From the NCBI RefSeq assembly GCF_009709675.1, contig NZ_WMLB01000006.1, positions 1 to 64,000 on the forward strand: DNA of 64,000 nucleotides, given 5' to 3'. Below, piece after piece: positions 1-64,000 of this stretch. A model generated the notes under the pieces. The model did no database searches, was not told the DNA's origin, and saw nothing but the letters and a program-made list of their open reading frames with translations. The first letter of the stretch is position 1; each line of letters opens with the position of its first letter. The stretch is from Agromyces bracchium. Its GTDB lineage: Bacteria > Actinomycetota > Actinomycetes > Actinomycetales > Microbacteriaceae. A program made the translations under genes and the position numbers.

Positions 1-910
1 CGTTGATCATCGTCTGGCCGATCATCGCGCAGCCGCCCATGCCGCCGAACAGGCCGGAGAGCATGTTGGCGACGCCCTGGCCGAGCGCCTCGCGCGTCTT
101 GCCCGAGCGGGTGTCGGTGAGGTCGTCGACGAGCTTCGCCGTCATCAGCGACTCGAGGAGGCCGACGAGCGCCATCGCGAGCGCGAACGGCGCGATCGTC
201 GCGAAGGTCTCCCACGTGAGCGGCACGTTCGGGATGAACAGCTCGGGCAGGCTCTCGGGCAGCTCGCCCTCGTCGCCGACCGTCGGCACCTGCCAGCCGG
301 AGGCGACCACGACGACCGTGAGCACGACGATGGCGATGAGCGGCGCGGGCACAGCCTTCGTCAGGCGCGGCACGCCGACCATGATCACGAGGCCCGCAGC
401 GACGAGCGGGTACACGAGCCACGGCACCCCGACGAGGTGCGGCAGCTGCGCGGCGAAGATCAGGATCGCGAGCGAGTTGACGAACCCGACCATGACGCTG
501 CGCGGGATGAAGCGCATGAGCTTCGCGACGCCGAGCGCGCCGAGCACGAGCTGGAACACGCCCGCGAGGATCACCGTCGCGATGAAGTAGTCCATGCCGT
601 AGTCGCGTGCGACGGGCGCGATGACGAGGGCGACCGCGCCGGTGGCCGCGCTGATCATCGCCGGCCGGCCGCCGAGGAAGGCGATCGACACCGCCATCAC
701 GAACGACGAGAACAAGCCGACCCGCGGGTCGACGCCCGCGATGATCGAGAACGAGATCGCCTCCGGGATGAGCGCGAGCGCGACCACCAGCCCTGCGAGC
801 ACCTCGCGCGTGAGCAGGCGGGGCGTGCGCAGCGCGGTCAGCACCGACGGCTGGTCGCGGGTGCGGGTGCGGGCGTCGGTCGTGGCGTCGGGGCGCGCGG
901 GCGCGGACAT
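1..910 (-). CDS. SulP family inorganic anion (sulfate/bicarbonate-type) permease, partial at the window edge
   Basis: The reverse strand from an ATG at 910 gives about 303 uninterrupted residues and runs off the left edge of the window, so the C-terminal part (remaining membrane segments and any STAS domain) is not visible. After a polar N-terminus of about 30 residues the protein becomes strongly hydrophobic. It contains the SulP hallmarks [21 protein letters not shown] near residues 47-67 and [20 protein letters not shown] near 85-104. SulP proteins move sulfate, bicarbonate or related anions by proton or sodium symport or exchange across the cytoplasmic membrane. The substrate cannot be told from sequence. 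The gene is divergent from the MMPL gene at 1143. SulP identity is firm; anion specificity is unknown. Confidence 0.9.
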
Positions 911-1107
911 CGGGGTCCTCCGTTCGGCGGGCTCGGATGGAGCCGGTGGATGTCGAGGGCGCCCCGTCGCGCGCGGCCCTCGCGGGCCGAGCCGGCCCCC
1001 GGGCGGATGCCGCGTGCCGACGTGCCACTGTACCCGCTCCCCTCGCGCACGCCGATTCGACGGCGCCACCATCGTTGCGGAGCGTCGCCGCCCGCCGATA
1101 CGTTGAG

Positions 1108-1120
1108 GTTCTGTCAGAAC
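1108..1120. promoter_or_regulatory. Palindromic operator candidate upstream of the MMPL gene
   Basis: The sequence GTTCTG-T-CAGAAC is a perfect 13-base palindrome (6-base arms, one-base centre). It lies 22 bases before the GTG start of the MMPL gene and just ahead of the GGGGGGAG ribosome site at about 1129-1136. Its position fits a repressor site for the MMPL/YhgE pair. No dedicated regulator gene is adjacent, so the binding protein is unknown. Confidence 0.45.
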
Positions 1121-1142
1121 TCCACTTCGGGGGGGAGTAGGC

Positions 1143-4076
1143 GTGTCCTCGGCACTGCATGCGCTCGGGCGTTGGGCCTACCGTGCCCGATGGCTCGTCG
1201 TGCTGCTCTGGGTCGGGATCCTCGCGGTGCTGTTCACCCTCGCCGGCCTGCTCGGCACGGGCACGAACAACACGTACGCGTTCCCCGGAACCCAGTCGCA
1301 GGACGCGCTCGACTCGCTCGCGCGCACGTTCCCCCAGTTCTCCGGAACGTCGGCGCAGCTCATCGCGGTCGCGCCGGAGGGCGGCGATGTCACGGACCCC
1401 GACTTCGAATCGGCGGTCGACGACGCGATCACCGCCCTCGGCCAGGTTCCGCAGGTCTCGGCGGTCAGCTCGCCCTACGACGACCCGTCGTCGTCCGACA
1501 TCTCATCGGACTCCTCGGCCGTGCTCGTCACGATCCAGCTCACCGCCCAGGCGGTCGACGTCCTCCCGTCGACCTCCGACGCGCTGCAGGCGGAGGGCAG
1601 CACGCTCCAGGGGAACCTGCCCGACGGCTCGCAGGTGAGCGTCGGCGGTGCGCTGTACTCGCAGGTGAACCCGGGAATCGGCCTCAGCGAGCTGACGAGC
1701 GTGTTCATCGCCCTCGGCGTGCTGGTCATCACGTTCGGCTCGCTCGTGGCCGCCGGCATGCCGATCACCACCGCGCTCGTCGGCGTCGGCGCGGCCGTCG
1801 CCGTCGTACTCACGGGCACGCGCTGGCTCACGGTGACCTCGACCGCGCCGCTGCTGGCGGTCATGCTCGGCCTCGCCGTCGGCGTCGACTACTCGCTCTT
1901 CATCGTCTCGCGCCACCAGGACCAGGTGAAACGCGGAATGCCGCCCGAGGAGTCGGCGCCGCGCGCCGTGGCCACGGCCGGCTCGGCCGTGATGTTCGCG
2001 GCGACGACGGTGATCATCGCGCTCCTCGGCCTCAGCGTCGCACGCATCCCCTTCCTCACCATCACGGGGATCAGCGCGGCGCTCGCCGTCGCGACGGCGG
2101 CGCTCGTCGCGCTCACGCTCACGCCCGCGCTGCTCGCCTTCGCCCGTTGGCACGTCGTGCCGAAGCGGTTCCGTCCCGTACACCGGGAGAAGAAGTCGCA
2201 CCGGGAGAAGGCGGACCGGGCGGAGGCCGCGGAGGCGGGCGAGGCGGAGACCACGGACGCCGCGGACGCCGCGGACCGCACGAGTGCCGACGGCACGCCC
2301 GCCCGGTCGGATCCGGTGGAGGTCGAAGGCGCCGTGGCCGACGGGGACGAGGGCCCCGCGCCACCCGCGCCCGAGGTCGCCGCCCGCCCCGGCGGGTTCT
2401 TCGGCCACTGGGTGCGCGGCGCCATCCGCTGGCCACCGGTGACCGTCATCCTGATCACCGCGGTGCTCGCGCTCGCGGCCCTGCCCGCCGCGCACCTGCG
2501 ACTGGCGCTCCCCGACTCGGGGTCGCTGCCCGAGGGCGCGCCGGGCCGGGTCACGTACGACCTCATCGCCGAGCACTTCGGGGCGGGTGCCAACGGGCCG
2601 CTGATCCTCACGGGCTCGGTCATCCAGAGCACCGACCCGGTGACCCTCGTCGACGACATCGCGGCCGACGTCGCCGACGTGCAGGGCGTCGCGGCGGTGC
2701 CGCTCGCCACGCCGAACGAGACCGGCGACACGGCGGTGATCCAGGTGATCCCCGACGGTGCGCCGGACTCCGAGGAGACCGAGCAGCTCGTGCACCGGCT
2801 CCGCGCGATGCACGACGTGTTCCTCGAGGACTACGCCGTCGACCTCGCCGTGACCGGCTACACCGCACTCGGCATCGACATCTCCGAGCGGCTCGGCAGC
2901 GCGCTCCTGCCGTTCGGCCTGCTCGTCGTCGGCCTCTCGCTCGTGCTGCTCGCGATGGTGTTCCGCTCGATCGTGGTGCCGATCACCGCAGCGCTCGGCT
3001 ACGTCCTCTCGATCGGCGCGGCCTTCGGCCTCACGAGCCTCGTGTTCGTCGACGGGTTCCTCGCCGGCCCGCTGAACGTCGAGTCGGTCGGCGCGGTCAC
3101 GAGCTTCATGCCGATCATCGTGATGGGCGTGCTGTTCGGGCTCGCGATGGACTACGAGGTGTTCCTCGTCAGCCGCATGCGCGAGGAGTACCTGAAGAGC
3201 GGCGAGCCGCGGCCATCGATCGAGCGCGGGTTCGTGGCCTCGGCCCGCGTGGTCACGGCCGCCGGCATCATCATGTTCACGGTCTTCAGCGGCTTCATCC
3301 TGAACGGCGAGGCCTCGATGCAGCCCATCGCGTTCGGGCTCGCGACCGGCGTCGCGATCGACGCGTTCATCGTGCGGATGACGCTGACGCCCGCGGTGCT
3401 CGCCTGGTTCGGGCGGCACGCGTGGTGGTTCCCGGCCGGCCTCGACCGGGCGCTCCCCCACTTCGACGTCGAGGGCGAGGGGCTCGCCCGCGAGGACGAG
3501 CTCGCGGACTGGCCGGAACCGGGCGACGCGCACGCGATCGTGGGCGAGGGCGTCGCCGTGCGCCGCGAGCCGCGCCTCGTCGGCATCGACGTCCGCGTAC
3601 CGGCCGGCGGCGCGCTCGTGGTCGCCGGCGCCACGCCCGAGGAGCGCCGCGCGGTGCTGCTCGCCCTCACCGGCCGCCGTCCCGTCGTCGACGGCCGGCT
3701 CAAGTGCCTCGGGCTGGTGCTGCCCGTGCGGGCACGCAGCGTGCGCGCCGACAGCGCCGTCGTCGAGGTCGCGGCGCTCCGCGATCCCATCGCCGCGGCG
3801 GTGGATGCCGCGGCCGACGGCCCCGGTCTGCTCGCGATCGACGGGGTCGACCTCCTCGCCGACCCGGCTGCCCGCGACGAGCTCCGCGAGGTGCTCACGG
3901 GCGCCGCAGGCGGTGCGGAACGTCGGACGGGACATCCGCTGACCCTGCTCGTCTCGTGCGAGCGCGCGGAGGCGGCGGACGCCGTGCTGCCGACCGGCAT
4001 GGACCGGACGGTGCTCGAGCCCGCGGCATCCGCCCGCACCGCGACGGAGTCGGCCACGACGGGAGCTGTCACGTGA
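1143..4076 (+). CDS. MMPL family (RND-type) exporter with a degenerate ABC-ATPase-like C-terminal domain
   Basis: The 977-residue product starts at GTG 1143 behind a strong GGGGGGAG site. Residues about 15-37 form the first membrane span. Two MMPL modules follow, separated by a charged linker rich in Ala/Glu/Asp at about 350-420. The second module holds the conserved [16 protein letters not shown]-type segments. After the last span (about residue 750) comes an unusual cytosolic tail of about 190 residues. It reads like an ABC nucleotide-binding fold: [20 protein letters not shown] sits where a Walker A loop would be (about 815-835), but lacks GxxGxGK[ST]. A Walker-B-like [10 protein letters not shown] sits near 896-905. 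MMPL proteins export lipids or small molecules using the proton gradient. The stop overlaps the GTG start of the YhgE partner, indicating translational coupling. Substrate unknown. Confidence 0.9.
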
Positions 4077-5950
4077 GCGACGCCGCGAGCGACCCCGCGT
4101 TCTCGTCCAGCGAGGGCGCCGAGCGGCTCGGCGTCCTCGGGATCGTCGGCGTCCTGCTCCTGCCGCTCGCGATCGCGGGCCTGCTCGCATGGGGGCTCGC
4201 GGCGCCCGTGAGCGACTTCGACCGGGTCACCGCCGCCGTCGTCAACGACGACGAGCCCGTGCAGCTGAACGGCCAGACCGTGCCCCTCGGCCGGGAGTTC
4301 GCGGCCGGCCTCATCGGGGGCATCGCCGGCGAGGGCGCGCCCGACGACCCCGGGCCCGACGCGACCGCGACGCCCGCACCGAGCGGACCGAACTTCACGT
4401 GGATCCTGACCAACGACGACGACGCCGCGACCGGGCTGCGGGACGGGCGGTACGCCGCGGTGCTCACCATCCCGCCGTCGTTCTCGGCGGACGCGACCTC
4501 GATCTCGGGGCCCGCGGCGGATGCCGTGCACGCGACCCTGCACGTGCAGACGACGCCCTCGTCGGCCTACCTCGACCCCGCGCTCACCGAGGTCATCACG
4601 CAGGCGGCCGTGGCGACCTTCAACGCCCAGCTCACCGAGCGCTACCTGGGCAACGTCTACCAGGGGTTCAACACGATCAACGAGCAGATCGGCCAGGCCG
4701 CCGACGGCGCCGCCGAACTCGCGTCGGGCGCATCGTCGCTCGCGAGCGGTGCGGGCTCGCTCGCGGCAGGCACGTCGCAGCTCGCGACCGGGCTCGACTC
4801 GCTCGACGCCGGAGCCGCCTCGCTCGCGGCGGGGCTCGCACAGCTCGACGCGTCGGTGCAGGCGCTGCCCTCGGACACCGCCCAGCTCGCGACGGGCTCG
4901 GCCCAGGTCGCCGCAGCGCTCGACGCGATCGCCGCGGCGCTCGACGGCGCGACCGCCGACGTCGCCCGGGTCGTCGACGACCTGTGCGCGGCTCGCCCCG
5001 GTGCGATCTGCGATCGCGGTCGGAGCGTGCTCTCGCGCGTCCAGGCCGTCGACGGCGATGTCGACGCGCTCGCCTCCGGGGCCGACCAGGTCGCCGCGGG
5101 CAACGCCGAGCTCGCCGCCGGCATGCCGGGGCTCGTGGCCGGCGCGGACGCGTCGGCGGCGGGTGCGAACGAGGTGGCGGCCGGCGCCGCGGAGAGCGCG
5201 GCGGGCGGCGAGCAGGTGAACGCGGGCGCGCAGGAGGTGGCGGCCGGCGCCGACGAGACCTCGTCGGGGGCCGCGCAGCTCTCAGACGGACTCGCGCAGG
5301 CGGTCGAGCAGATCCCCACGTACTCCGACTCCGACATCACGACGCTCTCGTCGGTCGTCGCGCAGCCGACCCGGACCGACGTCGCGGTGCCCGCGAGCGG
5401 AACCCAGTCGGTGCCGCTCTTCGCGACCTTCGCGCTCTGGGTGGGCGCGATCGTGCTGGCGCTCGCCCGTCGCGCGGTGCCGCAGCGCCGGCTGCTCACC
5501 TCCGCGTCGACGGTCTCGATCACGGGGCGCTCGATCTGGCCCGGCGCGGCGCTCGGCGCGGGCCAGGGGCTGCTCGTCGGCCTCGCCCTGCAACCCGCCC
5601 TCGACGCCGAGGTCGCCGCGCGCGTCGGCTTCGCCGCGGCCGCGGTGTTCATCGGCACGGTGTTCGCGCTCGTGAACCACGGACTCGCGGCGGGCTTCGG
5701 CGGGCCCGGCCGGACCGCGGCCGCGATCGCCGCGGTGATCGGCCTGGCGGCGGGGGTCTCCTCGACCGTGCCCGCCGCGATCGCGAACACCGCGAACCTC
5801 GTCCCGACCGGCCCGGGGCACAGCCTGCTCCTCGCCGGGCTCGGCGTCGGCTCCGGCTGGGGCGACCTCGTCGCGCTGGTCGTGTACGCCGCGATCGGCG
5901 TCGCGCTCGTGGTCCTGGGCGTCTCCCGGCATCGCACCGCCGCGGGCTGA
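4073..5950 (+). CDS. YhgE/Pip domain membrane protein, partner of the MMPL exporter
   Basis: The 625-residue protein starts at GTG 4073, inside the GTGA overlap with the MMPL stop. It has one N-terminal membrane span (about 20-42) and then a long extracytoplasmic region. About residues 205-410 of that region are low-complexity repeats of the form LASGA-SLAAG-QLATG, the heptad-like repeats typical of YhgE/Pip proteins. Four to six spans follow from about 445 to the end. These proteins are ABC-2-permease-like and are related to phage infection protein Pip; in actinobacteria they often neighbour MMPL or ABC genes. Coupling to the MMPL gene suggests a two-component envelope export machine. Family assignment is firm; the joint function is inference. 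Confidence 0.85.
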   Translation: MSDAASDPAFSSSEGAERLGVLGIVGVLLLPLAIAGLLAWGLAAPVSDFDRVTAAVVNDDEPVQLNGQTVPLGREFAAGLIGGIAGEGAPDDPGPDATATPAPSGPNFTWILTNDDDAATGLRDGRYAAVLTIPPSFSADATSISGPAADAVHATLHVQTTPSSAYLDPALTEVITQAAVATFNAQLTERYLGNVYQGFNTINEQIGQAADGAAELASGASSLASGAGSLAAGTSQLATGLDSLDAGAASLAAGLAQLDASVQALPSDTAQLATGSAQVAAALDAIAAALDGATADVARVVDDLCAARPGAICDRGRSVLSRVQAVDGDVDALASGADQVAAGNAELAAGMPGLVAGADASAAGANEVAAGAAESAAGGEQVNAGAQEVAAGADETSSGAAQLSDGLAQAVEQIPTYSDSDITTLSSVVAQPTRTDVAVPASGTQSVPLFATFALWVGAIVLALARRAVPQRRLLTSASTVSITGRSIWPGAALGAGQGLLVGLALQPALDAEVAARVGFAAAAVFIGTVFALVNHGLAAGFGGPGRTAAAIAAVIGLAAGVSSTVPAAIANTANLVPTGPGHSLLLAGLGVGSGWGDLVALVVYAAIGVALVVLGVSRHRTAAG

Positions 5951-5969
5951 GCCCGGCGCTCCCGGTCGG

Positions 5970-7835
5970 TCAGCGCTCGGCGGCGGTCTCGGGCGGAGCG
6001 TCGACCGAGGCCTCGAGCGAACGGATGAGGCTGCGCGAGTCCCAAGGGCCGATGTGCCTTCGGCCGTTGACGAAGAACGTCGGCGTCGAGTGCAGGTCCA
6101 TGAGCTCGGCGTCGATCTGGTCGTCCTCGACGCGGCGCACGACGGCCGGCGAGCGCAGGTCCTCGAGGAACCTCGGGACGTCGAGGCCGAGCTCCTCGGC
6201 GTACCGGCAGAGGTCGTCGGTCTCGAGCGCGTCCTGGTGCTGGAAGAGCGTGCGCGACATGTCGAGGAAGCGGCCCTGCAGCGCCGCGGCCTCGTAGGCC
6301 TGGGCGGCGAGCTTGGCGTGCGGGTGCACGCCCTCGAGCGGGAGATGCCGCCAGACCCAGCAGACCTCGTCGCCGAACCGGCGGATCACCTGGTCGATGG
6401 AGCCGGTCGCGCGAGAGCAGAACGGGCACTCGAAGTCACCGTATTCGACGATCTGGTAGGGCGCGTCGGGCCGGCCGCGATAGTGGTCGCGCGCGGGATC
6501 GAACGGCCGCGCGAGCACCTTGCCGACCGCCTGCGGGGGGCTCAGCCGATCGGCGATCGCGAAGATCGCCCACCCGAGACCGAAGGCGACGAGGGATGCG
6601 GTGAGCACGCCGACGCGACCGTGGTCCTGCGCCTCGCCGTCGGCGAGCGCGATGCCCACGATGAAGAGCGAGATCGTGAAGCCGATGCCCGACAGCGCCG
6701 CGCCGCCCGCGACGCGCGGCATCCCCAGCCCCGGTGCGAGCTTGCCCATGCCGGTGGCGCGGACGATCGCGGTCGCGGCGGTGATGCCGACGAACTTGCC
6801 CACGACGAGGCCGGCGATGATCGCCCATGTGAGCGGCGAGCTGAACGCGGCGGCGAGCGTCTCGGCGTCGAGGTGCACCCCGGCGTTCGCGAGCGCGAAG
6901 ATCGGCAGCACGAGGAAGGCGATGTAGGGCCCCCACTCGGCCTGCAGCCGGTCGTTGATCGACAGCGACTCGCGGAGGCTCCGGTTCACGGCGGCCGCGT
7001 ACTGGGCGCTCGGCGACTCGCGGAACGCGCGCGTGAGTTCCTCGGTGCGCTCGACCTCGCTGCGGCGCGGCGGGAACACGGGGATGAGCAGTGCGACCGC
7101 CACCCCGGCGAGCGTCGGATGGATGCCGGCCATGGCGATCGCGATCCAGAGCCCGATGCCGAGCACCCCGTAGGCGAGGCCGCGGCCGGCGCGGAGGTAC
7201 CTGACGAGCGCGATCGCGACCATGAGGACGGCCGCGACCGCGAGCGGCACGAGGTCGAGCCCCGAGTTGTAGAAGATGCCGATCGCGAGAAGCGCCCCGA
7301 CGTCGTCGACCACGGCGAGCGTGAGCAGGAACGTGCGGAGCCGTGCCGGGAACGGCGGGCCGATGATCGCGAGGGCGCCCAGCAGGAAGGCCGTGTCGGA
7401 CGAGATCACCACGCCCCACGCCGCGAGCTCACCGGTGGGGAGTGCGATGACCACGAACAGCAGCGCGGGGACCACGAGCCCGGCGATCGCCGCGACGATC
7501 GGGACGATGGCGCGCGACCGGTCGGTGAGCTCGCCGATCGTGAACTCGCGTTTCACCTCGAGGCCGACGACGAAGAAGAAGAGCGTCATGAGCCCGTCGT
7601 TCACGACGTCGTGCAGCGTGGCGTGCAGCTGCCACTCGCCCAGCCCGATCTCGAGCTCGGTCTCCCAGAACGCCTCGTACGTCGAACCCCACGGCGAGTT
7701 CGCCCAGAGGATGGCGAGCACGGTGCCGACGAGCAGCAGCGCGGCCGCCGACCGGTCGCTCGAGCCGCGGCGCAGGCGCACCTTGCGACGGGCGGCGCTC
7801 GTCGTCGTGTCGGGTGCGGAGGCTGGCGCACTCAT
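5970..7835 (-). CDS. nhaA: NhaA Na+/H+ antiporter fused to a DsbA-like thioredoxin domain
   Basis: The 621-residue product begins at ATG 7835. Residues about 30-425 form an NhaA-type antiporter with about twelve spans, including GLEVKREFTIGEL and the core segment VVDDVGALLAIGIFY with the paired Asp residues of NhaA transport. Residues about 450-610 form a DsbA-fold thioredoxin domain with the redox pair Cys470-Pro-Phe-Cys473 and the cis-proline segment HSTPTFFVNG. NhaA exchanges protons for sodium or lithium across the cytoplasmic membrane and supports pH and salt homeostasis. The fused disulfide domain occurs in many actinobacterial NhaA proteins; its purpose is not settled. The gene is convergent with the YhgE gene and lies downstream of the sulfur-transfer gene on the same strand. 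Confidence 0.93.
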   Translation of the reverse strand: MSAPASAPDTTTSAARRKVRLRRGSSDRSAAALLLVGTVLAILWANSPWGSTYEAFWETELEIGLGEWQLHATLHDVVNDGLMTLFFFVVGLEVKREFTIGELTDRSRAIVPIVAAIAGLVVPALLFVVIALPTGELAAWGVVISSDTAFLLGALAIIGPPFPARLRTFLLTLAVVDDVGALLAIGIFYNSGLDLVPLAVAAVLMVAIALVRYLRAGRGLAYGVLGIGLWIAIAMAGIHPTLAGVAVALLIPVFPPRRSEVERTEELTRAFRESPSAQYAAAVNRSLRESLSINDRLQAEWGPYIAFLVLPIFALANAGVHLDAETLAAAFSSPLTWAIIAGLVVGKFVGITAATAIVRATGMGKLAPGLGMPRVAGGAALSGIGFTISLFIVGIALADGEAQDHGRVGVLTASLVAFGLGWAIFAIADRLSPPQAVGKVLARPFDPARDHYRGRPDAPYQIVEYGDFECPFCSRATGSIDQVIRRFGDEVCWVWRHLPLEGVHPHAKLAAQAYEAAALQGRFLDMSRTLFQHQDALETDDLCRYAEELGLDVPRFLEDLRSPAVVRRVEDDQIDAELMDLHSTPTFFVNGRRHIGPWDSRSLIRSLEASVDAPPETAAER

Positions 7836-7887
7836 GCGCCAATGCTAGGGGCGGATGCCCCGAACGCGGGAGAACACGGGGAATGCT

Positions 7888-7916
7888 CTCCGGACCCCGT
7901 TCGGGGGTCGCCGGAG
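7888..7916 (-). terminator. Stem-loop after the CoA-disulfide-reductase-like gene
   Basis: An extended hairpin forms from CTCCGG plus ACCCC paired with GGGGT plus CCGGAG around a GTTC loop. It lies about 50 bases past the stop at 7967 on the reverse strand and before the nhaA start at 7835. No T-tract follows, which is usual in high-GC actinobacteria. It may terminate transcription or be a palindromic site, because part of it recurs at 10577. Confidence 0.45.
7893..7907. repeat. 15-base repeat GACCCCGTTCGGGGG, copy 1
   Basis: This 15-mer contains the palindrome CCCCG-TT-CGGGG. An identical copy lies at 10577-10591, so the two copies bracket the 836-residue sulfur-transfer gene at 7967-10477. 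Copy 1 sits inside the hairpin at 7888-7916. Confidence 0.6.
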
Positions 7917-7966
7917 TCGCCGAGGTCGCCGCTGCGGTCGCCGCGGCGGGTGCCGCGCGTGTCGAC

Positions 7967-10477
7967 TCAGATGAAGAGCGTCGTCCCGGACTTCTCCGCC
8001 TCGCCGAGGAAGGTCGCGACGCCGCCGAACTCGATCCCCTCCATCAGGTCGGTGTCGGCGATGCCGAGGAGGTCCATCGTCATGGTGCAGGCGATGAGCC
8101 GCGCCCCGCCCTCACGGGCGGCCGACATCAGTTCGGGCACCGACTGCACGTCGTGCTCCTTCATCACGTGCTTGATCATCGCCGGCCCGGCGCCCGCCAT
8201 GTTCATCTGCGAGAGCGGCAGCCGGTCGGGGCCCGAGGGCATCATCATGCCCATCATCCGCTCGAGCGCGCCGTGGTCGCGCTTCGGCGCGTGCTCGCGC
8301 CGCAGCGCGTTGAGGCCCCAGAACGTGAAGAACATCGAGACCTGCTGCCCCATCGCGAGCGCGCCGTTCGCGATGATGAACGCGGCGAGCATCTTGTCGA
8401 GGTCGCCGGAGAACACGACGAACGAGGTCTGGTTCCTCCGCTCGGTGACGGCGGTGGTTCCGGATGGCGCGGTGCCGCCCTTGCGGAAGGCCGCGACGAA
8501 GCCCGGCCCGTCGGGCGTCATCGACAGCACCTCGTGCCCGTGGCTCGCCGCCCAGGCCGGCCCGTCGCTGACGAACCCCGGGTCGGAGACGCGCACGACG
8601 ACCTCGTCGCCGGCGGCCAGCTCGCCCATGGTCGCCGAGAGGCGCATGATGGGGCCCGGGCAGGCGAGCCCGGTGCAGTCGAGGTCGACCGACTTTCCCG
8701 TGCCCTTCGTCGCCGCGATGAGGTCGACCGCCTCGGCGTAGGCGATCTCGGGCGGCGGCGCGACGGTCGACGCGGGCTCGACCTCGTGCCGGAAGCGGAA
8801 CGTGTTCGACCCGCCCGACAGCGTCGCGACATCCGCGAAGCCGCGCTGCACGAGCAGCCGGTAGGCGAGGTAGCTGCGGAACCCCACGGCGCAGTACAGG
8901 CGGACCGGGACCGAACGGTCCCACTCCTCGCTCGCGGCGCGCAGCGTCGCGAGCGGCACGTTCTCGGCGCCCGGGATGTGCCAGATCCCGTACTCCTCCG
9001 GCGTCCGCACGTCGACGAGCCGCGCCCCCTCGACCGCGGCCGGCCAGTCGCTCGCGTACCAGAGCACGAGGTCGCCCTGCAGCACGTTGCTCGCGACGAA
9101 GCCCGCCATGTTGACGGGGTCCTTCGCCGATCCGAACGGCGGCGCGTAGGCGAGCTCGAGCTCCTCGAGGTCGTGCACGGTGCCGCCGAGGCGGATGACC
9201 GTCGCGAGCACGTCGAGCCGCTTGTCGACGCCGTCGAAGCCCGCGACCTGTGCGCCGAGGATCCGCCCGTCGCCCGGGGCGAACAGCAGCTTGAGGTGCA
9301 TCTGCGCGGTGCCCGGGTAGTAGCCGGCGTGCCCGGAGGGGTGGATGTGGATCGCGCGGTACTCGATGCCCTCGGCGACGAGCTGGCGTTCGGTGGCGCC
9401 GGTGCCGCCCGCGACCATGTCGAACACCTTGACGATCGAGGTGCCCTGGGTCGAGCGGTACTCGGTTTCGCGGCCGCACATGTTCTCGGCGGCGACGCGC
9501 GCCTCGCGGTTCGCCGGGCCGGCGAGCGGCGTGATCCACGAGCCGGGGAGCACCGTGTGCGGGGTCTCGACGGCGTCGCCCGCCGCCCAGATCGACGGGT
9601 CCGACGTGCGCATGTGCGTGTCGACCCGGATGCCGCCGCGCGGCCCGAGCTCGAGGCCGGCATCCGCCGCCAGGCCCACGTTCGGCCGCAGGCCGGCCGA
9701 GAGGATCACGAGGTCGGCGTCGACGAACCGGGTGTTCGTGAGCTCGACCGTGAGCCCGCCGCCTGCACGTTCGGTGAACGCCGCGGCCCCGGTCGAGAGG
9801 AAGAGCTCAACGCCGCGGCTGCGCAGGTGCTGCTCGACGGGCACCGAGACCTCCTTGTCGAGCGGCGGCAGGATCTGGTCGGCGAGCTCGACGATCGTCA
9901 CCGACGCGCCGCGGTGCTGGAGGTTCTCGGCCATCTCGACGCCGATGTAGCCGGCGCCGATGACGACGGCCCTCACGGGTGCGCCGGTCCGTCCTGCACC
10001 GCTCCGGCCGGGGGCGGATGCCGCGGCCGCGAGCGCCTCGTCGAGCTGCGCCTTGATCTCGTCCATGTCGGTGACGTTCCGCAGCACGTGCACGCCGGGC
10101 AGGTCGATGCCGGGCAGCGGCGGCCGGAGCGGGTCGGCGCCCGGGCAGAGCGCGAGCTTGTCGTAGGCCTCGACGTACTCGCGGCCGGTCGCGGTCTCGC
10201 GCACGGTCACGGTCTTCGCCGACCGGTCGAGCGAGACGACCTCGGCGCCGACGCGCACGTCGATGGCGAGCGATTCATGCAGGCTCTCGGGTGTCTGCAG
10301 CAGGAGGCGGCTGCGATCGGTGATGACCTCGCCGATGTGGTACGGCAGGCCGCAGTTCGCGAACGAGACGTAGTCGCCGCGCTCGAGCACCACGATCTCG
10401 GCGAACTCGTCGAGGCGACGTGCACGTGCCGCGACCGAGGCTCCGCCCGCGACCCCTCCGACGACGACGATCTTCAT
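7967..10477 (-). CDS. CoA-disulfide reductase-type flavoprotein with rhodanese, TusA-like and DsrE-like domains
   Basis: The 836-residue product starts at ATG 10477. Residues 1-450 are a class I pyridine nucleotide-disulfide oxidoreductase with FAD motif VVVGGVAGGASVAARARR. It has the single redox cysteine of CoA-disulfide/persulfide reductases in SFANCGLPYH (Cys42). A rhodanese domain follows (about 460-555) with active-site Cys529 in CAVGFR. A TusA-like domain (about 575-645) carries Cys606 in CPGP. A DsrE-type domain (about 675-836) has Cys797 in ACTMTMDLLG. All four expected thiols are present, so the protein could relay sulfane sulfur from a persulfide to a carrier or reduce CoA persulfide using NAD(P)H. 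The domain combination is known in bacteria, and the exact substrate is not predictable here. It is divergent from the organomercurial lyase gene. Confidence 0.9.
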   Translation of the reverse strand: MKIVVVGGVAGGASVAARARRLDEFAEIVVLERGDYVSFANCGLPYHIGEVITDRSRLLLQTPESLHESLAIDVRVGAEVVSLDRSAKTVTVRETATGREYVEAYDKLALCPGADPLRPPLPGIDLPGVHVLRNVTDMDEIKAQLDEALAAAASAPGRSGAGRTGAPVRAVVIGAGYIGVEMAENLQHRGASVTIVELADQILPPLDKEVSVPVEQHLRSRGVELFLSTGAAAFTERAGGGLTVELTNTRFVDADLVILSAGLRPNVGLAADAGLELGPRGGIRVDTHMRTSDPSIWAAGDAVETPHTVLPGSWITPLAGPANREARVAAENMCGRETEYRSTQGTSIVKVFDMVAGGTGATERQLVAEGIEYRAIHIHPSGHAGYYPGTAQMHLKLLFAPGDGRILGAQVAGFDGVDKRLDVLATVIRLGGTVHDLEELELAYAPPFGSAKDPVNMAGFVASNVLQGDLVLWYASDWPAAVEGARLVDVRTPEEYGIWHIPGAENVPLATLRAASEEWDRSVPVRLYCAVGFRSYLAYRLLVQRGFADVATLSGGSNTFRFRHEVEPASTVAPPPEIAYAEAVDLIAATKGTGKSVDLDCTGLACPGPIMRLSATMGELAAGDEVVVRVSDPGFVSDGPAWAASHGHEVLSMTPDGPGFVAAFRKGGTAPSGTTAVTERRNQTSFVVFSGDLDKMLAAFIIANGALAMGQQVSMFFTFWGLNALRREHAPKRDHGALERMMGMMMPSGPDRLPLSQMNMAGAGPAMIKHVMKEHDVQSVPELMSAAREGGARLIACTMTMDLLGIADTDLMEGIEFGGVATFLGEAEKSGTTLFI

Positions 10478-10576
10478 GCTGCGCCCTTCCGTTCGTACGG
10501 TGCCGGCGGCCCGGGTCGGCCGTCGCGCCCGATGCTAGGCGGCGGTCGCGGCCCGCGGCCGGGACGTCGGTCCTGC

Positions 10577-10591
10577 GACCCCGTTCGGGGG
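10577..10591. repeat. 15-base repeat GACCCCGTTCGGGGG, copy 2
   Basis: This is identical to the 15-mer at 7893-7907 and lies in the 150-base divergent intergenic region between the sulfur-transfer gene (start 10477) and the merB-like gene (start 10628). The palindromic CCCCG-TT-CGGGG core would suit a regulator of either gene. A terminator role is unlikely at this site because both flanking genes point away from it. Confidence 0.5.
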
Positions 10592-10627
10592 CCGCATGCG
10601 CACGGCGTCCGGGCGTACCCTGCACGG

Positions 10628-11359
10628 ATGGACGCGCACGGAGTCGACGACGAACGCCACGCCGACGAGGCCGAGCGGGTGCGGCTCGCCGTGTACCGGG
10701 GCTTCGCCGCCGACGGCGTCGCCCCCTCGCGCGAGGCGCTCGCCGTGATCGCGACGACGGATGCCGCGGGCGTCGACCGCGCGCTCGCGACGCTCGCCGC
10801 GCAGCGCCACGTCGTGCTCGACGACGGCGGCCGGATCGTCATGGCGCACCCGTTCGCGAGCATCAACCTCGGGTTCTCGGTCATGGGCGAGCGCACGCTC
10901 TGGTGGGGCGGCTGCGCGTGGGACTCGTTCGCGATCCCGAACCTGCTCGACGACGTCGACGAGGTGCTCGTCGCGACGACGTGCCCCGCCTGCGGCACCC
11001 CGCACGCGTGGGTCGTCGACGCCGACGGCCCGCCGGCGGGCGACCAGGTCGCGCACTTCCTCGTGCCGACGGCGCACATCTGGGACGACGTGGTGCACAC
11101 CTGCGGCCACCAGCGGATCTTCTGCGACGAGCGATGCGTCGACGACTGGCTGCGCGCGACGGGGAACACGCGCGGGTCGGTCTTCGACCTCGCGACGCTC
11201 TGGCGGCTGGCCGCCCACTGGTACGACGGCCGCCTCGACTCCCCCTACGTGCGACGGGAGCCCTCCGAGGCACGTGCGTACTTCGCGGACGTCGGCCTGT
11301 CGGGCGCGTTCTGGGGGCTCGGCGACGACGGGTCATCCGCCCGGCCGGTCACGGGCTGA
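10628..11359 (+). CDS. merB: Organomercurial (alkylmercury) lyase, MerB family
   Basis: The 243-residue product starts at ATG 10628. MerB cleaves the carbon-mercury bond of organomercurials by protonolysis, releasing Hg(II), in the cytosol. The three catalytic residues known from plasmid R831b MerB occur at the same numbers: Cys96 and Asp99 in GGCAWDSFAIPNLL, and Cys159 in VHTCGHQRIF. The protein has extra residues at the C-terminus compared with the 212-residue reference (to 243), including Cys166 and Cys170. The N-terminus forms the expected winged-helix-like segment. No merA, merR, merT or merP gene is visible nearby, so either mercury reduction is encoded elsewhere or the enzyme has another role. 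The neighbouring flavoprotein is of the CoA-disulfide reductase type, not MerA. Confidence 0.88.
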   Translation: MDAHGVDDERHADEAERVRLAVYRGFAADGVAPSREALAVIATTDAAGVDRALATLAAQRHVVLDDGGRIVMAHPFASINLGFSVMGERTLWWGGCAWDSFAIPNLLDDVDEVLVATTCPACGTPHAWVVDADGPPAGDQVAHFLVPTAHIWDDVVHTCGHQRIFCDERCVDDWLRATGNTRGSVFDLATLWRLAAHWYDGRLDSPYVRREPSEARAYFADVGLSGAFWGLGDDGSSARPVTG

Positions 11360-11457
11360 GGGACGCGCCCGCCGCGCCCTTCCGCGCGACGCGTGCCCGG
11401 GAGTACCGTGACGATCGGGCGGAGCGGCGGGGGCCGGTCGTCCGGGGGGACGCGATC

Positions 11458-12501
11458 ATGGCGCGGAATCTGGTGCTCTGCCTGGACGGGACGGCCGGCC
11501 AGGTGCGGGGCGATGCCGACTCGAACTGCGTGCGGCTCTACGACCTGCTCGATCTCACCGACGAGACGGCGCAGATCGCGTACTACGACCCCGGCGTCGG
11601 CACGTTCGCGTCGCCCGGCGCGTGGACGCCCGTCGCCCGCGGGCTGTCCCGACTCGGCGGGCTGATCTACGGCGCCGGCATGCGCCAGAACCTCGGCGAG
11701 GCGTACGCGTGGCTCATGCAGAACTGGCGACCGGGCGACCGGATCTTCGTGTTCGGGTTCAGCCGCGGCGCGTTCACGGCCAGGGCGCTGGCCGGGATGC
11801 TCCGGCTCATCGGGCTCATGCGGCCGGGTTCGGAGAACCAGCTGCAGTACGCGGTCGCGAAGTACGCCCGCCGTGGCGGCGAGGGTCGGATCCCATGGGA
11901 CGAGATCCATCGGTTCTCGCGGCTCTTCGCCCAGCAGGTCGACGGACGCAGCACGATCCCGATCGAGTACCTCGGGCTGTGGGACACCGTGAAGGCCCTC
12001 GGCGTCGTCCGCGTCGCGCCCGACTGGCCTTACACGCGGCAGCTGCCGAACGCGCAGCACATCCGCCACGCGATCTCGATCGACGAGCGGCGGCGCCCGT
12101 TCCGGGAGTACGAGGTGCGCACGAAGGCCCCCGAGACGCTCGAGGAGGCCTGGTTCGCCGGCATCCACTCGGATGTCGGCGGCACCTTCGCCGACGACCC
12201 GAAGCTCTCGACCATCGCGTTGAAGTGGGTGCTCGAGGGGGCGCTCGACCACGGCCTGAGGGTCGACGCGAAGCGCACCGCGAGGGCGTTCGAGGGATTC
12301 TCCCCCGCCCACGCCGCGGGAGCGGCGCACCGCAACAGCGCGGTCTGGAGCCTGCTCGTCCCGCGCCGCCGTCCGATCCCGCCGGGGGTCAGGGTGCACG
12401 CGAGCGTGCGCGACCGGATGTCGGCGACCGACTACCGGCCGCGGCTGCCCGCCGACGCGACGTGGGTCGACGACGACTGGGCGACGCTCCGGCCGAGCTA
12501 G
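11458..12501 (+). CDS. DUF2235 alpha/beta-hydrolase-like protein
   Basis: The 347-residue product begins at ATG 11458. It opens with NLVLCLDGTAG, typical of DUF2235, and carries the nucleophile elbow GFSRG with Ser102. Further conserved blocks are YLGLWDTVKALG (about 165-176) and WFAGIHSDVGG (about 230-240), which carries the likely catalytic His and Asp. DUF2235 includes phospholipase-type effectors such as Tle1, but many members are housekeeping or uncharacterised. There is no signal peptide, membrane span or nearby secretion gene, so a toxin role is not supported. It follows merB by 98 bases on the same strand and is convergent with the MBL gene. Confidence 0.85.
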   Translation: MARNLVLCLDGTAGQVRGDADSNCVRLYDLLDLTDETAQIAYYDPGVGTFASPGAWTPVARGLSRLGGLIYGAGMRQNLGEAYAWLMQNWRPGDRIFVFGFSRGAFTARALAGMLRLIGLMRPGSENQLQYAVAKYARRGGEGRIPWDEIHRFSRLFAQQVDGRSTIPIEYLGLWDTVKALGVVRVAPDWPYTRQLPNAQHIRHAISIDERRRPFREYEVRTKAPETLEEAWFAGIHSDVGGTFADDPKLSTIALKWVLEGALDHGLRVDAKRTARAFEGFSPAHAAGAAHRNSAVWSLLVPRRRPIPPGVRVHASVRDRMSATDYRPRLPADATWVDDDWATLRPS

Positions 12502-12521
12502 GCGCGCACGCCTTTGCGCGC
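12502..12521. terminator. Bidirectional stem-loop between convergent genes
   Basis: GCGCGCA-CGCCTT-TGCGCGC forms a perfect 7-base stem with a 6-base loop. It starts directly after the DUF2235 stop and ends 20 bases before the stop of the convergent MBL gene. The position is right for a shared terminator. Confidence 0.5.
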
Positions 12522-12541
12522 GCGTGCCGTGCGCCGTCCGA

Positions 12542-13849
12542 TCAGGGCACGCGGAAGCGCACCTCGCTCCAGAGCCCGTCGGGGCCGACCTCGACGTCGA
12601 GGTCGCCGTCGCCGCCGACCGCAGCGGCACCGGTCGCCGGGTCGTCCGCGCGGATCACGTTCGCGCCGCTCTCGTGCAGCGCCTCGAGGATCTCCGACTT
12701 CGGGATGCTGTCCTGCCACGCCTTGACCGTGCCGACGGGCACCATCGCGACCCCTCCCGCGTGGACGAGCTCGTGCGCCACGGGCTTCGGCGTCGCGTTG
12801 TGCGAGCCGTGGTGGCCGACCTTGTAGAACGCGGCGCCCGTCACGAGCGCCCGCGACTCGGGGTCGCCCAGCACGTGCTCCCAAGCGCCCTGCTGGGAGT
12901 CGCCGACGAAGACGAACCGCGTCCCGCGGACATCGAGCACGAAGAAGAGGCTCGTGTTGTTCACGGAGCGTTCGAGGACGGATGCCGCGCGCAGCAGCGC
13001 CTCCTCGTCGAGCGCGAGCCCTCCGAGGCGCATCGCGTTGCGCGCACGCACGAGCTGGATCGGGATCCGAGCCGACACCTCGTCGCGAGGCACCTCGTAC
13101 ATGCGGTCGAAGATGTCGAACTCGTCGTCGCGCCCGTTCTCGGCGGCCGCCTCCTCCAGCCAGTGCACGGCCGCGGGCGGATCCATGCGCTTGAGGTCCT
13201 CGGGATCGCGGCTCGGCCCGAGCACGTGCACGACCGCTCCTTCGACCGGCAGCTCGACGCGGTTCGCCGCGGCCTCGCGCCGCGGAAGGAACCGCACGTC
13301 GTGGTGGTCGGCGCCGCCCTTGAACCCGCCGTCGACGAGCCGCGTCGCCGCGGCGAGGTTCGGGCCGGAGTTCACCGCGAAGTCCATGGCGAGCGCCATC
13401 GAACGGCCGAGCGACTCGACGGGCCGCCCGGCCGCCGCCTGCTCGACGAGCCCCTGGAGGGCGGTCGCGGCGGCCGTGAGCCCCTGGCGCAGGCCGATCG
13501 CGTCGGGATCGCGCTCGTCCTCGACGAACGGCACCCACACCTGGCCGACCTCGACCGCGGCCCAGGCGTCGTCGGCGAACCCGGACACGTGGTCGGAGTG
13601 CCGATGGGTCGCGGCGACGACGTCGATCCGCGGCATCCCGTCGGCGCTCTCGGCGGTCAGCTGCCCGATGACGGCGTCGACGACGTCGCCGATCTTCCGC
13701 GGCACGTCGCCCACGCGGGCCCGGCCGTGGCTGTGCACGCCGCAGTCGACGAGCATGCGCCAGGTCGCCCCGTCGTCGGCCACGGTCACCAGGAAGCAGT
13801 CGCCGAAGCCCGGGTTGTACATCCGGATCGTCACGGTCGCCTCGGACAT
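12542..13849 (-). CDS. Metallo-beta-lactamase-fold hydrolase (ComEC/Rec2 C-terminal-like)
   Basis: The 435-residue product starts at ATG 13849. It begins MYNPGFGDCFLVTV and has the metal-binding signature Thr81-His-Arg-His84-Ser-Asp86-His87 (HxHxDH). Later blocks include LFFVLDVRGTRFVFVGDSQQG and YKVGHHGSHNATP, the layout of ComEC/Rec2-type MBL domains that act on nucleic acids or other phosphoesters. It lacks membrane segments, so it is a stand-alone cytosolic enzyme. Its start lies 3 bases after the stop of the metallopeptidase gene, so the two are almost certainly one operon. The substrate is unknown: nuclease, phosphodiesterase and generic hydrolase are all possible. Confidence 0.8.
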   Translation of the reverse strand: MSEATVTIRMYNPGFGDCFLVTVADDGATWRMLVDCGVHSHGRARVGDVPRKIGDVVDAVIGQLTAESADGMPRIDVVAATHRHSDHVSGFADDAWAAVEVGQVWVPFVEDERDPDAIGLRQGLTAAATALQGLVEQAAAGRPVESLGRSMALAMDFAVNSGPNLAAATRLVDGGFKGGADHHDVRFLPRREAAANRVELPVEGAVVHVLGPSRDPEDLKRMDPPAAVHWLEEAAAENGRDDEFDIFDRMYEVPRDEVSARIPIQLVRARNAMRLGGLALDEEALLRAASVLERSVNNTSLFFVLDVRGTRFVFVGDSQQGAWEHVLGDPESRALVTGAAFYKVGHHGSHNATPKPVAHELVHAGGVAMVPVGTVKAWQDSIPKSEILEALHESGANVIRADDPATGAAAVGGDGDLDVEVGPDGLWSEVRFRVP

Positions 13850-13852
13850 GGC

Positions 13853-15694
13853 TCAGCCCTCCTCCGGTGCGTGCAGGCTCGCGAACGTCAACCGCCCGAC
13901 CGCGGGCTCGTCCAGCCAGATCGCGAGGGGGTCGCCGTCCTCGACCTCGCCGAACCACTCGCGGATCTCCGCGAACCGCGCGACGCCGGCCGCGTGCTGC
14001 TCGCGACCGTGGACCGCGAGCGGCTCCGACAGCTTCGCGAGCGCCTCCGGCTTCGTGAACGGCAGCGGCTTCGGAACGAGCCACGCGACCCGCCCGTCGA
14101 CGTTCGCGATCACCGTGCAGGCCGCATGGATCCGCGTGCGGGTGTCTCGATCCGAGCCCGACTCGAGGTCTTCGCGGCGCTGCACGATCTGGATGAAGAT
14201 CCTCGGGTGCGGCTGCCCGTCGGCCCCGATCTGGAATCCGACGTGCATGCCGAGCACCCGGATCCGCCCGGCGTCGGGATCGAGGCCGAGCTCGACGGCG
14301 TGCGCCTTCGCCCAGTTCACGGTCTGCGCGTACACGGCTCTCGATCGCGCCTGGGCGGCGTTGCCCGCCGCGGTGACCGAGGAGGCCGAGGGATCGAGCT
14401 TGATCGTCGAGTCGAGGATCAGCTGCCCGAGGTCGACCGTCGCCTCGCCGGTCGTGAGGCTGAGCGGCGCGGTCGGGCTCCGCCACAGCAGCGCCTGGTC
14501 GGCGAGCGAGACCACCCCGGGCGGGAAGATCCCGCGGCGCCGAAGCGCCTCGACGAGGTGACCGCGGAGGTGGATGCTGTCGTCGGGGAAGAGGTCTCGG
14601 TCGGCGGTGATCACGGCCCGCACGACGTCGCCGAACGTGACGTCGACCGCCGGCAGGTAGTCGAAGCCGCGGACGACCATGCCGAGGATCCGGTCGGCGT
14701 TCTTCACGGCCTCCGCGGCGATGCGGCGCACGAGATCGGGCGAGAGCTCGCCGTCGGCGAGCACGCCGGAGCCGCCCGTGGCGAGCCGGCGGAGATCGGC
14801 GATCCTCGATCGGTAGGTCGCGAGGTAGGCGTCGAACACGGCCGCCACGAAGATCGCCCCGCGCCGGTGCGGCTCGCGTGCCGCCTGGAAGTCGGCCGGG
14901 TCGGGCGCCGAACCGACCGCCGAGCGCAGCGGCCCGCCCCGCCCGGTCGACCGCCCGAACTCGTCCGCGAGCGAGAGCAGCGCCGCGGCATCCGCCAGCT
15001 CGCTGCGCGAGCCGGCCACGAAGTCCTCGACGATGTCGGTGAAGAGGAAGTGGTGGAACAGCGCGACGAGGTCGGCGAACGCCTCGTGGAACGCGAACAC
15101 GTCGGAGTTCGTCGCGATCGTGAACATCGGACGCAGGCGGTGCACGATGGCGTGCGTGACCTCGTGGGCGATGATGTCGACCGACAGGCACGTGAACATG
15201 AGCTGATGCGGCAGGCTCGCCTGCGAGTCGGAGTCGTCGGCGCGGTAGTAGCCGAACAGCACGGCGCGCCGCTCCGGGTCGAAGTACGCGTTGCGGCCGT
15301 AGAACGCGTGCGGCACCAAGCGGAGCCGGTCGTCGCCGCGCCAGCGGAACCGCCGCCCCGTGAAGCGCTCGAAGCGCTCGATGACGCTCATCGTGATCGC
15401 GTAGACGATCTGCTGGTGCGACCGCGGGTCGCTCTCCGACGGGCGCAGCCCGTCCTGCGCGAGCACGGGCGGATCGTCGAGGTCGACGGGGTGGTACCAG
15501 CGGCGGCGCGTGGCGTCGTAGTCGACCACCTGGACGAGTTCGCCGTCCGGGCCCGGCCGGAGGCCGGTCTCGAAGGGGATGTCGACCGTGAGGAACTGGC
15601 CGCTGAGCCGCGAGCTCATCGGGTCGAACGCGAACGCGCGCAGGAGGCGGCGATCGGGTGCCTGGACGGCGGGCACGTTGTGATTGGAGAGCAT
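13853..15694 (-). CDS. Cytosolic zinc metallopeptidase (gluzincin-like, HEVTH)
   Basis: I chose ATG 15694 because GAGGAGG lies 8 bases upstream; this gives 613 residues. An ATG 27 codons further upstream has no such site. The zinc motif His177-Glu-Val-Thr-His181 lies in a predicted helix. EAFAD with Glu204 follows 23 residues later, which fits the third ligand of gluzincin peptidases. There is no signal peptide or transmembrane segment, unlike secreted M4 thermolysins. The C-terminal 300 residues do not match anything I recognise. The MBL-fold gene follows after 3 bases. The pairing implies a shared task; substrate and trigger are unknown. Confidence 0.75.
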   Translation of the reverse strand: MLSNHNVPAVQAPDRRLLRAFAFDPMSSRLSGQFLTVDIPFETGLRPGPDGELVQVVDYDATRRRWYHPVDLDDPPVLAQDGLRPSESDPRSHQQIVYAITMSVIERFERFTGRRFRWRGDDRLRLVPHAFYGRNAYFDPERRAVLFGYYRADDSDSQASLPHQLMFTCLSVDIIAHEVTHAIVHRLRPMFTIATNSDVFAFHEAFADLVALFHHFLFTDIVEDFVAGSRSELADAAALLSLADEFGRSTGRGGPLRSAVGSAPDPADFQAAREPHRRGAIFVAAVFDAYLATYRSRIADLRRLATGGSGVLADGELSPDLVRRIAAEAVKNADRILGMVVRGFDYLPAVDVTFGDVVRAVITADRDLFPDDSIHLRGHLVEALRRRGIFPPGVVSLADQALLWRSPTAPLSLTTGEATVDLGQLILDSTIKLDPSASSVTAAGNAAQARSRAVYAQTVNWAKAHAVELGLDPDAGRIRVLGMHVGFQIGADGQPHPRIFIQIVQRREDLESGSDRDTRTRIHAACTVIANVDGRVAWLVPKPLPFTKPEALAKLSEPLAVHGREQHAAGVARFAEIREWFGEVEDGDPLAIWLDEPAVGRLTFASLHAPEEG

Positions 15695-15817
15695 CGCAGG
15701 CCTCCTCGACAAGGCTGGAACGCATGATGCTGCCGTGCTAAGGCCGAAACTAGCGATCCGCGACCGCCCCGGCAACAGTGCGGACCCTGAGGTCTCGCAT
15801 CGACCCGTTCCGGCGGA

Positions 15818-16753
15818 CTACGCCCAGGGCGCCGACTCCGGCGCGCCCGCGAGCCGTGCGATGCGCGCCCGCGCGTTGCGCTCGCTCGGCGACATCCGCC
15901 CGAACCTGCGAACCCCGATCGCGAGCACCGCGCGAGTGAGGGTGATCGCCGGCCACCACGGTCGCCTGAGGCCGAGCAGGTCGCGCTCGCGCGCGCCGAG
16001 CGAGGCGACCGCCCCGCCGAACAGGATCGGGTAGATGCGGCCGACCACGCCGGGCAGGCCCGGTCGCCGGATGAACCGGACGGCCTCGGCCACGCGCTCG
16101 TCGGGCCGCGCGTCGGCGAGGAAGCCGTCGAGCTCGGCGCGAAGCCCGGCGAGCGAGGTCGGCGGTGCGCGCACGCCCATGAGGCGCCCGACCTCGGCCC
16201 ACTCGCGCACGTACGCGTCGGCGCCGCCGGGGATCGGGCCGCCCCACCGCTGATGCGCGCCGATGAACGCCTCCGTGAACGTGTCGTGCACCCAGCGCAG
16301 CAGGTCCTCGTCGTTGGCAGCGTATGGGCGCACGTCGCCGCGGGCGTCGACGTAGGTGCCGGTCACCCGCTCGTGCAGGCGCGACACCGAGGCGCACGCG
16401 GCCGCCGCGGCCCGCCGGTCGCCGAACGTGGTCGTCGCGACCCAGCGCACCGTGCCGTCGAGCCGCCCGAGCGGGTCCTCGCGGTAGCGGGAGTGGTCGT
16501 GCACGCCCGCCATCGCGCCCGGATGCAGCGTCTGGAGCAGCAGCGCGCGGATCCCCGCGACGAGCGTCGGCAGTGCGCCGTTCACCGCCCACACGGCGCT
16601 GCCCGGCCCGAAGAGCCCGGCATCGTCGCCCTCGGCGAGCGCCTGCGTCCACGTCGGCGGCTCGTCGTGGCGACGCCGCAGCGGACTCCACCGCGGACGA
16701 CCCTCGCCGGCCGCCGCGCCCGCCCCGGCGCCGTCGCGTCCTGCCCCGGCCAT
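15818..16753 (-). CDS. MpaB-like (DUF2236) oxygenase family protein
   Basis: From ATG 16753 the product is 311 residues. It contains VWAVNGALPTLVAGIRALLLQTLHPGAMAGVHDHSRY (read as overlapping short motifs), matching the latex-clearing-protein/MpaB family, which binds a b-type heme. Typical blocks are the HPGAMAGV, TTFGDRRAAAAA and VHDTFTEAFIGAHQRW segments. Family members include rubber oxygenase Lcp and mycophenolic acid oxidase MpaB; bacterial DUF2236 proteins mostly have no known substrate. The start is divergent from the CaCA exchanger at 16861. A longer open frame exists upstream, but its composition (Arg/Ser-rich) and the divergent promoter region argue against it. Confidence 0.82.
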   Translation of the reverse strand: MAGAGRDGAGAGAAAGEGRPRWSPLRRRHDEPPTWTQALAEGDDAGLFGPGSAVWAVNGALPTLVAGIRALLLQTLHPGAMAGVHDHSRYREDPLGRLDGTVRWVATTTFGDRRAAAAACASVSRLHERVTGTYVDARGDVRPYAANDEDLLRWVHDTFTEAFIGAHQRWGGPIPGGADAYVREWAEVGRLMGVRAPPTSLAGLRAELDGFLADARPDERVAEAVRFIRRPGLPGVVGRIYPILFGGAVASLGARERDLLGLRRPWWPAITLTRAVLAIGVRRFGRMSPSERNARARIARLAGAPESAPWA

Positions 16754-16860
16754 GCATCCGACGGTAGGCGGTCGCGCCGCGCGCGCACCTGCGGATTCGC
16801 TGCGAAAGGCCCTACTGTCGAACGACGGACCGACGACCGGCACGCGGCGGAGGGAGCGGG

Positions 16861-17838
16861 ATGACGGGAGGCTGGCTGCTCGTCGCGGGCCTCGTCGCAC
16901 TCGTCGGCGGGGCCGAACTGCTCGTCCGCAGCGGCACGCGGCTCGCCGCTCGGCTCGGCGTCTCGCCCATGGTGATCGGCGTGACCGTCGTCTCGCTCGG
17001 CACGAGTGCGCCCGAGCTCGCGATCGGCATCGATGCGGCCGCGCAGGGCACCGGCTCGCTCGCCCTCGGCAACATCGTCGGCACGAACACGCTGAACCTG
17101 CTGCTCATCCTCGGCATCGCCGCGCTCATCAGGCCGCTCACGCTCCGGTCGCACGCGATCCGGCTCGACCTCCCGGCCATGGTGGTCGCCGCGGTCACCC
17201 TGCTGCTGCTCTGCGCCGACGGCGTCGTCACGCGCTTCGACGGCGCACTGCTCATCGTGCTCGGCGTCGTCTACACGGCGGTCATCGTGCGCGCGGCGCA
17301 CCGCGAGGGCCTCGCCGCCCGCGCCGAGTTCGCGCGCGAGTTCGGCGAGCCGCGCGCCCGCGTCGCCGCGGCCCGCACCCGCGCGGTGCGCGATGCGATC
17401 CAGCTCGCGGCCGGCATCGTCATCGTGGTCCTCGGCGCCGACTGGCTCGTCGACGGCGCGGTCGCGCTCGCCGCGGGGTTCGGCATCCCGGTCTCGGTGA
17501 TCGGCCTCACGATCGTCGCGATCGGCACGTCGTCGCCCGAGCTCGTGACCGCGATCGTCGCGACCATCCGGCGCGAGCGCGACATCGCGGTCGGCAACCT
17601 GCTCGGCAGCAGCGTGTTCAACATCCTGTTCATCTTCGGCATCACGAGCCTCATCCCGGCCGGCGGCATCCCCGTCGACCAGGGCATCCTCACGGTCGAC
17701 CTGCCGGTCATGGTCGCGGCGACCCTCGCGTGCATCCCGGTCTTCCTCACCGGGCGGCGGATGCAGCGGGTCGAGGGCGCGGTGTTCGTCGTCGCGTACC
17801 TCGCGTACCTGACGAGCCTGCTCGTGCTCCGGGCGTGA
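16861..17838 (+). CDS. Calcium/sodium antiporter, CaCA family (YrbG-like)
   Basis: The 325-residue product starts at ATG 16861 behind GGAGGGAG. It has about ten membrane spans in two homologous halves. Each half carries an alpha-repeat: SLGTSAPELAIG near residues 41-52 and AIGTSSPELVTA near 220-231. The paired Glu/Ser residues bind cation. Each alpha-repeat is followed by a GN(I/L)(V/L)G(T/S)(N/S) block. YrbG-type members exchange Ca2+ for Na+ or H+ at the cytoplasmic membrane. The gene stands alone between divergent and downstream genes. Confidence 0.92.
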   Translation: MTGGWLLVAGLVALVGGAELLVRSGTRLAARLGVSPMVIGVTVVSLGTSAPELAIGIDAAAQGTGSLALGNIVGTNTLNLLLILGIAALIRPLTLRSHAIRLDLPAMVVAAVTLLLLCADGVVTRFDGALLIVLGVVYTAVIVRAAHREGLAARAEFAREFGEPRARVAAARTRAVRDAIQLAAGIVIVVLGADWLVDGAVALAAGFGIPVSVIGLTIVAIGTSSPELVTAIVATIRRERDIAVGNLLGSSVFNILFIFGITSLIPAGGIPVDQGILTVDLPVMVAATLACIPVFLTGRRMQRVEGAVFVVAYLAYLTSLLVLRA

Positions 17839-17957
17839 CGTGCCGCCCTGCGCGCGGCGCGGCGCACTGGCAGCCCGGTCACGGTGCGGTCACGACCTCC
17901 TGCGAGTCAGCCGAGCGGATGACGCGGGCCCGTCGCATCGCGTCTAGCGTGCGTTGC

Positions 17958-18767
17958 ATGGCACGAAGCACGGGTCGGTCGCCCGCACCGGGTTCGCCCG
18001 CACCGGGTGCGACCATGCCGGGTGCGGTCGCGGCGGGTGCGCCCCCCGTGGGGGCGCCCGGCATGGTCGCACCCGGCGGAGGCGTCGCCGGGGCGGGTGC
18101 GATGCCGGTGGATCCGCGCGCGGCCGGCGCCGCCCCCGCCCTCGCGCGTGCGCCGCGGCATCCGTGGTTCTCCGCCGCGCGACGGATCGTGCTGGTGGCC
18201 GCCATCGCGTTCGTGCTCGGCGGGCTCACCTCCTGGGGCCAGCTGCTGCTTCCGCCCGAGACGGCGTCGCTGGCGAACTCGGCGGGCGGGTGGACGATCC
18301 CGACCGCGATCCTCGTCCTGCTGCTCGCACGCGGGTATCCCGAGGCGGCGATCGCGGGCGGCGCGGGCTTCGTCGCGCTGACCCTCGGCTACGCCGTGGC
18401 ATCCGGATGGCGCGGCATCGCGTTCGACCCGACGACCTGGGCGATCATCGGTGCGTTCACCGGCCCGGTCATCGGGTGCGCCGCGCACGCGCTGCGCCGG
18501 CGGGGCATGCAGCTCGCGCTCGGCACGTCGGTGCTCGCCGGCGTGCTCGTCGGCGAGGGGGTCTACGGGCTCACGGTCGTCGCCGACACGACGAGTGCGG
18601 TGTGGTGGTGGATCGAGATCGCGGCCGGCGCGGCCGTGCTCGTCGCCGGCGCGCTGCGTATACGGCCCTGGGGGCTGGCGCTCGTGGCGCTCACGGGCAC
18701 GGTGCTCGTCGCGGGCCTGTTCTGGTCGGCGTTCGTGCTACTGCCGATCCTCGTGTTCCGCGGCTGA
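17958..18767 (+). CDS. Membrane protein of unknown function with a Pro/Gly/Ala-rich N-terminus
   Basis: The product is 269 residues from ATG 17958. The first 70 residues are low-complexity Pro-Gly-Ala-Met (PAPGSPAPGATMPGAVAAG), then six to seven membrane spans follow (about 75-265). The spans resemble DUF6518-type small membrane proteins found in actinobacteria, but I am not certain of the family. No catalytic residues stand out. It lies between the CaCA exchanger and the CHY zinc-finger gene with no obvious operon link. Confidence 0.7.
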   Translation: MARSTGRSPAPGSPAPGATMPGAVAAGAPPVGAPGMVAPGGGVAGAGAMPVDPRAAGAAPALARAPRHPWFSAARRIVLVAAIAFVLGGLTSWGQLLLPPETASLANSAGGWTIPTAILVLLLARGYPEAAIAGGAGFVALTLGYAVASGWRGIAFDPTTWAIIGAFTGPVIGCAAHALRRRGMQLALGTSVLAGVLVGEGVYGLTVVADTTSAVWWWIEIAAGAAVLVAGALRIRPWGLALVALTGTVLVAGLFWSAFVLLPILVFRG

Positions 18768-18795
18768 GCCGCCAGGGCGCGGTTCCTCGGCGAAG

Positions 18796-19149
18796 ATGGA
18801 TGGCATGACGCACGACGCCCCTGCAGCCCGACCTCGCGTGCTCGGCGCGGTCGTCGACGATGAGACGCGCTGCGTGCACTACCGCACCGAGGTCGACATC
18901 GTCGCCATCCGGTTCGCCTGCTGCGGCGAGTACTACCCGTGCCACCTCTGCCACGAGGAGGCCGCCGGGCACCCGGCTCGGCAGTGGCCGCTCGCCGAGC
19001 GCGACACGCGCGCCATCCTCTGCGGCGCATGCGGTGCCGAACTGCCGATCGCGACGTACCTCGAGGTCGACGCGTGCCCCGAGTGCGACGCCGCCTTCAA
19101 CCCGCGGTGCCGGCTGCACACGCACCTGTACTTCGAGACCGAGGGCTGA
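18796..19149 (+). CDS. CHY zinc-finger protein
   Basis: The small protein has 117 residues from ATG 18796, or 114 from ATG 18805. It is dense in metal ligands: CCGEYYPCHLCHEE, LCGACGAEL and CPECDAAFNPRC, followed by HTH near the end. This is the CHY-type zinc finger, a three-zinc fold known from eukaryotic RCHY1/Pirh2 ubiquitin ligases and from stand-alone bacterial and fungal proteins of unclear function. Bacterial copies are presumed zinc-binding or metal-homeostasis proteins. It is convergent with the FAD oxidase gene, with only 10 bases between. Confidence 0.85.
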   Translation: MDGMTHDAPAARPRVLGAVVDDETRCVHYRTEVDIVAIRFACCGEYYPCHLCHEEAAGHPARQWPLAERDTRAILCGACGAELPIATYLEVDACPECDAAFNPRCRLHTHLYFETEG

Positions 19150-19159
19150 GGGAGCCGCG

Positions 19160-20563
19160 TCACGCGGAGGCAGACCCGTCGGGATCGATGTTCTGGTTGC
19201 GGCGGAATCGGTTCTCGGGGTCGACCCGCCGCTTGAGCGCCAGGAGGCGTTCGTACACGTCCGGGCCGTACGCGTCGCGCACGCGGTCGGCGCCCTCGTC
19301 CATGAGGAAGTTGACGTAGACCCCGGCATGATGCGGTCGGAGGTCCTCCCACAGACGTCGGGCCCACGCCCGTTCGTCGGCGAAGCCAGAGGCCGTCTCG
19401 GTGTTGCCGTTGATGTTCAGCGTGAACGCCGCGTCGCGGCCGCGGAACGCCGACCCGGATCCGAGCCGGGCGACCGCGCCGCCCATCTGCCACACGACGA
19501 TGCTCGAGCGGGGGGACCGGATCCCCTCCGCAGCGGCGAGGAGCAGCCCGATGACGTCGTCGTCGAGCGCCCCGATGTCGCACGCCTTCACGGAGTAGTG
19601 CCACCCGTGCGGATACGACGCGTCGAAGAAGGTCTGGTGCTGGAGGAAGCTCGTCGGGCCGATCAGATCGATCATCGGGTTCGCGCAGGAGCGCAGCGCC
19701 GCCAGGTCGACCTCGGCCACCTCCGGCGGCCCCGAGTGGCAGGCCACGACCGCGATGACGAGGGTCCCGACGAACTCGGCGGGCACGCCCTCGAGTGGTG
19801 GCATGCGCCGCAGCACGAGGATGCTCGTCACCTCGTCGGTCGCGCCGGCCGCCCACTCGCGATAGCGCTCGATGACCTCCGGCGCCGCATCGAGCGGCCA
19901 GAACACGGCGCCCGCCGTCACGGCCGGACGCATCGGATGCAGGTCGAACTCGAACTCGGTGACGACGCCGAAGTTGCCGCCGCCGCCCCGCAACCCCCAC
20001 AGGAGTTCCGGCTCCGAGTCCTCGCTCGCGTGCACGAGGTGGCCGTCGGCGGTGACGAGGGTCGCCGCGCGGAGGTGGTCGATCGTGAGCCCGTGCCGTC
20101 GCTGCTGCCAGCCGAGGCCGCCCCCGAGGGCGAGCCCGGCGACGCCGGTGTGGGAGACGATCCCAGCGGGGACCGAGAGCCCGTGGGCGAGCGTCGCGGC
20201 ATCCAGCTCGCCGAGCAGGGCTCCCGCTCCGACCCGGGCGACGCGGCGGTCGGGGTCGACCTCGATGCGCCGCATCCGCCGGAGATCGATGACGAGGTCG
20301 TCGTCGCACGTCGATGCACCCGGGAAGCTGTGCCCGCCGCCCCGCACGGCCGGGTGGAGTCCCTCGCGCGCGGCGGCGTCCACGCAGGCCACGACGTCGT
20401 GCTCGTCCGCGCACCGCGCGACCGCACCGGGACGCCGATCGATCGATCCGTTCCAGACGCGTCGCGCGGTCTCGTACTCGGCGTCGCCCGGACGGACGAC
20501 GTCGCCGTGGAGCAGGTCGTCGAGGCCCATCGCCGGCAGTGCCATGGCCGTCGTGCCGCTCAT
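19160..20563 (-). CDS. FAD-linked oxidoreductase, berberine-bridge (BBE) type
   Basis: ATG 20563 is preceded by GGGAGGA and gives 467 residues. The PP-loop FAD-binding domain (about 40-200) contains RGGGHSFPG, whose His is the usual covalent FAD attachment site in this family. It continues with TGVAGLALGGGLGW. The C-terminal BBE segment NRFRRNQNI is present. The second, cysteine-linked flavin attachment is not obvious, so flavin is probably bound through one covalent bond or fewer. Such enzymes oxidise sugars, alcohols or natural products using oxygen. There is no signal peptide. The Crp/Fnr regulator gene lies immediately upstream on the same strand (31 bases), suggesting co-transcription. 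Confidence 0.88.
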   Translation of the reverse strand: MSGTTAMALPAMGLDDLLHGDVVRPGDAEYETARRVWNGSIDRRPGAVARCADEHDVVACVDAAAREGLHPAVRGGGHSFPGASTCDDDLVIDLRRMRRIEVDPDRRVARVGAGALLGELDAATLAHGLSVPAGIVSHTGVAGLALGGGLGWQQRRHGLTIDHLRAATLVTADGHLVHASEDSEPELLWGLRGGGGNFGVVTEFEFDLHPMRPAVTAGAVFWPLDAAPEVIERYREWAAGATDEVTSILVLRRMPPLEGVPAEFVGTLVIAVVACHSGPPEVAEVDLAALRSCANPMIDLIGPTSFLQHQTFFDASYPHGWHYSVKACDIGALDDDVIGLLLAAAEGIRSPRSSIVVWQMGGAVARLGSGSAFRGRDAAFTLNINGNTETASGFADERAWARRLWEDLRPHHAGVYVNFLMDEGADRVRDAYGPDVYERLLALKRRVDPENRFRRNQNIDPDGSASA

Positions 20564-20594
20564 GCCGGAATCCTCCCGGACGGCGCGCCCGGCG

Positions 20595-21362
20595 TCAGGA
20601 ACCTGGGTTCCAGCTCCTCGAGGGCGCGGCCGATCCGGTCGGGTACGCCTCGGCGGCAAGCCGTTCGGGGTCGAGCAGGTCGATGCCGTCGTGGCCGGTC
20701 TCGACGAGGCCCTCGCGGCGCAGGTCGCGGAGCGCCCGCACCACGACCTCGCGCACCGATCCGATGGCGTCCGCGAGCTCCTGCTGGCTGACTCGCGCAC
20801 GCAGCCGCCCACCCGACGCCGACGCCGACGCGAGGTCGAGCAGGTGGCGCGCGACGCGCTGGCGGACGGTCGCGAACGCGCTGCCCGGGATCTCGTTCAG
20901 GAACGCCATCGCGCGCTCGGCCAGCTCGCCGAGCATCGCGGCGGCGGCGACCGGATCGCGTCCGACCAGCGCGGCCACCTCGGCGGCCGGCATGGCCAGG
21001 ATGCGCGACGCCGTGACCGCGCGGACCGATGCGGGCATTGTGAAGTCGGCGGCGAACATCGAGACGGCGCCCATCAGCGACCCGGACCGGCAGTAGCGCA
21101 CGGTCAGGGTCCGTCCGTCGGGCGCGCTCACGAACACCCGGACGAGGCCGCTGACGACCAGCTCGAGATGCACCAGGTGATCGCCCTCGCGATGGAGGTC
21201 CTCACCCGCCGCCGCATCGCGGAGGACGGCGTGCTCGAGCACCGCGTGGAGTGCCGCGGGCGGGATGGCCCGGAGGTGCGACCGCGCGATCGCCGCGTCG
21301 ACCTCTCCGGCCTGACCGCCGCCGGTGGCCGGATCGGCTCCTCGACCGCCGATCGACGTCAT
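20595..21362 (-). CDS. Crp/Fnr family transcriptional regulator
   Basis: The product is 255 residues from ATG 21362; in-frame alternatives lie up to 13 codons upstream and the exact start is uncertain. Residues about 40-130 form a cyclic-nucleotide-binding-type beta roll (EGDHLVHLELVVSGLVRVFV). Residues about 160-230 hold a Crp-type helix-turn-helix (RVSQQELADAIGSVREVVVRALRDLRREGLVE). No Fnr-type Cys cluster is visible, so it is more likely ligand-gated than an Fe-S oxygen sensor. It probably controls the FAD oxidase downstream. Confidence 0.88.
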   Translation of the reverse strand: MTSIGGRGADPATGGGQAGEVDAAIARSHLRAIPPAALHAVLEHAVLRDAAAGEDLHREGDHLVHLELVVSGLVRVFVSAPDGRTLTVRYCRSGSLMGAVSMFAADFTMPASVRAVTASRILAMPAAEVAALVGRDPVAAAAMLGELAERAMAFLNEIPGSAFATVRQRVARHLLDLASASASGGRLRARVSQQELADAIGSVREVVVRALRDLRREGLVETGHDGIDLLDPERLAAEAYPTGSAAPSRSWNPGS

Positions 21363-21420
21363 CGTGATGGCCACGCTAGACCCGCGGTCTCCAGGCGGCA
21401 ACGGCCGTCCGGGCCGCGAG

Positions 21421-22254
21421 TCAGGCCGACGGGGCTGAGCCCGACAGGGCTGAGCCCGACAGGAACGCGATCGCCGCGCGTCGGAACTCCCGCGAGCCCG
21501 GCGCGTTGAAGTGGTGTCGGCCCGGGATCTCGGCGAACGACCCGCTGGGCGTCGCCGCGGCGAGCGCCCGCGACTGCTCGATGATCGCGTCCTCGGTGCC
21601 GGTCGCGAAGAGGATCGGCTGCGGCGGCGGATTCGACGGGTCGGGGTCGGCGTCGCCCGCGCGCATGCCCTCGGCGAGCGCGACGAGTGCGAGCAGGTCG
21701 TTGCCGGCGACGCGCTCGGCGAGCGTCACGTAGTTCCGGGTGACCGGGTCGTCGACGGGCGTGCCGTGCTCGGCGTACGCGCGCGCCTGCTCGATCTGCA
21801 TGCGGGCGAGCGGCCGACCGTCGGGGATGCCGCCCAACACCGCGCGCTCGATGCGCTGCGGCACCTGCACGGCCGCCTGCCAGCCGACGCGCGCGCCGAG
21901 CGAGTACCCGACGTAGCGCACGGTGTCGACGAGGTAGGTGTCGAGCACCGTCACGAGGTCGTCGACGAACGCGTCCATGCCGTAGGCGGATGCCTCGTGC
22001 GGGGTGTCGCTCGCCCCGTGCCCGCGCTGGTCGACGCCGAGCACCCGGTATCCCGCGCGCAGGAGGTCGCGGATCCATCCGGTGCTCACCCAGTTGTCGC
22101 GGCAGCTCGACGCGAACCCGTGCACGCACAGCACGGTCGGCGCGTCCTCCTCGCCCCACGAGTACGTCGCGATCCGGCGCCCCTCCCCCGACATGACGAA
22201 CTGCGGCGCGGGCATGTCGGTCAGGGCGGGGAACGCGGCATCCATGTCGGCCAT
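21421..22254 (-). CDS. Alpha/beta hydrolase
   Basis: The 277-residue product starts at ATG 22254 (MADMDAAF). It has the oxyanion block VLCVHGFASS, the nucleophile elbow GYSLGA and the C-terminal catalytic His in PGRHHFNAPG. The Asp is likely in the ATGTEDAII segment. It resembles cytosolic esterases or epoxide-hydrolase-like enzymes of unknown substrate. The C-terminus LSGSALSGSAPSA is encoded by a 15-base tandem repeat and is probably an unstructured tail. It lies downstream of the K+ channel gene with 32 bases between. Confidence 0.85.
   Translation of the reverse strand: MADMDAAFPALTDMPAPQFVMSGEGRRIATYSWGEEDAPTVLCVHGFASSCRDNWVSTGWIRDLLRAGYRVLGVDQRGHGASDTPHEASAYGMDAFVDDLVTVLDTYLVDTVRYVGYSLGARVGWQAAVQVPQRIERAVLGGIPDGRPLARMQIEQARAYAEHGTPVDDPVTRNYVTLAERVAGNDLLALVALAEGMRAGDADPDPSNPPPQPILFATGTEDAIIEQSRALAAATPSGSFAEIPGRHHFNAPGSREFRRAAIAFLSGSALSGSAPSA
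21431..21460 (-). repeat. 15-base tandem repeat in the hydrolase C-terminus
   Basis: Two adjacent near-identical 15-base units (GGGCTGAGCCCGAC core) encode Leu-Ser-Gly-Ser-Ala twice. The unit keeps the frame, so copy-number change would only lengthen the tail. Confidence 0.6.
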
Positions 22255-22286
22255 TCTGCCCCGCCGAGCCGATCGCGACGCGGCCC

Positions 22287-23192
22287 TCAGTCGCGCGGCG
22301 ATCCGGCGGGTTCCTCCGGAACGGTCGGGCGCTGGCGGTGCTGCCGCGCGTACTCGCGGAGGACCGCGTCGGTGTCGGAGGCGGACCGCATGAAGCGATC
22401 GCGGAGCACGTCCGCGAAGTCGTCGATCGCCTCCTCGAGCATCTGGCCGCTGTTGCGCACGGTGCGGTCCGATGAACGCCGGGCGAGCTTGGCGAGGTGC
22501 AGCGCGTAGGGCAGCTGGGCGGCGAGCGAGGCCGTCGGCTCCGCCTCGGTGAAGTAGTACGACTCGGAGTTCTGCCACACGTCGACGCGGGACTGCGCGA
22601 GATCGGCGGTCAGCGAGTCGAGCAGGCCGCTCGAGGTGGCTGACTCCATGTTCAGCAGGTGCCCGGCCGTGTCGGCCCGCTGGATGAGCGCGATGCGGAG
22701 CGCGAGGGTTCGGCGACGCCCCAGGTCGGGGTAGAGCTGGAGGAACCACGCGACGGCGGCCGTGAGCAGGGCGAAGCCGATCAGCCCCTGCAGCGGCGCG
22801 AACACGCGAAGCCACGGGTCGACCGGGTACACGTCGCCGAGCCCGAGCGTCGACATGTTCACCGTGGAGAAGTAGAGCGCCTCGACGATGGCCGGGTAGG
22901 ACTCCGGGTCGATCCCCTCGTTGTAGGCGAAGCCGTCGGGCACGAACGGCAGGTAGACGAGCGCCCAGCCGGCGATCTGCAGCACGGCCCAGACCGTCAC
23001 CACCGCCACCGCGGCGAGGGGTCCGGCGACCGTGCGCCCGCGACGCCCGAACCGGGAGGTCAGGCCCCACGTGGAACTCGCCGCGAGGTGCGAGAGCCGG
23101 CCGCGCCCGGTCGGATGCAGCACCGTGTGGAAGACCTCGTCGAGGCCCATCACGATGAGGACGACTCCCGCGACGACCTGCAGCACGCTCAC
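22287..23192 (-). CDS. Two-transmembrane potassium channel-like protein
   Basis: The 301-residue product starts at GTG 23192. It has an N-terminal span, a second span (about 60-85) and a pore loop with filter STLGLGD at about 114-120 (canonical TVGYGD), then a final span (about 130-150). A cytosolic C-terminus of about 150 residues follows, without a recognisable RCK/TrkA-N domain. The GLG variant of the filter is uncommon but compatible with K+ selectivity in this superfamily. It is probably an ion-conducting membrane protein for osmotic or voltage balance. Confidence 0.78.
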   Translation of the reverse strand: MSVLQVVAGVVLIVMGLDEVFHTVLHPTGRGRLSHLAASSTWGLTSRFGRRGRTVAGPLAAVAVVTVWAVLQIAGWALVYLPFVPDGFAYNEGIDPESYPAIVEALYFSTVNMSTLGLGDVYPVDPWLRVFAPLQGLIGFALLTAAVAWFLQLYPDLGRRRTLALRIALIQRADTAGHLLNMESATSSGLLDSLTADLAQSRVDVWQNSESYYFTEAEPTASLAAQLPYALHLAKLARRSSDRTVRNSGQMLEEAIDDFADVLRDRFMRSASDTDAVLREYARQHRQRPTVPEEPAGSPRD

Positions 23193-23229
23193 GGGCCCAT
23201 GCTACGAGTGGGCTCGGCGGGTCGCGGCG

Positions 23230-24189
23230 TCACTCGTCTCGTGGGTCGCCGCTCGATCCGGTCGAGCGCTTCGCCTCGACGGATGGCTCACCCGCCACGC
23301 CTGACGTCGCCGTGGCCGTGGCCGGCGCGGCTGCGGCATCCGCCCCCCGACCTCGGATCAGGAAGCCGAAGCCGAGCGCGACGAAGAACATCAGCACGCC
23401 GTACACGGCCGCCGGGAGGCTCATCTCGACGCTGCCGATGACGGTCTGCGCGATCACGATCGCGAGCGTGGCGTTGTGGATGCCGATCTCGAACGAGCTC
23501 GCGATCGCCTGGCGGCGCTCCACCCGCAGGAGCCGGGGCACGAGGTAGCCGATGCCGAGGCTCAGCAGGCAGAAGAGCACCGTGATCCCGGCGAGGCGGC
23601 CGAAGTTCTCGACGAGCAGCTCGAGGTTCGAGGCGATCGCGCCCGCGATCACGACGACGAGGATCACGATGGACGCGATCCGGACCGGTCGGTCCATCCG
23701 GTCCGCGAACGCGGGCTTCCAACGACGGACCAGCATGCCCGCGACCACCGGGAGCAGCACGATCGCGAACACCTCGATCGTCTTCGCCAGCTGGAGGCCG
23801 AGGCCGTCGTCACCCGGCAGGAAGAACGCGATCGACAGGTTCGCGATGAGCGGCAGGGTGAACACCGCGATCACGGAGTTGAGCGCGGTGAGCGAGATGT
23901 TCAGCGCGACGTCGCCGCGGAACAGGTGCGAGTACAGGTTCGCGGTCGTGCCGCCGGGCGACGCGGCGAGCAGCATCATGCCGACCGCGAGCACCGGCGG
24001 CAGGTCGAAGAGGAGCACGAGCCCGAAGCAGACGGCCGGCAGCAGGAGCAGCTGGCAGGCGAGTGCGACGATCACCGCCTTCGGCTGCGTCGCGACCCGC
24101 GCGAAGTCGCGCGGGGTCAGGCTGAGCCCGAGGCCGAACATGATGACGCCCAAGGCGACCGGCAGCCCGATCGTCGTCAGTGGACCCAT
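23230..24189 (-). CDS. Bile acid:sodium symporter (BASS/ASBT) family transporter
   Basis: The product has 319 residues from ATG 24189, behind AAGGAGTG. About nine to ten hydrophobic spans are present, with the BASS signature segments SLTPRDFARV near the start, AASPGGTTANLYSHLFRGD (about 85-103) and GIHNATLAIVIAQ (about 235-247). The family moves organic anions or keto acids with sodium; bacterial members carry pantoate, bile acids or unknown anions. The last 40 residues are a hydrophilic Ala/Thr-rich tail. Confidence 0.87.
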   Translation of the reverse strand: MGPLTTIGLPVALGVIMFGLGLSLTPRDFARVATQPKAVIVALACQLLLLPAVCFGLVLLFDLPPVLAVGMMLLAASPGGTTANLYSHLFRGDVALNISLTALNSVIAVFTLPLIANLSIAFFLPGDDGLGLQLAKTIEVFAIVLLPVVAGMLVRRWKPAFADRMDRPVRIASIVILVVVIAGAIASNLELLVENFGRLAGITVLFCLLSLGIGYLVPRLLRVERRQAIASSFEIGIHNATLAIVIAQTVIGSVEMSLPAAVYGVLMFFVALGFGFLIRGRGADAAAAPATATATSGVAGEPSVEAKRSTGSSGDPRDE

Positions 24190-24264
24190 TGATCACTCCT
24201 TCGTGAAGACGGTGCTCCACAGTCTGGAGTGCGACGGCCGGTGGTGTCACGCACGAGCGCGGGA

Positions 24265-24765
24265 TCAGCCCTGGAAGTCCTCCGGGTCGACGTCCTCGAG
24301 GAACTTCTTGAACTCCTCGAGCTTCTCCTCGTCCTCGCTGTCGTGGTGCTCGACCATCTCGGCGGGGATGCCCGCGTCATCCATCACGGCCTCGGCGACG
24401 AACAGCGGCGCATCGACGCGCACGGCCATGCCGATCGCATCCGACGGCCGCGAGTCGATCACGAGCGGACCCGTCGGCGTGACGAGCGTCAGCTCGGCGT
24501 AGAACGTGCCCTCCTCGATGCGGGTCACGTCGATGCGCTCGATGTTGCCGCCCACGGCCTCGATGAGGGTGACCATCAGGTCGTGGGTGAGCGGGCGCGG
24601 GGCGTGGTCGCCGCCGAGCGCGATGAGGATGGACGTCGCCTCCTGCTCCCCGATCCAGATCGGCAGCACGCGCCCCTCGGCCGATTCCTCGCCGATCGGC
24701 TTCAGCAGCACGATGTGCTGCCGGGCCGCGTCGAGCGCGATCCCGAGGACGCGGACCTGGACCAT
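24265..24765 (-). CDS. Bifunctional nuclease (BFN, DUF151) family protein
   Basis: ATG 24765 with GGGAG upstream gives 166 residues beginning MVQVRVLGIALD, the standard start of this family. The core includes LPIWIGEQEATSI and RPSDAIGMAVR. Plant homologues act as DNA/RNA nucleases; the actinobacterial role is not established. The C-terminus is strongly acidic (DSEDEEKLEEFKKFLEDVD), as in other actinobacterial copies, which commonly accompany MerR regulators. No such partner is present here. Confidence 0.88.
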   Translation of the reverse strand: MVQVRVLGIALDAARQHIVLLKPIGEESAEGRVLPIWIGEQEATSILIALGGDHAPRPLTHDLMVTLIEAVGGNIERIDVTRIEEGTFYAELTLVTPTGPLVIDSRPSDAIGMAVRVDAPLFVAEAVMDDAGIPAEMVEHHDSEDEEKLEEFKKFLEDVDPEDFQG

Positions 24766-24910
24766 GGCGACTCCCGTCTGCGGGTCGGGGCGTGGTCCTG
24801 CCATGGTACGTCCGGCGGCGTCCGGCCACCGGCGGAAGGTCCCGTCGTGGAACCGCTCTTCCGCGGGGTCGACGGTTGGCGCGCCGAGGGCGGCGAGCGC
24901 GGCCGACGGC

Positions 24911-25267
24911 TCAGGACGCGCGGCCGCCGAGGTCGCCGAACAGGAAGTCGCCGCCCTCCGCGTCGCTGCGGCGGGTCACCTCCATCGGGTCGGCCTCCGC
25001 CCCGCCGGTGCGGCGCACCTGGTCGGCGGCCGCGAGCTCCGCGACATCCGGGTCGACGCGCACGACCGGCGCCTCGGTCGCGAGGCGCTTGCGCGCGGCG
25101 CGCTCGACGAGCACGGGCACGAAGTCGCGGACCGGTCGACCGTCGAACCGGTGGTGCTCCTCGTCGACGATCGCGTGGATGTGATCTTCGGTGAGGGAGG
25201 GGAAGCGTTCCAGCAGGCGGGTGACGACGTGCTCGACGGCCTGCTGCTCATCGGCCTCAGTGGTCAT
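24911..25267 (-). CDS. Small three-helix-bundle-domain protein of unknown function
   Basis: The product has 118 residues from ATG 25267. Its helical N-terminal half (EHVVTRLLERFPSLTEDHIH with following AIVDEEHHRF) looks like the three-helix bundle dimerisation domain seen in small actinobacterial proteins. The C-terminal half is charged and probably flexible. It is divergent from the TetR gene at 25333, with a 65-base AT-richer gap that must hold both promoters. Function unknown. Confidence 0.65.
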   Translation of the reverse strand: MTTEADEQQAVEHVVTRLLERFPSLTEDHIHAIVDEEHHRFDGRPVRDFVPVLVERAARKRLATEAPVVRVDPDVAELAAADQVRRTGGAEADPMEVTRRSDAEGGDFLFGDLGGRAS

Positions 25268-25332
25268 GGTTGCAGTGTGCGCCGTCGAGTCGCCCTGTGC
25301 AAGCGCATGGAATCTAACTAGAATTCGAAACC

Positions 25333-25965
25333 ATGGCGGAGACGACGGAGCGCCGCGCGGCCGAGGCGCCGACGAGCAAGTCGGCGCGCACGCGCGAGCG
25401 GATCCTGGACGCTGCGGCGCACGTGCTGAGTCGCAAGGGCTACGCGGGAACACGACTCGCCGATGTCGCTGCGCACGCGCAGCTGCAGGCGCCGACGATC
25501 TACTACCACTTCGCCTCGCGCGACGAGCTGATCGAGGAGGTCATGTGGGTCGGCGCTGCACGTGTGCACGCCCACGTCGTCGCCGAGCTCGAGGCGCTCC
25601 CGGCCGAGACCTCGCCGCTCGACCGCATCCTGACGGCGGTCGAGGCGCACCTGCGCTACGAACTGCTCATCTCCGACTACACGACCGCGTCGATCCGCAA
25701 CGCCAACCAGGTGCCCGAAGGGCTTCGCGCGAAGGCCGCCGCCGAGGAGGCCGCGTACGCGCGCCTCTGGCGCGACCTGTTCACGGCCGCGATGGACGCC
25801 GGCCAACTGCGCGCCGACCTCGACATCACGGTGACGCGCATGCTGCTGCTCGGTGCCATGAACTGGGCGGCGGAGTGGTGGAACCCGCGGCACCGCACGC
25901 TCGACGACCTCGTGCGCGCGACGCAGGACATGGTCCGGTACGGAATGGCGCCGGCGACCGCGTAG
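25333..25965 (+). CDS. TetR/AcrR family transcriptional regulator
   Basis: The 210-residue product starts at ATG 25333. An N-terminal TetR DNA-binding domain spans residues about 16-62 (RERILDAAAHVLSRKGYAGT, then DVAAHAQLQAPTIYYHFASR). The C-terminal ligand domain includes the LLLGAMNWAAEWWNPR segment, typical of regulators of acyl-CoA or aromatic catabolism (TetR_C). It sits at the edge of the beta-oxidation region and is a reasonable candidate for controlling the leftward acyl-CoA operon that ends at 26004. Confidence 0.9.
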   Translation: MAETTERRAAEAPTSKSARTRERILDAAAHVLSRKGYAGTRLADVAAHAQLQAPTIYYHFASRDELIEEVMWVGAARVHAHVVAELEALPAETSPLDRILTAVEAHLRYELLISDYTTASIRNANQVPEGLRAKAAAEEAAYARLWRDLFTAAMDAGQLRADLDITVTRMLLLGAMNWAAEWWNPRHRTLDDLVRATQDMVRYGMAPATA

Positions 25966-25977
25966 GTCGCCGGCGCC
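25947..25977 (+). terminator. Perfect stem-loop spanning the TetR stop codon
   Basis: GGCGCCGGCGACC pairs without mismatch with GGTCGCCGGCGCC around a 5-base loop; the TAG stop lies at 25963-25965. A second small hairpin (CCCTGC-C-GCAGGG) follows at 25983-25995. They separate the convergent TetR and nitronate monooxygenase-like genes and probably terminate both. Confidence 0.65.
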
Positions 25978-26003
25978 GTGGGCCCTGCCGCAGGGGGGTG
26001 CGG

Positions 26004-27002
<999 letters not shown>

Positions 27003-29207
27003 CTACTCGTAGGTCTCGCCGGACTCGGCCTTCGCGACGAGCGAGGCCGGCGGCAGGAACCGGTCGCCGTACGCCGCCGCGAGCTCGTGGCAGCGTGCGA
27101 CGAAGCCGGGCAGCCCGCCCTCGTACTGGTTCACGTACTGCAGCACGCCGCCCGTCCAGGCCGGGAAGCCGATGCCGTAGATCGAGCCGATGTTCGCGTC
27201 TGGCACGTTCGTGAGCACGCCCGAGTCGAGGCAGCGGACGGTGTCGATCGCCTCGGCGAAGAGCATGCGCTCCTGCAGGTCCTTGAGCGGGAGCACCGTG
27301 CGGCCCGAGCCGTACTGCTCGCGCAGGCCCGGCCAGATCCCGGTGCGCCGGCCCGACTCGTCGTAGTCGTAGAAGCCCTGCCCCGCGCGACGGCCCGGCC
27401 GCTGCACGTCGTCGACCATCCAGTCGATGACCGCGTGCGACGGGTGCGTCCGGACCTCGCCGCCCTCGGCGATCACGGCCGCCTCGGTCTCGTGGCGGAT
27501 CTTCTGCGTGAGCGACAGGGTGAGCTCGTCGAAGAGCTGCAGCGCGCCGGCCGGGTAGCCGGCCTGGAGCGCCGCCTGCTCGACGGACGCCGGCTCGACG
27601 CCCTCGCCGACCGCGGCGACGGCCTCGGCCATGAACTCGCCGATCACGCGCGAGGTGAAGAACCCGCGCTGGTCGTTGACGACGATCGGCGTCTTCCGGA
27701 TCTGCATGACGTAGTCGAACGTCTTCGCGAGCACCTCGTCGCTCGTGTTCCTGCCTCGCACGATCTCGACGAGGGGCATCTTGTCGACCGGTGAGAAGAA
27801 GTGGATGCCGATGAAGTCGTCCGTCCGCTTCACGCCCTCCGAGAGCAGCGTGATCGGGAGTGTCGAGGTGTTCGAACCGAGGACGGCGTCGGGTTCGACG
27901 ATGTCCTGGATCTCCTGGAACACGCACTGCTTGACCGGCACGGACTCGAACACGGCCTCGATCACGAAGTCGACGCCCGCGAAGTCGGCCGGGTCGGCGG
28001 TCGCGGTGATGCGGGCGAGCAGCTCGGCGCTGCGCTCCGCCGTCGTCCGGCCGCGAGCGAGGGCCTTGTCCTCGAGGGCCCGGGAGTAGTCCTTGCCCTT
28101 CTCGGCGGCGTCGAGCGAGACATCCTTCAGCACGACCTCGATGCCGGCCTTCGCCGACACGTACGCGATCGCGGCACCCATCATGCCCGCGCCGATGACG
28201 CCGACCTTGCGGGCGGTGTACTTCGGGAAGCCGTCGGGTCGGCTGCCGCCCGCGTTGATGTGCTGCAGGTCGAAGAAGAACGCCTTGATCATGTTCTTCG
28301 CGACCTGGCCGTGCGTGAGCTCGACGAGGTAGCGGGTCTCGACCTTCGAGGCGGTCTCGAAGTCGACGTAGGCGCCCTCGACGGCGGCGGCCATCGCCGC
28401 GCGGGGCGCGGGCAGCGGCGCGCCCTTCAGCTGCTTGCGCAGCATGGCGGGCATTGCGGCGAGCATGCCGGCGACGCCGGGCGAGGTCGGGGCGCCGCCG
28501 GGGAGCTTGAAGCCCTTCTCGTCCCAGGGCTTCACCGGTGCGGGGTTCGCGGCGATCCAGGCCCGCGCGGCCGCGTCGAGCTCGTCGGGCGAGGAGACGA
28601 GTTCGTCGACGAGGCCCACCGCGAGCGCGTCGGACGGCGAGAACTTCGTCGCGGGCAGGATCACCTCGGAGAGCGCGCGCTGCAGCCCGAGCATGCGGAC
28701 GAGGCGCGTGATGCCGCCGCCGCCGGGCAGGAGACCGAGCGAGACCTCCGGGACGCCGAACTGGATGCCCTTGGCGTCGACCGCGACGCGATGGTGGGCG
28801 AGCAGTGCGACCTCGTAGCCGCCGCCGAGCGCGGTGCCGTTGAGCGTCGCCACGACCGGACGGCCGACCACCTCGAGCCGGCGCATGAGGTGCTTCACGC
28901 GGTCGATGTGCGCGGTCTCCTCGGCCGACTTCGCCGGGTCGGCGGCACGAAGGAGGTTGAGGTCGCCGCCCGCGAACCAGCTCTTCTTCGCGGAGGCGAG
29001 GATGACGCCCGTGATGTCGTCGCGCTCGGCCTCGAGCCGGTCGACGGTCGCCTCGAGCGCCGCGGTGAAGTGGGCGTTCATGGTGTTCACGCTGCTGTCG
29101 GGGTCGTCCATCGTCACGGTGACGATGCCGTCCTCGTCGCGCTCCCACGCGTAGCCGGCGTAGACCTCGGTCTCCACGGCGTCGGTGTCCATTGCGATGC
29201 TGCTCAT
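27003..29207 (-). CDS. fadJ: Multifunctional enoyl-CoA hydratase / 3-hydroxyacyl-CoA dehydrogenase (FadB/FadJ-type)
   Basis: ATG 29207 gives 734 residues. The N-terminal crotonase domain (about 20-230) keeps both acidic catalytic residues, in GGGYEVAL and GVPEVSLGLLPGGGG. The NAD-binding 3-hydroxyacyl-CoA dehydrogenase domain starts with VGVIGAGMMGAAIAYVSA (about 330). It has the catalytic His in IGIHFFSPVDKMPLVEIV, followed by two C-terminal dehydrogenase helical domains to about 720. It performs hydration and oxidation steps of beta-oxidation in the cytosol. The gene follows the thiolase by 11 bases, so thiolase and FadJ are likely an alpha/beta complex. Confidence 0.93.
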   Translation of the reverse strand: MSSIAMDTDAVETEVYAGYAWERDEDGIVTVTMDDPDSSVNTMNAHFTAALEATVDRLEAERDDITGVILASAKKSWFAGGDLNLLRAADPAKSAEETAHIDRVKHLMRRLEVVGRPVVATLNGTALGGGYEVALLAHHRVAVDAKGIQFGVPEVSLGLLPGGGGITRLVRMLGLQRALSEVILPATKFSPSDALAVGLVDELVSSPDELDAAARAWIAANPAPVKPWDEKGFKLPGGAPTSPGVAGMLAAMPAMLRKQLKGAPLPAPRAAMAAAVEGAYVDFETASKVETRYLVELTHGQVAKNMIKAFFFDLQHINAGGSRPDGFPKYTARKVGVIGAGMMGAAIAYVSAKAGIEVVLKDVSLDAAEKGKDYSRALEDKALARGRTTAERSAELLARITATADPADFAGVDFVIEAVFESVPVKQCVFQEIQDIVEPDAVLGSNTSTLPITLLSEGVKRTDDFIGIHFFSPVDKMPLVEIVRGRNTSDEVLAKTFDYVMQIRKTPIVVNDQRGFFTSRVIGEFMAEAVAAVGEGVEPASVEQAALQAGYPAGALQLFDELTLSLTQKIRHETEAAVIAEGGEVRTHPSHAVIDWMVDDVQRPGRRAGQGFYDYDESGRRTGIWPGLREQYGSGRTVLPLKDLQERMLFAEAIDTVRCLDSGVLTNVPDANIGSIYGIGFPAWTGGVLQYVNQYEGGLPGFVARCHELAAAYGDRFLPPASLVAKAESGETYE

Positions 29208-29218
29208 GTCCCTCTTCC

Positions 29219-30427
29219 TCACACCCGCTCGATGACCGTGGCGATGCCCATGCCCGCGCCGACGCAGAGCGTCGCGAGCCCGCGCTTGGCGTCCCTGCGC
29301 TCCAGCTCGTCGAGGAGCGTGCCGAGGATCATCGCGCCCGTCGCGCCGAGCGGGTGGCCCATCGCGATCGCGCCGCCGTTGACGTTGACCTTCTCGTGCG
29401 GGATGTCGAGGTCCTTCATCCACTTCATGACGACCGACGCGAACGCCTCGTTCAGTTCGAACAGGTCGATGTCGGAGACCTCCAGCCCCGCCTTGTCGAG
29501 CGCCTTGCGCGTGGCGGGCGTCGGGCCGGTGAGCATGATCGTGGGCTCGGAGCCCGTCACCGCGGTCGCCACGATGCGGGCGCGCGGCGTGAGGCCGAAG
29601 CGCTCGCCGACCTCCTTCGAGCCGATGACGAGGAGCGCGGCGCCGTCGACGATGCCCGACGAGTTGCCCGCGGTGTGCACGTGCGAGACACGCTCGACCG
29701 CGTGGTACTTCTGCAGCGCGACCGCGTCGTAGCCGGCCTGGTCGCCGACGCCGGCGAAGGCCGGCTGGAGTGCGCCGAGCGACTCGCCGGTCGAGCCCGG
29801 GCGGCGGTGCTCGTCGGTGTCGAGGAGCGTCACGCCGTTCTGGTCCGTCACGGGCACGACCGAGCCGGCGAAGAAGCCCTGCTCCCACGCGGCCTCTGCC
29901 CGTCGCTGCGACTCGGTCGCGAACGCGTCGACGTCTTCGCGGCTGAAGCCCTCGATCGTCGCGATGAGGTCGGCGCCGATGCCCTGCGGCACGAAGTAGA
30001 GGTCGTAGTTCGTCGTCGGGTCCTGCACGTAGGCGCCGCCGTCGGAGCCGATCGGCACTCGCGACATGGACTCGACGCCGCCCGCGAGGATGAGGTCCTC
30101 GAACCCCGAGGCGACCTTCTGCGCCGCCGTGTTCACGGCCTCGAGCCCCGACGCGCAGAACCGGTTGAGCTGCACGCCCGCGACCGACTCGGGGAGCCCT
30201 GCGACCAGCGCCGCGGTGCGCGCGATGTCGCCGCCCTGCTCGCCGATCGGCGAGACGACGCCGAGGACGATGTCGTCGACCGCGGCCGGGTCGAGCCCGG
30301 GGTTGCGCTCGAGGAGCGCGTCGATCAGGCCGACCACGAGGTCGACCGGCTTGGTTCCGTGCAGCGCCCCGCCGCGGTTCTTCCCGCGGGGGGTGCGCAC
30401 GGCGTCGTAGATGTATGCCTCGCCCAC
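29219..30427 (-). CDS. fadA: Acetyl-CoA C-acyltransferase (thiolase)
   Basis: I prefer GTG 30427 because GGAAGGA lies 6 bases upstream; this gives 402 residues starting [16 protein letters not shown]. The nucleophilic Cys is in [13 protein letters not shown] (about residue 90), the catalytic His in [15 protein letters not shown] and the second Cys in [11 protein letters not shown]. It cleaves 3-ketoacyl-CoA with CoA to give acetyl-CoA. The acyl-CoA dehydrogenase gene ends 14 bases upstream and the FadJ gene starts 11 bases downstream, so the beta-oxidation set is one transcript. Confidence 0.93.
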
Positions 30428-30441
30428 GTCGTTCCTTCCGT

Positions 30442-31617
30442 TCACAGGCCCAGGCTCCGACCGACGATCTCCTTCATGATCTCGGTCGTGCCGCCGTAGA
30501 TGGTCGTGATGCGCGCGTCCTCGTAGTCGCGCGCGATCCGGTACTCGCGCATGTAGCCGTAGCCGCCGTACAGCTGCAGGCAGCGGTTCACGATCTGCAC
30601 GTACTGCTCGGTCGTCCAGTACTTCGCGGCCGCGGCATCCTCTGCCGAGAGCTCGCCGCGCGAGTGGCGCAGGATGCACTGGTCGATGTAGGCCCGGCTC
30701 ACCTGCGTCGCGGTGAACATGTCGGCGAGCTCGAACCGGGTGTTCTGGAACGTGGCGACGGGCCGGCCGAACGCCTGCCGCTCCTTCACGTAGGTCATCG
30801 CCCGCTCGATGACGCCCTCGCTCGAGGCGACCGCGGCGGCCGCGATCGAGAGGCGCTCCTGCGGGAGGTTGCGCATGAGGCCGAGGAAGCCCTGGCCCTC
30901 GGCGCCGAGGAGGTTCGCGGCCGGCACCCGGACGTTCTCGAAGACGAGCTCGCTCGTGTCCTGCGCGTGCAGGCCCACCTTGTCCAGGTTGCGCCCGCGC
31001 GAGAAGCCGGGGGTGTCGGACTCGATCACGAGGAGACTGAGGCCCTTGTGCGGGTCGGAGCCCGTGCGGACCGCGGTGACCACGAGGTCGGCGTTCTGCC
31101 CGTTCGAGATGAAGATCTTGCTGCCGTTGACGACGTAGTCGTCGCCGTCGCGCACGGCGCTCGTGCGGATGCCGGCGAGGTCGCTGCCTGTGCCGGGCTC
31201 GGTCATCGCGACGGCCGTGATGAGCGTGCCCGCGGCGATGCCCGGCAGCCAGCGGCGCTTCTGCTCGTCGTCGGTGAGCTCGAGGAAGTAGGGGATCACG
31301 ATGTCGTTCGACAGCGCGATGCCGGCCATGCCGTCGGAGACCGGGTTGCGGGCGAGCTCCTCGCCCATCACGGCGTTGAAGCGGAAGTCGTCGGTGCCGC
31401 CGCCGCCGAACTCCTCGGGGACGGTGAAGCCGAGGATGCCGGTCTCGGCGGCCTTCTCGAAGAGCCAGCGGTCGACCTTGCCCTCGGCCTCCCACCGCTC
31501 GGCGTTCGGGCGTGCGTAGCGCTCGACGAAGTCGCGCACCATCTCCCGGAACTGCTCGTGCTCCTCCTCGTAGACGGTGCGGATCCGGTCCGCCGTCTGG
31601 AGCGACGTCTGCGGCAT
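30442..31617 (-). CDS. Acyl-CoA dehydrogenase, long-chain (ACADL-like) type
   Basis: The 391-residue FAD enzyme starts at ATG 31617. It has the ACAD segments [14 protein letters not shown] and [11 protein letters not shown]. The C-terminal [16 protein letters not shown] lacks the Glu of the common YEGTSEI motif. Instead a Glu is available in [13 protein letters not shown], as in long-chain/isovaleryl-type enzymes whose catalytic base lies there. It oxidises acyl-CoA to the 2-enoyl-CoA and passes electrons to ETF, encoded at 42982-44810. It is first in the leftward operon, and its promoter region holds two TTTTCTA-type operator candidates. Confidence 0.93.
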
Positions 31618-31688
31618 GTCTCGATCTCCCTCGATCTCGTCGGGGTGTTCCCCGGCTGCACGGTCGAGTGTACGTCCATCCGTGCTCG

Positions 31689-31710
31689 TTTTCTACATTG
31701 GATTAGAAAA
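31689..31710. promoter_or_regulatory. Operator candidate TTTTCTA-N8-TAGAAAA
   Basis: A perfect 7-base inverted repeat with an 8-base spacer lies in the 213-base region between the two divergent acyl-CoA dehydrogenase genes. It is conspicuously AT-rich in GC-rich DNA. The related site at 31767-31788 shares TTTTCTA and a degraded right arm. A TetR-type repressor binding such paired sites would control both directions. Confidence 0.6.
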
Positions 31711-31766
31711 TCTCTTCCGAGACGCTTGCCCGCTGCGCGCATCTCCCGCAGAATCAGGACGACGGA

Positions 31767-31788
31767 TTTTCTAATCCCGATGAGAAGA
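31767..31788. promoter_or_regulatory. Second, degenerate operator candidate TTTTCTA-N7-TGAGAAGA
   Basis: The left arm is identical to that at 31689; the right arm matches in four to five positions. In addition GGATTAGAAAATC at 31700-31712 is the exact reverse complement of GATTTTCTAATCC at 31764-31776, so the two sites are mirror images. This one is closer to the rightward ACAD10/11-like gene. Confidence 0.5.
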
Positions 31789-31830
31789 CGGATGCCGCGC
31801 CGCCGGCACCCCGGAGTCGCGAGGAAGCGA

Positions 31831-33084
31831 ATGGACCACGAGCCGCCCACCATCGACCGACTCGTGCACCGCGTGCGCGACTTCGTCCGCGACGAGGTGA
31901 TCCCCGTGGAGGAGGCGGTGCGCGGCGTCGCCCACCACCACGTCGAGGGTTCCGGCTACGTCGCGGGCGTCGACGCCCGCGACCGCGAGCTGCGCGAGGG
32001 GCTGCGCGACGCGGCCCGCGCGGCGGGCCTCCTGGTCCCCCACCTCCCCGCCGAGTGGGGCGGGCACGGGCTCACCGCACTCGATCAGGCCGCGGTGTTC
32101 GAGGCCGCCGGGTACTCGCTGTTCGGTCCGCTCGCCCTGAACATCCAGGCGCCCGACGAGGGCAACATGCACCTGCTGCTCCACGCCGCGTCGGCCGAGC
32201 AGCAGGAGCGCTGGCTGCGCCCGCTCGCCGCCGGCGAGATCCACTCGGCCTTCGCGATGACCGAGCCGCCGCCCGGCGCGGGCAGCGACCCCCGGGCGCT
32301 CGCGACGACGGCCGAGAAGGTTCCGGGCGGCTGGCGCATCTCGGGCGAGAAGTGGTTCATCACCGGCGCGCGCGACGCGGGCGTCGTGATCGTGCTCGCG
32401 CGCACGTCGGGCGAACCCGGCGATGCGGGCGGCGCCACCATGTTCCTCGTCGAGGGCGGCGCCGCGGGCATGGAGCTCGTGCGCGACGTGCACACGATCG
32501 ACGCCGGCCTCTACGGCGGCCACAGCCTGCTGCGATTCGACGGATGCCTCGTCCCCGACGACGCCGTCCTCGGCGAGGTCGACGGCGGGTTCGCCGCGGC
32601 ACAGGTTCGGCTCGCGCCCGCCCGGCTCACGCACTGCATGCGCTGGCTCGGCCTCGCCGGCCGCGCCCAGGACCTCGCGCTCGCCCACGTGTCCGAGCGG
32701 CGCGGATTCGGTGCGCGCCTCGCCGACCTCGGCCTCGCGCAGCAGCACCTCGCCGACAACGAGATCGACCTCGCCGCATCGCGCGCGGTCATCCGCGAGA
32801 CGGCGCGCGTGCTCGACGCCGGCGATGCTGCCGGCGCCGACGCCGGCACGGCCTCGTCGATCGCGAAGACGTTCGTGGCCGAGGCCGTCGGCCGCATCGT
32901 CGACCGCGCGGTGCAGCTCGCGGGCGGCCAGGGCGTCTCCGACGAGCTGCTGCTCTCGCGGTACTGGCGCGAGGTGCGCCCGTTCCGCATCTACGACGGA
33001 TCGAGCGAGACGCACCGCTGGTCGATCGCCAAGCGCGCGGTGCGCGCACACGGGAAGGGACGCCGCCATGACCTCGCACGATGA
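31831..33084 (+). CDS. Acyl-CoA dehydrogenase family protein, ACAD10/11-like
   Basis: ATG 31831 behind GAGGAAG gives 417 residues. It contains FAMTEPPPGAGSDPRALATT and ISGEKWFITGARDAGV for FAD and substrate binding. The end, RIYDGSSETHRWSIAKRAVR, matches the IYDGP-EVHR pattern of the ACAD10/11 subgroup. Mammalian ACAD10/11 and bacterial LvaC act on 4-phosphoacyl-CoA made by an attached or partner kinase. A kinase of that family is encoded at 40416 and an SDR overlaps this gene by 17 bases. ACAD family is firm; the 4-phospho substrate is inference from subgroup and context. Confidence 0.88.
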   Translation: MDHEPPTIDRLVHRVRDFVRDEVIPVEEAVRGVAHHHVEGSGYVAGVDARDRELREGLRDAARAAGLLVPHLPAEWGGHGLTALDQAAVFEAAGYSLFGPLALNIQAPDEGNMHLLLHAASAEQQERWLRPLAAGEIHSAFAMTEPPPGAGSDPRALATTAEKVPGGWRISGEKWFITGARDAGVVIVLARTSGEPGDAGGATMFLVEGGAAGMELVRDVHTIDAGLYGGHSLLRFDGCLVPDDAVLGEVDGGFAAAQVRLAPARLTHCMRWLGLAGRAQDLALAHVSERRGFGARLADLGLAQQHLADNEIDLAASRAVIRETARVLDAGDAAGADAGTASSIAKTFVAEAVGRIVDRAVQLAGGQGVSDELLLSRYWREVRPFRIYDGSSETHRWSIAKRAVRAHGKGRRHDLAR

Positions 33085-33922
33085 CGCGACCGCCGCGGCG
33101 GCCTTCGCGGGCCCCGGGGGCTCCGGAGCCGCGGCCGCGGGCTCGGAGACGGAGACCGCCGCCGGCCCTGCCGCGGCCGCCGTCGGCGCGAGCCCCCGCG
33201 CGGCCCTGATCACGGGCGGCTCGCGCGGCATCGGCCTCGAGATCGCCCGCGCCCTCGCCGCCGACGGCTTCGCCCTCACGCTCTCCGCGCGCTCGCCCGA
33301 GCCGCTCGAGGCCGCCGCTGCCGAGCTCGCCGCAACGGGCGCGCAGGTGATCGCGGTCGCCGCCGACGCCTCCGAACCCGACGACCTCGACCGCCTGCTC
33401 GCCGCGCACGAGCAACGCTGGGGGCGCCTCGACGCGCTCGTCATGAACGCCGGCATGGGCCACGGCAGCCTGATCGCCGAGACGCCGCTCCGGCGCGTCG
33501 ACAAGCACTACACGCTGAACGTCCGCGGCACGTTCGCACTGCTCTCCTCGGCGCTGCCGCTGCTGCGCGAGACCGCGGCATCCGACCCGCGCGGCGCGCG
33601 CGTCATCGCCCTCGCCTCGCTTGCGGGCCTCATGGCCGAGCCGGGACTCGCCGCCTACAGCGCCACCAAGGCCGCCGTCGTCTCGCTGTGCGAGGCGCTG
33701 TGCGCCGAGGAGGGCGCGAACGGCGTCAGCGCGACCGCGATCTGCCCGGGCTACGTCGACACCGACATGGCCGCGTGGAAGCACGACGAGATCCCGGCGT
33801 CCGAGATGATCAAGGCGGCGGATGTCGCCGAGCTCGCCGTCTCGCTCACGCGCCTGTCGCGCAACGCCGCCGTGCCGGTCCTGGCGGTGCACCGCGCCGG
33901 CGGCGGGCTCCGCGGCGCCTGA
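33068..33922 (+). CDS. Short-chain dehydrogenase/reductase (SDR)
   Basis: The 284-residue product starts at ATG 33068, 17 bases before the end of the acyl-CoA dehydrogenase gene. About 40 Ala/Gly-rich residues precede the Rossmann motif TGGSRGIG. The catalytic motif is YSATK with an upstream Ser in ALASLAG, and NAGMGH marks the NNAG position. It should oxidise or reduce a hydroxyl/keto group with NAD(P)H. In an Lva-like route it would reduce 4-ketoacyl-CoA to 4-hydroxyacyl-CoA (LvaD role). Other roles such as 3-hydroxyacyl oxidation are equally compatible with sequence alone. Confidence 0.88.
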   Translation: MTSHDDATAAAAFAGPGGSGAAAAGSETETAAGPAAAAVGASPRAALITGGSRGIGLEIARALAADGFALTLSARSPEPLEAAAAELAATGAQVIAVAADASEPDDLDRLLAAHEQRWGRLDALVMNAGMGHGSLIAETPLRRVDKHYTLNVRGTFALLSSALPLLRETAASDPRGARVIALASLAGLMAEPGLAAYSATKAAVVSLCEALCAEEGANGVSATAICPGYVDTDMAAWKHDEIPASEMIKAADVAELAVSLTRLSRNAAVPVLAVHRAGGGLRGA

Positions 33923-33950
33923 GCCGCCATCCTGGCCGCCGCCACCTCGG

Positions 33951-33999
33951 CGAGTGCCCGGTTCCGCGACCGCTGCGCGGTCGTTCGCCCGCGCACTCG
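33951..33999. terminator. Two-tier stem-loop between convergent genes
   Basis: An outer stem CGAGTGC (33951-33957) pairs with GCACTCG (33993-33999). Inside it, CGACCGC-TGC-GCGGTCG forms a perfect inner hairpin (33967-33983). It lies between the convergent SDR and alcohol dehydrogenase genes and fits a bidirectional terminator. The remaining parts of 33923-34149 hold nothing else I can support. Confidence 0.55.
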
Positions 34000-34149
34000 T
34001 CGCGGAAGCGCGCACCTGGCGAGGCGGACGGCGGCCGCCGCCGAGACCCGGCGCCGGGTCAGTCGGCGCGGCGACCGGGCAGCCGGCGGATGGCGCCGCC
34101 GAGGGTGGTGCGGGCCGGGCGGTCGGTGGGTCCGTCCGGCCTGATCGGC

Positions 34150-35751
34150 TCAGTCGGGTTCGGCGACCGCGACGTCGCGGTCCTCGTCCCGTTCGAGCAC
34201 GAAGTAGTAGCTGCGGCCCGCGTCGGCGGTGCCGCGACCGGTCATGACGCCGAGCACGGCGTCGGGCGAGAGCCGGACGAAGCAGTCGATGATGGGCTGC
34301 CCGTCGTAGGCCATCGCCGCGGTGACGAGGCCGTCGTGCGCCATCCGGCGAAAGCTCGCCCCGCCTCTGGCGAGAACGGGGTCGGCCACCAGGCCGCCGG
34401 CATCCGTCTCGCAGACGATGGGGGCGACATCGTCGTCGGAGCGGAAGAGCTTGCCGTACCACCGACTGCGCGTGAGCAGGCGGTGCGCGGCGTGGCCGGT
34501 GCTGAGGCCCGTGCCCCGCCAGAGCCCGCGGAGCTCGGCGGGTTCGACGGCCGGGAGCGAGCGCCAGAGGGCGGGGAGGTCCTCCTGTGGCACGCGACCG
34601 GAGAGCAGCCGCACGAGCAGGTCGCACGGCGAGCGCGGCGGGGCCGTTCGCCGCTCGTCGTCCCCGTCGGCGTCGGCACGCGACATCCGCAGCACCGGCT
34701 TGATCGAGCGCCCGCTGCGCGCGGCGCCGACCGCGGCGTCGACGTCGGCGAACTCGTAGGGCGAGATCAGCTGCTCGACGGGCAGGCGCCCGGCCCGCCA
34801 CATCGCCTCGAGCGTGGGGAGGTCGCGAGCGATGTCGGCGTCGCCCTCGATGACGCCAGTGATCGTGCGACCCCAGAGCAGCTTCGACTGCGAGACCGTG
34901 ACCCGGTTCGACCCCGGCTTGAGGGCGACCGTCGCGCACGTGCCGCGTGCCGCGAGTGCGCCGAGCGCGGCGTCGACGGAGTCCTGCGAGCCGACCGTGT
35001 CGAGCACGGCCTCGAACTGCGGGCGACCCCGGAGCGCCGCGGCGAGCGCGTCGGGTGTGTGCGCCTCGGTCGCGCCGAGCTCGAGCGCGAGTTCCCGGCG
35101 GGCGGGGATCGGGTCGCTCACGACGATCCCGGCGAGCCCGCGATGCCGCGCCGCCATGACCGCCGCGAGCCCGGTGGTGCCCGCCCCGAGGACGAGGAGC
35201 GAGTCCGCCGGGCCCGGGCGGAGCACGTTCAGGACGGCGCCGGCTCCGGTCAGCACACCGCAGCCGAGTGTCGCGGCGACCGGCCACGGTACGTCCTCGC
35301 CGATCGCGACGGCGCTCGACGCGCGGACGACCACGTGGGTCGACCAGGCCGACTGGCCCATCCAGCCCGCGGTCACGGGCTCCCCCGCCGCGGCGAAGTC
35401 GACCGGCGCGCCCTGGTTGAGGGCCGCGAACCGCTCGCAGTAGGCGGGATGGCCATCGAGGCAGGCCAGGCACTCGCGGCAGGAGGCGAAGCCGAGCGCC
35501 ACGCGGTCGCCGGGCCGGAGCGTCTCGACGCTCGCGCCGACCGCCTCGACGACGCCGGCGCCCTCGTGTCCGAACACCGCCGGGAACCGGTCGCCGGCGC
35601 CGCCGTCGATGCCGAACATGTCGGTCGGGCAGACGCCCGAGGCCATCACCCGGACGAGGATCTCCTCCTCGCCCGGCGCTCGGAGGGTCACGTCCGAGAG
35701 CGTGACGGATCCGCCGCGCTCGCGGACGAGCGCGGCCACTGCCGCGGTCAT
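34150..35751 (-). CDS. Zinc alcohol dehydrogenase fused to a GXWXG/DUF4334 domain
   Basis: The product is 533 residues from ATG 35751. Residues 1-355 are a complete medium-chain zinc dehydrogenase: catalytic Cys in SGVCPTDM, GHEGAG, the structural zinc set C-x2-C-x2-C-x7-C in CRECLACLDGHPAYC, and coenzyme motif LGAGTTGLAA. The dehydrogenase would normally end at IKPVLRM, residues about 350-356. Here it continues through a short charged linker into a GXWXG/DUF4334 domain (about 375-530) with LRGLWRGTG, RSRWYGKLFRS and VMTGRG. That domain is usually a separate protein of unknown function in alcohol/terpenoid or PHA-related loci. No stop or frameshift interrupts the junction. It follows the acyl-CoA ligase by 4 bases, so they form one operon. 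Confidence 0.88.
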   Translation of the reverse strand: MTAAVAALVRERGGSVTLSDVTLRAPGEEEILVRVMASGVCPTDMFGIDGGAGDRFPAVFGHEGAGVVEAVGASVETLRPGDRVALGFASCRECLACLDGHPAYCERFAALNQGAPVDFAAAGEPVTAGWMGQSAWSTHVVVRASSAVAIGEDVPWPVAATLGCGVLTGAGAVLNVLRPGPADSLLVLGAGTTGLAAVMAARHRGLAGIVVSDPIPARRELALELGATEAHTPDALAAALRGRPQFEAVLDTVGSQDSVDAALGALAARGTCATVALKPGSNRVTVSQSKLLWGRTITGVIEGDADIARDLPTLEAMWRAGRLPVEQLISPYEFADVDAAVGAARSGRSIKPVLRMSRADADGDDERRTAPPRSPCDLLVRLLSGRVPQEDLPALWRSLPAVEPAELRGLWRGTGLSTGHAAHRLLTRSRWYGKLFRSDDDVAPIVCETDAGGLVADPVLARGGASFRRMAHDGLVTAAMAYDGQPIIDCFVRLSPDAVLGVMTGRGTADAGRSYYFVLERDEDRDVAVAEPD

Positions 35752-35755
35752 GGCC

Positions 35756-37333
35756 CTAGACCTGCGCGGGCTCTCGGTCTGCGGCGCGCAGCGCGACCTT
35801 GTTCACCTTGCCGCCGGCGTTGCGCGGCAGGACCTCCATGACGACGACGTGCTTGGGCTGCTTGAACCGTGCGAGCTTGTCGGCGAGGAACTCGGCGAGC
35901 GCCTCGACGGTGAGTTCGGTCTCGGGCACGAGCACGACCGCCGCGACGGGCACCTCGCCCCAGCGCTCGTCGGCGCGGCCGTAGACGGCGACGTCGGCCA
36001 CGTGCGGGTGCGAGGCGAGCACGTTCTCGACCTCGGCGCAGTAGACGTTCTCGCCGCCCGAGATGATCATGTCCTTCTTGCGGTCGACGACCCAGACGAA
36101 GCCCTCCTCGTCCTGGCGGACGAGGTCGCCCGAGTGGAACCAACCGCCCTCGAACGCCTCGGCCGTCTCGTGGGGCTTCCGCCAGTAGCCCTTCATCATG
36201 GTCGGCCCGCGGTAGATGATCTCGCCGACCTGGCCCGGGGCGACGTCGTTCATCTCGTCGTCGACGACGCGGGTCTGGATGGTCGGGATCGGCTTGCCGA
36301 CCGAGCCGAGCTTGCGCAGCGAGTCGGGCCCGCGGAGCACGCACGTGATGGGCGACATCTCGGTCTGGCCGAAGACCGCCGTGTTCAGGGCGTTCGGGAA
36401 GGTCTCCTCCATCTGGCGGAGCAGCGTGTCGCTCGCGGGCGCGGCACCCCAGCTGATGATGCGGAGGGCGAGGTCGCGATCCTTGATGCCGGGCAGCGCG
36501 CAGATCGCCTGCCACTGCTGCGGCACGTTGAAGACGATGGTCGCGCGCTCCTTCTCCCACGCGTCGACGATCGCGGCGGGGTCGAACGCCCCGAGCGGAT
36601 GGATGATCGTCGGAATGCCGATGATGAAGTTCGGCGCGATCGAGCCGAGGCCCGCGATGTGGAACAGCGGCGCGGTCATGAACGCGATGTCGGACTCGTC
36701 GACGACGCCGTTCGCGCGGATGCAGGTGATCGCCTGGGCGTAGAGGTTGATGTGGTCGAGCATCGCGCCCTTGGGGCGGCCGGTCGTGCCCGACGTGTAC
36801 ATGATGAGCGCCGTGGCATCCTCGGGGATGTCGGGCGCCTGGAACCCGTCGAGGTCCTCGGCGATGAGGTCCTCCAGCGCCTCCTGCCCCTCGCCGGCCT
36901 GGGTGCCGAGCACGATCGCGCGCTCGATGCGCGAGGTGAACTGCCCGACGACGCCCACGAGCGGCGCGAGCGGCGCGTCGACGACGATCACCGAGGCGTC
37001 GGCGTCGTCGACGATGTACGCGATCTCGGGCGGGGTGAGCCGGATGTTGATCGGTACCGCGATCGCGCCGAGCGTGTTGACCGCGAAGACCGTCTCGACG
37101 ACCTCGGGGCTGTTCAGAGTCAGCATCAGCACGCGGTCGCCCTCGGCGACCCCGCGGCGGCGGAGCGCGGCGGCGAGGTGCGTCACGCGGTCGTGGACCT
37201 GCGACCAGGTCCAGTCGCGGCCCAGGTAGCGGAAGGCCAGGGCGTCGGGCTGGTTCGACGCGTGGATCGCGACCTGGTTCATCCAGTGGTTGCGACGCGC
37301 CGACCGCGGGATGACGGGGGCTTCGGTGCTCAT
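35756..37333 (-). CDS. Acyl-CoA ligase (AMP-dependent, FadD-like)
   Basis: The product is 525 residues from ATG 37333. It has the AMP/ATP-binding P-loop TSGTTGRPKGAML (about 175-187), the YGQTE-position motif AVFGQTEMSP, the hinge block HSGDLVRQDEEGFVWVVDRKKDMI and the C-terminal Lys in PRNAGGKVNK. It activates a fatty or other carboxylic acid to acyl-CoA via acyl-AMP. Chain length cannot be read from sequence. It heads the operon with the ADH-DUF4334 gene and is divergent from the tandem-TetR gene; the palindrome at 37447 lies between them. Confidence 0.92.
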   Translation of the reverse strand: MSTEAPVIPRSARRNHWMNQVAIHASNQPDALAFRYLGRDWTWSQVHDRVTHLAAALRRRGVAEGDRVLMLTLNSPEVVETVFAVNTLGAIAVPINIRLTPPEIAYIVDDADASVIVVDAPLAPLVGVVGQFTSRIERAIVLGTQAGEGQEALEDLIAEDLDGFQAPDIPEDATALIMYTSGTTGRPKGAMLDHINLYAQAITCIRANGVVDESDIAFMTAPLFHIAGLGSIAPNFIIGIPTIIHPLGAFDPAAIVDAWEKERATIVFNVPQQWQAICALPGIKDRDLALRIISWGAAPASDTLLRQMEETFPNALNTAVFGQTEMSPITCVLRGPDSLRKLGSVGKPIPTIQTRVVDDEMNDVAPGQVGEIIYRGPTMMKGYWRKPHETAEAFEGGWFHSGDLVRQDEEGFVWVVDRKKDMIISGGENVYCAEVENVLASHPHVADVAVYGRADERWGEVPVAAVVLVPETELTVEALAEFLADKLARFKQPKHVVVMEVLPRNAGGKVNKVALRAADREPAQV

Positions 37334-37446
37334 TCGGGAGTCCCTTTCGTACTTCGCTGTACCGCCGCCGGGTTCGGGCCCGATGGCTCAGGTGATGCCA
37401 GTATGCCTCGCCGAACGCCGGATGTCACGACTTTTGTTAATTTCGA

Positions 37447-37463
37447 TTCACACGACTTGTGAA
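37447..37463. promoter_or_regulatory. Operator candidate TTCACA-N5-TGTGAA
   Basis: A perfect 6-base inverted repeat with a 5-base spacer lies in an AT-rich stretch (37430-37470) between the acyl-CoA ligase and the tandem-TetR gene. It is about 48 bases before the regulator start. It suits autoregulation of the tandem-TetR protein and control of the ligase operon. Confidence 0.55.
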
Positions 37464-37510
37464 CAGTCATTCACGGCGCCCGTGGGCCGCGCCTGCGATA
37501 GCCTGTGGTG

Positions 37511-38749
37511 ATGGGCACGATGGAGGCGCCGACCGCGGACGCAGGGGTTCGCCGGGTCAGGCCGAAGGACCGGCGCCAGCAGATCGCGATGGCCGCCGCG
37601 ACCCTCTTCTCCGAGCGCGGGTTCCACCAGGTCAGCCTCGGCGAGGTCGCCTCGGCCGTCGGCATCTCCGCCCCGGCGCTCTACCGGCATTTCCCCAACA
37701 AGTACGCGCTCTTCCTCGACGCGGCGAACCGGCTCGCGCACGGCCTGATCGAGGCGACCGACGAGCTCGTCGCCGCGCAGGCCGACGACGCCGACGACCC
37801 CGAGACCGCGAGGGCCGAGTACGACGCGATCGTCTCGGCCATCGTCGAGACGACGATCGACAACCGGCTGACCGGCGGGCTCTACCGCTGGGAGGGCCGC
37901 TACCTCGAGCCCGACGACCGCCGGAAGCTCCAAGACGAGTTCGCCGAGCTGGCGAGCCGCGTGCGGCGGCCGCTCGAGCGAATGCGGCCGGGCCTCCCCG
38001 ACGACGACGCGCGCCTGCTCGCCGCGGCGGCGCTCAGCGTGGTCGCGAGCATCACCTCGCACCATGTGAGCATGGCCCGCCGCACGCTCGCCGACCTCCT
38101 GCTCGAATGCGCCGACGATGTGGCCGCGAGTCACCTCCCCCGACCCGACCGCGGTGCCGAGACGGATGCCGCGGGCATCCCGAGCGCGTCCAAGCGCGAG
38201 CTCATCGTGCGCGAGGCGCTCGCACTGTTCCACCGCAACGGCTACCACGACACCGGGATCGAGGACATCAGCGCCGCCGTCGGGCTCACGCCGTCGGGCT
38301 TCTACCGGTACTTCGAGAGCAAGTCCGAGCTGCTCCTCGAGGCGTGCGTCCGCGCGTCGGAACGACTGAACGCGACCACCGCCGACGCGCTCGAGGGCGC
38401 GGCATCCCCCGACGAGGCCCTGCACCGCCTGGTCGACGCCTACGTGGCCCACAGCTTCACGCACCGCGAGCTGATGAGCGTCTACTTCTCCGACGTGGGC
38501 GCGCTGCCCGACGCCGAGCAGGAGCGCCTCCGCGGCATCCAGCGCCGCCACGTCGACGAGTGGGTGTCGCTCCTGCGCACGGCACGCCCCGACCTGTCGA
38601 CGAGCGCGGCGCGCGTGCGCGTGCACGCCGGCCTCAACGTCGTGGTCGACATCGGCCGGATCGTGCACTTCGACAACTCGCCCTCGACGCGTGCTCGGGT
38701 CGCGGCGATCGTGCGGGCGGCGCTCGGCGTGCGCGAGGCGGCGGCGTAG
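37511..38749 (+). CDS. Transcriptional regulator with two tandem TetR modules
   Basis: The product is 412 residues from ATG 37511 (a GTG lies 2 codons upstream). Two complete TetR DNA-binding domains are present. The first lies at about 20-65 (AAATLFSERGFHQVSLGEVA, then SAPALYRHFPNK). The second lies at about 228-272 (EALALFHRNGYHDTGIEDIS, then TPSGFYRYFESK). Each is followed by its own helical C-terminal region, so the protein looks like a head-to-tail fusion of two repressors, an intramolecular dimer. It is divergent from the acyl-CoA ligase and probably represses part of the catabolic region. Confidence 0.9.
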   Translation: MGTMEAPTADAGVRRVRPKDRRQQIAMAAATLFSERGFHQVSLGEVASAVGISAPALYRHFPNKYALFLDAANRLAHGLIEATDELVAAQADDADDPETARAEYDAIVSAIVETTIDNRLTGGLYRWEGRYLEPDDRRKLQDEFAELASRVRRPLERMRPGLPDDDARLLAAAALSVVASITSHHVSMARRTLADLLLECADDVAASHLPRPDRGAETDAAGIPSASKRELIVREALALFHRNGYHDTGIEDISAAVGLTPSGFYRYFESKSELLLEACVRASERLNATTADALEGAASPDEALHRLVDAYVAHSFTHRELMSVYFSDVGALPDAEQERLRGIQRRHVDEWVSLLRTARPDLSTSAARVRVHAGLNVVVDIGRIVHFDNSPSTRARVAAIVRAALGVREAAA

Positions 38750-38855
38750 TCGCCGGATCGCCCCGCCGCTGACGGCCCGCCGCTCGAGCAACACGGGCCC
38801 GCAAACGCGCCGACGCGGCCGCCGTCAGGCGACCGCGCCGGCGGGCTGCTCCTCG

Positions 38856-40361
38856 TCAGTGCTTCCTGCCCTTGGCGTGCAGCATGTGCAGCATCCGCTC
38901 CGCGAGGTGCATGTCGCGCTCGGACCGGTCCATGGTGAGCAGGTCGATGAACGCCTTGCTCTTCTGCACGGCGATCGACTTCGCCACGCTGAACTCGCGC
39001 AGCCCGTCGGCGCCGTGGATCCGGCCGAAGCCCGACTCGCCGCGACCGCCGAACGGCAGCCCGGGGATCCCGCCGAAGCCGAGCACCGAGTTGATGCTCA
39101 CGGCCCCGCAGCGCAGGCGCTCGGCGATCTCGAGACCGGCGTGGTGGTCCTTGGTGAACACCGACGCGGAGAGGCCGTACTCGGTGGAGTTCGCCTTGAC
39201 GATCGCCTCGTCGACGTCCTCCACGCGGTCGACCACGAGCACCGGGCCGAAGGTCTCCTCCTGCACGACCGCGCAGTCGTCGGGCACGCCCGTGAGGATC
39301 ACCGGGCCGACGTAGCCGTCCTTCACCGAGTCGGCGCCGCCGAGCACGGCGGTCGCGCCGCGCTCGAGCGCACCGGTGATCTGCGACGAGATGACCTCGG
39401 ACTGGCGCGCGAGCGTCATCGGCCCGTAGCTGGCGGATGCCTCGGGGCCGGGCTTCAGTCGCGCGGCCGAGGCGACGAGCTTCTCCACGAACGCGTCGTA
39501 GACGGGCGCCTCGACGTAGACGCGCTCGACGCCCGCGCAGGTCTGGCCGGCGTTGCCCATGCCGCCGAAGACGGCGAAGCCGACGGCCGCGTCGAGGTCG
39601 GCCTGGCGCGTGACGATCATCGCGTCCTTGCCGCCGGCCTCGACCACGATGGGCGTGAGGTTGCGGGCGGCCGCGGCCATCACCTTGCGGGCCGTGCCGG
39701 GTGAGCCGGTGAACGCGACCTTGTCGACGGCGGATGACGCGAGCGCCTCGCCGGTCGCCCCGTCGCCGACCACGACCTGGAGCACGGGTCGATCGGGTGC
39801 GACGCGGTTCCACGCCTCCTCGATCCACTTGGCGGTGGCGGGCGTGAGCTCGCTGGGCTTGAACACGACGACGTTGCCGGCCGAGAGCGCGTACCCGATC
39901 GAGCCCATGGGCGTGTAGAACGGGTAATTCCATGGGCCGATGACGCCCACGACGCCGAACGGCTCGTAGCCGACGCTCGCGGCCTGGTTGTAGCTCGCGA
40001 GGCCCGAGGCGACCTTGCGACGGCGCAGCACCTTGCCGGCGTTCTTGGACGCCCAGTCGAGGTGCGTGAGCGTGAGCACGACCTCGAGCAGCGCGTCATC
40101 CGGCGTCTTGCCCGTCTCGCGGGAGATGACGGATGCCAGGTCGCGCGCGTTCGAGGCGATCTCGGCCTTCCAGGCCTGGAGCAGCTTCTGACGGCCCGCG
40201 AAGCCCTGCGCGCGCCACCAGTGCGCGACATCGGCGGCGGCGGTGACGGCGCGGTCGACGTCGGCGGGCCCGGCGACCGGATAGGTCGCGATGGCCGAGC
40301 CGTCGCGCGGGTCGGTGGTGGTGAGTTGTGTGGCGGTGGGCCCGTCGGCGATGAGTGTCAC
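38856..40361 (-). CDS. Aldehyde dehydrogenase (NAD(P)-dependent)
   Basis: The 501-residue product starts at ATG 40361. It has the coenzyme segment GVIGPWNYPFYTPMG, the glutamate motif VVEAGGKDAMIV and the nucleophile Cys in GNAGQTCAGVERVY. These give a complete catalytic set. Closest in feel to coniferyl/succinate-semialdehyde-type ALDHs, but the aldehyde is not predictable. It may oxidise the aldehyde made by the zinc alcohol dehydrogenase at 34150 and so feed acid to the ligase. It is separated from the kinase gene upstream by 54 bases that contain a strong palindrome. Confidence 0.92.
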   Translation of the reverse strand: MTLIADGPTATQLTTTDPRDGSAIATYPVAGPADVDRAVTAAADVAHWWRAQGFAGRQKLLQAWKAEIASNARDLASVISRETGKTPDDALLEVVLTLTHLDWASKNAGKVLRRRKVASGLASYNQAASVGYEPFGVVGVIGPWNYPFYTPMGSIGYALSAGNVVVFKPSELTPATAKWIEEAWNRVAPDRPVLQVVVGDGATGEALASSAVDKVAFTGSPGTARKVMAAAARNLTPIVVEAGGKDAMIVTRQADLDAAVGFAVFGGMGNAGQTCAGVERVYVEAPVYDAFVEKLVASAARLKPGPEASASYGPMTLARQSEVISSQITGALERGATAVLGGADSVKDGYVGPVILTGVPDDCAVVQEETFGPVLVVDRVEDVDEAIVKANSTEYGLSASVFTKDHHAGLEIAERLRCGAVSINSVLGFGGIPGLPFGGRGESGFGRIHGADGLREFSVAKSIAVQKSKAFIDLLTMDRSERDMHLAERMLHMLHAKGRKH

Positions 40362-40388
40362 GGCCGTCCCTTCGTCGTTGAATGAACC

Positions 40389-40412
40389 GAACCAAGAAGT
40401 GAATCTTGGTTC
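40389..40412. promoter_or_regulatory. Operator candidate GAACCAAGA-N6-TCTTGGTTC
   Basis: A perfect 9-base inverted repeat (24 bases in all) lies 28 bases upstream of the ALDH start and directly after the stop of the phosphotransferase gene. An overlapping TGAACC/GGTTCA pair extends it. It resembles a TetR-family operator controlling the ALDH gene separately from the etf operon. Confidence 0.65.
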
Positions 40413-40415
40413 ACA

Positions 40416-41612
40416 CTACGCCGAGGTGACCCTCGGCACAAGATCGAGATAGCCGGATGCCACCTCGAGCAGTTGCGGCACGCCGGTCTCGAGCTTCGGC
40501 GCGAACGTCGTGTCGTCCGGCCGCTCCCCGGCGCGCCAGCGCGTGTAGATCGCCTCGCTGAAGATCGCGGACTTCCAGAGCGCGAGTGCCTGGTACCAGG
40601 GCAGCGCGCTCGTGTCGGCGCCCGTCAGGCTCGCGTAGCGCTCGACGAGGCCCGCCCGGTCGGGGAACCCGTCGAGCCGGGTCACGGGCGAGAGCTCCAT
40701 CGTGGTCGCGGGCGAACCGGGCTCGCTCCACGTGGCGGCGAGGTAGCCGAGGTCGGCGAGCGGGTCGCCGAGCGTCGACATCTCCCAGTCGAGCACGGCA
40801 CCGACCGTCGGCGCCGCACCGGCCGTGAACATGAGGTTGCCGAGGCGGAAGTCTCCATGCACGAGCGCCGGACGCGCCGTCGTGGGCAACGCGGCGGCGA
40901 GCCGGTCGGCCACCTCGTCGACGCGCGGCAGTTCCCGCCGCGAGACCGTGCCCCACAGTCCGCGGAACCGCGACACCTGCCGTTCGAGGTAGCCGCCGGG
41001 CCGTCCGAACCCGCCGAGCGGGCCGGTCGTGACGTCGATCGCGTGCAGTCGGGCGAGCGCGTCGACCGCGGCATCCGCCACCCGCGACCGCTGCGCCGGC
41101 TCGTCGAACCGTTCGGGCAGCGCGTCGGTGATGACGTCGCCGCGAAGGTAGCCCATGACGTAGAACGGCACGCCGAGGAGCGTCGGGTCCTCGCACGTCG
41201 AGTGGATCTCGGCGACCGGGTAGCCCTCGGCGTGCAGCAGTCGCTGGATGCGCGCCTCGCGCAGCATGTCGTGCGCCGACGGCGGCAACGGCGGTCGGGG
41301 CCCGCGTCGCAGTACGACCTCGGCGTCGCCCCGGCGGAGCAGGAAGGTCACGTTCGACTGCCCCTCCCCGATGCGCGCCCACGCGGTCGGCCCTGCGCCG
41401 ATGCCGTGCTCGTCGAGGTGGCGGGCGACGGTCTCGAGCACGAGCAGCGGTGGCGAGCTGAGGGCGGATGCCTCGGCCGCGGTCGCGACGACGTCGCGAC
41501 CGTCGGGCTCCGACGACAGGTGGGGGCCGGCGCCGATCTCAGACTCGGTCTCGGGCGCGGTCTCGAGCGCCTGCGCGGTCTCAGGCGCCTGCTCGTTCCC
41601 CTGCACGCTCAT
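40416..41612 (-). CDS. Phosphotransferase (APH/ACAD10-11 kinase-like, LvaA-type)
   Basis: The product is 398 residues from ATG 41612, overlapping the cytochrome b stop (ATGA). It has a Glu/Ala-rich N-terminal tail (about 1-50), then an aminoglycoside-phosphotransferase fold. The nucleotide-binding segment is GEGQSNVTFLLRRG, the catalytic loop LVHGDFRLGNLMF, and the metal-binding loop VLDWEMSTLGDPLADLGYL. In this subgroup (ACAD10/11 N-terminal domain, LvaA) the kinase phosphorylates 4-hydroxyacyl-CoA. Antibiotic resistance is unlikely given the metabolic operon. Kinase fold is firm; substrate is inference. Confidence 0.85.
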   Translation of the reverse strand: MSVQGNEQAPETAQALETAPETESEIGAGPHLSSEPDGRDVVATAAEASALSSPPLLVLETVARHLDEHGIGAGPTAWARIGEGQSNVTFLLRRGDAEVVLRRGPRPPLPPSAHDMLREARIQRLLHAEGYPVAEIHSTCEDPTLLGVPFYVMGYLRGDVITDALPERFDEPAQRSRVADAAVDALARLHAIDVTTGPLGGFGRPGGYLERQVSRFRGLWGTVSRRELPRVDEVADRLAAALPTTARPALVHGDFRLGNLMFTAGAAPTVGAVLDWEMSTLGDPLADLGYLAATWSEPGSPATTMELSPVTRLDGFPDRAGLVERYASLTGADTSALPWYQALALWKSAIFSEAIYTRWRAGERPDDTTFAPKLETGVPQLLEVASGYLDLVPRVTSA

Positions 41613-42985
41613 CGGTTGCTCACCCTTCCGAACAGGCCCGCGACGGGCGCGAGCACGAGCGGCCTGGCGGCCACCCATGCGGCGGCGATGACGAGGAGCG
41701 ACCCCGCGAAGACGATGAAGCCGACCCAGTTCACGGCGTCCTGTCCGCCGTACATGTGGTTGAGGTTCCGCAGCGCCCCGGTCGCGAGCACGAGCGCGAC
41801 GTGCACGACGACGAACGCGACGAAGTACAGCATCACCGGGAAGTGGATCGCGCGCGCGACCTCGACCGGGTAGACGCGGCTCAGCGTCGTCGCGCGTGCG
41901 GGCCAGAGCCCCGACATCCGCACGCCCGAGATCACCGCGAGCGGCGCCGCGACGAACACCGTCGCGAAGTAGGTCGACTGCTGCAGGCCGTTGTAGTGCA
42001 CCCAGCCGTTCTCGGTCGGCCAGTCGAGCGACGCGTACTGCAGGGCGGCCGAGATCGCGTTCGGCACGACCTCCCAGCTCGTCGGCACGATCCGCATCCA
42101 CTGCCCGGTCGCGAACAGCAGCACGACGAAGGCGACGCCGTTGACGAGCCAGAGCAGGTCGAGCGACTGGTGGAACCAGAGGTTCAGGCCGATCTTGCGC
42201 GACGGGTTCCAGCGCGGGGTCCAGTAGGCGGCCGGTCGCCGCTCGCGGCGCACCTGCCAGCCCGAGCGCACGATCAGCACCATCAGGAACACGTTGAAGA
42301 AGTGCTGCCAGGCGAGCCACGCCGGGAAGCCGACGGGCGCACCCTCGGGCATCGGCGCCTCGCCCGGGTACGCGGCGAGGAACGCCTGCACGCCGTCGAG
42401 CGTCCGCAGCCAGCGGGCGACGAGCACGACCGCGGCGGCGAGGAGGACGAGGCCGACGGCTGCGAGCGCCCGGCGCGCCCGGGGGCGAGCGGGGGCGGAT
42501 GCGTCGGGGGCCGTGGTCGCGGCGGCGTATGCCTCGAGCGCGTCATCAGCGGCGGCGGCCACGGGTTCGGCCGGATCGGAGGAGGCGACGGGTTCGGCCG
42601 GATCGGAGGAGGCGACGGCCTCGGACATCGCCGCGGCGGGCGCGAAGCCGGCTGGCGGCCATGGCCCACCGCGCGCGCGACGCGGAAGACCACGGCGGAG
42701 CGCACGGGTGCCGACCGGTCCGCCACCAGGAGGCAGGGCGCTTTCGGTTGCGGAGTCCTGCACGGCCGTGGCGACGGGAGCGACCCCGGCCTCGGCGATC
42801 GCGGCGGGCGCTGCCGCGCTGCCGGACGTAGCCACTGCGGGCGCGGCATCCGTCATGGCAGCTGCCGGAGCCGCGACCGCCATTGCCACCGCCGCGCTCT
42901 CGGTCTCGAAGCCCGCGGACGGCCACGCCTCGCCGCCCGGGCGGCGGGGCAGGCCGCGTCGGACGGGCGTCCGGGTCGCGGTCAC
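41609..42985 (-). CDS. Cytochrome b/b561-like membrane protein with a long N-terminal extension carrying a duplicated RRGLPRR motif
   Basis: GTG 42985 overlaps the etfA stop (GTGA), fixing the start; 458 residues. The C-terminal part (about 170-455) has about five spans. It has His candidates for heme in [20 protein letters not shown] and the pair in [20 protein letters not shown] (13 residues between), as in b561-type di-heme proteins. The first 170 residues are Ala/Pro-rich and probably disordered, yet hold two copies of an 18-residue motif: R9-F26 and R97-F114, both RRGLPRR-x2-G-x2-WP-x-AGF. A tandem nine-residue ASSDPAEPV repeat follows. Linked to etfBA, it may pass electrons from reduced ETF to quinone; that is inference. 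Confidence 0.82.
42561..42614 (-). repeat. Exact 27-base tandem repeat in the cytochrome b N-terminal extension
   Basis: Two identical, adjacent 27-base units (42561-42587 and 42588-42614) encode the nine-residue repeat around SSDPAEPVA. The frame is kept. Exact identity suggests a recent duplication in a disordered region. Confidence 0.85.
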
Positions 42986-44019
42986 GCGAGCACCTTCCTC
43001 GTCTCGAGCGCGGTGATGAGCTGCGGCACGACCTCGAAGGCGTCGCCCACGATGCCGAAGTCCGCGATCTCGAAGATCGGGGCGTCGGCGTCGGTGTTGA
43101 TCGCCACGATCGTCTTCGCGGTCTGCATTCCGGCGCGGTGCTGGATGGCGCCCGAGATGCCGAGCGCGACGTAGAGCTGCGGCGAGACCGAGACGCCGGT
43201 CTGCCCGACCTGCTGGCTCTGCGGCACGAAGCCCGCGTCGACGGCCGCGCGCGAGGCGCCGACCGCAGCGCCGAGCGCGTCGGCGAGCTGCTCGACGAGC
43301 GCGAAGCGCTCCTCGGAGCCGAGGCCGCGGCCGCCGGAGACGACCCTCGCGGCGCCGCGCAGCTCGGGGCGCCCGGTCTCGATGACCCTCGCCTCGACCG
43401 ACTCGACGGTGGCCGCACGGCGGCCGGATGCCGCGACCGCGAGCGGCTCGGACTGCGGCGGCTGCGCCTCGACACGGGCGTCGATCGCGCCGATGCGGAC
43501 GGTGATGACGGGGGCGCCGAAGGTGACCGCCGAGGCCACGTCGTAGGCTCCGCCGTAGACCGAGTGATGGGCGACCACGCCCTCGTCGTCGCGCGAGACC
43601 GCCACCGCGTCGACCGCGAGGCCCGAGCGGGTGCGCGCCGCGAAGCGCGCGGCGACCTCGCGACCCTCGATCGAGTGCGACACGAGCACGGCGTCGGGGC
43701 GGACCAGCTCCGCGGCCGCGGCCAGGGCGTCGACTGCGGGAACGGTGAGCTGCGCCGGCTCGTCGGGACGTGCGACGAGCACGCGCGTCGCGCCGAGGCG
43801 AGCCGCGGCATCCGCCAGGTCGTCGGCGTCGCCGTCGCCGTACGGCGGGACGATCACGAGCGCGACCGGGGTGCCGACGCCGGCCGCGGCGCCGAGCAGG
43901 CCCGCCGCGGTCGGCGCGAGGCCGCCCTCGAGCGCCGTGTCGAGGAGGACGAGGATCGGGGCGCCGAGGCGATCGGGCTGCGCGGGCAGGTCGGGCTGTG
44001 CGGGCATCGGGGTCTCCAT
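42982..44019 (-). CDS. etfA: Electron transfer flavoprotein subunit alpha
   Basis: The 345-residue product starts at ATG 44019, sharing one base with the etfB stop. The C-terminal FAD domain contains [58 protein letters not shown] and [20 protein letters not shown], the diagnostic ETF-alpha blocks. With EtfB it accepts electrons from acyl-CoA dehydrogenases (two are encoded at 30442 and 31831) and carries them to a membrane acceptor. No ETF-quinone oxidoreductase (EtfD/FixC) gene is in the window, whereas a cytochrome b gene is coupled directly downstream. Confidence 0.95.
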
Positions 44020-44810
44020 CAGGCGAGCCGGTTCTCGACGAGGCGGTTCTCGAGGAGGAACGTGGCGAGTTGCTCGCCGGCGTCGCCCTCGTCGGTGATC
44101 TTGGTTCCGCCCGACCGGGGCGGGCGCTCCGAGATCGTGATCATGATCGAGCGCGCGGTCGCGGCATCCGCTGCATCGAGGTCGAGGTCGGCGAGCGAGA
44201 GGGTCTCGAGCGGCTTCTTCTTGGCCGCCATGATGCCCTTGAAGGTCGCGAAGCGCGGGTCGGGCAGGCGCTCGGTGATCGAGATCACGGCGGGCAGCTC
44301 GGCCGTCACGCGCGCCGTGCCGCCGTCGGTCGCGCGGACGCCGGAGACCGTGCCGTCGGCGATCTCGACGGACTCGAGCCGGGTCGCCTGCGCCACGTCG
44401 AGGAACTCGGCGACCATCGCCGGCACGACCCCTCCGGAGCCGTCGGTCGACTGGTCGCCCGCGATCACGAGGTCGAAGCCCGTGCGGCGGGCGGCCGCCG
44501 CGAGGACCTCGGCCGTGAGCACGAGGTCGGCGCCGAGAAGCGCCTCGTCGACCACGTGCACGGCGCGCGCCGCGCCCATCGCGAGCGCCTTCCGCAGGCT
44601 GGATGCCGCGGGCTCGGCGCCCATCGTCATGACGACGACCTCGGTGTCCGGGTGCTCGTCGGCGTGACGCAGGGCGACTTCGAGGGCGCGCTCGCCGATC
44701 TCGTCGACGACCCGCTCGCTCGACTCACGATCGGCGAGGCCGGTCTCGAGGTCGAGCCGCCGGTCGGCGTAGGTGTCGGGGACGTCCTTGACCAGGACGA
44801 GGATCCTCAT
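44019..44810 (-). CDS. etfB: Electron transfer flavoprotein subunit beta
   Basis: The product is 263 residues from ATG 44810. It starts [20 protein letters not shown] and contains [47 protein letters not shown] and [23 protein letters not shown], the last being the ETF-beta recognition-type loop region. It binds AMP and forms the ETF heterodimer with EtfA. It is first of four coupled genes; its promoter is at 44865-44893. Confidence 0.95.
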
Positions 44811-44864
44811 CGTCGATCGCTCCTTCGCGGATCAGCCCGGCGGCGGCCGGGTCGGTACGACGAC

Positions 44865-44893
44865 ATTCTGATCAGCGAACAAAGAACAGTCAA
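44865..44893 (-). promoter_or_regulatory. Sigma-70-type promoter of the etfB operon, with overlapping palindrome
   Basis: On the reverse strand TTGACT (44893-44888) is followed after exactly 17 bases by CAGAAT (44870-44865), about 55 bases before the etfB start. The -35 box is part of an inverted repeat AGTCA-N4-TGACT (44888-44901) next to a T6 run. A regulator binding there would block the -35 box. The match to consensus is good for such GC-rich DNA. Confidence 0.65.
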
Positions 44894-44917
44894 GTCTGAC
44901 TTTTTTGGTGAGGCGGC

Positions 44918-45000
44918 GAATTCGCAGGATCAGCCGCGCCATGGGCGCCATACCAGGCGGATGGCGCGGCTCATCCTGTTTACGCGGACCGGGGCCGGCG
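44918..45000. repeat. Hairpin-forming intergenic repeat, copy A (83 bases)
   Basis: This copy aligns with 45055-45136 at about 87% identity (ten mismatches, one gap). It contains an 18-base inverted repeat with one mismatch: CAGGATCAGCCGCGCCAT (44925-44942) against ATGGCGCGGCTCATCCTG (44961-44978), with a self-complementary centre around GGGCGCC. It does not encode anything. Together with copy B it fills most of the 359-base gene-free gap 44811-45169. Confidence 0.8.
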
Positions 45001-45054
45001 CCGGAAGGGCGCCGGGACGGCGCCGACCGCGCTGCGGGCCGCCACCGCCGGATC

Positions 45055-45136
45055 GAGTTCGCAGGACCAACCGGGCCATGGGCGCCATATCGAGCGGATG
45101 ACGCGTCTCATCCTGTTTCGCGGGCCGGGGCCGGCG
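45055..45136. repeat. Hairpin-forming intergenic repeat, copy B (82 bases)
   Basis: This is the second copy of the 44918 element, 137 bases downstream. Its inverted repeat is eroded (about six mismatches in 18 positions), although the ends GTTCGCAGGA and TCATCCTGTTT are kept. It ends 33 bases before the stop of the TetR gene at 45170. Confidence 0.8.
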
Positions 45137-45169
45137 GGGGCGGCACGGCGAGCGGTCGGACGCCGCGGC

Positions 45170-45790
45170 TCAGTCGCCGAGCAGCTGCTCGCGCGCGAGC
45201 GCGCGCCACAGCGCGAGGTTCGGCTCGCTGACCGGATCGGCGCCTGTGATCGCGTACGTCATCGCCGTGCCGCGCATGCTCGTCACGAGCAGCTCCATGA
45301 GCGACTCGAACTCCGGGCGCGCGGCCAGCGCCGGCCCGAAGAGCCGCTGCTGGATCTCGAGCAGGATGCCGCCCATGCGGCGCTCGGTCGGCAGCAGCGC
45401 CTCGCGCAGCCCCTCGTCGTGGCGCGCGGCGAGCCAGAGCTCGAGCGAGGCGAGGTAGACGGGCTGCCCGTTCGACGACCACATGGCCGCGATCGCCGCG
45501 TCGATGCGCGCGCCGGGCTCATCCGGCAGGTCGACGTCGACCAGCAGTTCGTCCAGCCGCGCCGCGGCGAGATGGTGCACGGCCGCGACGAGCAGTTCGT
45601 TGCGCGACCGGAAGTGGTGCAGCAGCCGCCCGCGCGAGACCCCGGCGCGTTCCTGCACGCGCACCGTCGTCGCCGCGGAGTAGCCCTCCTCGGCGAGCAC
45701 CTGCACCGCGGCATCCAGGATCGCGGCCTGCGTGCGCACCGCGCGCTCCTGCACCGGACGACGGGCGGACCCGTTCGCTGCCTCCGACAT
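45170..45790 (-). CDS. TetR/AcrR family transcriptional regulator
   Basis: ATG 45790 has GGGGAGGG directly upstream and gives 206 residues; an ATG 7 codons further up is possible. The TetR domain lies at about 18-62 (QAAILDAAVQVLAEEGYSAATTVRV, then SRGRLLHHFRSRNE). The ligand-binding region is helical and ends AREQLLGD. It is transcribed toward the etf operon, separated by the repeat-filled gap, and may regulate it. The palindrome in the etf promoter is a possible target. Confidence 0.9.
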   Translation of the reverse strand: MSEAANGSARRPVQERAVRTQAAILDAAVQVLAEEGYSAATTVRVQERAGVSRGRLLHHFRSRNELLVAAVHHLAAARLDELLVDVDLPDEPGARIDAAIAAMWSSNGQPVYLASLELWLAARHDEGLREALLPTERRMGGILLEIQQRLFGPALAARPEFESLMELLVTSMRGTAMTYAITGADPVSEPNLALWRALAREQLLGD

Positions 45791-45860
45791 CGCCCTCCCC
45801 TGCATCACCATCGCGGGTCGTGCATCGACGCACGCGCCGCGCCGCAGCCTAACGGACGGG

Positions 45861-46190
45861 CTACGCGATGAGGAACCGCGCGATCAGCCCGTCGCGCAGG
45901 TCGAACGTGAACGTGCCCGGGCCGTTGTAGCCCTCGCCCGACACGGTCAGGGTCAGCAGGTACTGCTCCGGCATCCGCCCCGCCCTGATGCCGTGCACCT
46001 CGAAGTGCGACTGCTTCCCGATGTTGTCGGTCTCGTTCCAGCTCGCGACGCCGTCGCGGCCGTGGAACTCGCGCCCCCAGTCGTTGAGGTACGCGTCCTC
46101 GGTGAACGCGGCGACGAACCCCTCGGAGTCACCGGCATTGGTGGTGTCGACGAACGCCCGGATGGCGGCGGGCATGGCGGTGTCGGACAT
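45861..46190 (-). CDS. SnoaL-like / NTF2-fold small protein
   Basis: The product is 109 residues from ATG 46190 (GTG 46196 is an alternative). AIRAFVDTTNAGDSEGFVAAF followed by FTEDAYLNDWGREFHGRDGV is the usual N-terminal pattern of nuclear-transport-factor-2-like SnoaL proteins, which form cone-shaped dimers and include isomerases and binding proteins. No specific substrate can be assigned. It lies 70 bases upstream of the TetR gene on the same strand, so the two may be co-transcribed. Confidence 0.78.
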   Translation of the reverse strand: MSDTAMPAAIRAFVDTTNAGDSEGFVAAFTEDAYLNDWGREFHGRDGVASWNETDNIGKQSHFEVHGIRAGRMPEQYLLTLTVSGEGYNGPGTFTFDLRDGLIARFLIA

Positions 46191-46276
46191 GGCCACACCC
46201 TACGCCGACGACCGCGGCCGCGGCATCCGTCTCTCGGACGCCGCGGCCGCAGCCGGTTCGGGCCTGGCAGGGGGGC

Positions 46277-48715
46277 TCAGCTCGGCGCGTTCGCCGTGGT
46301 CGTGCTGAAGTTGGTCCCGCTGCCGTCGGGCTTGTAGTTCTTCTCGACGTTGCCCGCCGAGTCGACCGAGAACCAGTTGATCCTGGTGCCCGCGGGCACC
46401 GTGATCGTCTCGGCGCCCTCGCGCACGCCGGCCGAGGCGTAGAGCGTCGACGCGTAGGTCGGCTTCGAGCCGTCCACCGTGTAGAAGACGGCCGCCGCCT
46501 CGGAGGTGTCGAACATCACGTCGACCATGCCCGGTTCGGCGCTCGCCGAGACGACCACCTTGCTCGACGGGCGCTTCTCGTCGGTCTCGAAGTCGCGGGC
46601 GACCCGCATGAGCTCGACGAGTCCGTTCGCGAACTCCTGCGACTCGGCGTGCGCCGAGGCGCCCGTCGGGTTCTCGTTCTCGAACGGCGGCTGGAACTGC
46701 GTGCCGACCTCGAAGTTCCACGCGTAGATCCCGTACTTGTACCAGAGCAGGTCACCCGAGTTGCCGGCCGCCGAGTACAGCACGTCGGCGATCGGGCCCG
46801 TGCGGGCCGGCGTCACCGACATCCCGCGGTACCGCTTGATCTCGGAGAGGATCCGCGACGAGGCGCCCCAGAAGTACGACTCCTCCTCGAGGGTCGGCCG
46901 CGGGGCCGACACCCGACCGGGCAGCGCGTACGCGCCGGGCGACCACATGAAGTAGTTGCCCGAGCTGTGCAGGTTCATCGCGAACTTGATGTTCGGGTTC
47001 TCCCCCGCGATCCAGTCGATGTTCGAGCTCTCGGGCTCGCTGAGCTCGCTCGGACCGGCGTAGGTGCCGCTCGTGCACGAGGTCGACGCGCCGTCGTACC
47101 CGTCGAAGAGGCTGTAGGTGTCGTAGTTGCGGTTGTTGTCGACGCCCCAGCTGTTCCGCGCGTTGTAGTCGGCGCTGCCGGTCAGCGGGCAGTGGTTCGT
47201 CATGTTCTTCCGCTGCGAGTTGAAGTCGTAGAACGAGTAGTGACCGCCGTCGGGGTTGACCGACGGGACGATCCAGATGTCGAGTGCGTTCACGAGCTTC
47301 TTCGTCTCGGCGTCCTGCGCGTAGTTGCGCAGCAGCCGCTCCGCCGTCTCGATCGTGACGAGCGGCGGAACCCACTCGCGCGCGTGCTCCTGGGCGTATG
47401 CGAGCACACCCGGCTTCGACCCGTCACGGGTCTTGCCGATGCGGATCGCGTAGACCGGGTGCGGGTCGCGCGAGACGCTCTCGGGAGCCGAGAGTCCGTC
47501 GCTGAGGTCGGCCGAGCCGACCGAGACGAGGCCGTTGCCGGTGCTGCCGCGGTAGGTGTAGGCGACGACGATGGCGGATGCCGCGGGCGAGGCGTTGATC
47601 GCCGCGACCACCTGCGCCGCGGTGCTCGTGATCGCGCCGGACGCATCGGTCGCGAGCGACACCGTGAGGTCGTCACCCGTGACCGACACCGAGAGCGGGG
47701 AGTCGGCGGCACCGGGATCGACGAACGCGACGCTCAGGTCGTTTCCGCCCTCGTGGCCCCAGGCGACCGAATCGATGCCGACCCGGTTCGCCGTCGTGGA
47801 GCCGAGCAGCGCCTGCGCGTGACGACGGTAGCCGTTGGTCTCGTACGGCAGTTCGACGATCTCCGCGAGCTGCGGGAACTCGGCCGCGAGGGCCTTGACC
47901 CGGTCGTAGAGCTCGGTCGGCGTGAGGTACGACGTGATGAAGTCGGACTGGTAGTTCGGCCCGAACGCGCCGTCGCCGTCGATCGGGAGCCAGTCGGCGA
48001 CCTTCGCGGTCGCGGTGTCGCCGCTCGGGCTCGTGATGCGGATCGTGTCGGGCCGCGTCTCGACGACCGCCGCGCCGCGGTGGTAGAGGTAGACGCCCGC
48101 GTCCACGAAGCGGCTGATGTTCTGGGTTCCGCCCGATCCGATCTCGGTCCCGGGTCCGCTGTCGCGCTCGATCGTGAGCTGGGACGAGTTGGTCTGGCCG
48201 TCGGCCCACTTGGCCTCGACCGAGAGGTAGCCGACGCCGAACGAGGTGTAGTAGTCGGCGCGGATGATCTTGACGTCGGAGATGTCCGCCGCCTCGGCCG
48301 CCTCGGCGAACTCCTCGTTCGCGGCCACGGCCTCGGCGATGGTCGCGTCGCGCTCGGCGAGCACGGCCTCGGTGTCGTCCTCATCGTGGAGCGACTTCCC
48401 GACCGCGAAGCCGCGGGCGCGCAGCGCGTCGGCCTCGCCGTCGCTGACGACGGCGTGCGCGGTGATCGTGCCGTCGGGGTTGGCGTGCGCGGCGTGGTCG
48501 AGGTCGACGCCGGTGCCGACCAGGCGGTCGAGCTCGGCGGAGTCGGCGACGATCACCTCGACGACGGCGACGTCCTCACCGGCGTCTCGGACGAGGTCCG
48601 GCAGCGGTTCGGTGCCGCTCGCCGGACCGATGGGCGTCATGCTGGTGAGGATGAGCCCGGCGAGCGCGGCGAACGCCGCCGACCCCCCGAGCACCCTGCG
48701 TCTGATCGTTGACAT
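46277..48715 (-). CDS. Secreted M14 zinc carboxypeptidase with an inserted domain
   Basis: The product is 812 residues from ATG 48715 behind GAGGGGGAAG. An RRR-containing signal peptide (about 1-35, ending near PASG) directs export. The catalytic domain has zinc ligands His444 and Glu447 in EHAREWVPP and His583 in NLHSSGNYF, and the catalytic Glu669 in WNFEVGTQ. Between the domain start (NGYRRHAQALLG, about 300) and HPVYAIRIGKT (about 415) lies a roughly 100-residue insert rich in Ser/Thr/Asp (SLATDASGAITSTAAQVVAA). This looks like a separate beta-type module. A C-terminal chitobiase-like beta domain follows (FYTVDGSKPTYASTLYA, about 720-800). It probably digests extracellular peptides. Confidence 0.9.
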   Translation of the reverse strand: MSTIRRRVLGGSAAFAALAGLILTSMTPIGPASGTEPLPDLVRDAGEDVAVVEVIVADSAELDRLVGTGVDLDHAAHANPDGTITAHAVVSDGEADALRARGFAVGKSLHDEDDTEAVLAERDATIAEAVAANEEFAEAAEAADISDVKIIRADYYTSFGVGYLSVEAKWADGQTNSSQLTIERDSGPGTEIGSGGTQNISRFVDAGVYLYHRGAAVVETRPDTIRITSPSGDTATAKVADWLPIDGDGAFGPNYQSDFITSYLTPTELYDRVKALAAEFPQLAEIVELPYETNGYRRHAQALLGSTTANRVGIDSVAWGHEGGNDLSVAFVDPGAADSPLSVSVTGDDLTVSLATDASGAITSTAAQVVAAINASPAASAIVVAYTYRGSTGNGLVSVGSADLSDGLSAPESVSRDPHPVYAIRIGKTRDGSKPGVLAYAQEHAREWVPPLVTIETAERLLRNYAQDAETKKLVNALDIWIVPSVNPDGGHYSFYDFNSQRKNMTNHCPLTGSADYNARNSWGVDNNRNYDTYSLFDGYDGASTSCTSGTYAGPSELSEPESSNIDWIAGENPNIKFAMNLHSSGNYFMWSPGAYALPGRVSAPRPTLEEESYFWGASSRILSEIKRYRGMSVTPARTGPIADVLYSAAGNSGDLLWYKYGIYAWNFEVGTQFQPPFENENPTGASAHAESQEFANGLVELMRVARDFETDEKRPSSKVVVSASAEPGMVDVMFDTSEAAAVFYTVDGSKPTYASTLYASAGVREGAETITVPAGTRINWFSVDSAGNVEKNYKPDGSGTNFSTTTANAPS

Positions 48716-48849
48716 CGATGTCTTCCCCCTCGTTGCGGTGACCCTGAGATGGAGCCTGCGCCGGAGGGGAGCGCAACGGATGCCGTCGTCCCCCGAGTCC
48801 CGGCCGGCCGACCAGGACCGCGGGTGCGGGCCGGGCCGAGCGTGGGCTC

Positions 48850-48879
48850 TGTCTATCGGCTCGGCAACTTTCGCGTCAA
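48850..48879 (-). promoter_or_regulatory. Promoter candidate of the M14 carboxypeptidase gene
   Basis: On the reverse strand TTGACG (48879-48874) and TAGACA (48855-48850) are 18 bases apart in an AT-richer stretch about 135 bases before the start. A further TTGACA lies 9 bases upstream of the first box. The long 5' leader (about 130 bases) shows no obvious riboswitch. Confidence 0.4.
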
Positions 48880-48912
48880 CGATGTCAAAAGTACTCGGGA
48901 CGAATTGCCCGC

Positions 48913-51286
<2,374 letters not shown>

Positions 51287-51297
51287 GAAGTGCAGTA

Positions 51298-51322
51298 TTG
51301 CACTCTTGCTCCACAAGTGCAA
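51298..51322. promoter_or_regulatory. Operator candidate 2: TTGCACT-N11-AGTGCAA
   Basis: A second perfect 7-base inverted repeat shares the TTGCACT half-site with site 1 and with the XRE promoter at 51356. Two sites about one to three helical turns apart suggest cooperative binding between the divergent tetR and XRE genes. Confidence 0.6.
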
Positions 51323-51354
51323 TGCGCATCACGGGACCTCACGCTTCGACCTGT

Positions 51355-51372
51355 GTTGCACTACAATGCAAC
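51355..51372 (+). promoter_or_regulatory. XRE gene promoter/operator: GTTGCA-N6-TGCAAC containing TACAAT
   Basis: A perfect 6-base inverted repeat ends directly before ATG 51373 and contains TACAAT (51362-51367), a good -10 box. Transcription starting 6 to 7 bases later would make a leaderless message from ATG 51373. The inverted repeat over the -10 box fits autorepression by the XRE protein. Confidence 0.55.
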
Positions 51373-51885
51373 ATGGAGGAAATCGTGTCGATGATTGCAG
51401 GTGCGCGAAGGTCGGTGGGTTGGTCGATGCGCGACCTTGCCGCGCATCTCGGCGTGAACGTCTCGACCGTCTCCCGCATGGAACGATCCGAGCGTGAGGG
51501 CACGATCCAGCTGTCGACGCTTCGACGGGCGCTCGACGTCATGGACCGCGACCTCGAACTCCAGCCCGTGAATCGTCGGCGCGAGGAGCGCGTCTCCATG
51601 GCTCTGCACCGCGCGATCGCCCGCAAACTCACGCACTCGCCCCAAGACGTCCTCGCCGTCGTTCCCGAGAATCTCGAGCGGATCCGGCACACGGTGCGCG
51701 GTCCGATCGCGGAGTCGTGGATGACTCGGTGGGAGCAGCTGGCGCGCGGCCCGGTCGAGGAGCTGATCGAAGCGATGCTCGACGACACACCTGAGGGTCG
51801 GGAACTTCGGCAGAACTCGCCGTTCGCCGGCGCCCTCAGCCCCGACGAGCGCATCCGGGCGATCGAGGAAGTGGTGAATCGGTGA
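51373..51885 (+). CDS. XRE-family helix-turn-helix protein, likely antitoxin partner
   Basis: The product is 170 residues from ATG 51373. GTG 51385 and ATG 51391 downstream of GGAGGA are alternatives, giving 166 or 164. The helix-turn-helix is at about 12-60 (GWSMRDLAAHLGVNVSTVSR, then MERSEREGTIQLSTLRRAL). The C-terminal half carries the ELIEAMLDDTPEGRELRQNSPFAG block, common in HTH partners of DUF6036 nucleotidyltransferases. The stop overlaps the next gene's GTG (GTGA). Codon use is less GC-biased than in neighbours, which suggests transfer. Confidence 0.85.
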   Translation: MEEIVSMIAGARRSVGWSMRDLAAHLGVNVSTVSRMERSEREGTIQLSTLRRALDVMDRDLELQPVNRRREERVSMALHRAIARKLTHSPQDVLAVVPENLERIRHTVRGPIAESWMTRWEQLARGPVEELIEAMLDDTPEGRELRQNSPFAGALSPDERIRAIEEVVNR

Positions 51886-52426
51886 ATCGCGACGAGCTCA
51901 TGGAACTCACGCGTCAGGCGATCCGATTGGTGCCGAACCGAGAGGTGCTCATCGTCGGCAGTCAGTCGATTCTGGGTACCGTGGCCGAAGACCGGCTCCC
52001 GGAACGGGCAACGCTCTCGCGGGAAGCCGACATCGCGCCGACACGCGATGACGATGACGATGACGGCACGATTGCCACGCGCATCGACGTGCACCTGGGC
52101 GAGATGTCCGACTTCGACCGAGTCAACGGGTTCTACGCTCAGGGCGTTTCATCGACGACGGCGGTCCTGCCGCGCGGCTGGGAGCGGCGTGCGACGATCG
52201 TGCACCCCGACGGTCCGGGCGGCGGCACGGCGTGGTTCATCAGTCCATACGACCTCTGCGCGTCGAGCTCGTCCGCGGAGAGTGGAAGGACATCGAGTTC
52301 GTGAGCGCGCTGATCGAGTGCGGCATCATCGAACCCCACGCGCTCTCGCGGATCGCTGATCGGCTGCCAGTGGAGCAGAAGGTCAAGCAGATCGTCCAGC
52401 TCCGCGTCACTGCGTGCGCGAGTTGA
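51882..52426 (+). pseudogene. DUF6036-type nucleotidyltransferase, broken by a one-base frameshift
   Basis: From GTG 51882 the frame reads MNRDELMELTRQAIRLVPNR and continues with VLIVGSQSILGT, the GSxS nucleotidyltransferase site, and IDVHLGEMSDFDRVNGFY. It runs to SPYDLCAS at about 52265 and then leaves the conserved frame, stopping at 52304. The expected continuation LVRGEWKDIEFVSALIECG is intact in the +2 frame from 52268 to the stop at 52426. The junction reads TCG-AG-CTC where DUF6036 proteins have Ser-Lys-Leu, so one A of an AAG codon appears to be missing near 52266. Restoring it gives about 181 residues. A sequencing error would look the same. Confidence 0.8.
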
Positions 52427-52465
52427 CCTGATCCGGACGTCGGTGGGTCCTGCGAGACTCGAGGC

Positions 52466-53182
52466 ATGAGCGGCACGATCGGCACCCCGGGCGGCACCCC
52501 CGAGCGACCGGCGCTGTTCTTCTCCGGCCCCGCGGAGTTCCGCGCCTGGCTCGAGGCCAACCACGAGACCGAGACCGAATTGTGGATGGGCCTCTACAAG
52601 AAGGGCGCGCCCGAGCGCGGGCTCACGTGGGAGGAGGCCGTGCCCGAGGCGCTGTGCTTCGGCTGGATCGACTCCGTGTCGCAGCGCATCGACGACGTCG
52701 CGAGACGCCAGCGCTGGACCCCCCGCAAGCCGAAGAGCAACTGGTCGGCCGTGAACATCGCGCACGTCGAACGCCTCTCCTCCGAGGGCCGCATGCGGCC
52801 GGCCGGCATCGCCGCGTACAAGCGCCGCAGCGACGAACGCTCGGCGATCTACTCGTTCGAGAACCCCGAGGAGGCGCTCCCACCCGAGTTCCGGCGCATG
52901 CTCGAAACCGATGCCGCGGCATCCGCGTTCTGGGCGGAGGCGACGCCGAGCTACCGCAAGCTCGTCGCGCACTGGGTCGTGTCGGCCAAGCAGGAGGCCA
53001 CGCGCGAACGACGGATGTCGCAGCTCGTCGAGCACAGCGCGGCCGGGCAACTCGTGCCGTTCCAGCAGTACGGCGACGTGCCGAAGTGGGTCGAGCGGGC
53101 CGCTGCGGCGGCGCGCGCCGCAGCGTCAGGAGCAGGCGGCGAGCCCGAACCCGAGCCCGGCCCCGGCGCCGGGCCTTCCTGA
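52466..53182 (+). CDS. YdeI/OmpD-associated family protein
   Basis: The product is 238 residues from ATG 52466. LFFSGPAEFRAWLEANHETETELWMGLYKK, GLTWEEAVPEALCFGWIDS and RWTPRKPKSNWSAVN are the defining blocks of the YdeI/OmpD-associated (bacteriocin-protection-like) family. It is a cytosolic protein of unclear biochemical function, linked in some bacteria to peptide or stress resistance. The C-terminus is an Ala/Gly/Pro-rich tail. Confidence 0.9.
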   Translation: MSGTIGTPGGTPERPALFFSGPAEFRAWLEANHETETELWMGLYKKGAPERGLTWEEAVPEALCFGWIDSVSQRIDDVARRQRWTPRKPKSNWSAVNIAHVERLSSEGRMRPAGIAAYKRRSDERSAIYSFENPEEALPPEFRRMLETDAAASAFWAEATPSYRKLVAHWVVSAKQEATRERRMSQLVEHSAAGQLVPFQQYGDVPKWVERAAAAARAAASGAGGEPEPEPGPGAGPS

Positions 53183-53202
53183 GGCCGAGCTTCGCCGCTG
53201 CG

Positions 53203-53985
53203 TCAGGTCGCCGGGCCCTGCCCGATCCCCAGCCAGCCGTTCGCGCCGTCGTCGACGCGCCCGCCGGAGCCCTTCGCCCCTCCGGAGCCCGCGCCATCCT
53301 TCATCGATTGCAGCTGCCGGTCGATCTCGGCCTGCGCCGTGATCGCGGCGAGCTGCCGCTCGATGTCGGCGTCGGGCGCCGCGGTGAGGTCCTTGAGCAC
53401 TCCGCTCGAGAGCAGCTCGTCGGTGGCCGCCGCGCGCGCCTGCATCTGCGCGACCCGGTCGCGTGCGCGGTCGAGGCTCGTGCCGATGTCGTCGATGTTG
53501 GCGCTGAGCCCGGCGACCGCCTCGTTCGCGCGGACCTGCGCGGCCGACGCCGTGTAGGTGGCCTTGATGGTCTCCTTCTCGACGCGGAACGCCGCGATCT
53601 GGTCGGTCAGCCGCCGCTCGCGCTCCTGCAGCTGCGAGGCCTGCTTCTCGAGCGAGGTGTACTGCGCCTGGAGCTTCGCCACCTCGCCCTCGAGGAGCGC
53701 CCGTCGCTCGAGCGCGGCACGCGCGAGGTCCTCGTGGCCCTGCGTCAGCGCATCACGCGCCTGCACGCCGAGGCGCTGGTAGCGCCCGCCCATCTCCTGC
53801 CCCTGCAGCTCGATGCGCTTCTTCGCGGTCGCCACCTCGGCGACCGCGCGCCGCACCTCGTGCAGCAGCTTGACCTGCTGGTCGTAGCTGTCGTCGAGCG
53901 TGTCGCGCGGGTCCTCGATCCGGTCGAGGGCCTTCGTGGTCTTGCTCCGGAAGATCGTGCGCATCCGGGAGGTGTTGTCGCTCAT
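53203..53985 (-). CDS. pspA: PspA/IM30 family membrane-stress protein
   Basis: The product is 260 residues from ATG 53985, overlapping the stop of the upstream membrane-protein gene (ATGA). Almost the whole length is heptad-like coiled coil (KALDRIEDPRDTLDDSYDQQ through about 215), as in PspA/Vipp1/ESCRT-III proteins that coat and repair the cytoplasmic membrane. The segment DPRDTLDDSYDQQVKLL is the conserved helix-1/2 region. A short Gly/Ser-rich tail follows. It is coupled to an upstream gene for a one-span protein that probably recruits it. Confidence 0.9.
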   Translation of the reverse strand: MSDNTSRMRTIFRSKTTKALDRIEDPRDTLDDSYDQQVKLLHEVRRAVAEVATAKKRIELQGQEMGGRYQRLGVQARDALTQGHEDLARAALERRALLEGEVAKLQAQYTSLEKQASQLQERERRLTDQIAAFRVEKETIKATYTASAAQVRANEAVAGLSANIDDIGTSLDRARDRVAQMQARAAATDELLSSGVLKDLTAAPDADIERQLAAITAQAEIDRQLQSMKDGAGSGGAKGSGGRVDDGANGWLGIGQGPAT

Positions 53986-54644
53986 GGTCGGTTCCCCTTG
54001 TCTCGAACGGACGAGCTGTCGTGCACGGCCGCGGGGTCGCGGACCGTGGAGGTCGTGGGCCGCCGGATCGGTTCGGGGCCGGTGTCGCGCAGGCTGAGCG
54101 CGTGGAGTTCCTCGACGCCCGCGCGGAGCGCGGCGACCTCGCGGTCGACGTCGGCGCGGAGGCCCGTGAGGCCATCGTCGCTGGCTCCGGCGAGGGCGGA
54201 TGCCACGGCCGAGCGGATGCGCCGGACGAGCGACTCGACCTGGCCGACGCGCTGTTCGGCGGCGGGAAGCTCGGCGGTGAGGACGGCGCGGTCGATCTCG
54301 CTCTCCATCAGGCGAAGCTGCGCGTCGAGCGAGGCGCCCTCGTCGCGGATGCGGCGGAAGATGCCCGGGAACTCCCCGCGCGGACCGGGACCCTGCGCGG
54401 CGAGGTCCACCGCCGCCTGCCCGCTCGCGAGTGCGTCGTCGAGCCGCACCCGGAGGTCGAGGATCGTGCGCTGCGGCCCGCGGCTCATCTTGGCTCGGCT
54501 CCGCATGAGGGCCCCGTCGACGCGGCGGCTGTGACGGATGCGGCGGTAGACGTGCCGCACGACGAGCACGAGCGTGACGAAGCTCGCGATGCCCAGGAGC
54601 ACGATGATCCCGAGCGCGGCGAGCACCACCTCGAGGCCGCTCAT
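53982..54644 (-). CDS. Single-span membrane protein, PspA partner
   Basis: The product is 220 residues from ATG 54644. One N-terminal span (about 5-28, VVLAALGIIVLLGIASFVTLVLV) is followed by a basic stop-transfer segment (RHVYRRIRHSRR) and a long helical cytosolic region. There is no recognisable enzyme motif. The ATGA overlap with pspA and a shared promoter imply that it anchors or regulates PspA at the membrane. It resembles small actinobacterial PspA-operon membrane proteins but I cannot name the family. Confidence 0.75.
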   Translation of the reverse strand: MSGLEVVLAALGIIVLLGIASFVTLVLVVRHVYRRIRHSRRVDGALMRSRAKMSRGPQRTILDLRVRLDDALASGQAAVDLAAQGPGPRGEFPGIFRRIRDEGASLDAQLRLMESEIDRAVLTAELPAAEQRVGQVESLVRRIRSAVASALAGASDDGLTGLRADVDREVAALRAGVEELHALSLRDTGPEPIRRPTTSTVRDPAAVHDSSSVRDKGNRP

Positions 54645-54747
54645 GTCCGGCTCCCCCGCCGGCTCGCGCTGTGCATCACGCCGTCGATCCAGTCCATGCG
54701 CCCGCCCCTCCCCGTCGCGTCGTCGCTGCGGACCTCGCGCCGTGGAC

Positions 54748-54782
54748 GACGCGATATAGCGTGTCTCGACGCGATATATCGC
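54748..54782 (-). promoter_or_regulatory. ATATAT-type operator upstream of the pspA operon
   Basis: GCGATATATCGC at 54771-54782 is a perfect 12-base palindrome. A close relative, GACGCGATATAGCG, lies 20 bases away at about 54748-54760, giving two GACGCGATATA copies about two helical turns apart. They lie about 105-140 bases before the first gene of the pspA operon, among very GC-rich DNA. This pattern suits a PadR- or GntR-type repressor; no regulator gene is adjacent. Confidence 0.6.
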
Positions 54783-54922
54783 AATCTACGCCAGGTCGGC
54801 CGGAAACGGCAGGGGCGGGCGCGAATTCGCAGGGCGCGCGCAGGCGGGGCGACCCCTCGTGCTCGGCCAGCGCGCGCTCGGCCAGCTCGCGCCGGACCGA
54901 CTCGCGCCCGGTCGTCGCCAGG

Positions 54923-54964
54923 ATTGGCGGGTGCGGTCGCCCGCGCACCCGCCGATCGTGACGA
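54923..54964. repeat. 42-base direct repeat, copy 1, containing a hairpin
   Basis: These 42 bases are identical to 55064-55105, 141 bases away; similarity extends about 20 bases on each side. Within them GGCGGGTGCG pairs with CGCACCCGCC around GTCGCCCG, a perfect 10-base stem. Confidence 0.85.
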
Positions 54965-55063
54965 AAACCCGCACGGCCGCCTCAGCGGGCGACCCCGCCG
55001 GCCCCGTTCGACGCGCGATCGGCCGGCCGCGCCCGGCCGACGCGCGCCCGGGTCGTCGTCAGC

Positions 55064-55105
55064 ATTGGCGGGTGCGGTCGCCCGCGCACCCGCCGATCGT
55101 GACGA
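55064..55105. repeat. 42-base direct repeat, copy 2, containing a hairpin
   Basis: This is identical to copy 1. It ends 18 bases before the stop of the leftward MFS gene, so this copy may also act as that gene's terminator hairpin. Confidence 0.85.
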
Positions 55106-55123
55106 CGACCCGGGGCGGGCGGC

Positions 55124-56677
55124 TCAGCGAGCGACCCCGCCCGCCCGCTCCGGCGCCGCACCGTCGCCCGCCGCCGCCTCCGGCGGCACGATCGTATGCG
55201 AGAACGACGCCGCGGCCGCCGTGGCCTCGAACTGCGCGGGACGCCTCTGCACCTGCCGCGCGACGAGGAACACGAGCCCGATGCCGAGCACGCACCAGAT
55301 GCCCATGGAGATCGACGCCCAGGAGAACGCGTCGGCGAGGGCCGCGGCATCCGTCTCGCCGGCCTCGACGCGGCGCGAGCTCACGCCGCCGTAGACCGAC
55401 GCGACGATCGCGGTCATCACCGCGGCACCGACGTAGCGCGCCATGTTCGACACGCCCGAGGCGGCGCCGACCTCGCGTGGCTCGACGCTCGACGTCGAGA
55501 GCGACGAGCACGGGCCGTTCTGCAGGCTCATGCCGGCCGCGACCGCGATGAGGGGCAGCACGAACATGCCGTAGCCCCACGACTCCTGCACGAACGCGAG
55601 CGCGGCGAACGCGCCCGACATGATGATGAAGCCGAGCGCGATCGTGGTGCGCACGCCGATCCGCCCGACGATCGGCGTGATGAGCGGCGAGAGGATGACG
55701 GCGGCCGCTGCGACCGGCAGCGTCGCGAGGCCGGCCTGGAACGCGTCCATGCCGAGGGTCGACGGGTCCTGGAAGTACAGGCTGACGACGTACATGATCG
55801 CGTTGATCGTGCCCGAGCCGAGCAGGATCGAGAGCGTCGCGCCGACGAGCACCACGTTGCGCAGCAGCTTCAGGTCGAGCAGCGGCGCGGCGACCCGCCG
55901 TTCGACCAGGACGAACCCGATCGTCGCGAGGATCGTGATGGCGAGGCATCCGAGGGTCTGCCACGACAGCCAGCCCCACGCGCTGCCGTTCGTGAGCGCG
56001 AAGATGAGCGGCGCGAGGATCAGTGCGATGAGGACGGTCCCGGCGAAGTCGATCGAGCGGGAGCGGGACGGGTCGGCGGATTCCTGCACGGCGAGGAGCG
56101 TCACCGGCACGCACGCCGCGGCGATGGCGGCGTCGATCCAGAACAGTCCCTGCCAGCCGAGCGTCGAGGCGAGCAGGCCGCCGACGAGGGGGCCGGCCGC
56201 GGCCCCGACGGCGGATGCCGCGCCCCAGAGCGTCACGGCGCGGAGCTGCGCCTTCCCGGTGTTCGCCGCCGAGAGCAGGCTCATGCCGCACGCGAGGATC
56301 GTCGCTCCGGCCGCGCCCTGGATGCAGCGACCGGCGATCACGCCGATGCCCTCCTGCGAGAGCGCGATGAGCACGCACGAGGCGATGAAGAGGATGAGGC
56401 CCCAGAGGAAGATCCTCCGCCGGCCGAACACGTCGCCGAGCGAGCCCGACGTCACGATCACCGCCGCGCCCACGAGCGAGTAGCCGGTCACCGCCCACTG
56501 CAACGTGTCGGTCGGCGTGCCCGTGTCGGCCGAGATCGCCGGGATCAGGATCGACACCGCCGACGTGTTCGCGTTCACCACCAGAGCCGATACGCAGGTC
56601 GCGATCAGCGCGCCGAGCGCGTACCGCTTCGCCGAGTCCGTCGTCGCGGGCCCGCCCGCTCCCGTCGTCTCCCCCAT
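55124..56677 (-). CDS. MFS exporter, DHA2-like
   Basis: The product is 517 residues from ATG 56677. NANTSAVSILIPAISADTG at the first span, motif A SLGDVFGRRRIFLWG and the GRCIQGAAGATIL segment place it in the drug/proton antiporter DHA2 group. About fourteen hydrophobic segments end near 460. The charged tail carries AGGVAR at the end. No TetR neighbour is present, and it is divergent from the DUF1801 gene. Substrate unknown. Confidence 0.9.
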   Translation of the reverse strand: MGETTGAGGPATTDSAKRYALGALIATCVSALVVNANTSAVSILIPAISADTGTPTDTLQWAVTGYSLVGAAVIVTSGSLGDVFGRRRIFLWGLILFIASCVLIALSQEGIGVIAGRCIQGAAGATILACGMSLLSAANTGKAQLRAVTLWGAASAVGAAAGPLVGGLLASTLGWQGLFWIDAAIAAACVPVTLLAVQESADPSRSRSIDFAGTVLIALILAPLIFALTNGSAWGWLSWQTLGCLAITILATIGFVLVERRVAAPLLDLKLLRNVVLVGATLSILLGSGTINAIMYVVSLYFQDPSTLGMDAFQAGLATLPVAAAAVILSPLITPIVGRIGVRTTIALGFIIMSGAFAALAFVQESWGYGMFVLPLIAVAAGMSLQNGPCSSLSTSSVEPREVGAASGVSNMARYVGAAVMTAIVASVYGGVSSRRVEAGETDAAALADAFSWASISMGIWCVLGIGLVFLVARQVQRRPAQFEATAAAASFSHTIVPPEAAAGDGAAPERAGGVAR

Positions 56678-56777
56678 GCGGTGTTCTTACCACCCGAGCG
56701 GATGCCTCCGACAGGGGCCTTCGCGAGTCGGATCGCCGGACTCGATCCGCTGGCGGCTCCTGCCGAGGGGTGCCACG

Positions 56778-57146
56778 ATGGCCGACATGACTGCGCAGAC
56801 CGTGGACGAGTACATCGCGTCGTTCCCCGACGACGTCGCCGACCGCCTCCGGCGGGTGCGCGCCGCGATCGTCGCCGAGGTCCCGCCGCCGGTCGAGGAG
56901 AAGATGCGGTACGGCATAGCCGCGGTCATGCTCGGCGGTCGGTACGCACTGCACTTCGCCGGCTGGAAGCACCACATCGGGCTCTATCCGGTGCCGACGC
57001 TCCCCGAGCCCCTCGAGTCCGAGGTCGCGCCGCTGCGGACGGGCGCGGACTCGGTGAACCTCCCGCACAAGGCGGACCTCCCCGTCGAGCTGATCGGGCG
57101 GATCGCGGCGGCGATCGTCGCGCAGCGCGCGGCGGCGGGAGCCTGA
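56778..57146 (+). CDS. DUF1801 (YdhG/frataxin-like) small protein
   Basis: The product is 122 residues from ATG 56778 (ATG 56787 is an alternative). VDEYIASFPDDVADRLRRVRA and EKMRYGIAAVMLGG with HFAGWKHHIGLYP are the family signature. Some Bacillus relatives (Fra) act as iron chaperones; most members are unassigned. It stands alone between convergent and divergent genes. Confidence 0.85.
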   Translation: MADMTAQTVDEYIASFPDDVADRLRRVRAAIVAEVPPPVEEKMRYGIAAVMLGGRYALHFAGWKHHIGLYPVPTLPEPLESEVAPLRTGADSVNLPHKADLPVELIGRIAAAIVAQRAAAGA

Positions 57147-57162
57147 GGCGGCGCCGGCCCCG

Positions 57163-57867
57163 TCAGTCGCCGCCCGCACCGCCGCCCGCGCCGCCCGGCC
57201 GCACCAGCCCCGCCTCGTAGGCGGCGATCACGAGTTGCGCGCGATCGTGCGCACCGAGCTTCGCCATCACGCGATTGACGTGCGTCTTCGCGGTATGGCG
57301 CGAGATGACCAGCCTCTCGGCGAGGTCGTCGTTCGACAGGCCGCCGGCGACCAGCACCAGCACCTCGCGCTCGCGATCGGTGAGCGTCGCGAGCGCGGCG
57401 CCGAGCGATGATGTCGCGGCGGGCGCGGGCACCGGGCCGGGCCGCACGTAGCGCTCGATGAGCACGCGGGTGGCGGATGGCGACAGCAGCGACTCCCCCG
57501 CGTGCACCGTGTGCACGGCCTCGACGAGCGCGTCGGGGTCGGTGCCCTTGCCGATGAAACCCGACGCACCGGCGTGCAGGGCGCGCACGACGTTCTCGTC
57601 CTCCTCGAACGTGGTGAGGATCAGCACGCGCACGTCGGCGAGCGCGGGATCGGCGCCGATCCGGCGCGTCGCCTCGATGCCGTCGAGGCCGGGCATGCGG
57701 ATGTCCATGAGCACGACGTCGGGCCGGAGCTCGCGGACGAGGTCGAGGGCCTCGGCCCCGTCGGCCGCTTCGCCGACCACCTCGAGGGTCGGCTCGGCGT
57801 CGAGCAGGGCGCGCACCGCCTGCCGGATCAGCGGCTGGTCGTCGACCACGAGGACTCGGGCGGTCAT
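57163..57867 (-). CDS. Two-component response regulator, NarL/LuxR type
   Basis: The product is 234 residues from ATG 57867, overlapping the histidine kinase stop by four bases. The receiver domain (1-120) has the phosphoryl Asp in [13 protein letters not shown] and the Lys in GFIGKGTDP. The LuxR helix-turn-helix (about 155-215) has [25 protein letters not shown]. It should control transcription in response to the kinase encoded upstream, plausibly of the ABC exporter genes in the same direction. Confidence 0.94.
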
Positions 57868-59231
57868 GCGCGTGCCTCCGAGCCCGCGGCATCCGGCCCC
57901 GTGGCGTCTGTTCCCGGCGCATCAGCTTCCGGCGCATCCGTCATCGCGGCCTCCGTCGTGCCGCCCGTCGCGGCGGCATCCGCCGCCCGCGCATCGCGCG
58001 ACCCCGCGGGGAACTCCGCGCGCAGGCGGAAGACGCCTGCCTCCTCGCCGGTCGTCAGCGTGCCGCGCACGGCGGCGACCCGCTCGCGCAGGCCGAGCAG
58101 GCCGTGGCCACCGGTGACCCGATCGGTTCCGGGCGCGACGCCGGCACCGCGCGGCGCGCTGGTCGACACGGCATTGGTCACCGTGACCCTGAGCTTCGAC
58201 GCACCCCGCTCGACGAGCACGTGGGCGCGGCCGTCGGAGCCGTGCTTGCTCGCGTTCGTGAGCGCTTCGCGCAGGACGAGGTAGGCCGTGCGGTCCACCG
58301 CCGGCGGCACGTCGCCGGCATCGGATCCCGCCTCGCGCCGCACGGTCACGGCGAGCCCGGCGGCGGTGAAGTCCTCGACCAGTCGATCGAGGTCGGCGAG
58401 ACCGGCCGGCGGGGCCGGCGGGCCGGCGCCGTCGTCCGCCTCGGTGCGGAGCGTCGAGAGCAGGTCGCCGATCTCGCCGAGCACCTCGCGCGCCGCCCGT
58501 GCGGCCGTCGCGACGGACTCGCGGGCGCGCGGCAGGTCGGGCTCGCGGCCCTCGGCGATCGCGCGCTCGGCGACGCTCGACTGCAGGTTGATGACGGCGA
58601 TCTGGTGGGCGACGGCGTCGTGCAGGTCGCGCGCGATGCGCAGTCGCTCCTCGGCGACGCGACGGCGTGCCTCCGACTCCCGGGTGGCCTCGGCGCGCTC
58701 GGCGCGCTCGGCGAGCGCGGCCACGTACGCACGGCGCGAGCGCGTGGCATCCCCCGCCGCCGCGGCGAACGCGAGCAGCGCGGGGACCGGGACGAGGCGC
58801 GGGTCGAACCCGTCGCCCGCACCCGCGATGAGCTCGACGCCGACCAGCACGACGATCGAGGCCAGCACGGTGATCAGCACGCGTCGCCGCGGAGCCCGCT
58901 TCGCCATCGCGTACGCGGCGATCGCCGCAGGCACCACGAAGGGCATGGCGCTGCCGACGACGAGGGTGCCGGCGACCATGAGCCCCCAGACGACGGCGTA
59001 CGTGACGAGCGGCCACCGGCGCCGCAGCAGCAGCACCGGGGCCTGCGCGAGGGCGAACGCGAACGCGACGGGTGCCTCCACCGCGAGGAACGCGGGCGTC
59101 GGACCGCGATACGGCGCGCACGCCCACGCGACCGCGACGAACACGACGACGACGTCCCAGAACCAGGCGGGCAGGGCGCGGCGCGGCGCGACCCGGTCGG
59201 GTGCCGCCGGCTCGCGAACGCCGTCGCTCAT
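57864..59231 (-). CDS. Sensor histidine kinase (HisKA_3, NarX/DesK-like)
   Basis: ATG 59231 with GCGAGGA upstream gives 455 residues; an ATG 6 codons earlier is possible. Four to five N-terminal spans (about 22-165) are followed by a coiled linker. The dimerisation/phosphoacceptor box is [18 protein letters not shown]. The ATPase domain (about 310-410) has [12 protein letters not shown] and [16 protein letters not shown]. The last 40 residues are an Ala/Thr-rich acidic tail. It pairs with the overlapping response regulator and follows the ABC exporter genes by 85 bases. Confidence 0.93.
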
Positions 59232-59316
59232 GTCTCGATCCTCGCGCATCCTGGTCGTCGCGGACGGGCCGGGCGCCCCCGCACCCGACCCGTCCGCTCA
59301 TCCACCGTGCCGTCTC

Positions 59317-60618
59317 CTACTCGTACCGGAGCGACTCGATGGGGTCCTGCCGGCCAGCCCGCCCGGCCGGGATCGTGCCGGCGAGGAAGGCGATCGCCAT
59401 CACCAGCACGATGATCGTCGCGACCGACACCGGATCGAACGCGATGAGCGTGAGGCCCGGCAGGTCGGCGAACATCGTGGTCGCGAGCGCATCGCCGACC
59501 GCGGTTCCGGCCGCCATGCCGAGCACGACCCCGACGGCCGAGCCGAGGAACCCGATGAACGTCGCCTCGGTGCTGAACAGCCCGAACACCTTGCCCGAGC
59601 CCATGCCCATCGCCTTCATCAGGCCGATCTCCCGGGTGCGCTCCTGCACCGACATGAGCAGGGTGTTCACGATGCCGAAGCCCGCCGCGAGGAGCGCGAT
59701 CACGGCGAACGCGTTGAGGACGAGCACGATGCCGTCGATGACCGACTTGAAGGCGCCGATCTGGTCCTCGACCGTGGTCGCGGTGAAGCCGGCCTCGTCG
59801 AGGTCGTCCTTCAGCGCCTGCGTCGCCGCCTCGCCGAGCTCGGGGTCGAACGTGACGATCGCCGAGCCGTACACGTCGGTCTGGCCGGTCGCCCCGGTCG
59901 CCTGGGCGGTGTAGAGCTCGTCGGTGAGGGCGGTGTTCGGCGACGCGCTGTTCCCCGTGCCGATGAGGCCGGCCTCCGAGATGCCGACGACCTCGGCCGT
60001 GACGACCTGCTCGGCGCCCGTGGCATCCGTCACGCCGAACTCGACCACGCTGCCGACCGCATCGGCCTGCGAGTCGAACCCGAGCGGCTCGACGAAGTCG
60101 ACCGGGATCGCCACCTGGGGCTCGGATGCCTCGGCGTCGGGCTGCTCGCCCGAGGCGAGCACGAGCTCCATGCCCGGGATGAACGAGCCCACCGAGATCG
60201 CGTACTGCGTGCCGCCCTCGTGCTGGACGTAGTCGACCGACACCTGCTTGAGCGGTTCGACCGACTCCACGCCGTCGATCCCGGCGATCGTCACGAGGTC
60301 GTCGTCGGTGATCGGGTCGATGGTCTGCGCGGCGCCGGGCGCGTCGGGCCCGATCCCGGACGCGGCGACGGCATCCGGGTCGTACTCGCGCGGGCCGTCG
60401 TCCGCCGTCTCGTCGGCCTGGTGGGCGACCGTCATGACGTCCTCGGCGCCGATCTCGGCGACGGTCTGATCGATGTAGCGGTTGATCCCGGTGCCGAGGC
60501 CGGTCGTGATCGTGAGCGTGAACGCGCCGATGAAGATCGCCAGCACGGTGAGGATGGTGCGGGTCCTCGACCGGAACGTGTTCGCGACGGCCGAGCCGAC
60601 GACGTCCACGGGCTTCAT
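59317..60618 (-). CDS. ABC exporter permease, MacB/FtsX type
   Basis: The product is 433 residues from ATG 60618, overlapping the ATPase stop (ATGA). It has an N-terminal span (about 18-40), a periplasmic-type domain of about 230 residues (MacB core) and three C-terminal spans in the FtsX domain (about 300-425), with MSVQERTREIGLMKAMGMG and IPAGRAGRQDPIESLRYE. Such proteins are mechanotransmission exporters for peptides, lipoproteins or drugs. With the ATPase it forms a Type VII ABC exporter, probably under the neighbouring two-component system. Confidence 0.92.
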   Translation of the reverse strand: MKPVDVVGSAVANTFRSRTRTILTVLAIFIGAFTLTITTGLGTGINRYIDQTVAEIGAEDVMTVAHQADETADDGPREYDPDAVAASGIGPDAPGAAQTIDPITDDDLVTIAGIDGVESVEPLKQVSVDYVQHEGGTQYAISVGSFIPGMELVLASGEQPDAEASEPQVAIPVDFVEPLGFDSQADAVGSVVEFGVTDATGAEQVVTAEVVGISEAGLIGTGNSASPNTALTDELYTAQATGATGQTDVYGSAIVTFDPELGEAATQALKDDLDEAGFTATTVEDQIGAFKSVIDGIVLVLNAFAVIALLAAGFGIVNTLLMSVQERTREIGLMKAMGMGSGKVFGLFSTEATFIGFLGSAVGVVLGMAAGTAVGDALATTMFADLPGLTLIAFDPVSVATIIVLVMAIAFLAGTIPAGRAGRQDPIESLRYE

Positions 60619-61361
60619 GCGGCCACCTCCTCGGTCGGGCGGCCGGGTTCGCCGGTCGCGGCCGTGGTCGCGGTCGCGGTGGCGGATGCCTCGATCCGGC
60701 CGTCGCGCACCGTGATCCGGCGGTCGCATCGCGAGGCGAGCTCCTCGTCGTGCGTGACGACGACGAGCGTGATGCCGCGCTCGCGGTTCAGGCCGAAGAG
60801 GAGATCCTCGACCGCGGCGCCGGTCGTGGTGTCGAGGTTGCCGGTCGGCTCGTCGGCGAAGATCACCTGCGGGTCGTTGACGAGTGCCCGCGCGATGACC
60901 ACGCGCTGCTTCTGCCCGCCCGACAGGTCGATCGCCTTGTTCTTCGCCTTGTCGGCGAGGTCGAGTTGCTCGAGCACGGCCATGCCGCGGCGCTTGCGCT
61001 CGGCCCGCCCGACGCCGGCGATCTTGAGCGGGAGGATGACGTTCTCGAGCACCGTCGCGCTCGGCGTGAGGAAGAACTGCTGGAAGACGAACCCGAAGGT
61101 CTCGTTCCGCACCCGGTTGAGCTCGCGGCCGCGGAGCCGATCGGCGGGCACGCCGTTGAGCTCCACGCTGCCGGACGTCGGACGGTCGAGCAGCGCGAGC
61201 AGGTGCATCAGCGTCGACTTGCCCGAACCGGACTTGCCGACGATCGCGAGCGACTCGCCGGCGCGCACCTCGACGTCGACGCCCTTGAGCGCCTCGAAGC
61301 GGGTCGGGCCGCGGCCGTAGGACCGGTGCAGGTCCTCGACGCGCAGGACTGGGGTGGACAT
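60615..61361 (-). CDS. ABC exporter ATP-binding protein, MacB/LolD type
   Basis: ATG 61361 gives 248 residues. It has Walker A GKSGSGKST (about 43-51), the Q-loop VFQQFFL, signature LSGGQKQR, Walker B VIFADEPTGNLD and H-loop VVTHDEE. DEPTGNLDT is typical of MacB/LolD ATPases. It drives the FtsX-type permease encoded next. The Ala/Thr-rich C-terminal tail (about 25 residues) is extra to the family core. Confidence 0.94.
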   Translation of the reverse strand: MSTPVLRVEDLHRSYGRGPTRFEALKGVDVEVRAGESLAIVGKSGSGKSTLMHLLALLDRPTSGSVELNGVPADRLRGRELNRVRNETFGFVFQQFFLTPSATVLENVILPLKIAGVGRAERKRRGMAVLEQLDLADKAKNKAIDLSGGQKQRVVIARALVNDPQVIFADEPTGNLDTTTGAAVEDLLFGLNRERGITLVVVTHDEELASRCDRRITVRDGRIEASATATATTAATGEPGRPTEEVAA

Positions 61362-61660
61362 CGTGCTCCTCTCGGCGGGGCGATCGCCGAGTGCGGCGAC
61401 CGTGCTTCGAGTCAACGCGGTGCGAGCGGATGGCGCGTCCTCCGTTCGCCCGATCTTCGGGTACCGCGATCGCAGTACGCCGCCGCGCCGCGGCTGCGTT
61501 CGAGCGTTTCACTTGGCGTGCCCGTGCCGGGCAGCGTTTCCGGGCACGTCATCTGCGAACGGGGCGCCCGCGAGCCTGCGAGCTCACGGGACGATCACCG
61601 CGCGTTCACTCGACGACCGGGAATGGTGCGCGGATCAACGTCCGCGGTACTCTCGGGGCC
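61362..61660. other. Gene-free region of about 300 bases
   Basis: The region separates the leftward ABC exporter operon from a rightward small gene. Apart from one imperfect hairpin (GTGCCCG paired with CGGGCAC near 61518-61551) I see no repeat, RNA or operator. An in-frame upstream extension of the next gene is Arg-rich and does not look coding. Confidence 0.5.
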
Positions 61661-62041
61661 GTGATCATCGCGATCTTTCGTCGCCGCCTGCGCGACGGCG
61701 CGACCTTCGACGACTTCATCAGCGCGTGGGAGGCCGACAGAGGCTTCGGCGTCCCGGCTCGGGTGTTCAACGCCGTCTCCGTCGATGACTCCCGCGAGAT
61801 CCTCTCGGTCGGTTTCGTCGACATCGCCGCCGACGACCTCGAGGCAGACGTCGCGCATGTCAGCCTCCAGGAGGCGGTGCGGCACTCTCGGATCGACGAG
61901 GTGATCGAGAGCACAATGCTGCACGCCTACTACGACCTCCACACCGAACACGACTTCACTGCGGATCCGCGTTCCGTCGAGATCGGTTCGCTGACGAGCA
62001 TGCTGTCCGCACTCGCGCCGAAATCATCGGCCAGCGACTGA
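61661..62041 (+). CDS. Small protein of unknown function
   Basis: The product is 126 residues from GTG 61661, the first plausible start in this frame; the ribosome site is weak. It begins VIIAIFRRRLRDGATFDDFISAWEAD and ends in a polar tail. The pattern (beta strand, FRRRL, helix with W) resembles small dimeric alpha/beta-barrel proteins, but I cannot assign a family. Its base composition is a little less GC-rich than upstream genes. It is convergent with the MBL hydrolase gene. Confidence 0.6.
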   Translation: MIIAIFRRRLRDGATFDDFISAWEADRGFGVPARVFNAVSVDDSREILSVGFVDIAADDLEADVAHVSLQEAVRHSRIDEVIESTMLHAYYDLHTEHDFTADPRSVEIGSLTSMLSALAPKSSASD

Positions 62042-62160
62042 TCAGCGGACGGTCCCACTCCGGGGGAGCCGACAACGCTTTCAGCGGCAGCCGGACGCGT
62101 CGCTGGAGCGACCGGCTTGCGAAGGGGGTCGGCGACTTTCGCGGTGCCCGGGTGCCTACA

Positions 62161-63018
62161 TCAGCTGACTTGCGGAACGTCGAGGTCGTCATCCTCGTCG
62201 AGCTCCTGGTATCCGTTCTGCACCGCGAGTTCGAGCGCGGCCACAGGGTACGGCCAGGCGTCTTGGAAAGCGAGCGCTCGGTCGACGCTGTGACCGGCCC
62301 GGTAGTGCTCGAGAGTGAGCGTGGCAGTTGACTCCAGCACGGCAAGTTGCGCGACGCCGTAGGCGCGCGAAACCGCCCGTCCGTGGCCGGGGACGATGAT
62401 GTCGTCCTCGCCGATCTCGTCGAGGAGGGCTGCGAGCGTTCGCGGCCACCGCATCGGGAAGCAGCCCGATCCGTACATCGGCGGCCCGGGCTCTTCGATC
62501 ACGTCCCCGACGATCCAAGCGCCGGTCGAGCCGTCGCCGGCAGGCACGCGAATGACGAGGTCGCCGTCGGTGTGGCCACGGTCCAGCGGGATCAGTTCGA
62601 CGCTGCGATCCCCGAGATCGAGCCAGGAGCGTTCGCTGAGGAGGCGGGTCGGCGGGGTGATGATGACGTCGTGCCAGTCGCGAGGCGGTTCCGAACCGGT
62701 GCCTGCGCGCCACGCGGCCAGTCGCGGACGCTCGTGCTCGTGCAGATGCGCAGGCAGCAGGTGATGACCGTAGATGGGAACGCCGGTCGCCGCGAAGTGC
62801 TGGTTGCCGAAGGTGTGGTCGTAGTGCGCGTGCGTGTTCACGACCCACCTGACGTCGCCGAGCTGCTTCACCTCAGCATCGACGAGAGCGGCGTGGGCCG
62901 GTGAGCCGCCGGTATCGATGAGAAGCAGCCCGTGGGTCCCGCGGACCACCGTCATCGTGAGATCGTCCTGCGGGTACCGCCGCGAGAACACGTCCGTTGC
63001 GATCTCGTTCCAGGTCAC
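62161..63018 (-). CDS. Metallo-beta-lactamase-fold hydrolase
   Basis: GTG 63018 with AAGGATC upstream gives 285 residues. The metal site is THAHYDHTFGN (HxHxDH, about 61-66), followed by LDRGHTDGDLVI (third His region), GDVIEEPGPP (bridging Asp) and VPGHGRAVS (last His). This is a full glyoxalase-II-like site for two metals. There is no signal peptide, so it is probably a cytosolic thioesterase-, lactonase- or phosphoesterase-type hydrolase. It is divergent from the toxin-antitoxin pair at 63122. Confidence 0.87.
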   Translation of the reverse strand: MTWNEIATDVFSRRYPQDDLTMTVVRGTHGLLLIDTGGSPAHAALVDAEVKQLGDVRWVVNTHAHYDHTFGNQHFAATGVPIYGHHLLPAHLHEHERPRLAAWRAGTGSEPPRDWHDVIITPPTRLLSERSWLDLGDRSVELIPLDRGHTDGDLVIRVPAGDGSTGAWIVGDVIEEPGPPMYGSGCFPMRWPRTLAALLDEIGEDDIIVPGHGRAVSRAYGVAQLAVLESTATLTLEHYRAGHSVDRALAFQDAWPYPVAALELAVQNGYQELDEDDDLDVPQVS

Positions 63019-63110
63019 CCCGCCGATCCTTCCACGGCGCCAAACCCGGGTGAGGATCCTCCAACGGCCCTCGTTCACGAGAGGATCGGCTGCACACCAG
63101 CCCCGGAGGT

Positions 63111-63123
63111 ATACTCAGAGTAT
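63111..63123 (+). promoter_or_regulatory. Palindrome ATACTC-A-GAGTAT over the antitoxin start
   Basis: This perfect 13-base palindrome overlaps the first two bases of the antitoxin ATG (63122) and lies just after GGAGG (63105-63109). Ribbon-helix-helix antitoxins usually bind such sites to repress their own operon, so this is the likely autoregulatory operator. Confidence 0.7.
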
Positions 63124-63358
63124 GACCACTACGATCAAGGTGAGCGATGAGCTCCGCGACCGCCTCAAGGAGCAGGCGGCACGCGACGGACTCACGCTCG
63201 GCGCGCACCTCGCGCATCTCGCGGACGCGGAGGACCGCAGGTGGCGGCTGAACACCTTGAAGGCGGCGGTCTCCGCGTCGACGGCCGCGCAGGCCGACTC
63301 GCACGCTCGGGAGTCGGCGGAATGGGAGCGCACCGAGCTGACTGACACCCAGTCGTGA
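63122..63358 (+). CDS. Ribbon-helix-helix antitoxin (MazE/PemI-like)
   Basis: The product is 78 residues from ATG 63122. TTTIKVSDELRDRLKEQAAR with the following DGLTLGAHLAHL segment is the strand-helix-helix of RHH antitoxins. The C-terminal 35 residues are charged and probably unfold until bound to toxin. Its stop overlaps the toxin GTG (GTGA), giving tight coupling. GGAGG sits 12 bases before ATG. Confidence 0.88.
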   Translation: MTTTIKVSDELRDRLKEQAARDGLTLGAHLAHLADAEDRRWRLNTLKAAVSASTAAQADSHARESAEWERTELTDTQS

Positions 63359-63699
63359 CCGAGGCCGAACTCGCGCCCGGTGTCATCGCCTGGGCATCAC
63401 TCGAGCCGGTTCGCGGCCGGGAGCAGGGTGGCCACCGGCCGGTGCTGGTCGTCGCCTCCGCCGGATACCTGGACGCGGTCACGACCCTCGCGATCGTGCT
63501 GCCGATCACGACCACTGATCGCGGATGGCCGAATCACGTCCGGGTCGACGGGCACAGCGGTCTCGATCAGCCGTCATGGATCATGACCGAGCAACCTCGA
63601 ACCCTCTCACGTGACCGGCTCACGAGGATCTCGGGGGAGGTATCGAGCGACTGTCTCGGAGCAGTGCGGATGTGGCTGGGTGACTTCCTCGACCTCTGA
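63355..63699 (+). CDS. Toxin of the MazF/PemK family
   Basis: The product is 114 residues from GTG 63355. GVIAWASLEPVRGREQGGHRPVLVV contains the conserved Gly-rich and Arg/His-type loop of MazF/PemK RNA interferases. TLAIVLPITTTDRGWPNHVRV and MTEQPRTLSRDRL are further family blocks. Members cut mRNA or tRNA at specific sequences to halt translation; the target sequence is not predictable. Neutralised by the antitoxin encoded upstream. Confidence 0.88.
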   Translation: MTEAELAPGVIAWASLEPVRGREQGGHRPVLVVASAGYLDAVTTLAIVLPITTTDRGWPNHVRVDGHSGLDQPSWIMTEQPRTLSRDRLTRISGEVSSDCLGAVRMWLGDFLDL

Positions 63700-63830
63700 C
63701 CGCGTCCGGCACCCGACGTCATCCGCGACCTCCACGTCGCAAATGACGGATCGTCAGCGGGCGCCGTCCTACTCATACTCGCTCAGATTCCCCTGACCAG
63801 GCGGATGCCGTCCGCGATCTTCGAGAGGAC

Positions 63831-64000
63831 TTAGCTGGGGACGTGGCACGTGCGCCGGTGCGTGGGGTCAACGAGCCTGCCGGCGTCTTCGTCGACACCC
63901 CGGACCCACACGACCCAGGCTGCGGGATCAGCATAGGCCCGGCGACGCCGGGACAGTCCGCGAGGTTCCTGCGAATATCTCGGCGGCTCTCGCGGTCCCA
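63831..64000 (-). CDS. Possible C-terminal end of a gene running past the window
   Basis: On the reverse strand a frame enters at 64000 and runs about 55 residues to TAA (63831-63833), ending AWVVWVRGVDEDAGRLVDPTHRR followed by TCHVPS. Third-position GC is only moderate (roughly three quarters), lower than in the main genes, so coding status is doubtful. No family is recognisable. The 130 bases between it and the toxin gene hold nothing I can identify. Confidence 0.3.
   Translation of the reverse strand, partial: GPREPPRYSQEPRGLSRRRRAYADPAAWVVWVRGVDEDAGRLVDPTHRRTCHVPS

Follow-up and report, generated by a model that had tools for sequence, protein, structure and literature searches.

A putative 4-hydroxyacyl-CoA entry route into β-oxidation in Agromyces bracchium, with an LvaC-type acyl-CoA dehydrogenase and a displaced RQ-loop kinase

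We analyzed a 64,000-nucleotide stretch from the genome of the soil actinobacterium Agromyces bracchium (contig NZ_WMLB01000006.1, positions 1 to 64,000; hereafter the window), in which a first-pass annotation had proposed a split catabolic system for 4-hydroxyacyl-CoA. The acyl-CoA ligase, SDR, acyl-CoA dehydrogenase (ACAD), APH-fold kinase, thiolase, and FadJ that it named were each recovered with Pfam, as was a second ACAD. On the forward strand lie a 417-aa ACAD (31831..33084; Pfam ACAD domains) and an SDR (33068..33922; Pfam adh_short) with a probable LvaD-like role in 4-keto/4-hydroxy interconversion; the two genes overlap by 17 nt, provided that the ATG at 33068 is the start. The reverse strand carries an ordinary ACAD (FadE; 30442..31617), which lacks the HCMR motif and has no Asp at the base position, a thiolase (29219..30430) and FadJ (hydratase plus 3-hydroxyacyl-CoA dehydrogenase; 27003..29150), both with predicted starts, and a nitronate monooxygenase/FabK-like flavoprotein (26004..26993) that adjoins FadJ in related clusters. 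The ligase (35756-37333, reverse strand; Pfam AMP-binding) is FadD5-like, scoring 733.1 bits against an NCBIfam cut-off of 733.

Between positions 30442 and 44810, we found further genes beyond the earlier list. These are a zinc alcohol dehydrogenase fused to GXWXG and DUF4334 domains (34150..35751, reverse strand; Pfam), which also has full-length matches in A. luteolus and genomes G017 and G353; a double-TetR regulator with two TetR_N stretches (37505..38749, forward strand); and, on the reverse strand, a succinate-semialdehyde dehydrogenase (SSADH)-like aldehyde dehydrogenase (38856..40361; Pfam Aldedh; best NCBIfam match SSADH at 370 bits, under the cut-off of 521), a cytochrome b561 (41609..42985; Pfam Ni_hydr_CYTB), EtfA (42982..44019; Pfam ETF and ETF_alpha), and EtfB (44019..44810; Pfam ETF). 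The kinase (398 aa; 40416..41612, reverse strand) most likely starts at the ATG at 41612. Because this ATG overlaps the cytochrome b561 stop codon by 4 bases (ATGA), the kinase forms part of an etfB-etfA-cytochrome b561-kinase-aldehyde dehydrogenase row, in which the cytochrome b561 gene overlaps etfA as well. The ACAD and kinase genes are separated by 7.3 kb and lie on opposite strands, which bears out the suggestion that the system is split over several operons; a contiguous lvaABCD(E) arrangement is absent. The cluster contained no levulinate-specific transporter, LvaR, or clearly LvaE-like ligase. Substitutions relative to the A. luteolus cluster are mostly synonymous (dN/dS of 0.23 for the kinase, 0.09 for the ACAD, and 0.11 for the SDR).

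The best PDB matches of the forward-strand ACAD were 4hr3 and ACAD11 (8v3u). Its hallmark stretches, RLAPARLTHCMR and RIYDGSSE, were aligned with mouse ACAD11 and with LvaC from lva operons. By this alignment, an Arg at −8, the HCMR motif, and an Asp correspond to R626, H634-R637, and D753 of mouse ACAD11, and LvaC carries the identical residues. The catalytic Asp of ACAD11 is pinpointed by the D753N chain of 8v3v, and the conserved Arg, HCMR, and catalytic Asp near the FAD are all present in the window protein. When used as a query against its own genome (4.16 Mb, with a stated completeness of 100%), the ACAD gave seven matches; the six others were 27-33% identical and all lacked the hallmark residues, and no second hallmark-bearing ACAD was found. 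In a tree for which the program's long-branch warning covered outgroup rows among others, the LvaC and ACAD11 groups were split from four ordinary ACADs of the same genome with support of 100/100, and the window protein was placed inside the LvaC part (96/81 and 99/92). The phylogeny, one of the checks suggested beforehand, puts the ACAD inside the LvaC clade. The ending IYDGSSETHR, previously assigned to the ACAD10/11 type, instead resembles that of LvaC (IYDGPSE; ACAD11 has LADGPDEVH), and the closest relative is LvaC rather than ACAD10/11, with ACAD11 as a sister clade. LvaC from lva operons and mouse ACAD11 were 34% identical in our comparison, in disagreement with the 62/56% stated for LvaC and ACAD10/11 in the available text of PMC11342911.

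The kinase was searched mostly as its 354-aa core (40419-41480). Its motifs HDMLRE, GYLERQ, and LVHGDFRLGN provide the catalytic Asp/Asn and the CoA-side Arg residues, which lie in the RE of helix C and in the [YF]xxRQ loop (RQ loop). ACAD11 agrees at LVHGDFRLGN, at the RQ loop, and at the Arg next to the Glu of helix C, although the Arg numbered R86 in the accessible part of PMC12440821 is equated with caution because that number does not fit the printed chain count. Within its own genome the kinase query matched one locus alone (E ≤ 1e-5), with no second copy. The kinase is 33% identical to ACAD11 and 20-24% identical to LvaA-type kinases. In a kinase tree with a long-branch warning for the Thermus row, and from which two distant Sphingomonas kinases were left out, three LvaA-type rows were split from 41 others (100/100), with the window kinase among the latter. 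Of the two affiliations considered earlier, LvaA proper is therefore rejected, and the ACAD11 side of the tree, which excludes LvaA, is retained. Sequence matches to 9o56, 3dxp, and ACAD11 had E values from 2.3e-59 to 3.2e-42. In fold searches, ACAD11 (8v3v) appeared at Foldseek rank 25, and neither 8v3v nor 9o56 was among 50 VIA-align rows; the nearness of the kinase to ACAD11 is accordingly based on sequence and not on fold rank. NCBIfam assigned neither the window proteins nor the scanned lva-operon proteins of loci L180 and L049 to LvaA or LvaC, and its silence on the latter means that it cannot decide membership of either family.

The Pseudomonas lva operon encodes LvaA, LvaB, LvaC, LvaD, and LvaE, as described in the available text of PMC6692424; we compared its plasmid copies L180 (whose record names lvaB), L044, and L049. 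Like the window, the lva operon combines an SDR, an acyl-CoA ligase, and an APH-fold kinase with an LvaC-type ACAD that has the same hallmarks and is 48-49% identical. The window differs in lacking LvaB (DUF6285), in a kinase from another subfamily, in its several operons, and in the additional alcohol and aldehyde dehydrogenases, ETF, and cytochrome b561; its regulators are of the TetR type, in place of the PrpR-like gene of loci L044 and L180. Mammalian ACAD11 (8v3u/8v3v; described in the portion of PMC12440821 available) resembles the window in having an RQ-loop kinase with the catalytic Asp/Asn and an ACAD with the Arg, HCMR, and Asp. In the window, however, the two are unfused, and its ACAD is 31% identical to that of ACAD11.

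The previously noted lack of an LvaB homologue held: there were no DUF6285 matches across the whole genome, and none in the window with a home-made profile, which also matched nothing in a further 38 loci from the set (one of them, L060, contains the ACAD side of genome G022 and no kinase). The RQ loop was present in 0/32 kinases linked to DUF6285 and in 39 of 41 unlinked kinases, both exceptions being the distant Sphingomonas kinases; the test tolerated Arg-Ala, present in one row (Cupriavidus P-10). The corresponding Fisher P value of 1.1e-18 overstates the amount of independent evidence, as it amounts in essence to comparing a single clade with all others. At six of the 30 DUF6285 loci, no kinase lay within 1.5 kb; when three of these were viewed more widely, all three had a Thermus-type kinase whose matched part is loop-less. 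The absence of LvaB fits the RQ-loop type of kinase. We propose that the [YF]xxRQ loop may hold the CoA side and that the LvaA form may have lost the loop, with LvaB supplying this function in trans. DUF6285 was not mentioned in the literature searched.

Related gene sets place the kinase differently. In ACAD-kinase-SDR operons of Agromyces (G001, G006, and G016), Georgenia, Rhodococcus, and Streptomyces (L010, L011, and L046), the ACADs are the closest outside the window's own type (58-70%), but the kinase gene is sandwiched between those for the ACAD and the SDR, and its product shares 31-41% identity with the window kinase; the SDRs of the three Agromyces operons are 60-63% identical to the window SDR. 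Conversely, the kinases nearest to that of the window, its own type aside (57-63%), are found in SDR-ACAD-kinase operons of Agromyces (G018, G021, G024, and G340), Arthrobacter (L009), and Phytohabitans (L073), but the ACADs of these operons, which adjoin the kinase, are 52-56% identical (53% in G340). At the site where G001, G006, and G016 have ACAD-kinase-SDR, the window, A. luteolus, G017, G353, and G022 have ACAD-SDR with the kinase elsewhere (in G022, the ACAD and kinase contigs are not joined). The displaced kinase is of another lineage and sits in the ETF operon, about 7 kb from the ACAD in the window. An AU test supported the separate lineage (dlnL 176.8, P = 2.7e-50), with the tested group chosen once an earlier tree had shown the clade and hence not blind. 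G340 and G552 have much the same genes in different orders, one such rearranged set being in a genome of another family. As judged from these sequences, the kinase and ACAD are a chimeric pair from different pathway lineages, and we propose that such kinases may have been swapped between ACAD partners. Among 60 Agromyces genomes, 22 had the kinase and 19 the ACAD, and all 19 with the ACAD also had the kinase (Fisher P = 7.5e-13). Outside Agromyces, a kinase match without the ACAD was obtained in 4 of 15 genomes from the order at a stricter cut-off of 1e-60, so that, at this sensitivity, some members of the kinase family are without an ACAD partner.

Together, clade membership, hallmark residues, co-occurrence, and conservation of the gene set make phosphorylation and elimination of a 4-hydroxyacyl-CoA the best reading, and the chemistry that the first-pass annotation had predicted is well supported by these sequence data. 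We give a probability of about three in four to an entry route into β-oxidation that resembles LvaA/LvaC and ACAD10/11 and would not need LvaB. A 4-hydroxy or 4-keto acid may come from the action of the alcohol dehydrogenase fusion and aldehyde dehydrogenase; the FadD5-like ligase would convert this acid to its CoA ester, and the SDR would reduce the 4-keto to the 4-hydroxy form. The kinase is predicted to phosphorylate the 4-hydroxyl, and the LvaC-type ACAD to expel phosphate in a redox-neutral FAD reaction, yielding 2-enoyl-CoA. FadJ and thiolase would complete the round, with FadE and ETF serving later rounds.

If the forward-strand ACAD instead worked as ordinary acyl-CoA dehydrogenases do, with the kinase as an unrelated housekeeping enzyme, the adjoining FadE, thiolase, FadJ, and ETF genes would be readily accommodated; the base-position Asp and Arg/HCMR, missing from the six other ACAD matches in the genome, and the co-occurrence and displacement of the kinase make this very improbable. 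The substrate of the kinase could also be an alcohol not bound to CoA, as with 25-hydroxysteroid kinase, and the link between kinase and ACAD would then be indirect. This too is unlikely, given how much nearer its sequence is to 9o56, 3dxp, and ACAD11 and that none of the 60 Agromyces genomes has the ACAD without the kinase. As for the substrate, the suggested levulinate or lactone was not borne out, since no particular substrate is supported; nothing relevant to levulinate use in actinobacteria was among the literature matches listed. We see about even odds that the same chemistry serves longer or branched 4-hydroxy acids (γ-lactones, lipid-peroxidation products, or 1,4-diols) and not levulinate. 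The conserved alcohol dehydrogenase fusion, aldehyde dehydrogenase, and FadD5-like ligase agree with this, as does the action of mammalian ACAD10/11 on 4-hydroxy fatty acids reported in the available parts of PMC12440821 and PMC11342911. Against it, no lactonase or cytochrome P450 was found among the ORFs scanned, and sequence gives no readout of ligase specificity. The SSADH-like aldehyde dehydrogenase would fit the metabolism of C4 semialdehydes or diols equally well.

In a genome with no detectable ETF-QO or EtfD, the ETF genes are coupled to the cytochrome b561. The N-terminal part of this cytochrome carries repeats of an RRGLPR...WP motif, counted in 18/22 against 1/8 loci, a pattern drawn up after the window copies had been seen and scored anywhere in the locus. 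There was no ETF match closer than about 3 kb to a third cytochrome b561 copy in the genome. The cytochrome b561 core had no match among PDB sequences, no ETF-cytochrome b561 enzyme was among the literature matches listed, and RRGLPR occurred once in the literature searched, in an unrelated context. The cytochrome b561 is a candidate new ETF:quinone reductase, and we propose that, with its repeated RRGLPRxxGGxPWPPxG tail motifs, it may replace both ETF-QO and EtfD. That RQ-loop and LvaA kinase forms are interchangeable and that cytochrome b561 is a third kind of ETF:menaquinone oxidoreductase is a linked pair of proposals that we advance tentatively, with the odds somewhat against it.

The findings would add to the phosphorylation-elimination route an actinobacterial gene set that occurs in two or more families and whose kinase would be an exchangeable module. 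The contrast between RQ loop and LvaB would offer a simple explanation, open to testing, for the need for LvaB in some systems but not in others, mammalian ACAD10/11 included. The link between ETF and cytochrome b561, if true, would explain how electrons from β-oxidation reach the quinone pool in actinobacteria that lack ETF-QO and EtfD.

All of the genes named when the first-pass annotation proposed 4-hydroxyacyl-CoA (levulinate-type) catabolism at 30442-44810 were confirmed by Pfam. The acyl-CoA dehydrogenase (ACAD; 31831-33084) and an SDR (33068-33922) lie on the plus strand, divergent from minus-strand genes encoding FadE, a thiolase, FadJ, and an NMO/FabK-like flavoprotein. Pfam also identified an alcohol dehydrogenase (ADH) fused to GXWXG and DUF4334 domains (34150-35751, minus strand), a fusion with full-length matches in A. 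luteolus and genome G017. Beyond the ACAD-SDR pair, the minus strand encodes a FadD5-like ligase, an SSADH-like ALDH, the APH-fold kinase (40416-41612), and cytochrome b561, EtfA, and EtfB (41609-44810). A double TetR (37505-38749, plus strand), a single chain containing two TetR_N stretches, keeps its place beside the ALDH gene in related clusters. The most likely kinase start, an ATG at 41612, shares four bases with the end of the cytochrome gene, including its stop codon, and the cytochrome gene overlaps etfA. The kinase thus stands fourth in an etfB-etfA-cytb561-kinase-ALDH row rather than alone. The A. luteolus locus contains the same cluster; most proteins share 90-98% identity with their window counterparts, the SDR 87%, and the cytochrome 76%. 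Elsewhere in the window, the product of 7967-10477 (minus strand) is a fusion protein that combines a pyridine nucleotide-disulphide oxidoreductase with rhodanese, TusA, and DsrE-like domains.

The best PDB matches of the window ACAD were 4hr3 and ACAD11. Its RLAPARLTHCMR aligned opposite RLGPGRIHHCMR of mouse ACAD11, and its IYDGSSE Asp aligned with the Asp replaced by Asn in chain 8v3v (D753N). According to excerpts of PMC12440821, ACAD10/11 (the mammalian kinase-ACAD fusions) and LvaC of the Pseudomonas lva operon share R626, the HCMR motif, and D753; these hallmarks are absent from the six other ACAD matches in the window's genome. Azotobacter, Stutzerimonas, and a Pseudomonas plasmid on which one gene is annotated as lvaB have lva operons whose ACADs contain both RLAPARLTHCMR and IYDGPSE. 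In a 51-row tree, the LvaC and ACAD11 groups formed one clade against four ordinary ACADs of the genome (100/100), and the window ACAD was placed in the LvaC part. Thus, the original ACAD10/11 label is better replaced by LvaC. We found 34% identity between lva-operon LvaC and ACAD11, at odds with the 62 and 56% given for LvaC and ACAD10/11 in excerpts of PMC11342911.

As the sequence alone had indicated, LvaB is missing: DUF6285 had no match in the window's own genome. A DUF6285-like protein is named LvaB in the record of locus L180, and DUF6285 follows the kinase in lva-type plasmid operons (L044 and L049). A histidine-phosphatase-family gene lies immediately 3' of DUF6285 in several lva-type operons (L044, L048, and L181-L183); none was present among the window ORFs scanned. 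A class-wide search of 296 genomes detected DUF6285 in 39, and no Agromyces genome was among them. A kinase lay within 1.5 kb of DUF6285 in 24 of 30 loci from this search, and all 24 kinases lacked the [YF]xxRQ (RQ) loop of ACAD11-type kinases. Including eight plasmid kinases, the loop was found in 0/32 DUF6285-linked kinases and in 39/41 kinases without this link. A DUF6285 profile matched 30/30 control loci but none of the set's 38 further loci, of which 37 contain a kinase. The window kinase belongs to the type found without LvaB, as in ACAD10/11, so the missing LvaB is no argument against function. Comamonas has an RQ-loop kinase and no DUF6285, Azoarcus has an LvaA-type kinase and DUF6285, and their ACADs are sisters in the 51-row tree (100/96). 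This pairing of sister ACADs with opposite kinase forms suggests that the two forms stand in for each other in nature.

At the window's site, three Agromyces genomes (G001, G006, and G016) have ACAD-kinase-SDR, divergent from FadE-thiolase-FadJ-NMO, and loci from Georgenia (L010) and Rhodococcus (L011) likewise have the order ACAD-kinase-SDR. The ACAD adjoins the SDR in the window and in A. luteolus, G017, and G353, and in all four the kinase follows cytochrome b561; the corresponding pieces of G022 lie on separate contigs. In the ACAD tree, the window ACAD falls beside those of G001, G006, and G016 (98/95). In the kinase tree, the window kinase groups with kinases encoded in SDR-ACAD-kinase operons (G018, G021, G024, G340, Arthrobacter, and Phytohabitans); forcing it to the G001 type cost 176.8 log units (p = 2.7e-50). 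G340 carries SDR-ACAD-kinase-etfB-etfA-cytb561 at the window's site, which suggests this arrangement as the source of the kinase-ETF link. In G552, from another family, a single stretch contains FadJ-thiolase-FadE, etfB-etfA-cytb561-ACAD-SDR, the kinase, the ligase, a TetR2-like regulator, ALDH, and ADH; its ACAD has HAMR in place of HCMR. The re-ordering of one gene set among genomes argues that its parts function together.

Among 60 Agromyces genomes, the kinase (E <= 1e-20) was detected in 22 and the ACAD (E <= 1e-55) in 19, all 19 of which also had the kinase (Fisher 7.5e-13, calculated over related genomes and not a tally of independent events). The other three kinase genomes (G325, G354, and G023) have an adjoining LvaC/ACAD11-like match scoring below the cut-off. 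A first survey of 40 relatives, using a stricter ACAD cut-off, detected the kinase in 16 and the ACAD in 10; at its cut-offs, four non-Agromyces genomes showed the kinase without the ACAD.

The genome has two EtfA genes, with cytochrome b561 near each, and a third cytochrome copy without ETF. Neither ETF-QO (PF05187; controls positive in 3/14) nor the EtfD CCG domain (PF02754; controls positive in 12/14) was detected in this genome. In a 297-genome search of the order, EtfA was within 1.5 kb of cytochrome b561 in 22 of 30 loci retrieved. The motif RRGLPRxxGGxPWPPxG, repeated in the N-terminal tail of the window cytochrome (41609-42985), was found in 18/22 ETF-linked versus 1/8 other cytochrome b561 loci and is possibly an ETF docking motif. 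According to excerpts of PMC13083937, mycobacterial EtfD combines a membrane part carrying heme b with Fe-S domains, whereas the window system has a b-type cytochrome only. No ETF-cytochrome b561 enzyme was among the literature matches listed, and this cytochrome is a candidate new ETF:menaquinone oxidoreductase.

For the cluster whose genes, residues, clades, LvaB absence, kinase displacement, and co-occurrence we established here, the phosphorylation-elimination mechanism is taken from excerpts of PMC12440821 and PMC11342911. The kinase would phosphorylate a 4-hydroxyacyl-CoA, and the ACAD would carry out a redox-neutral elimination of phosphate. The SDR may act as a 4-keto reductase, the ligase would activate the putative substrate, and ADH and ALDH are possible suppliers. 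We found no assayed close relative of the window kinase or ACAD, and no feature of the cluster points to levulinate in particular; the SSADH-like ALDH could target C4 compounds. On two Rhodococcus plasmids (L011 and L057), an LvaC-type ACAD and an RQ-loop kinase adjoin acyl-CoA carboxylase genes, and L011 additionally carries an AtuA-like acyclic terpene gene. A terpenoid use of phosphorylation-elimination chemistry is possible in these plasmids.
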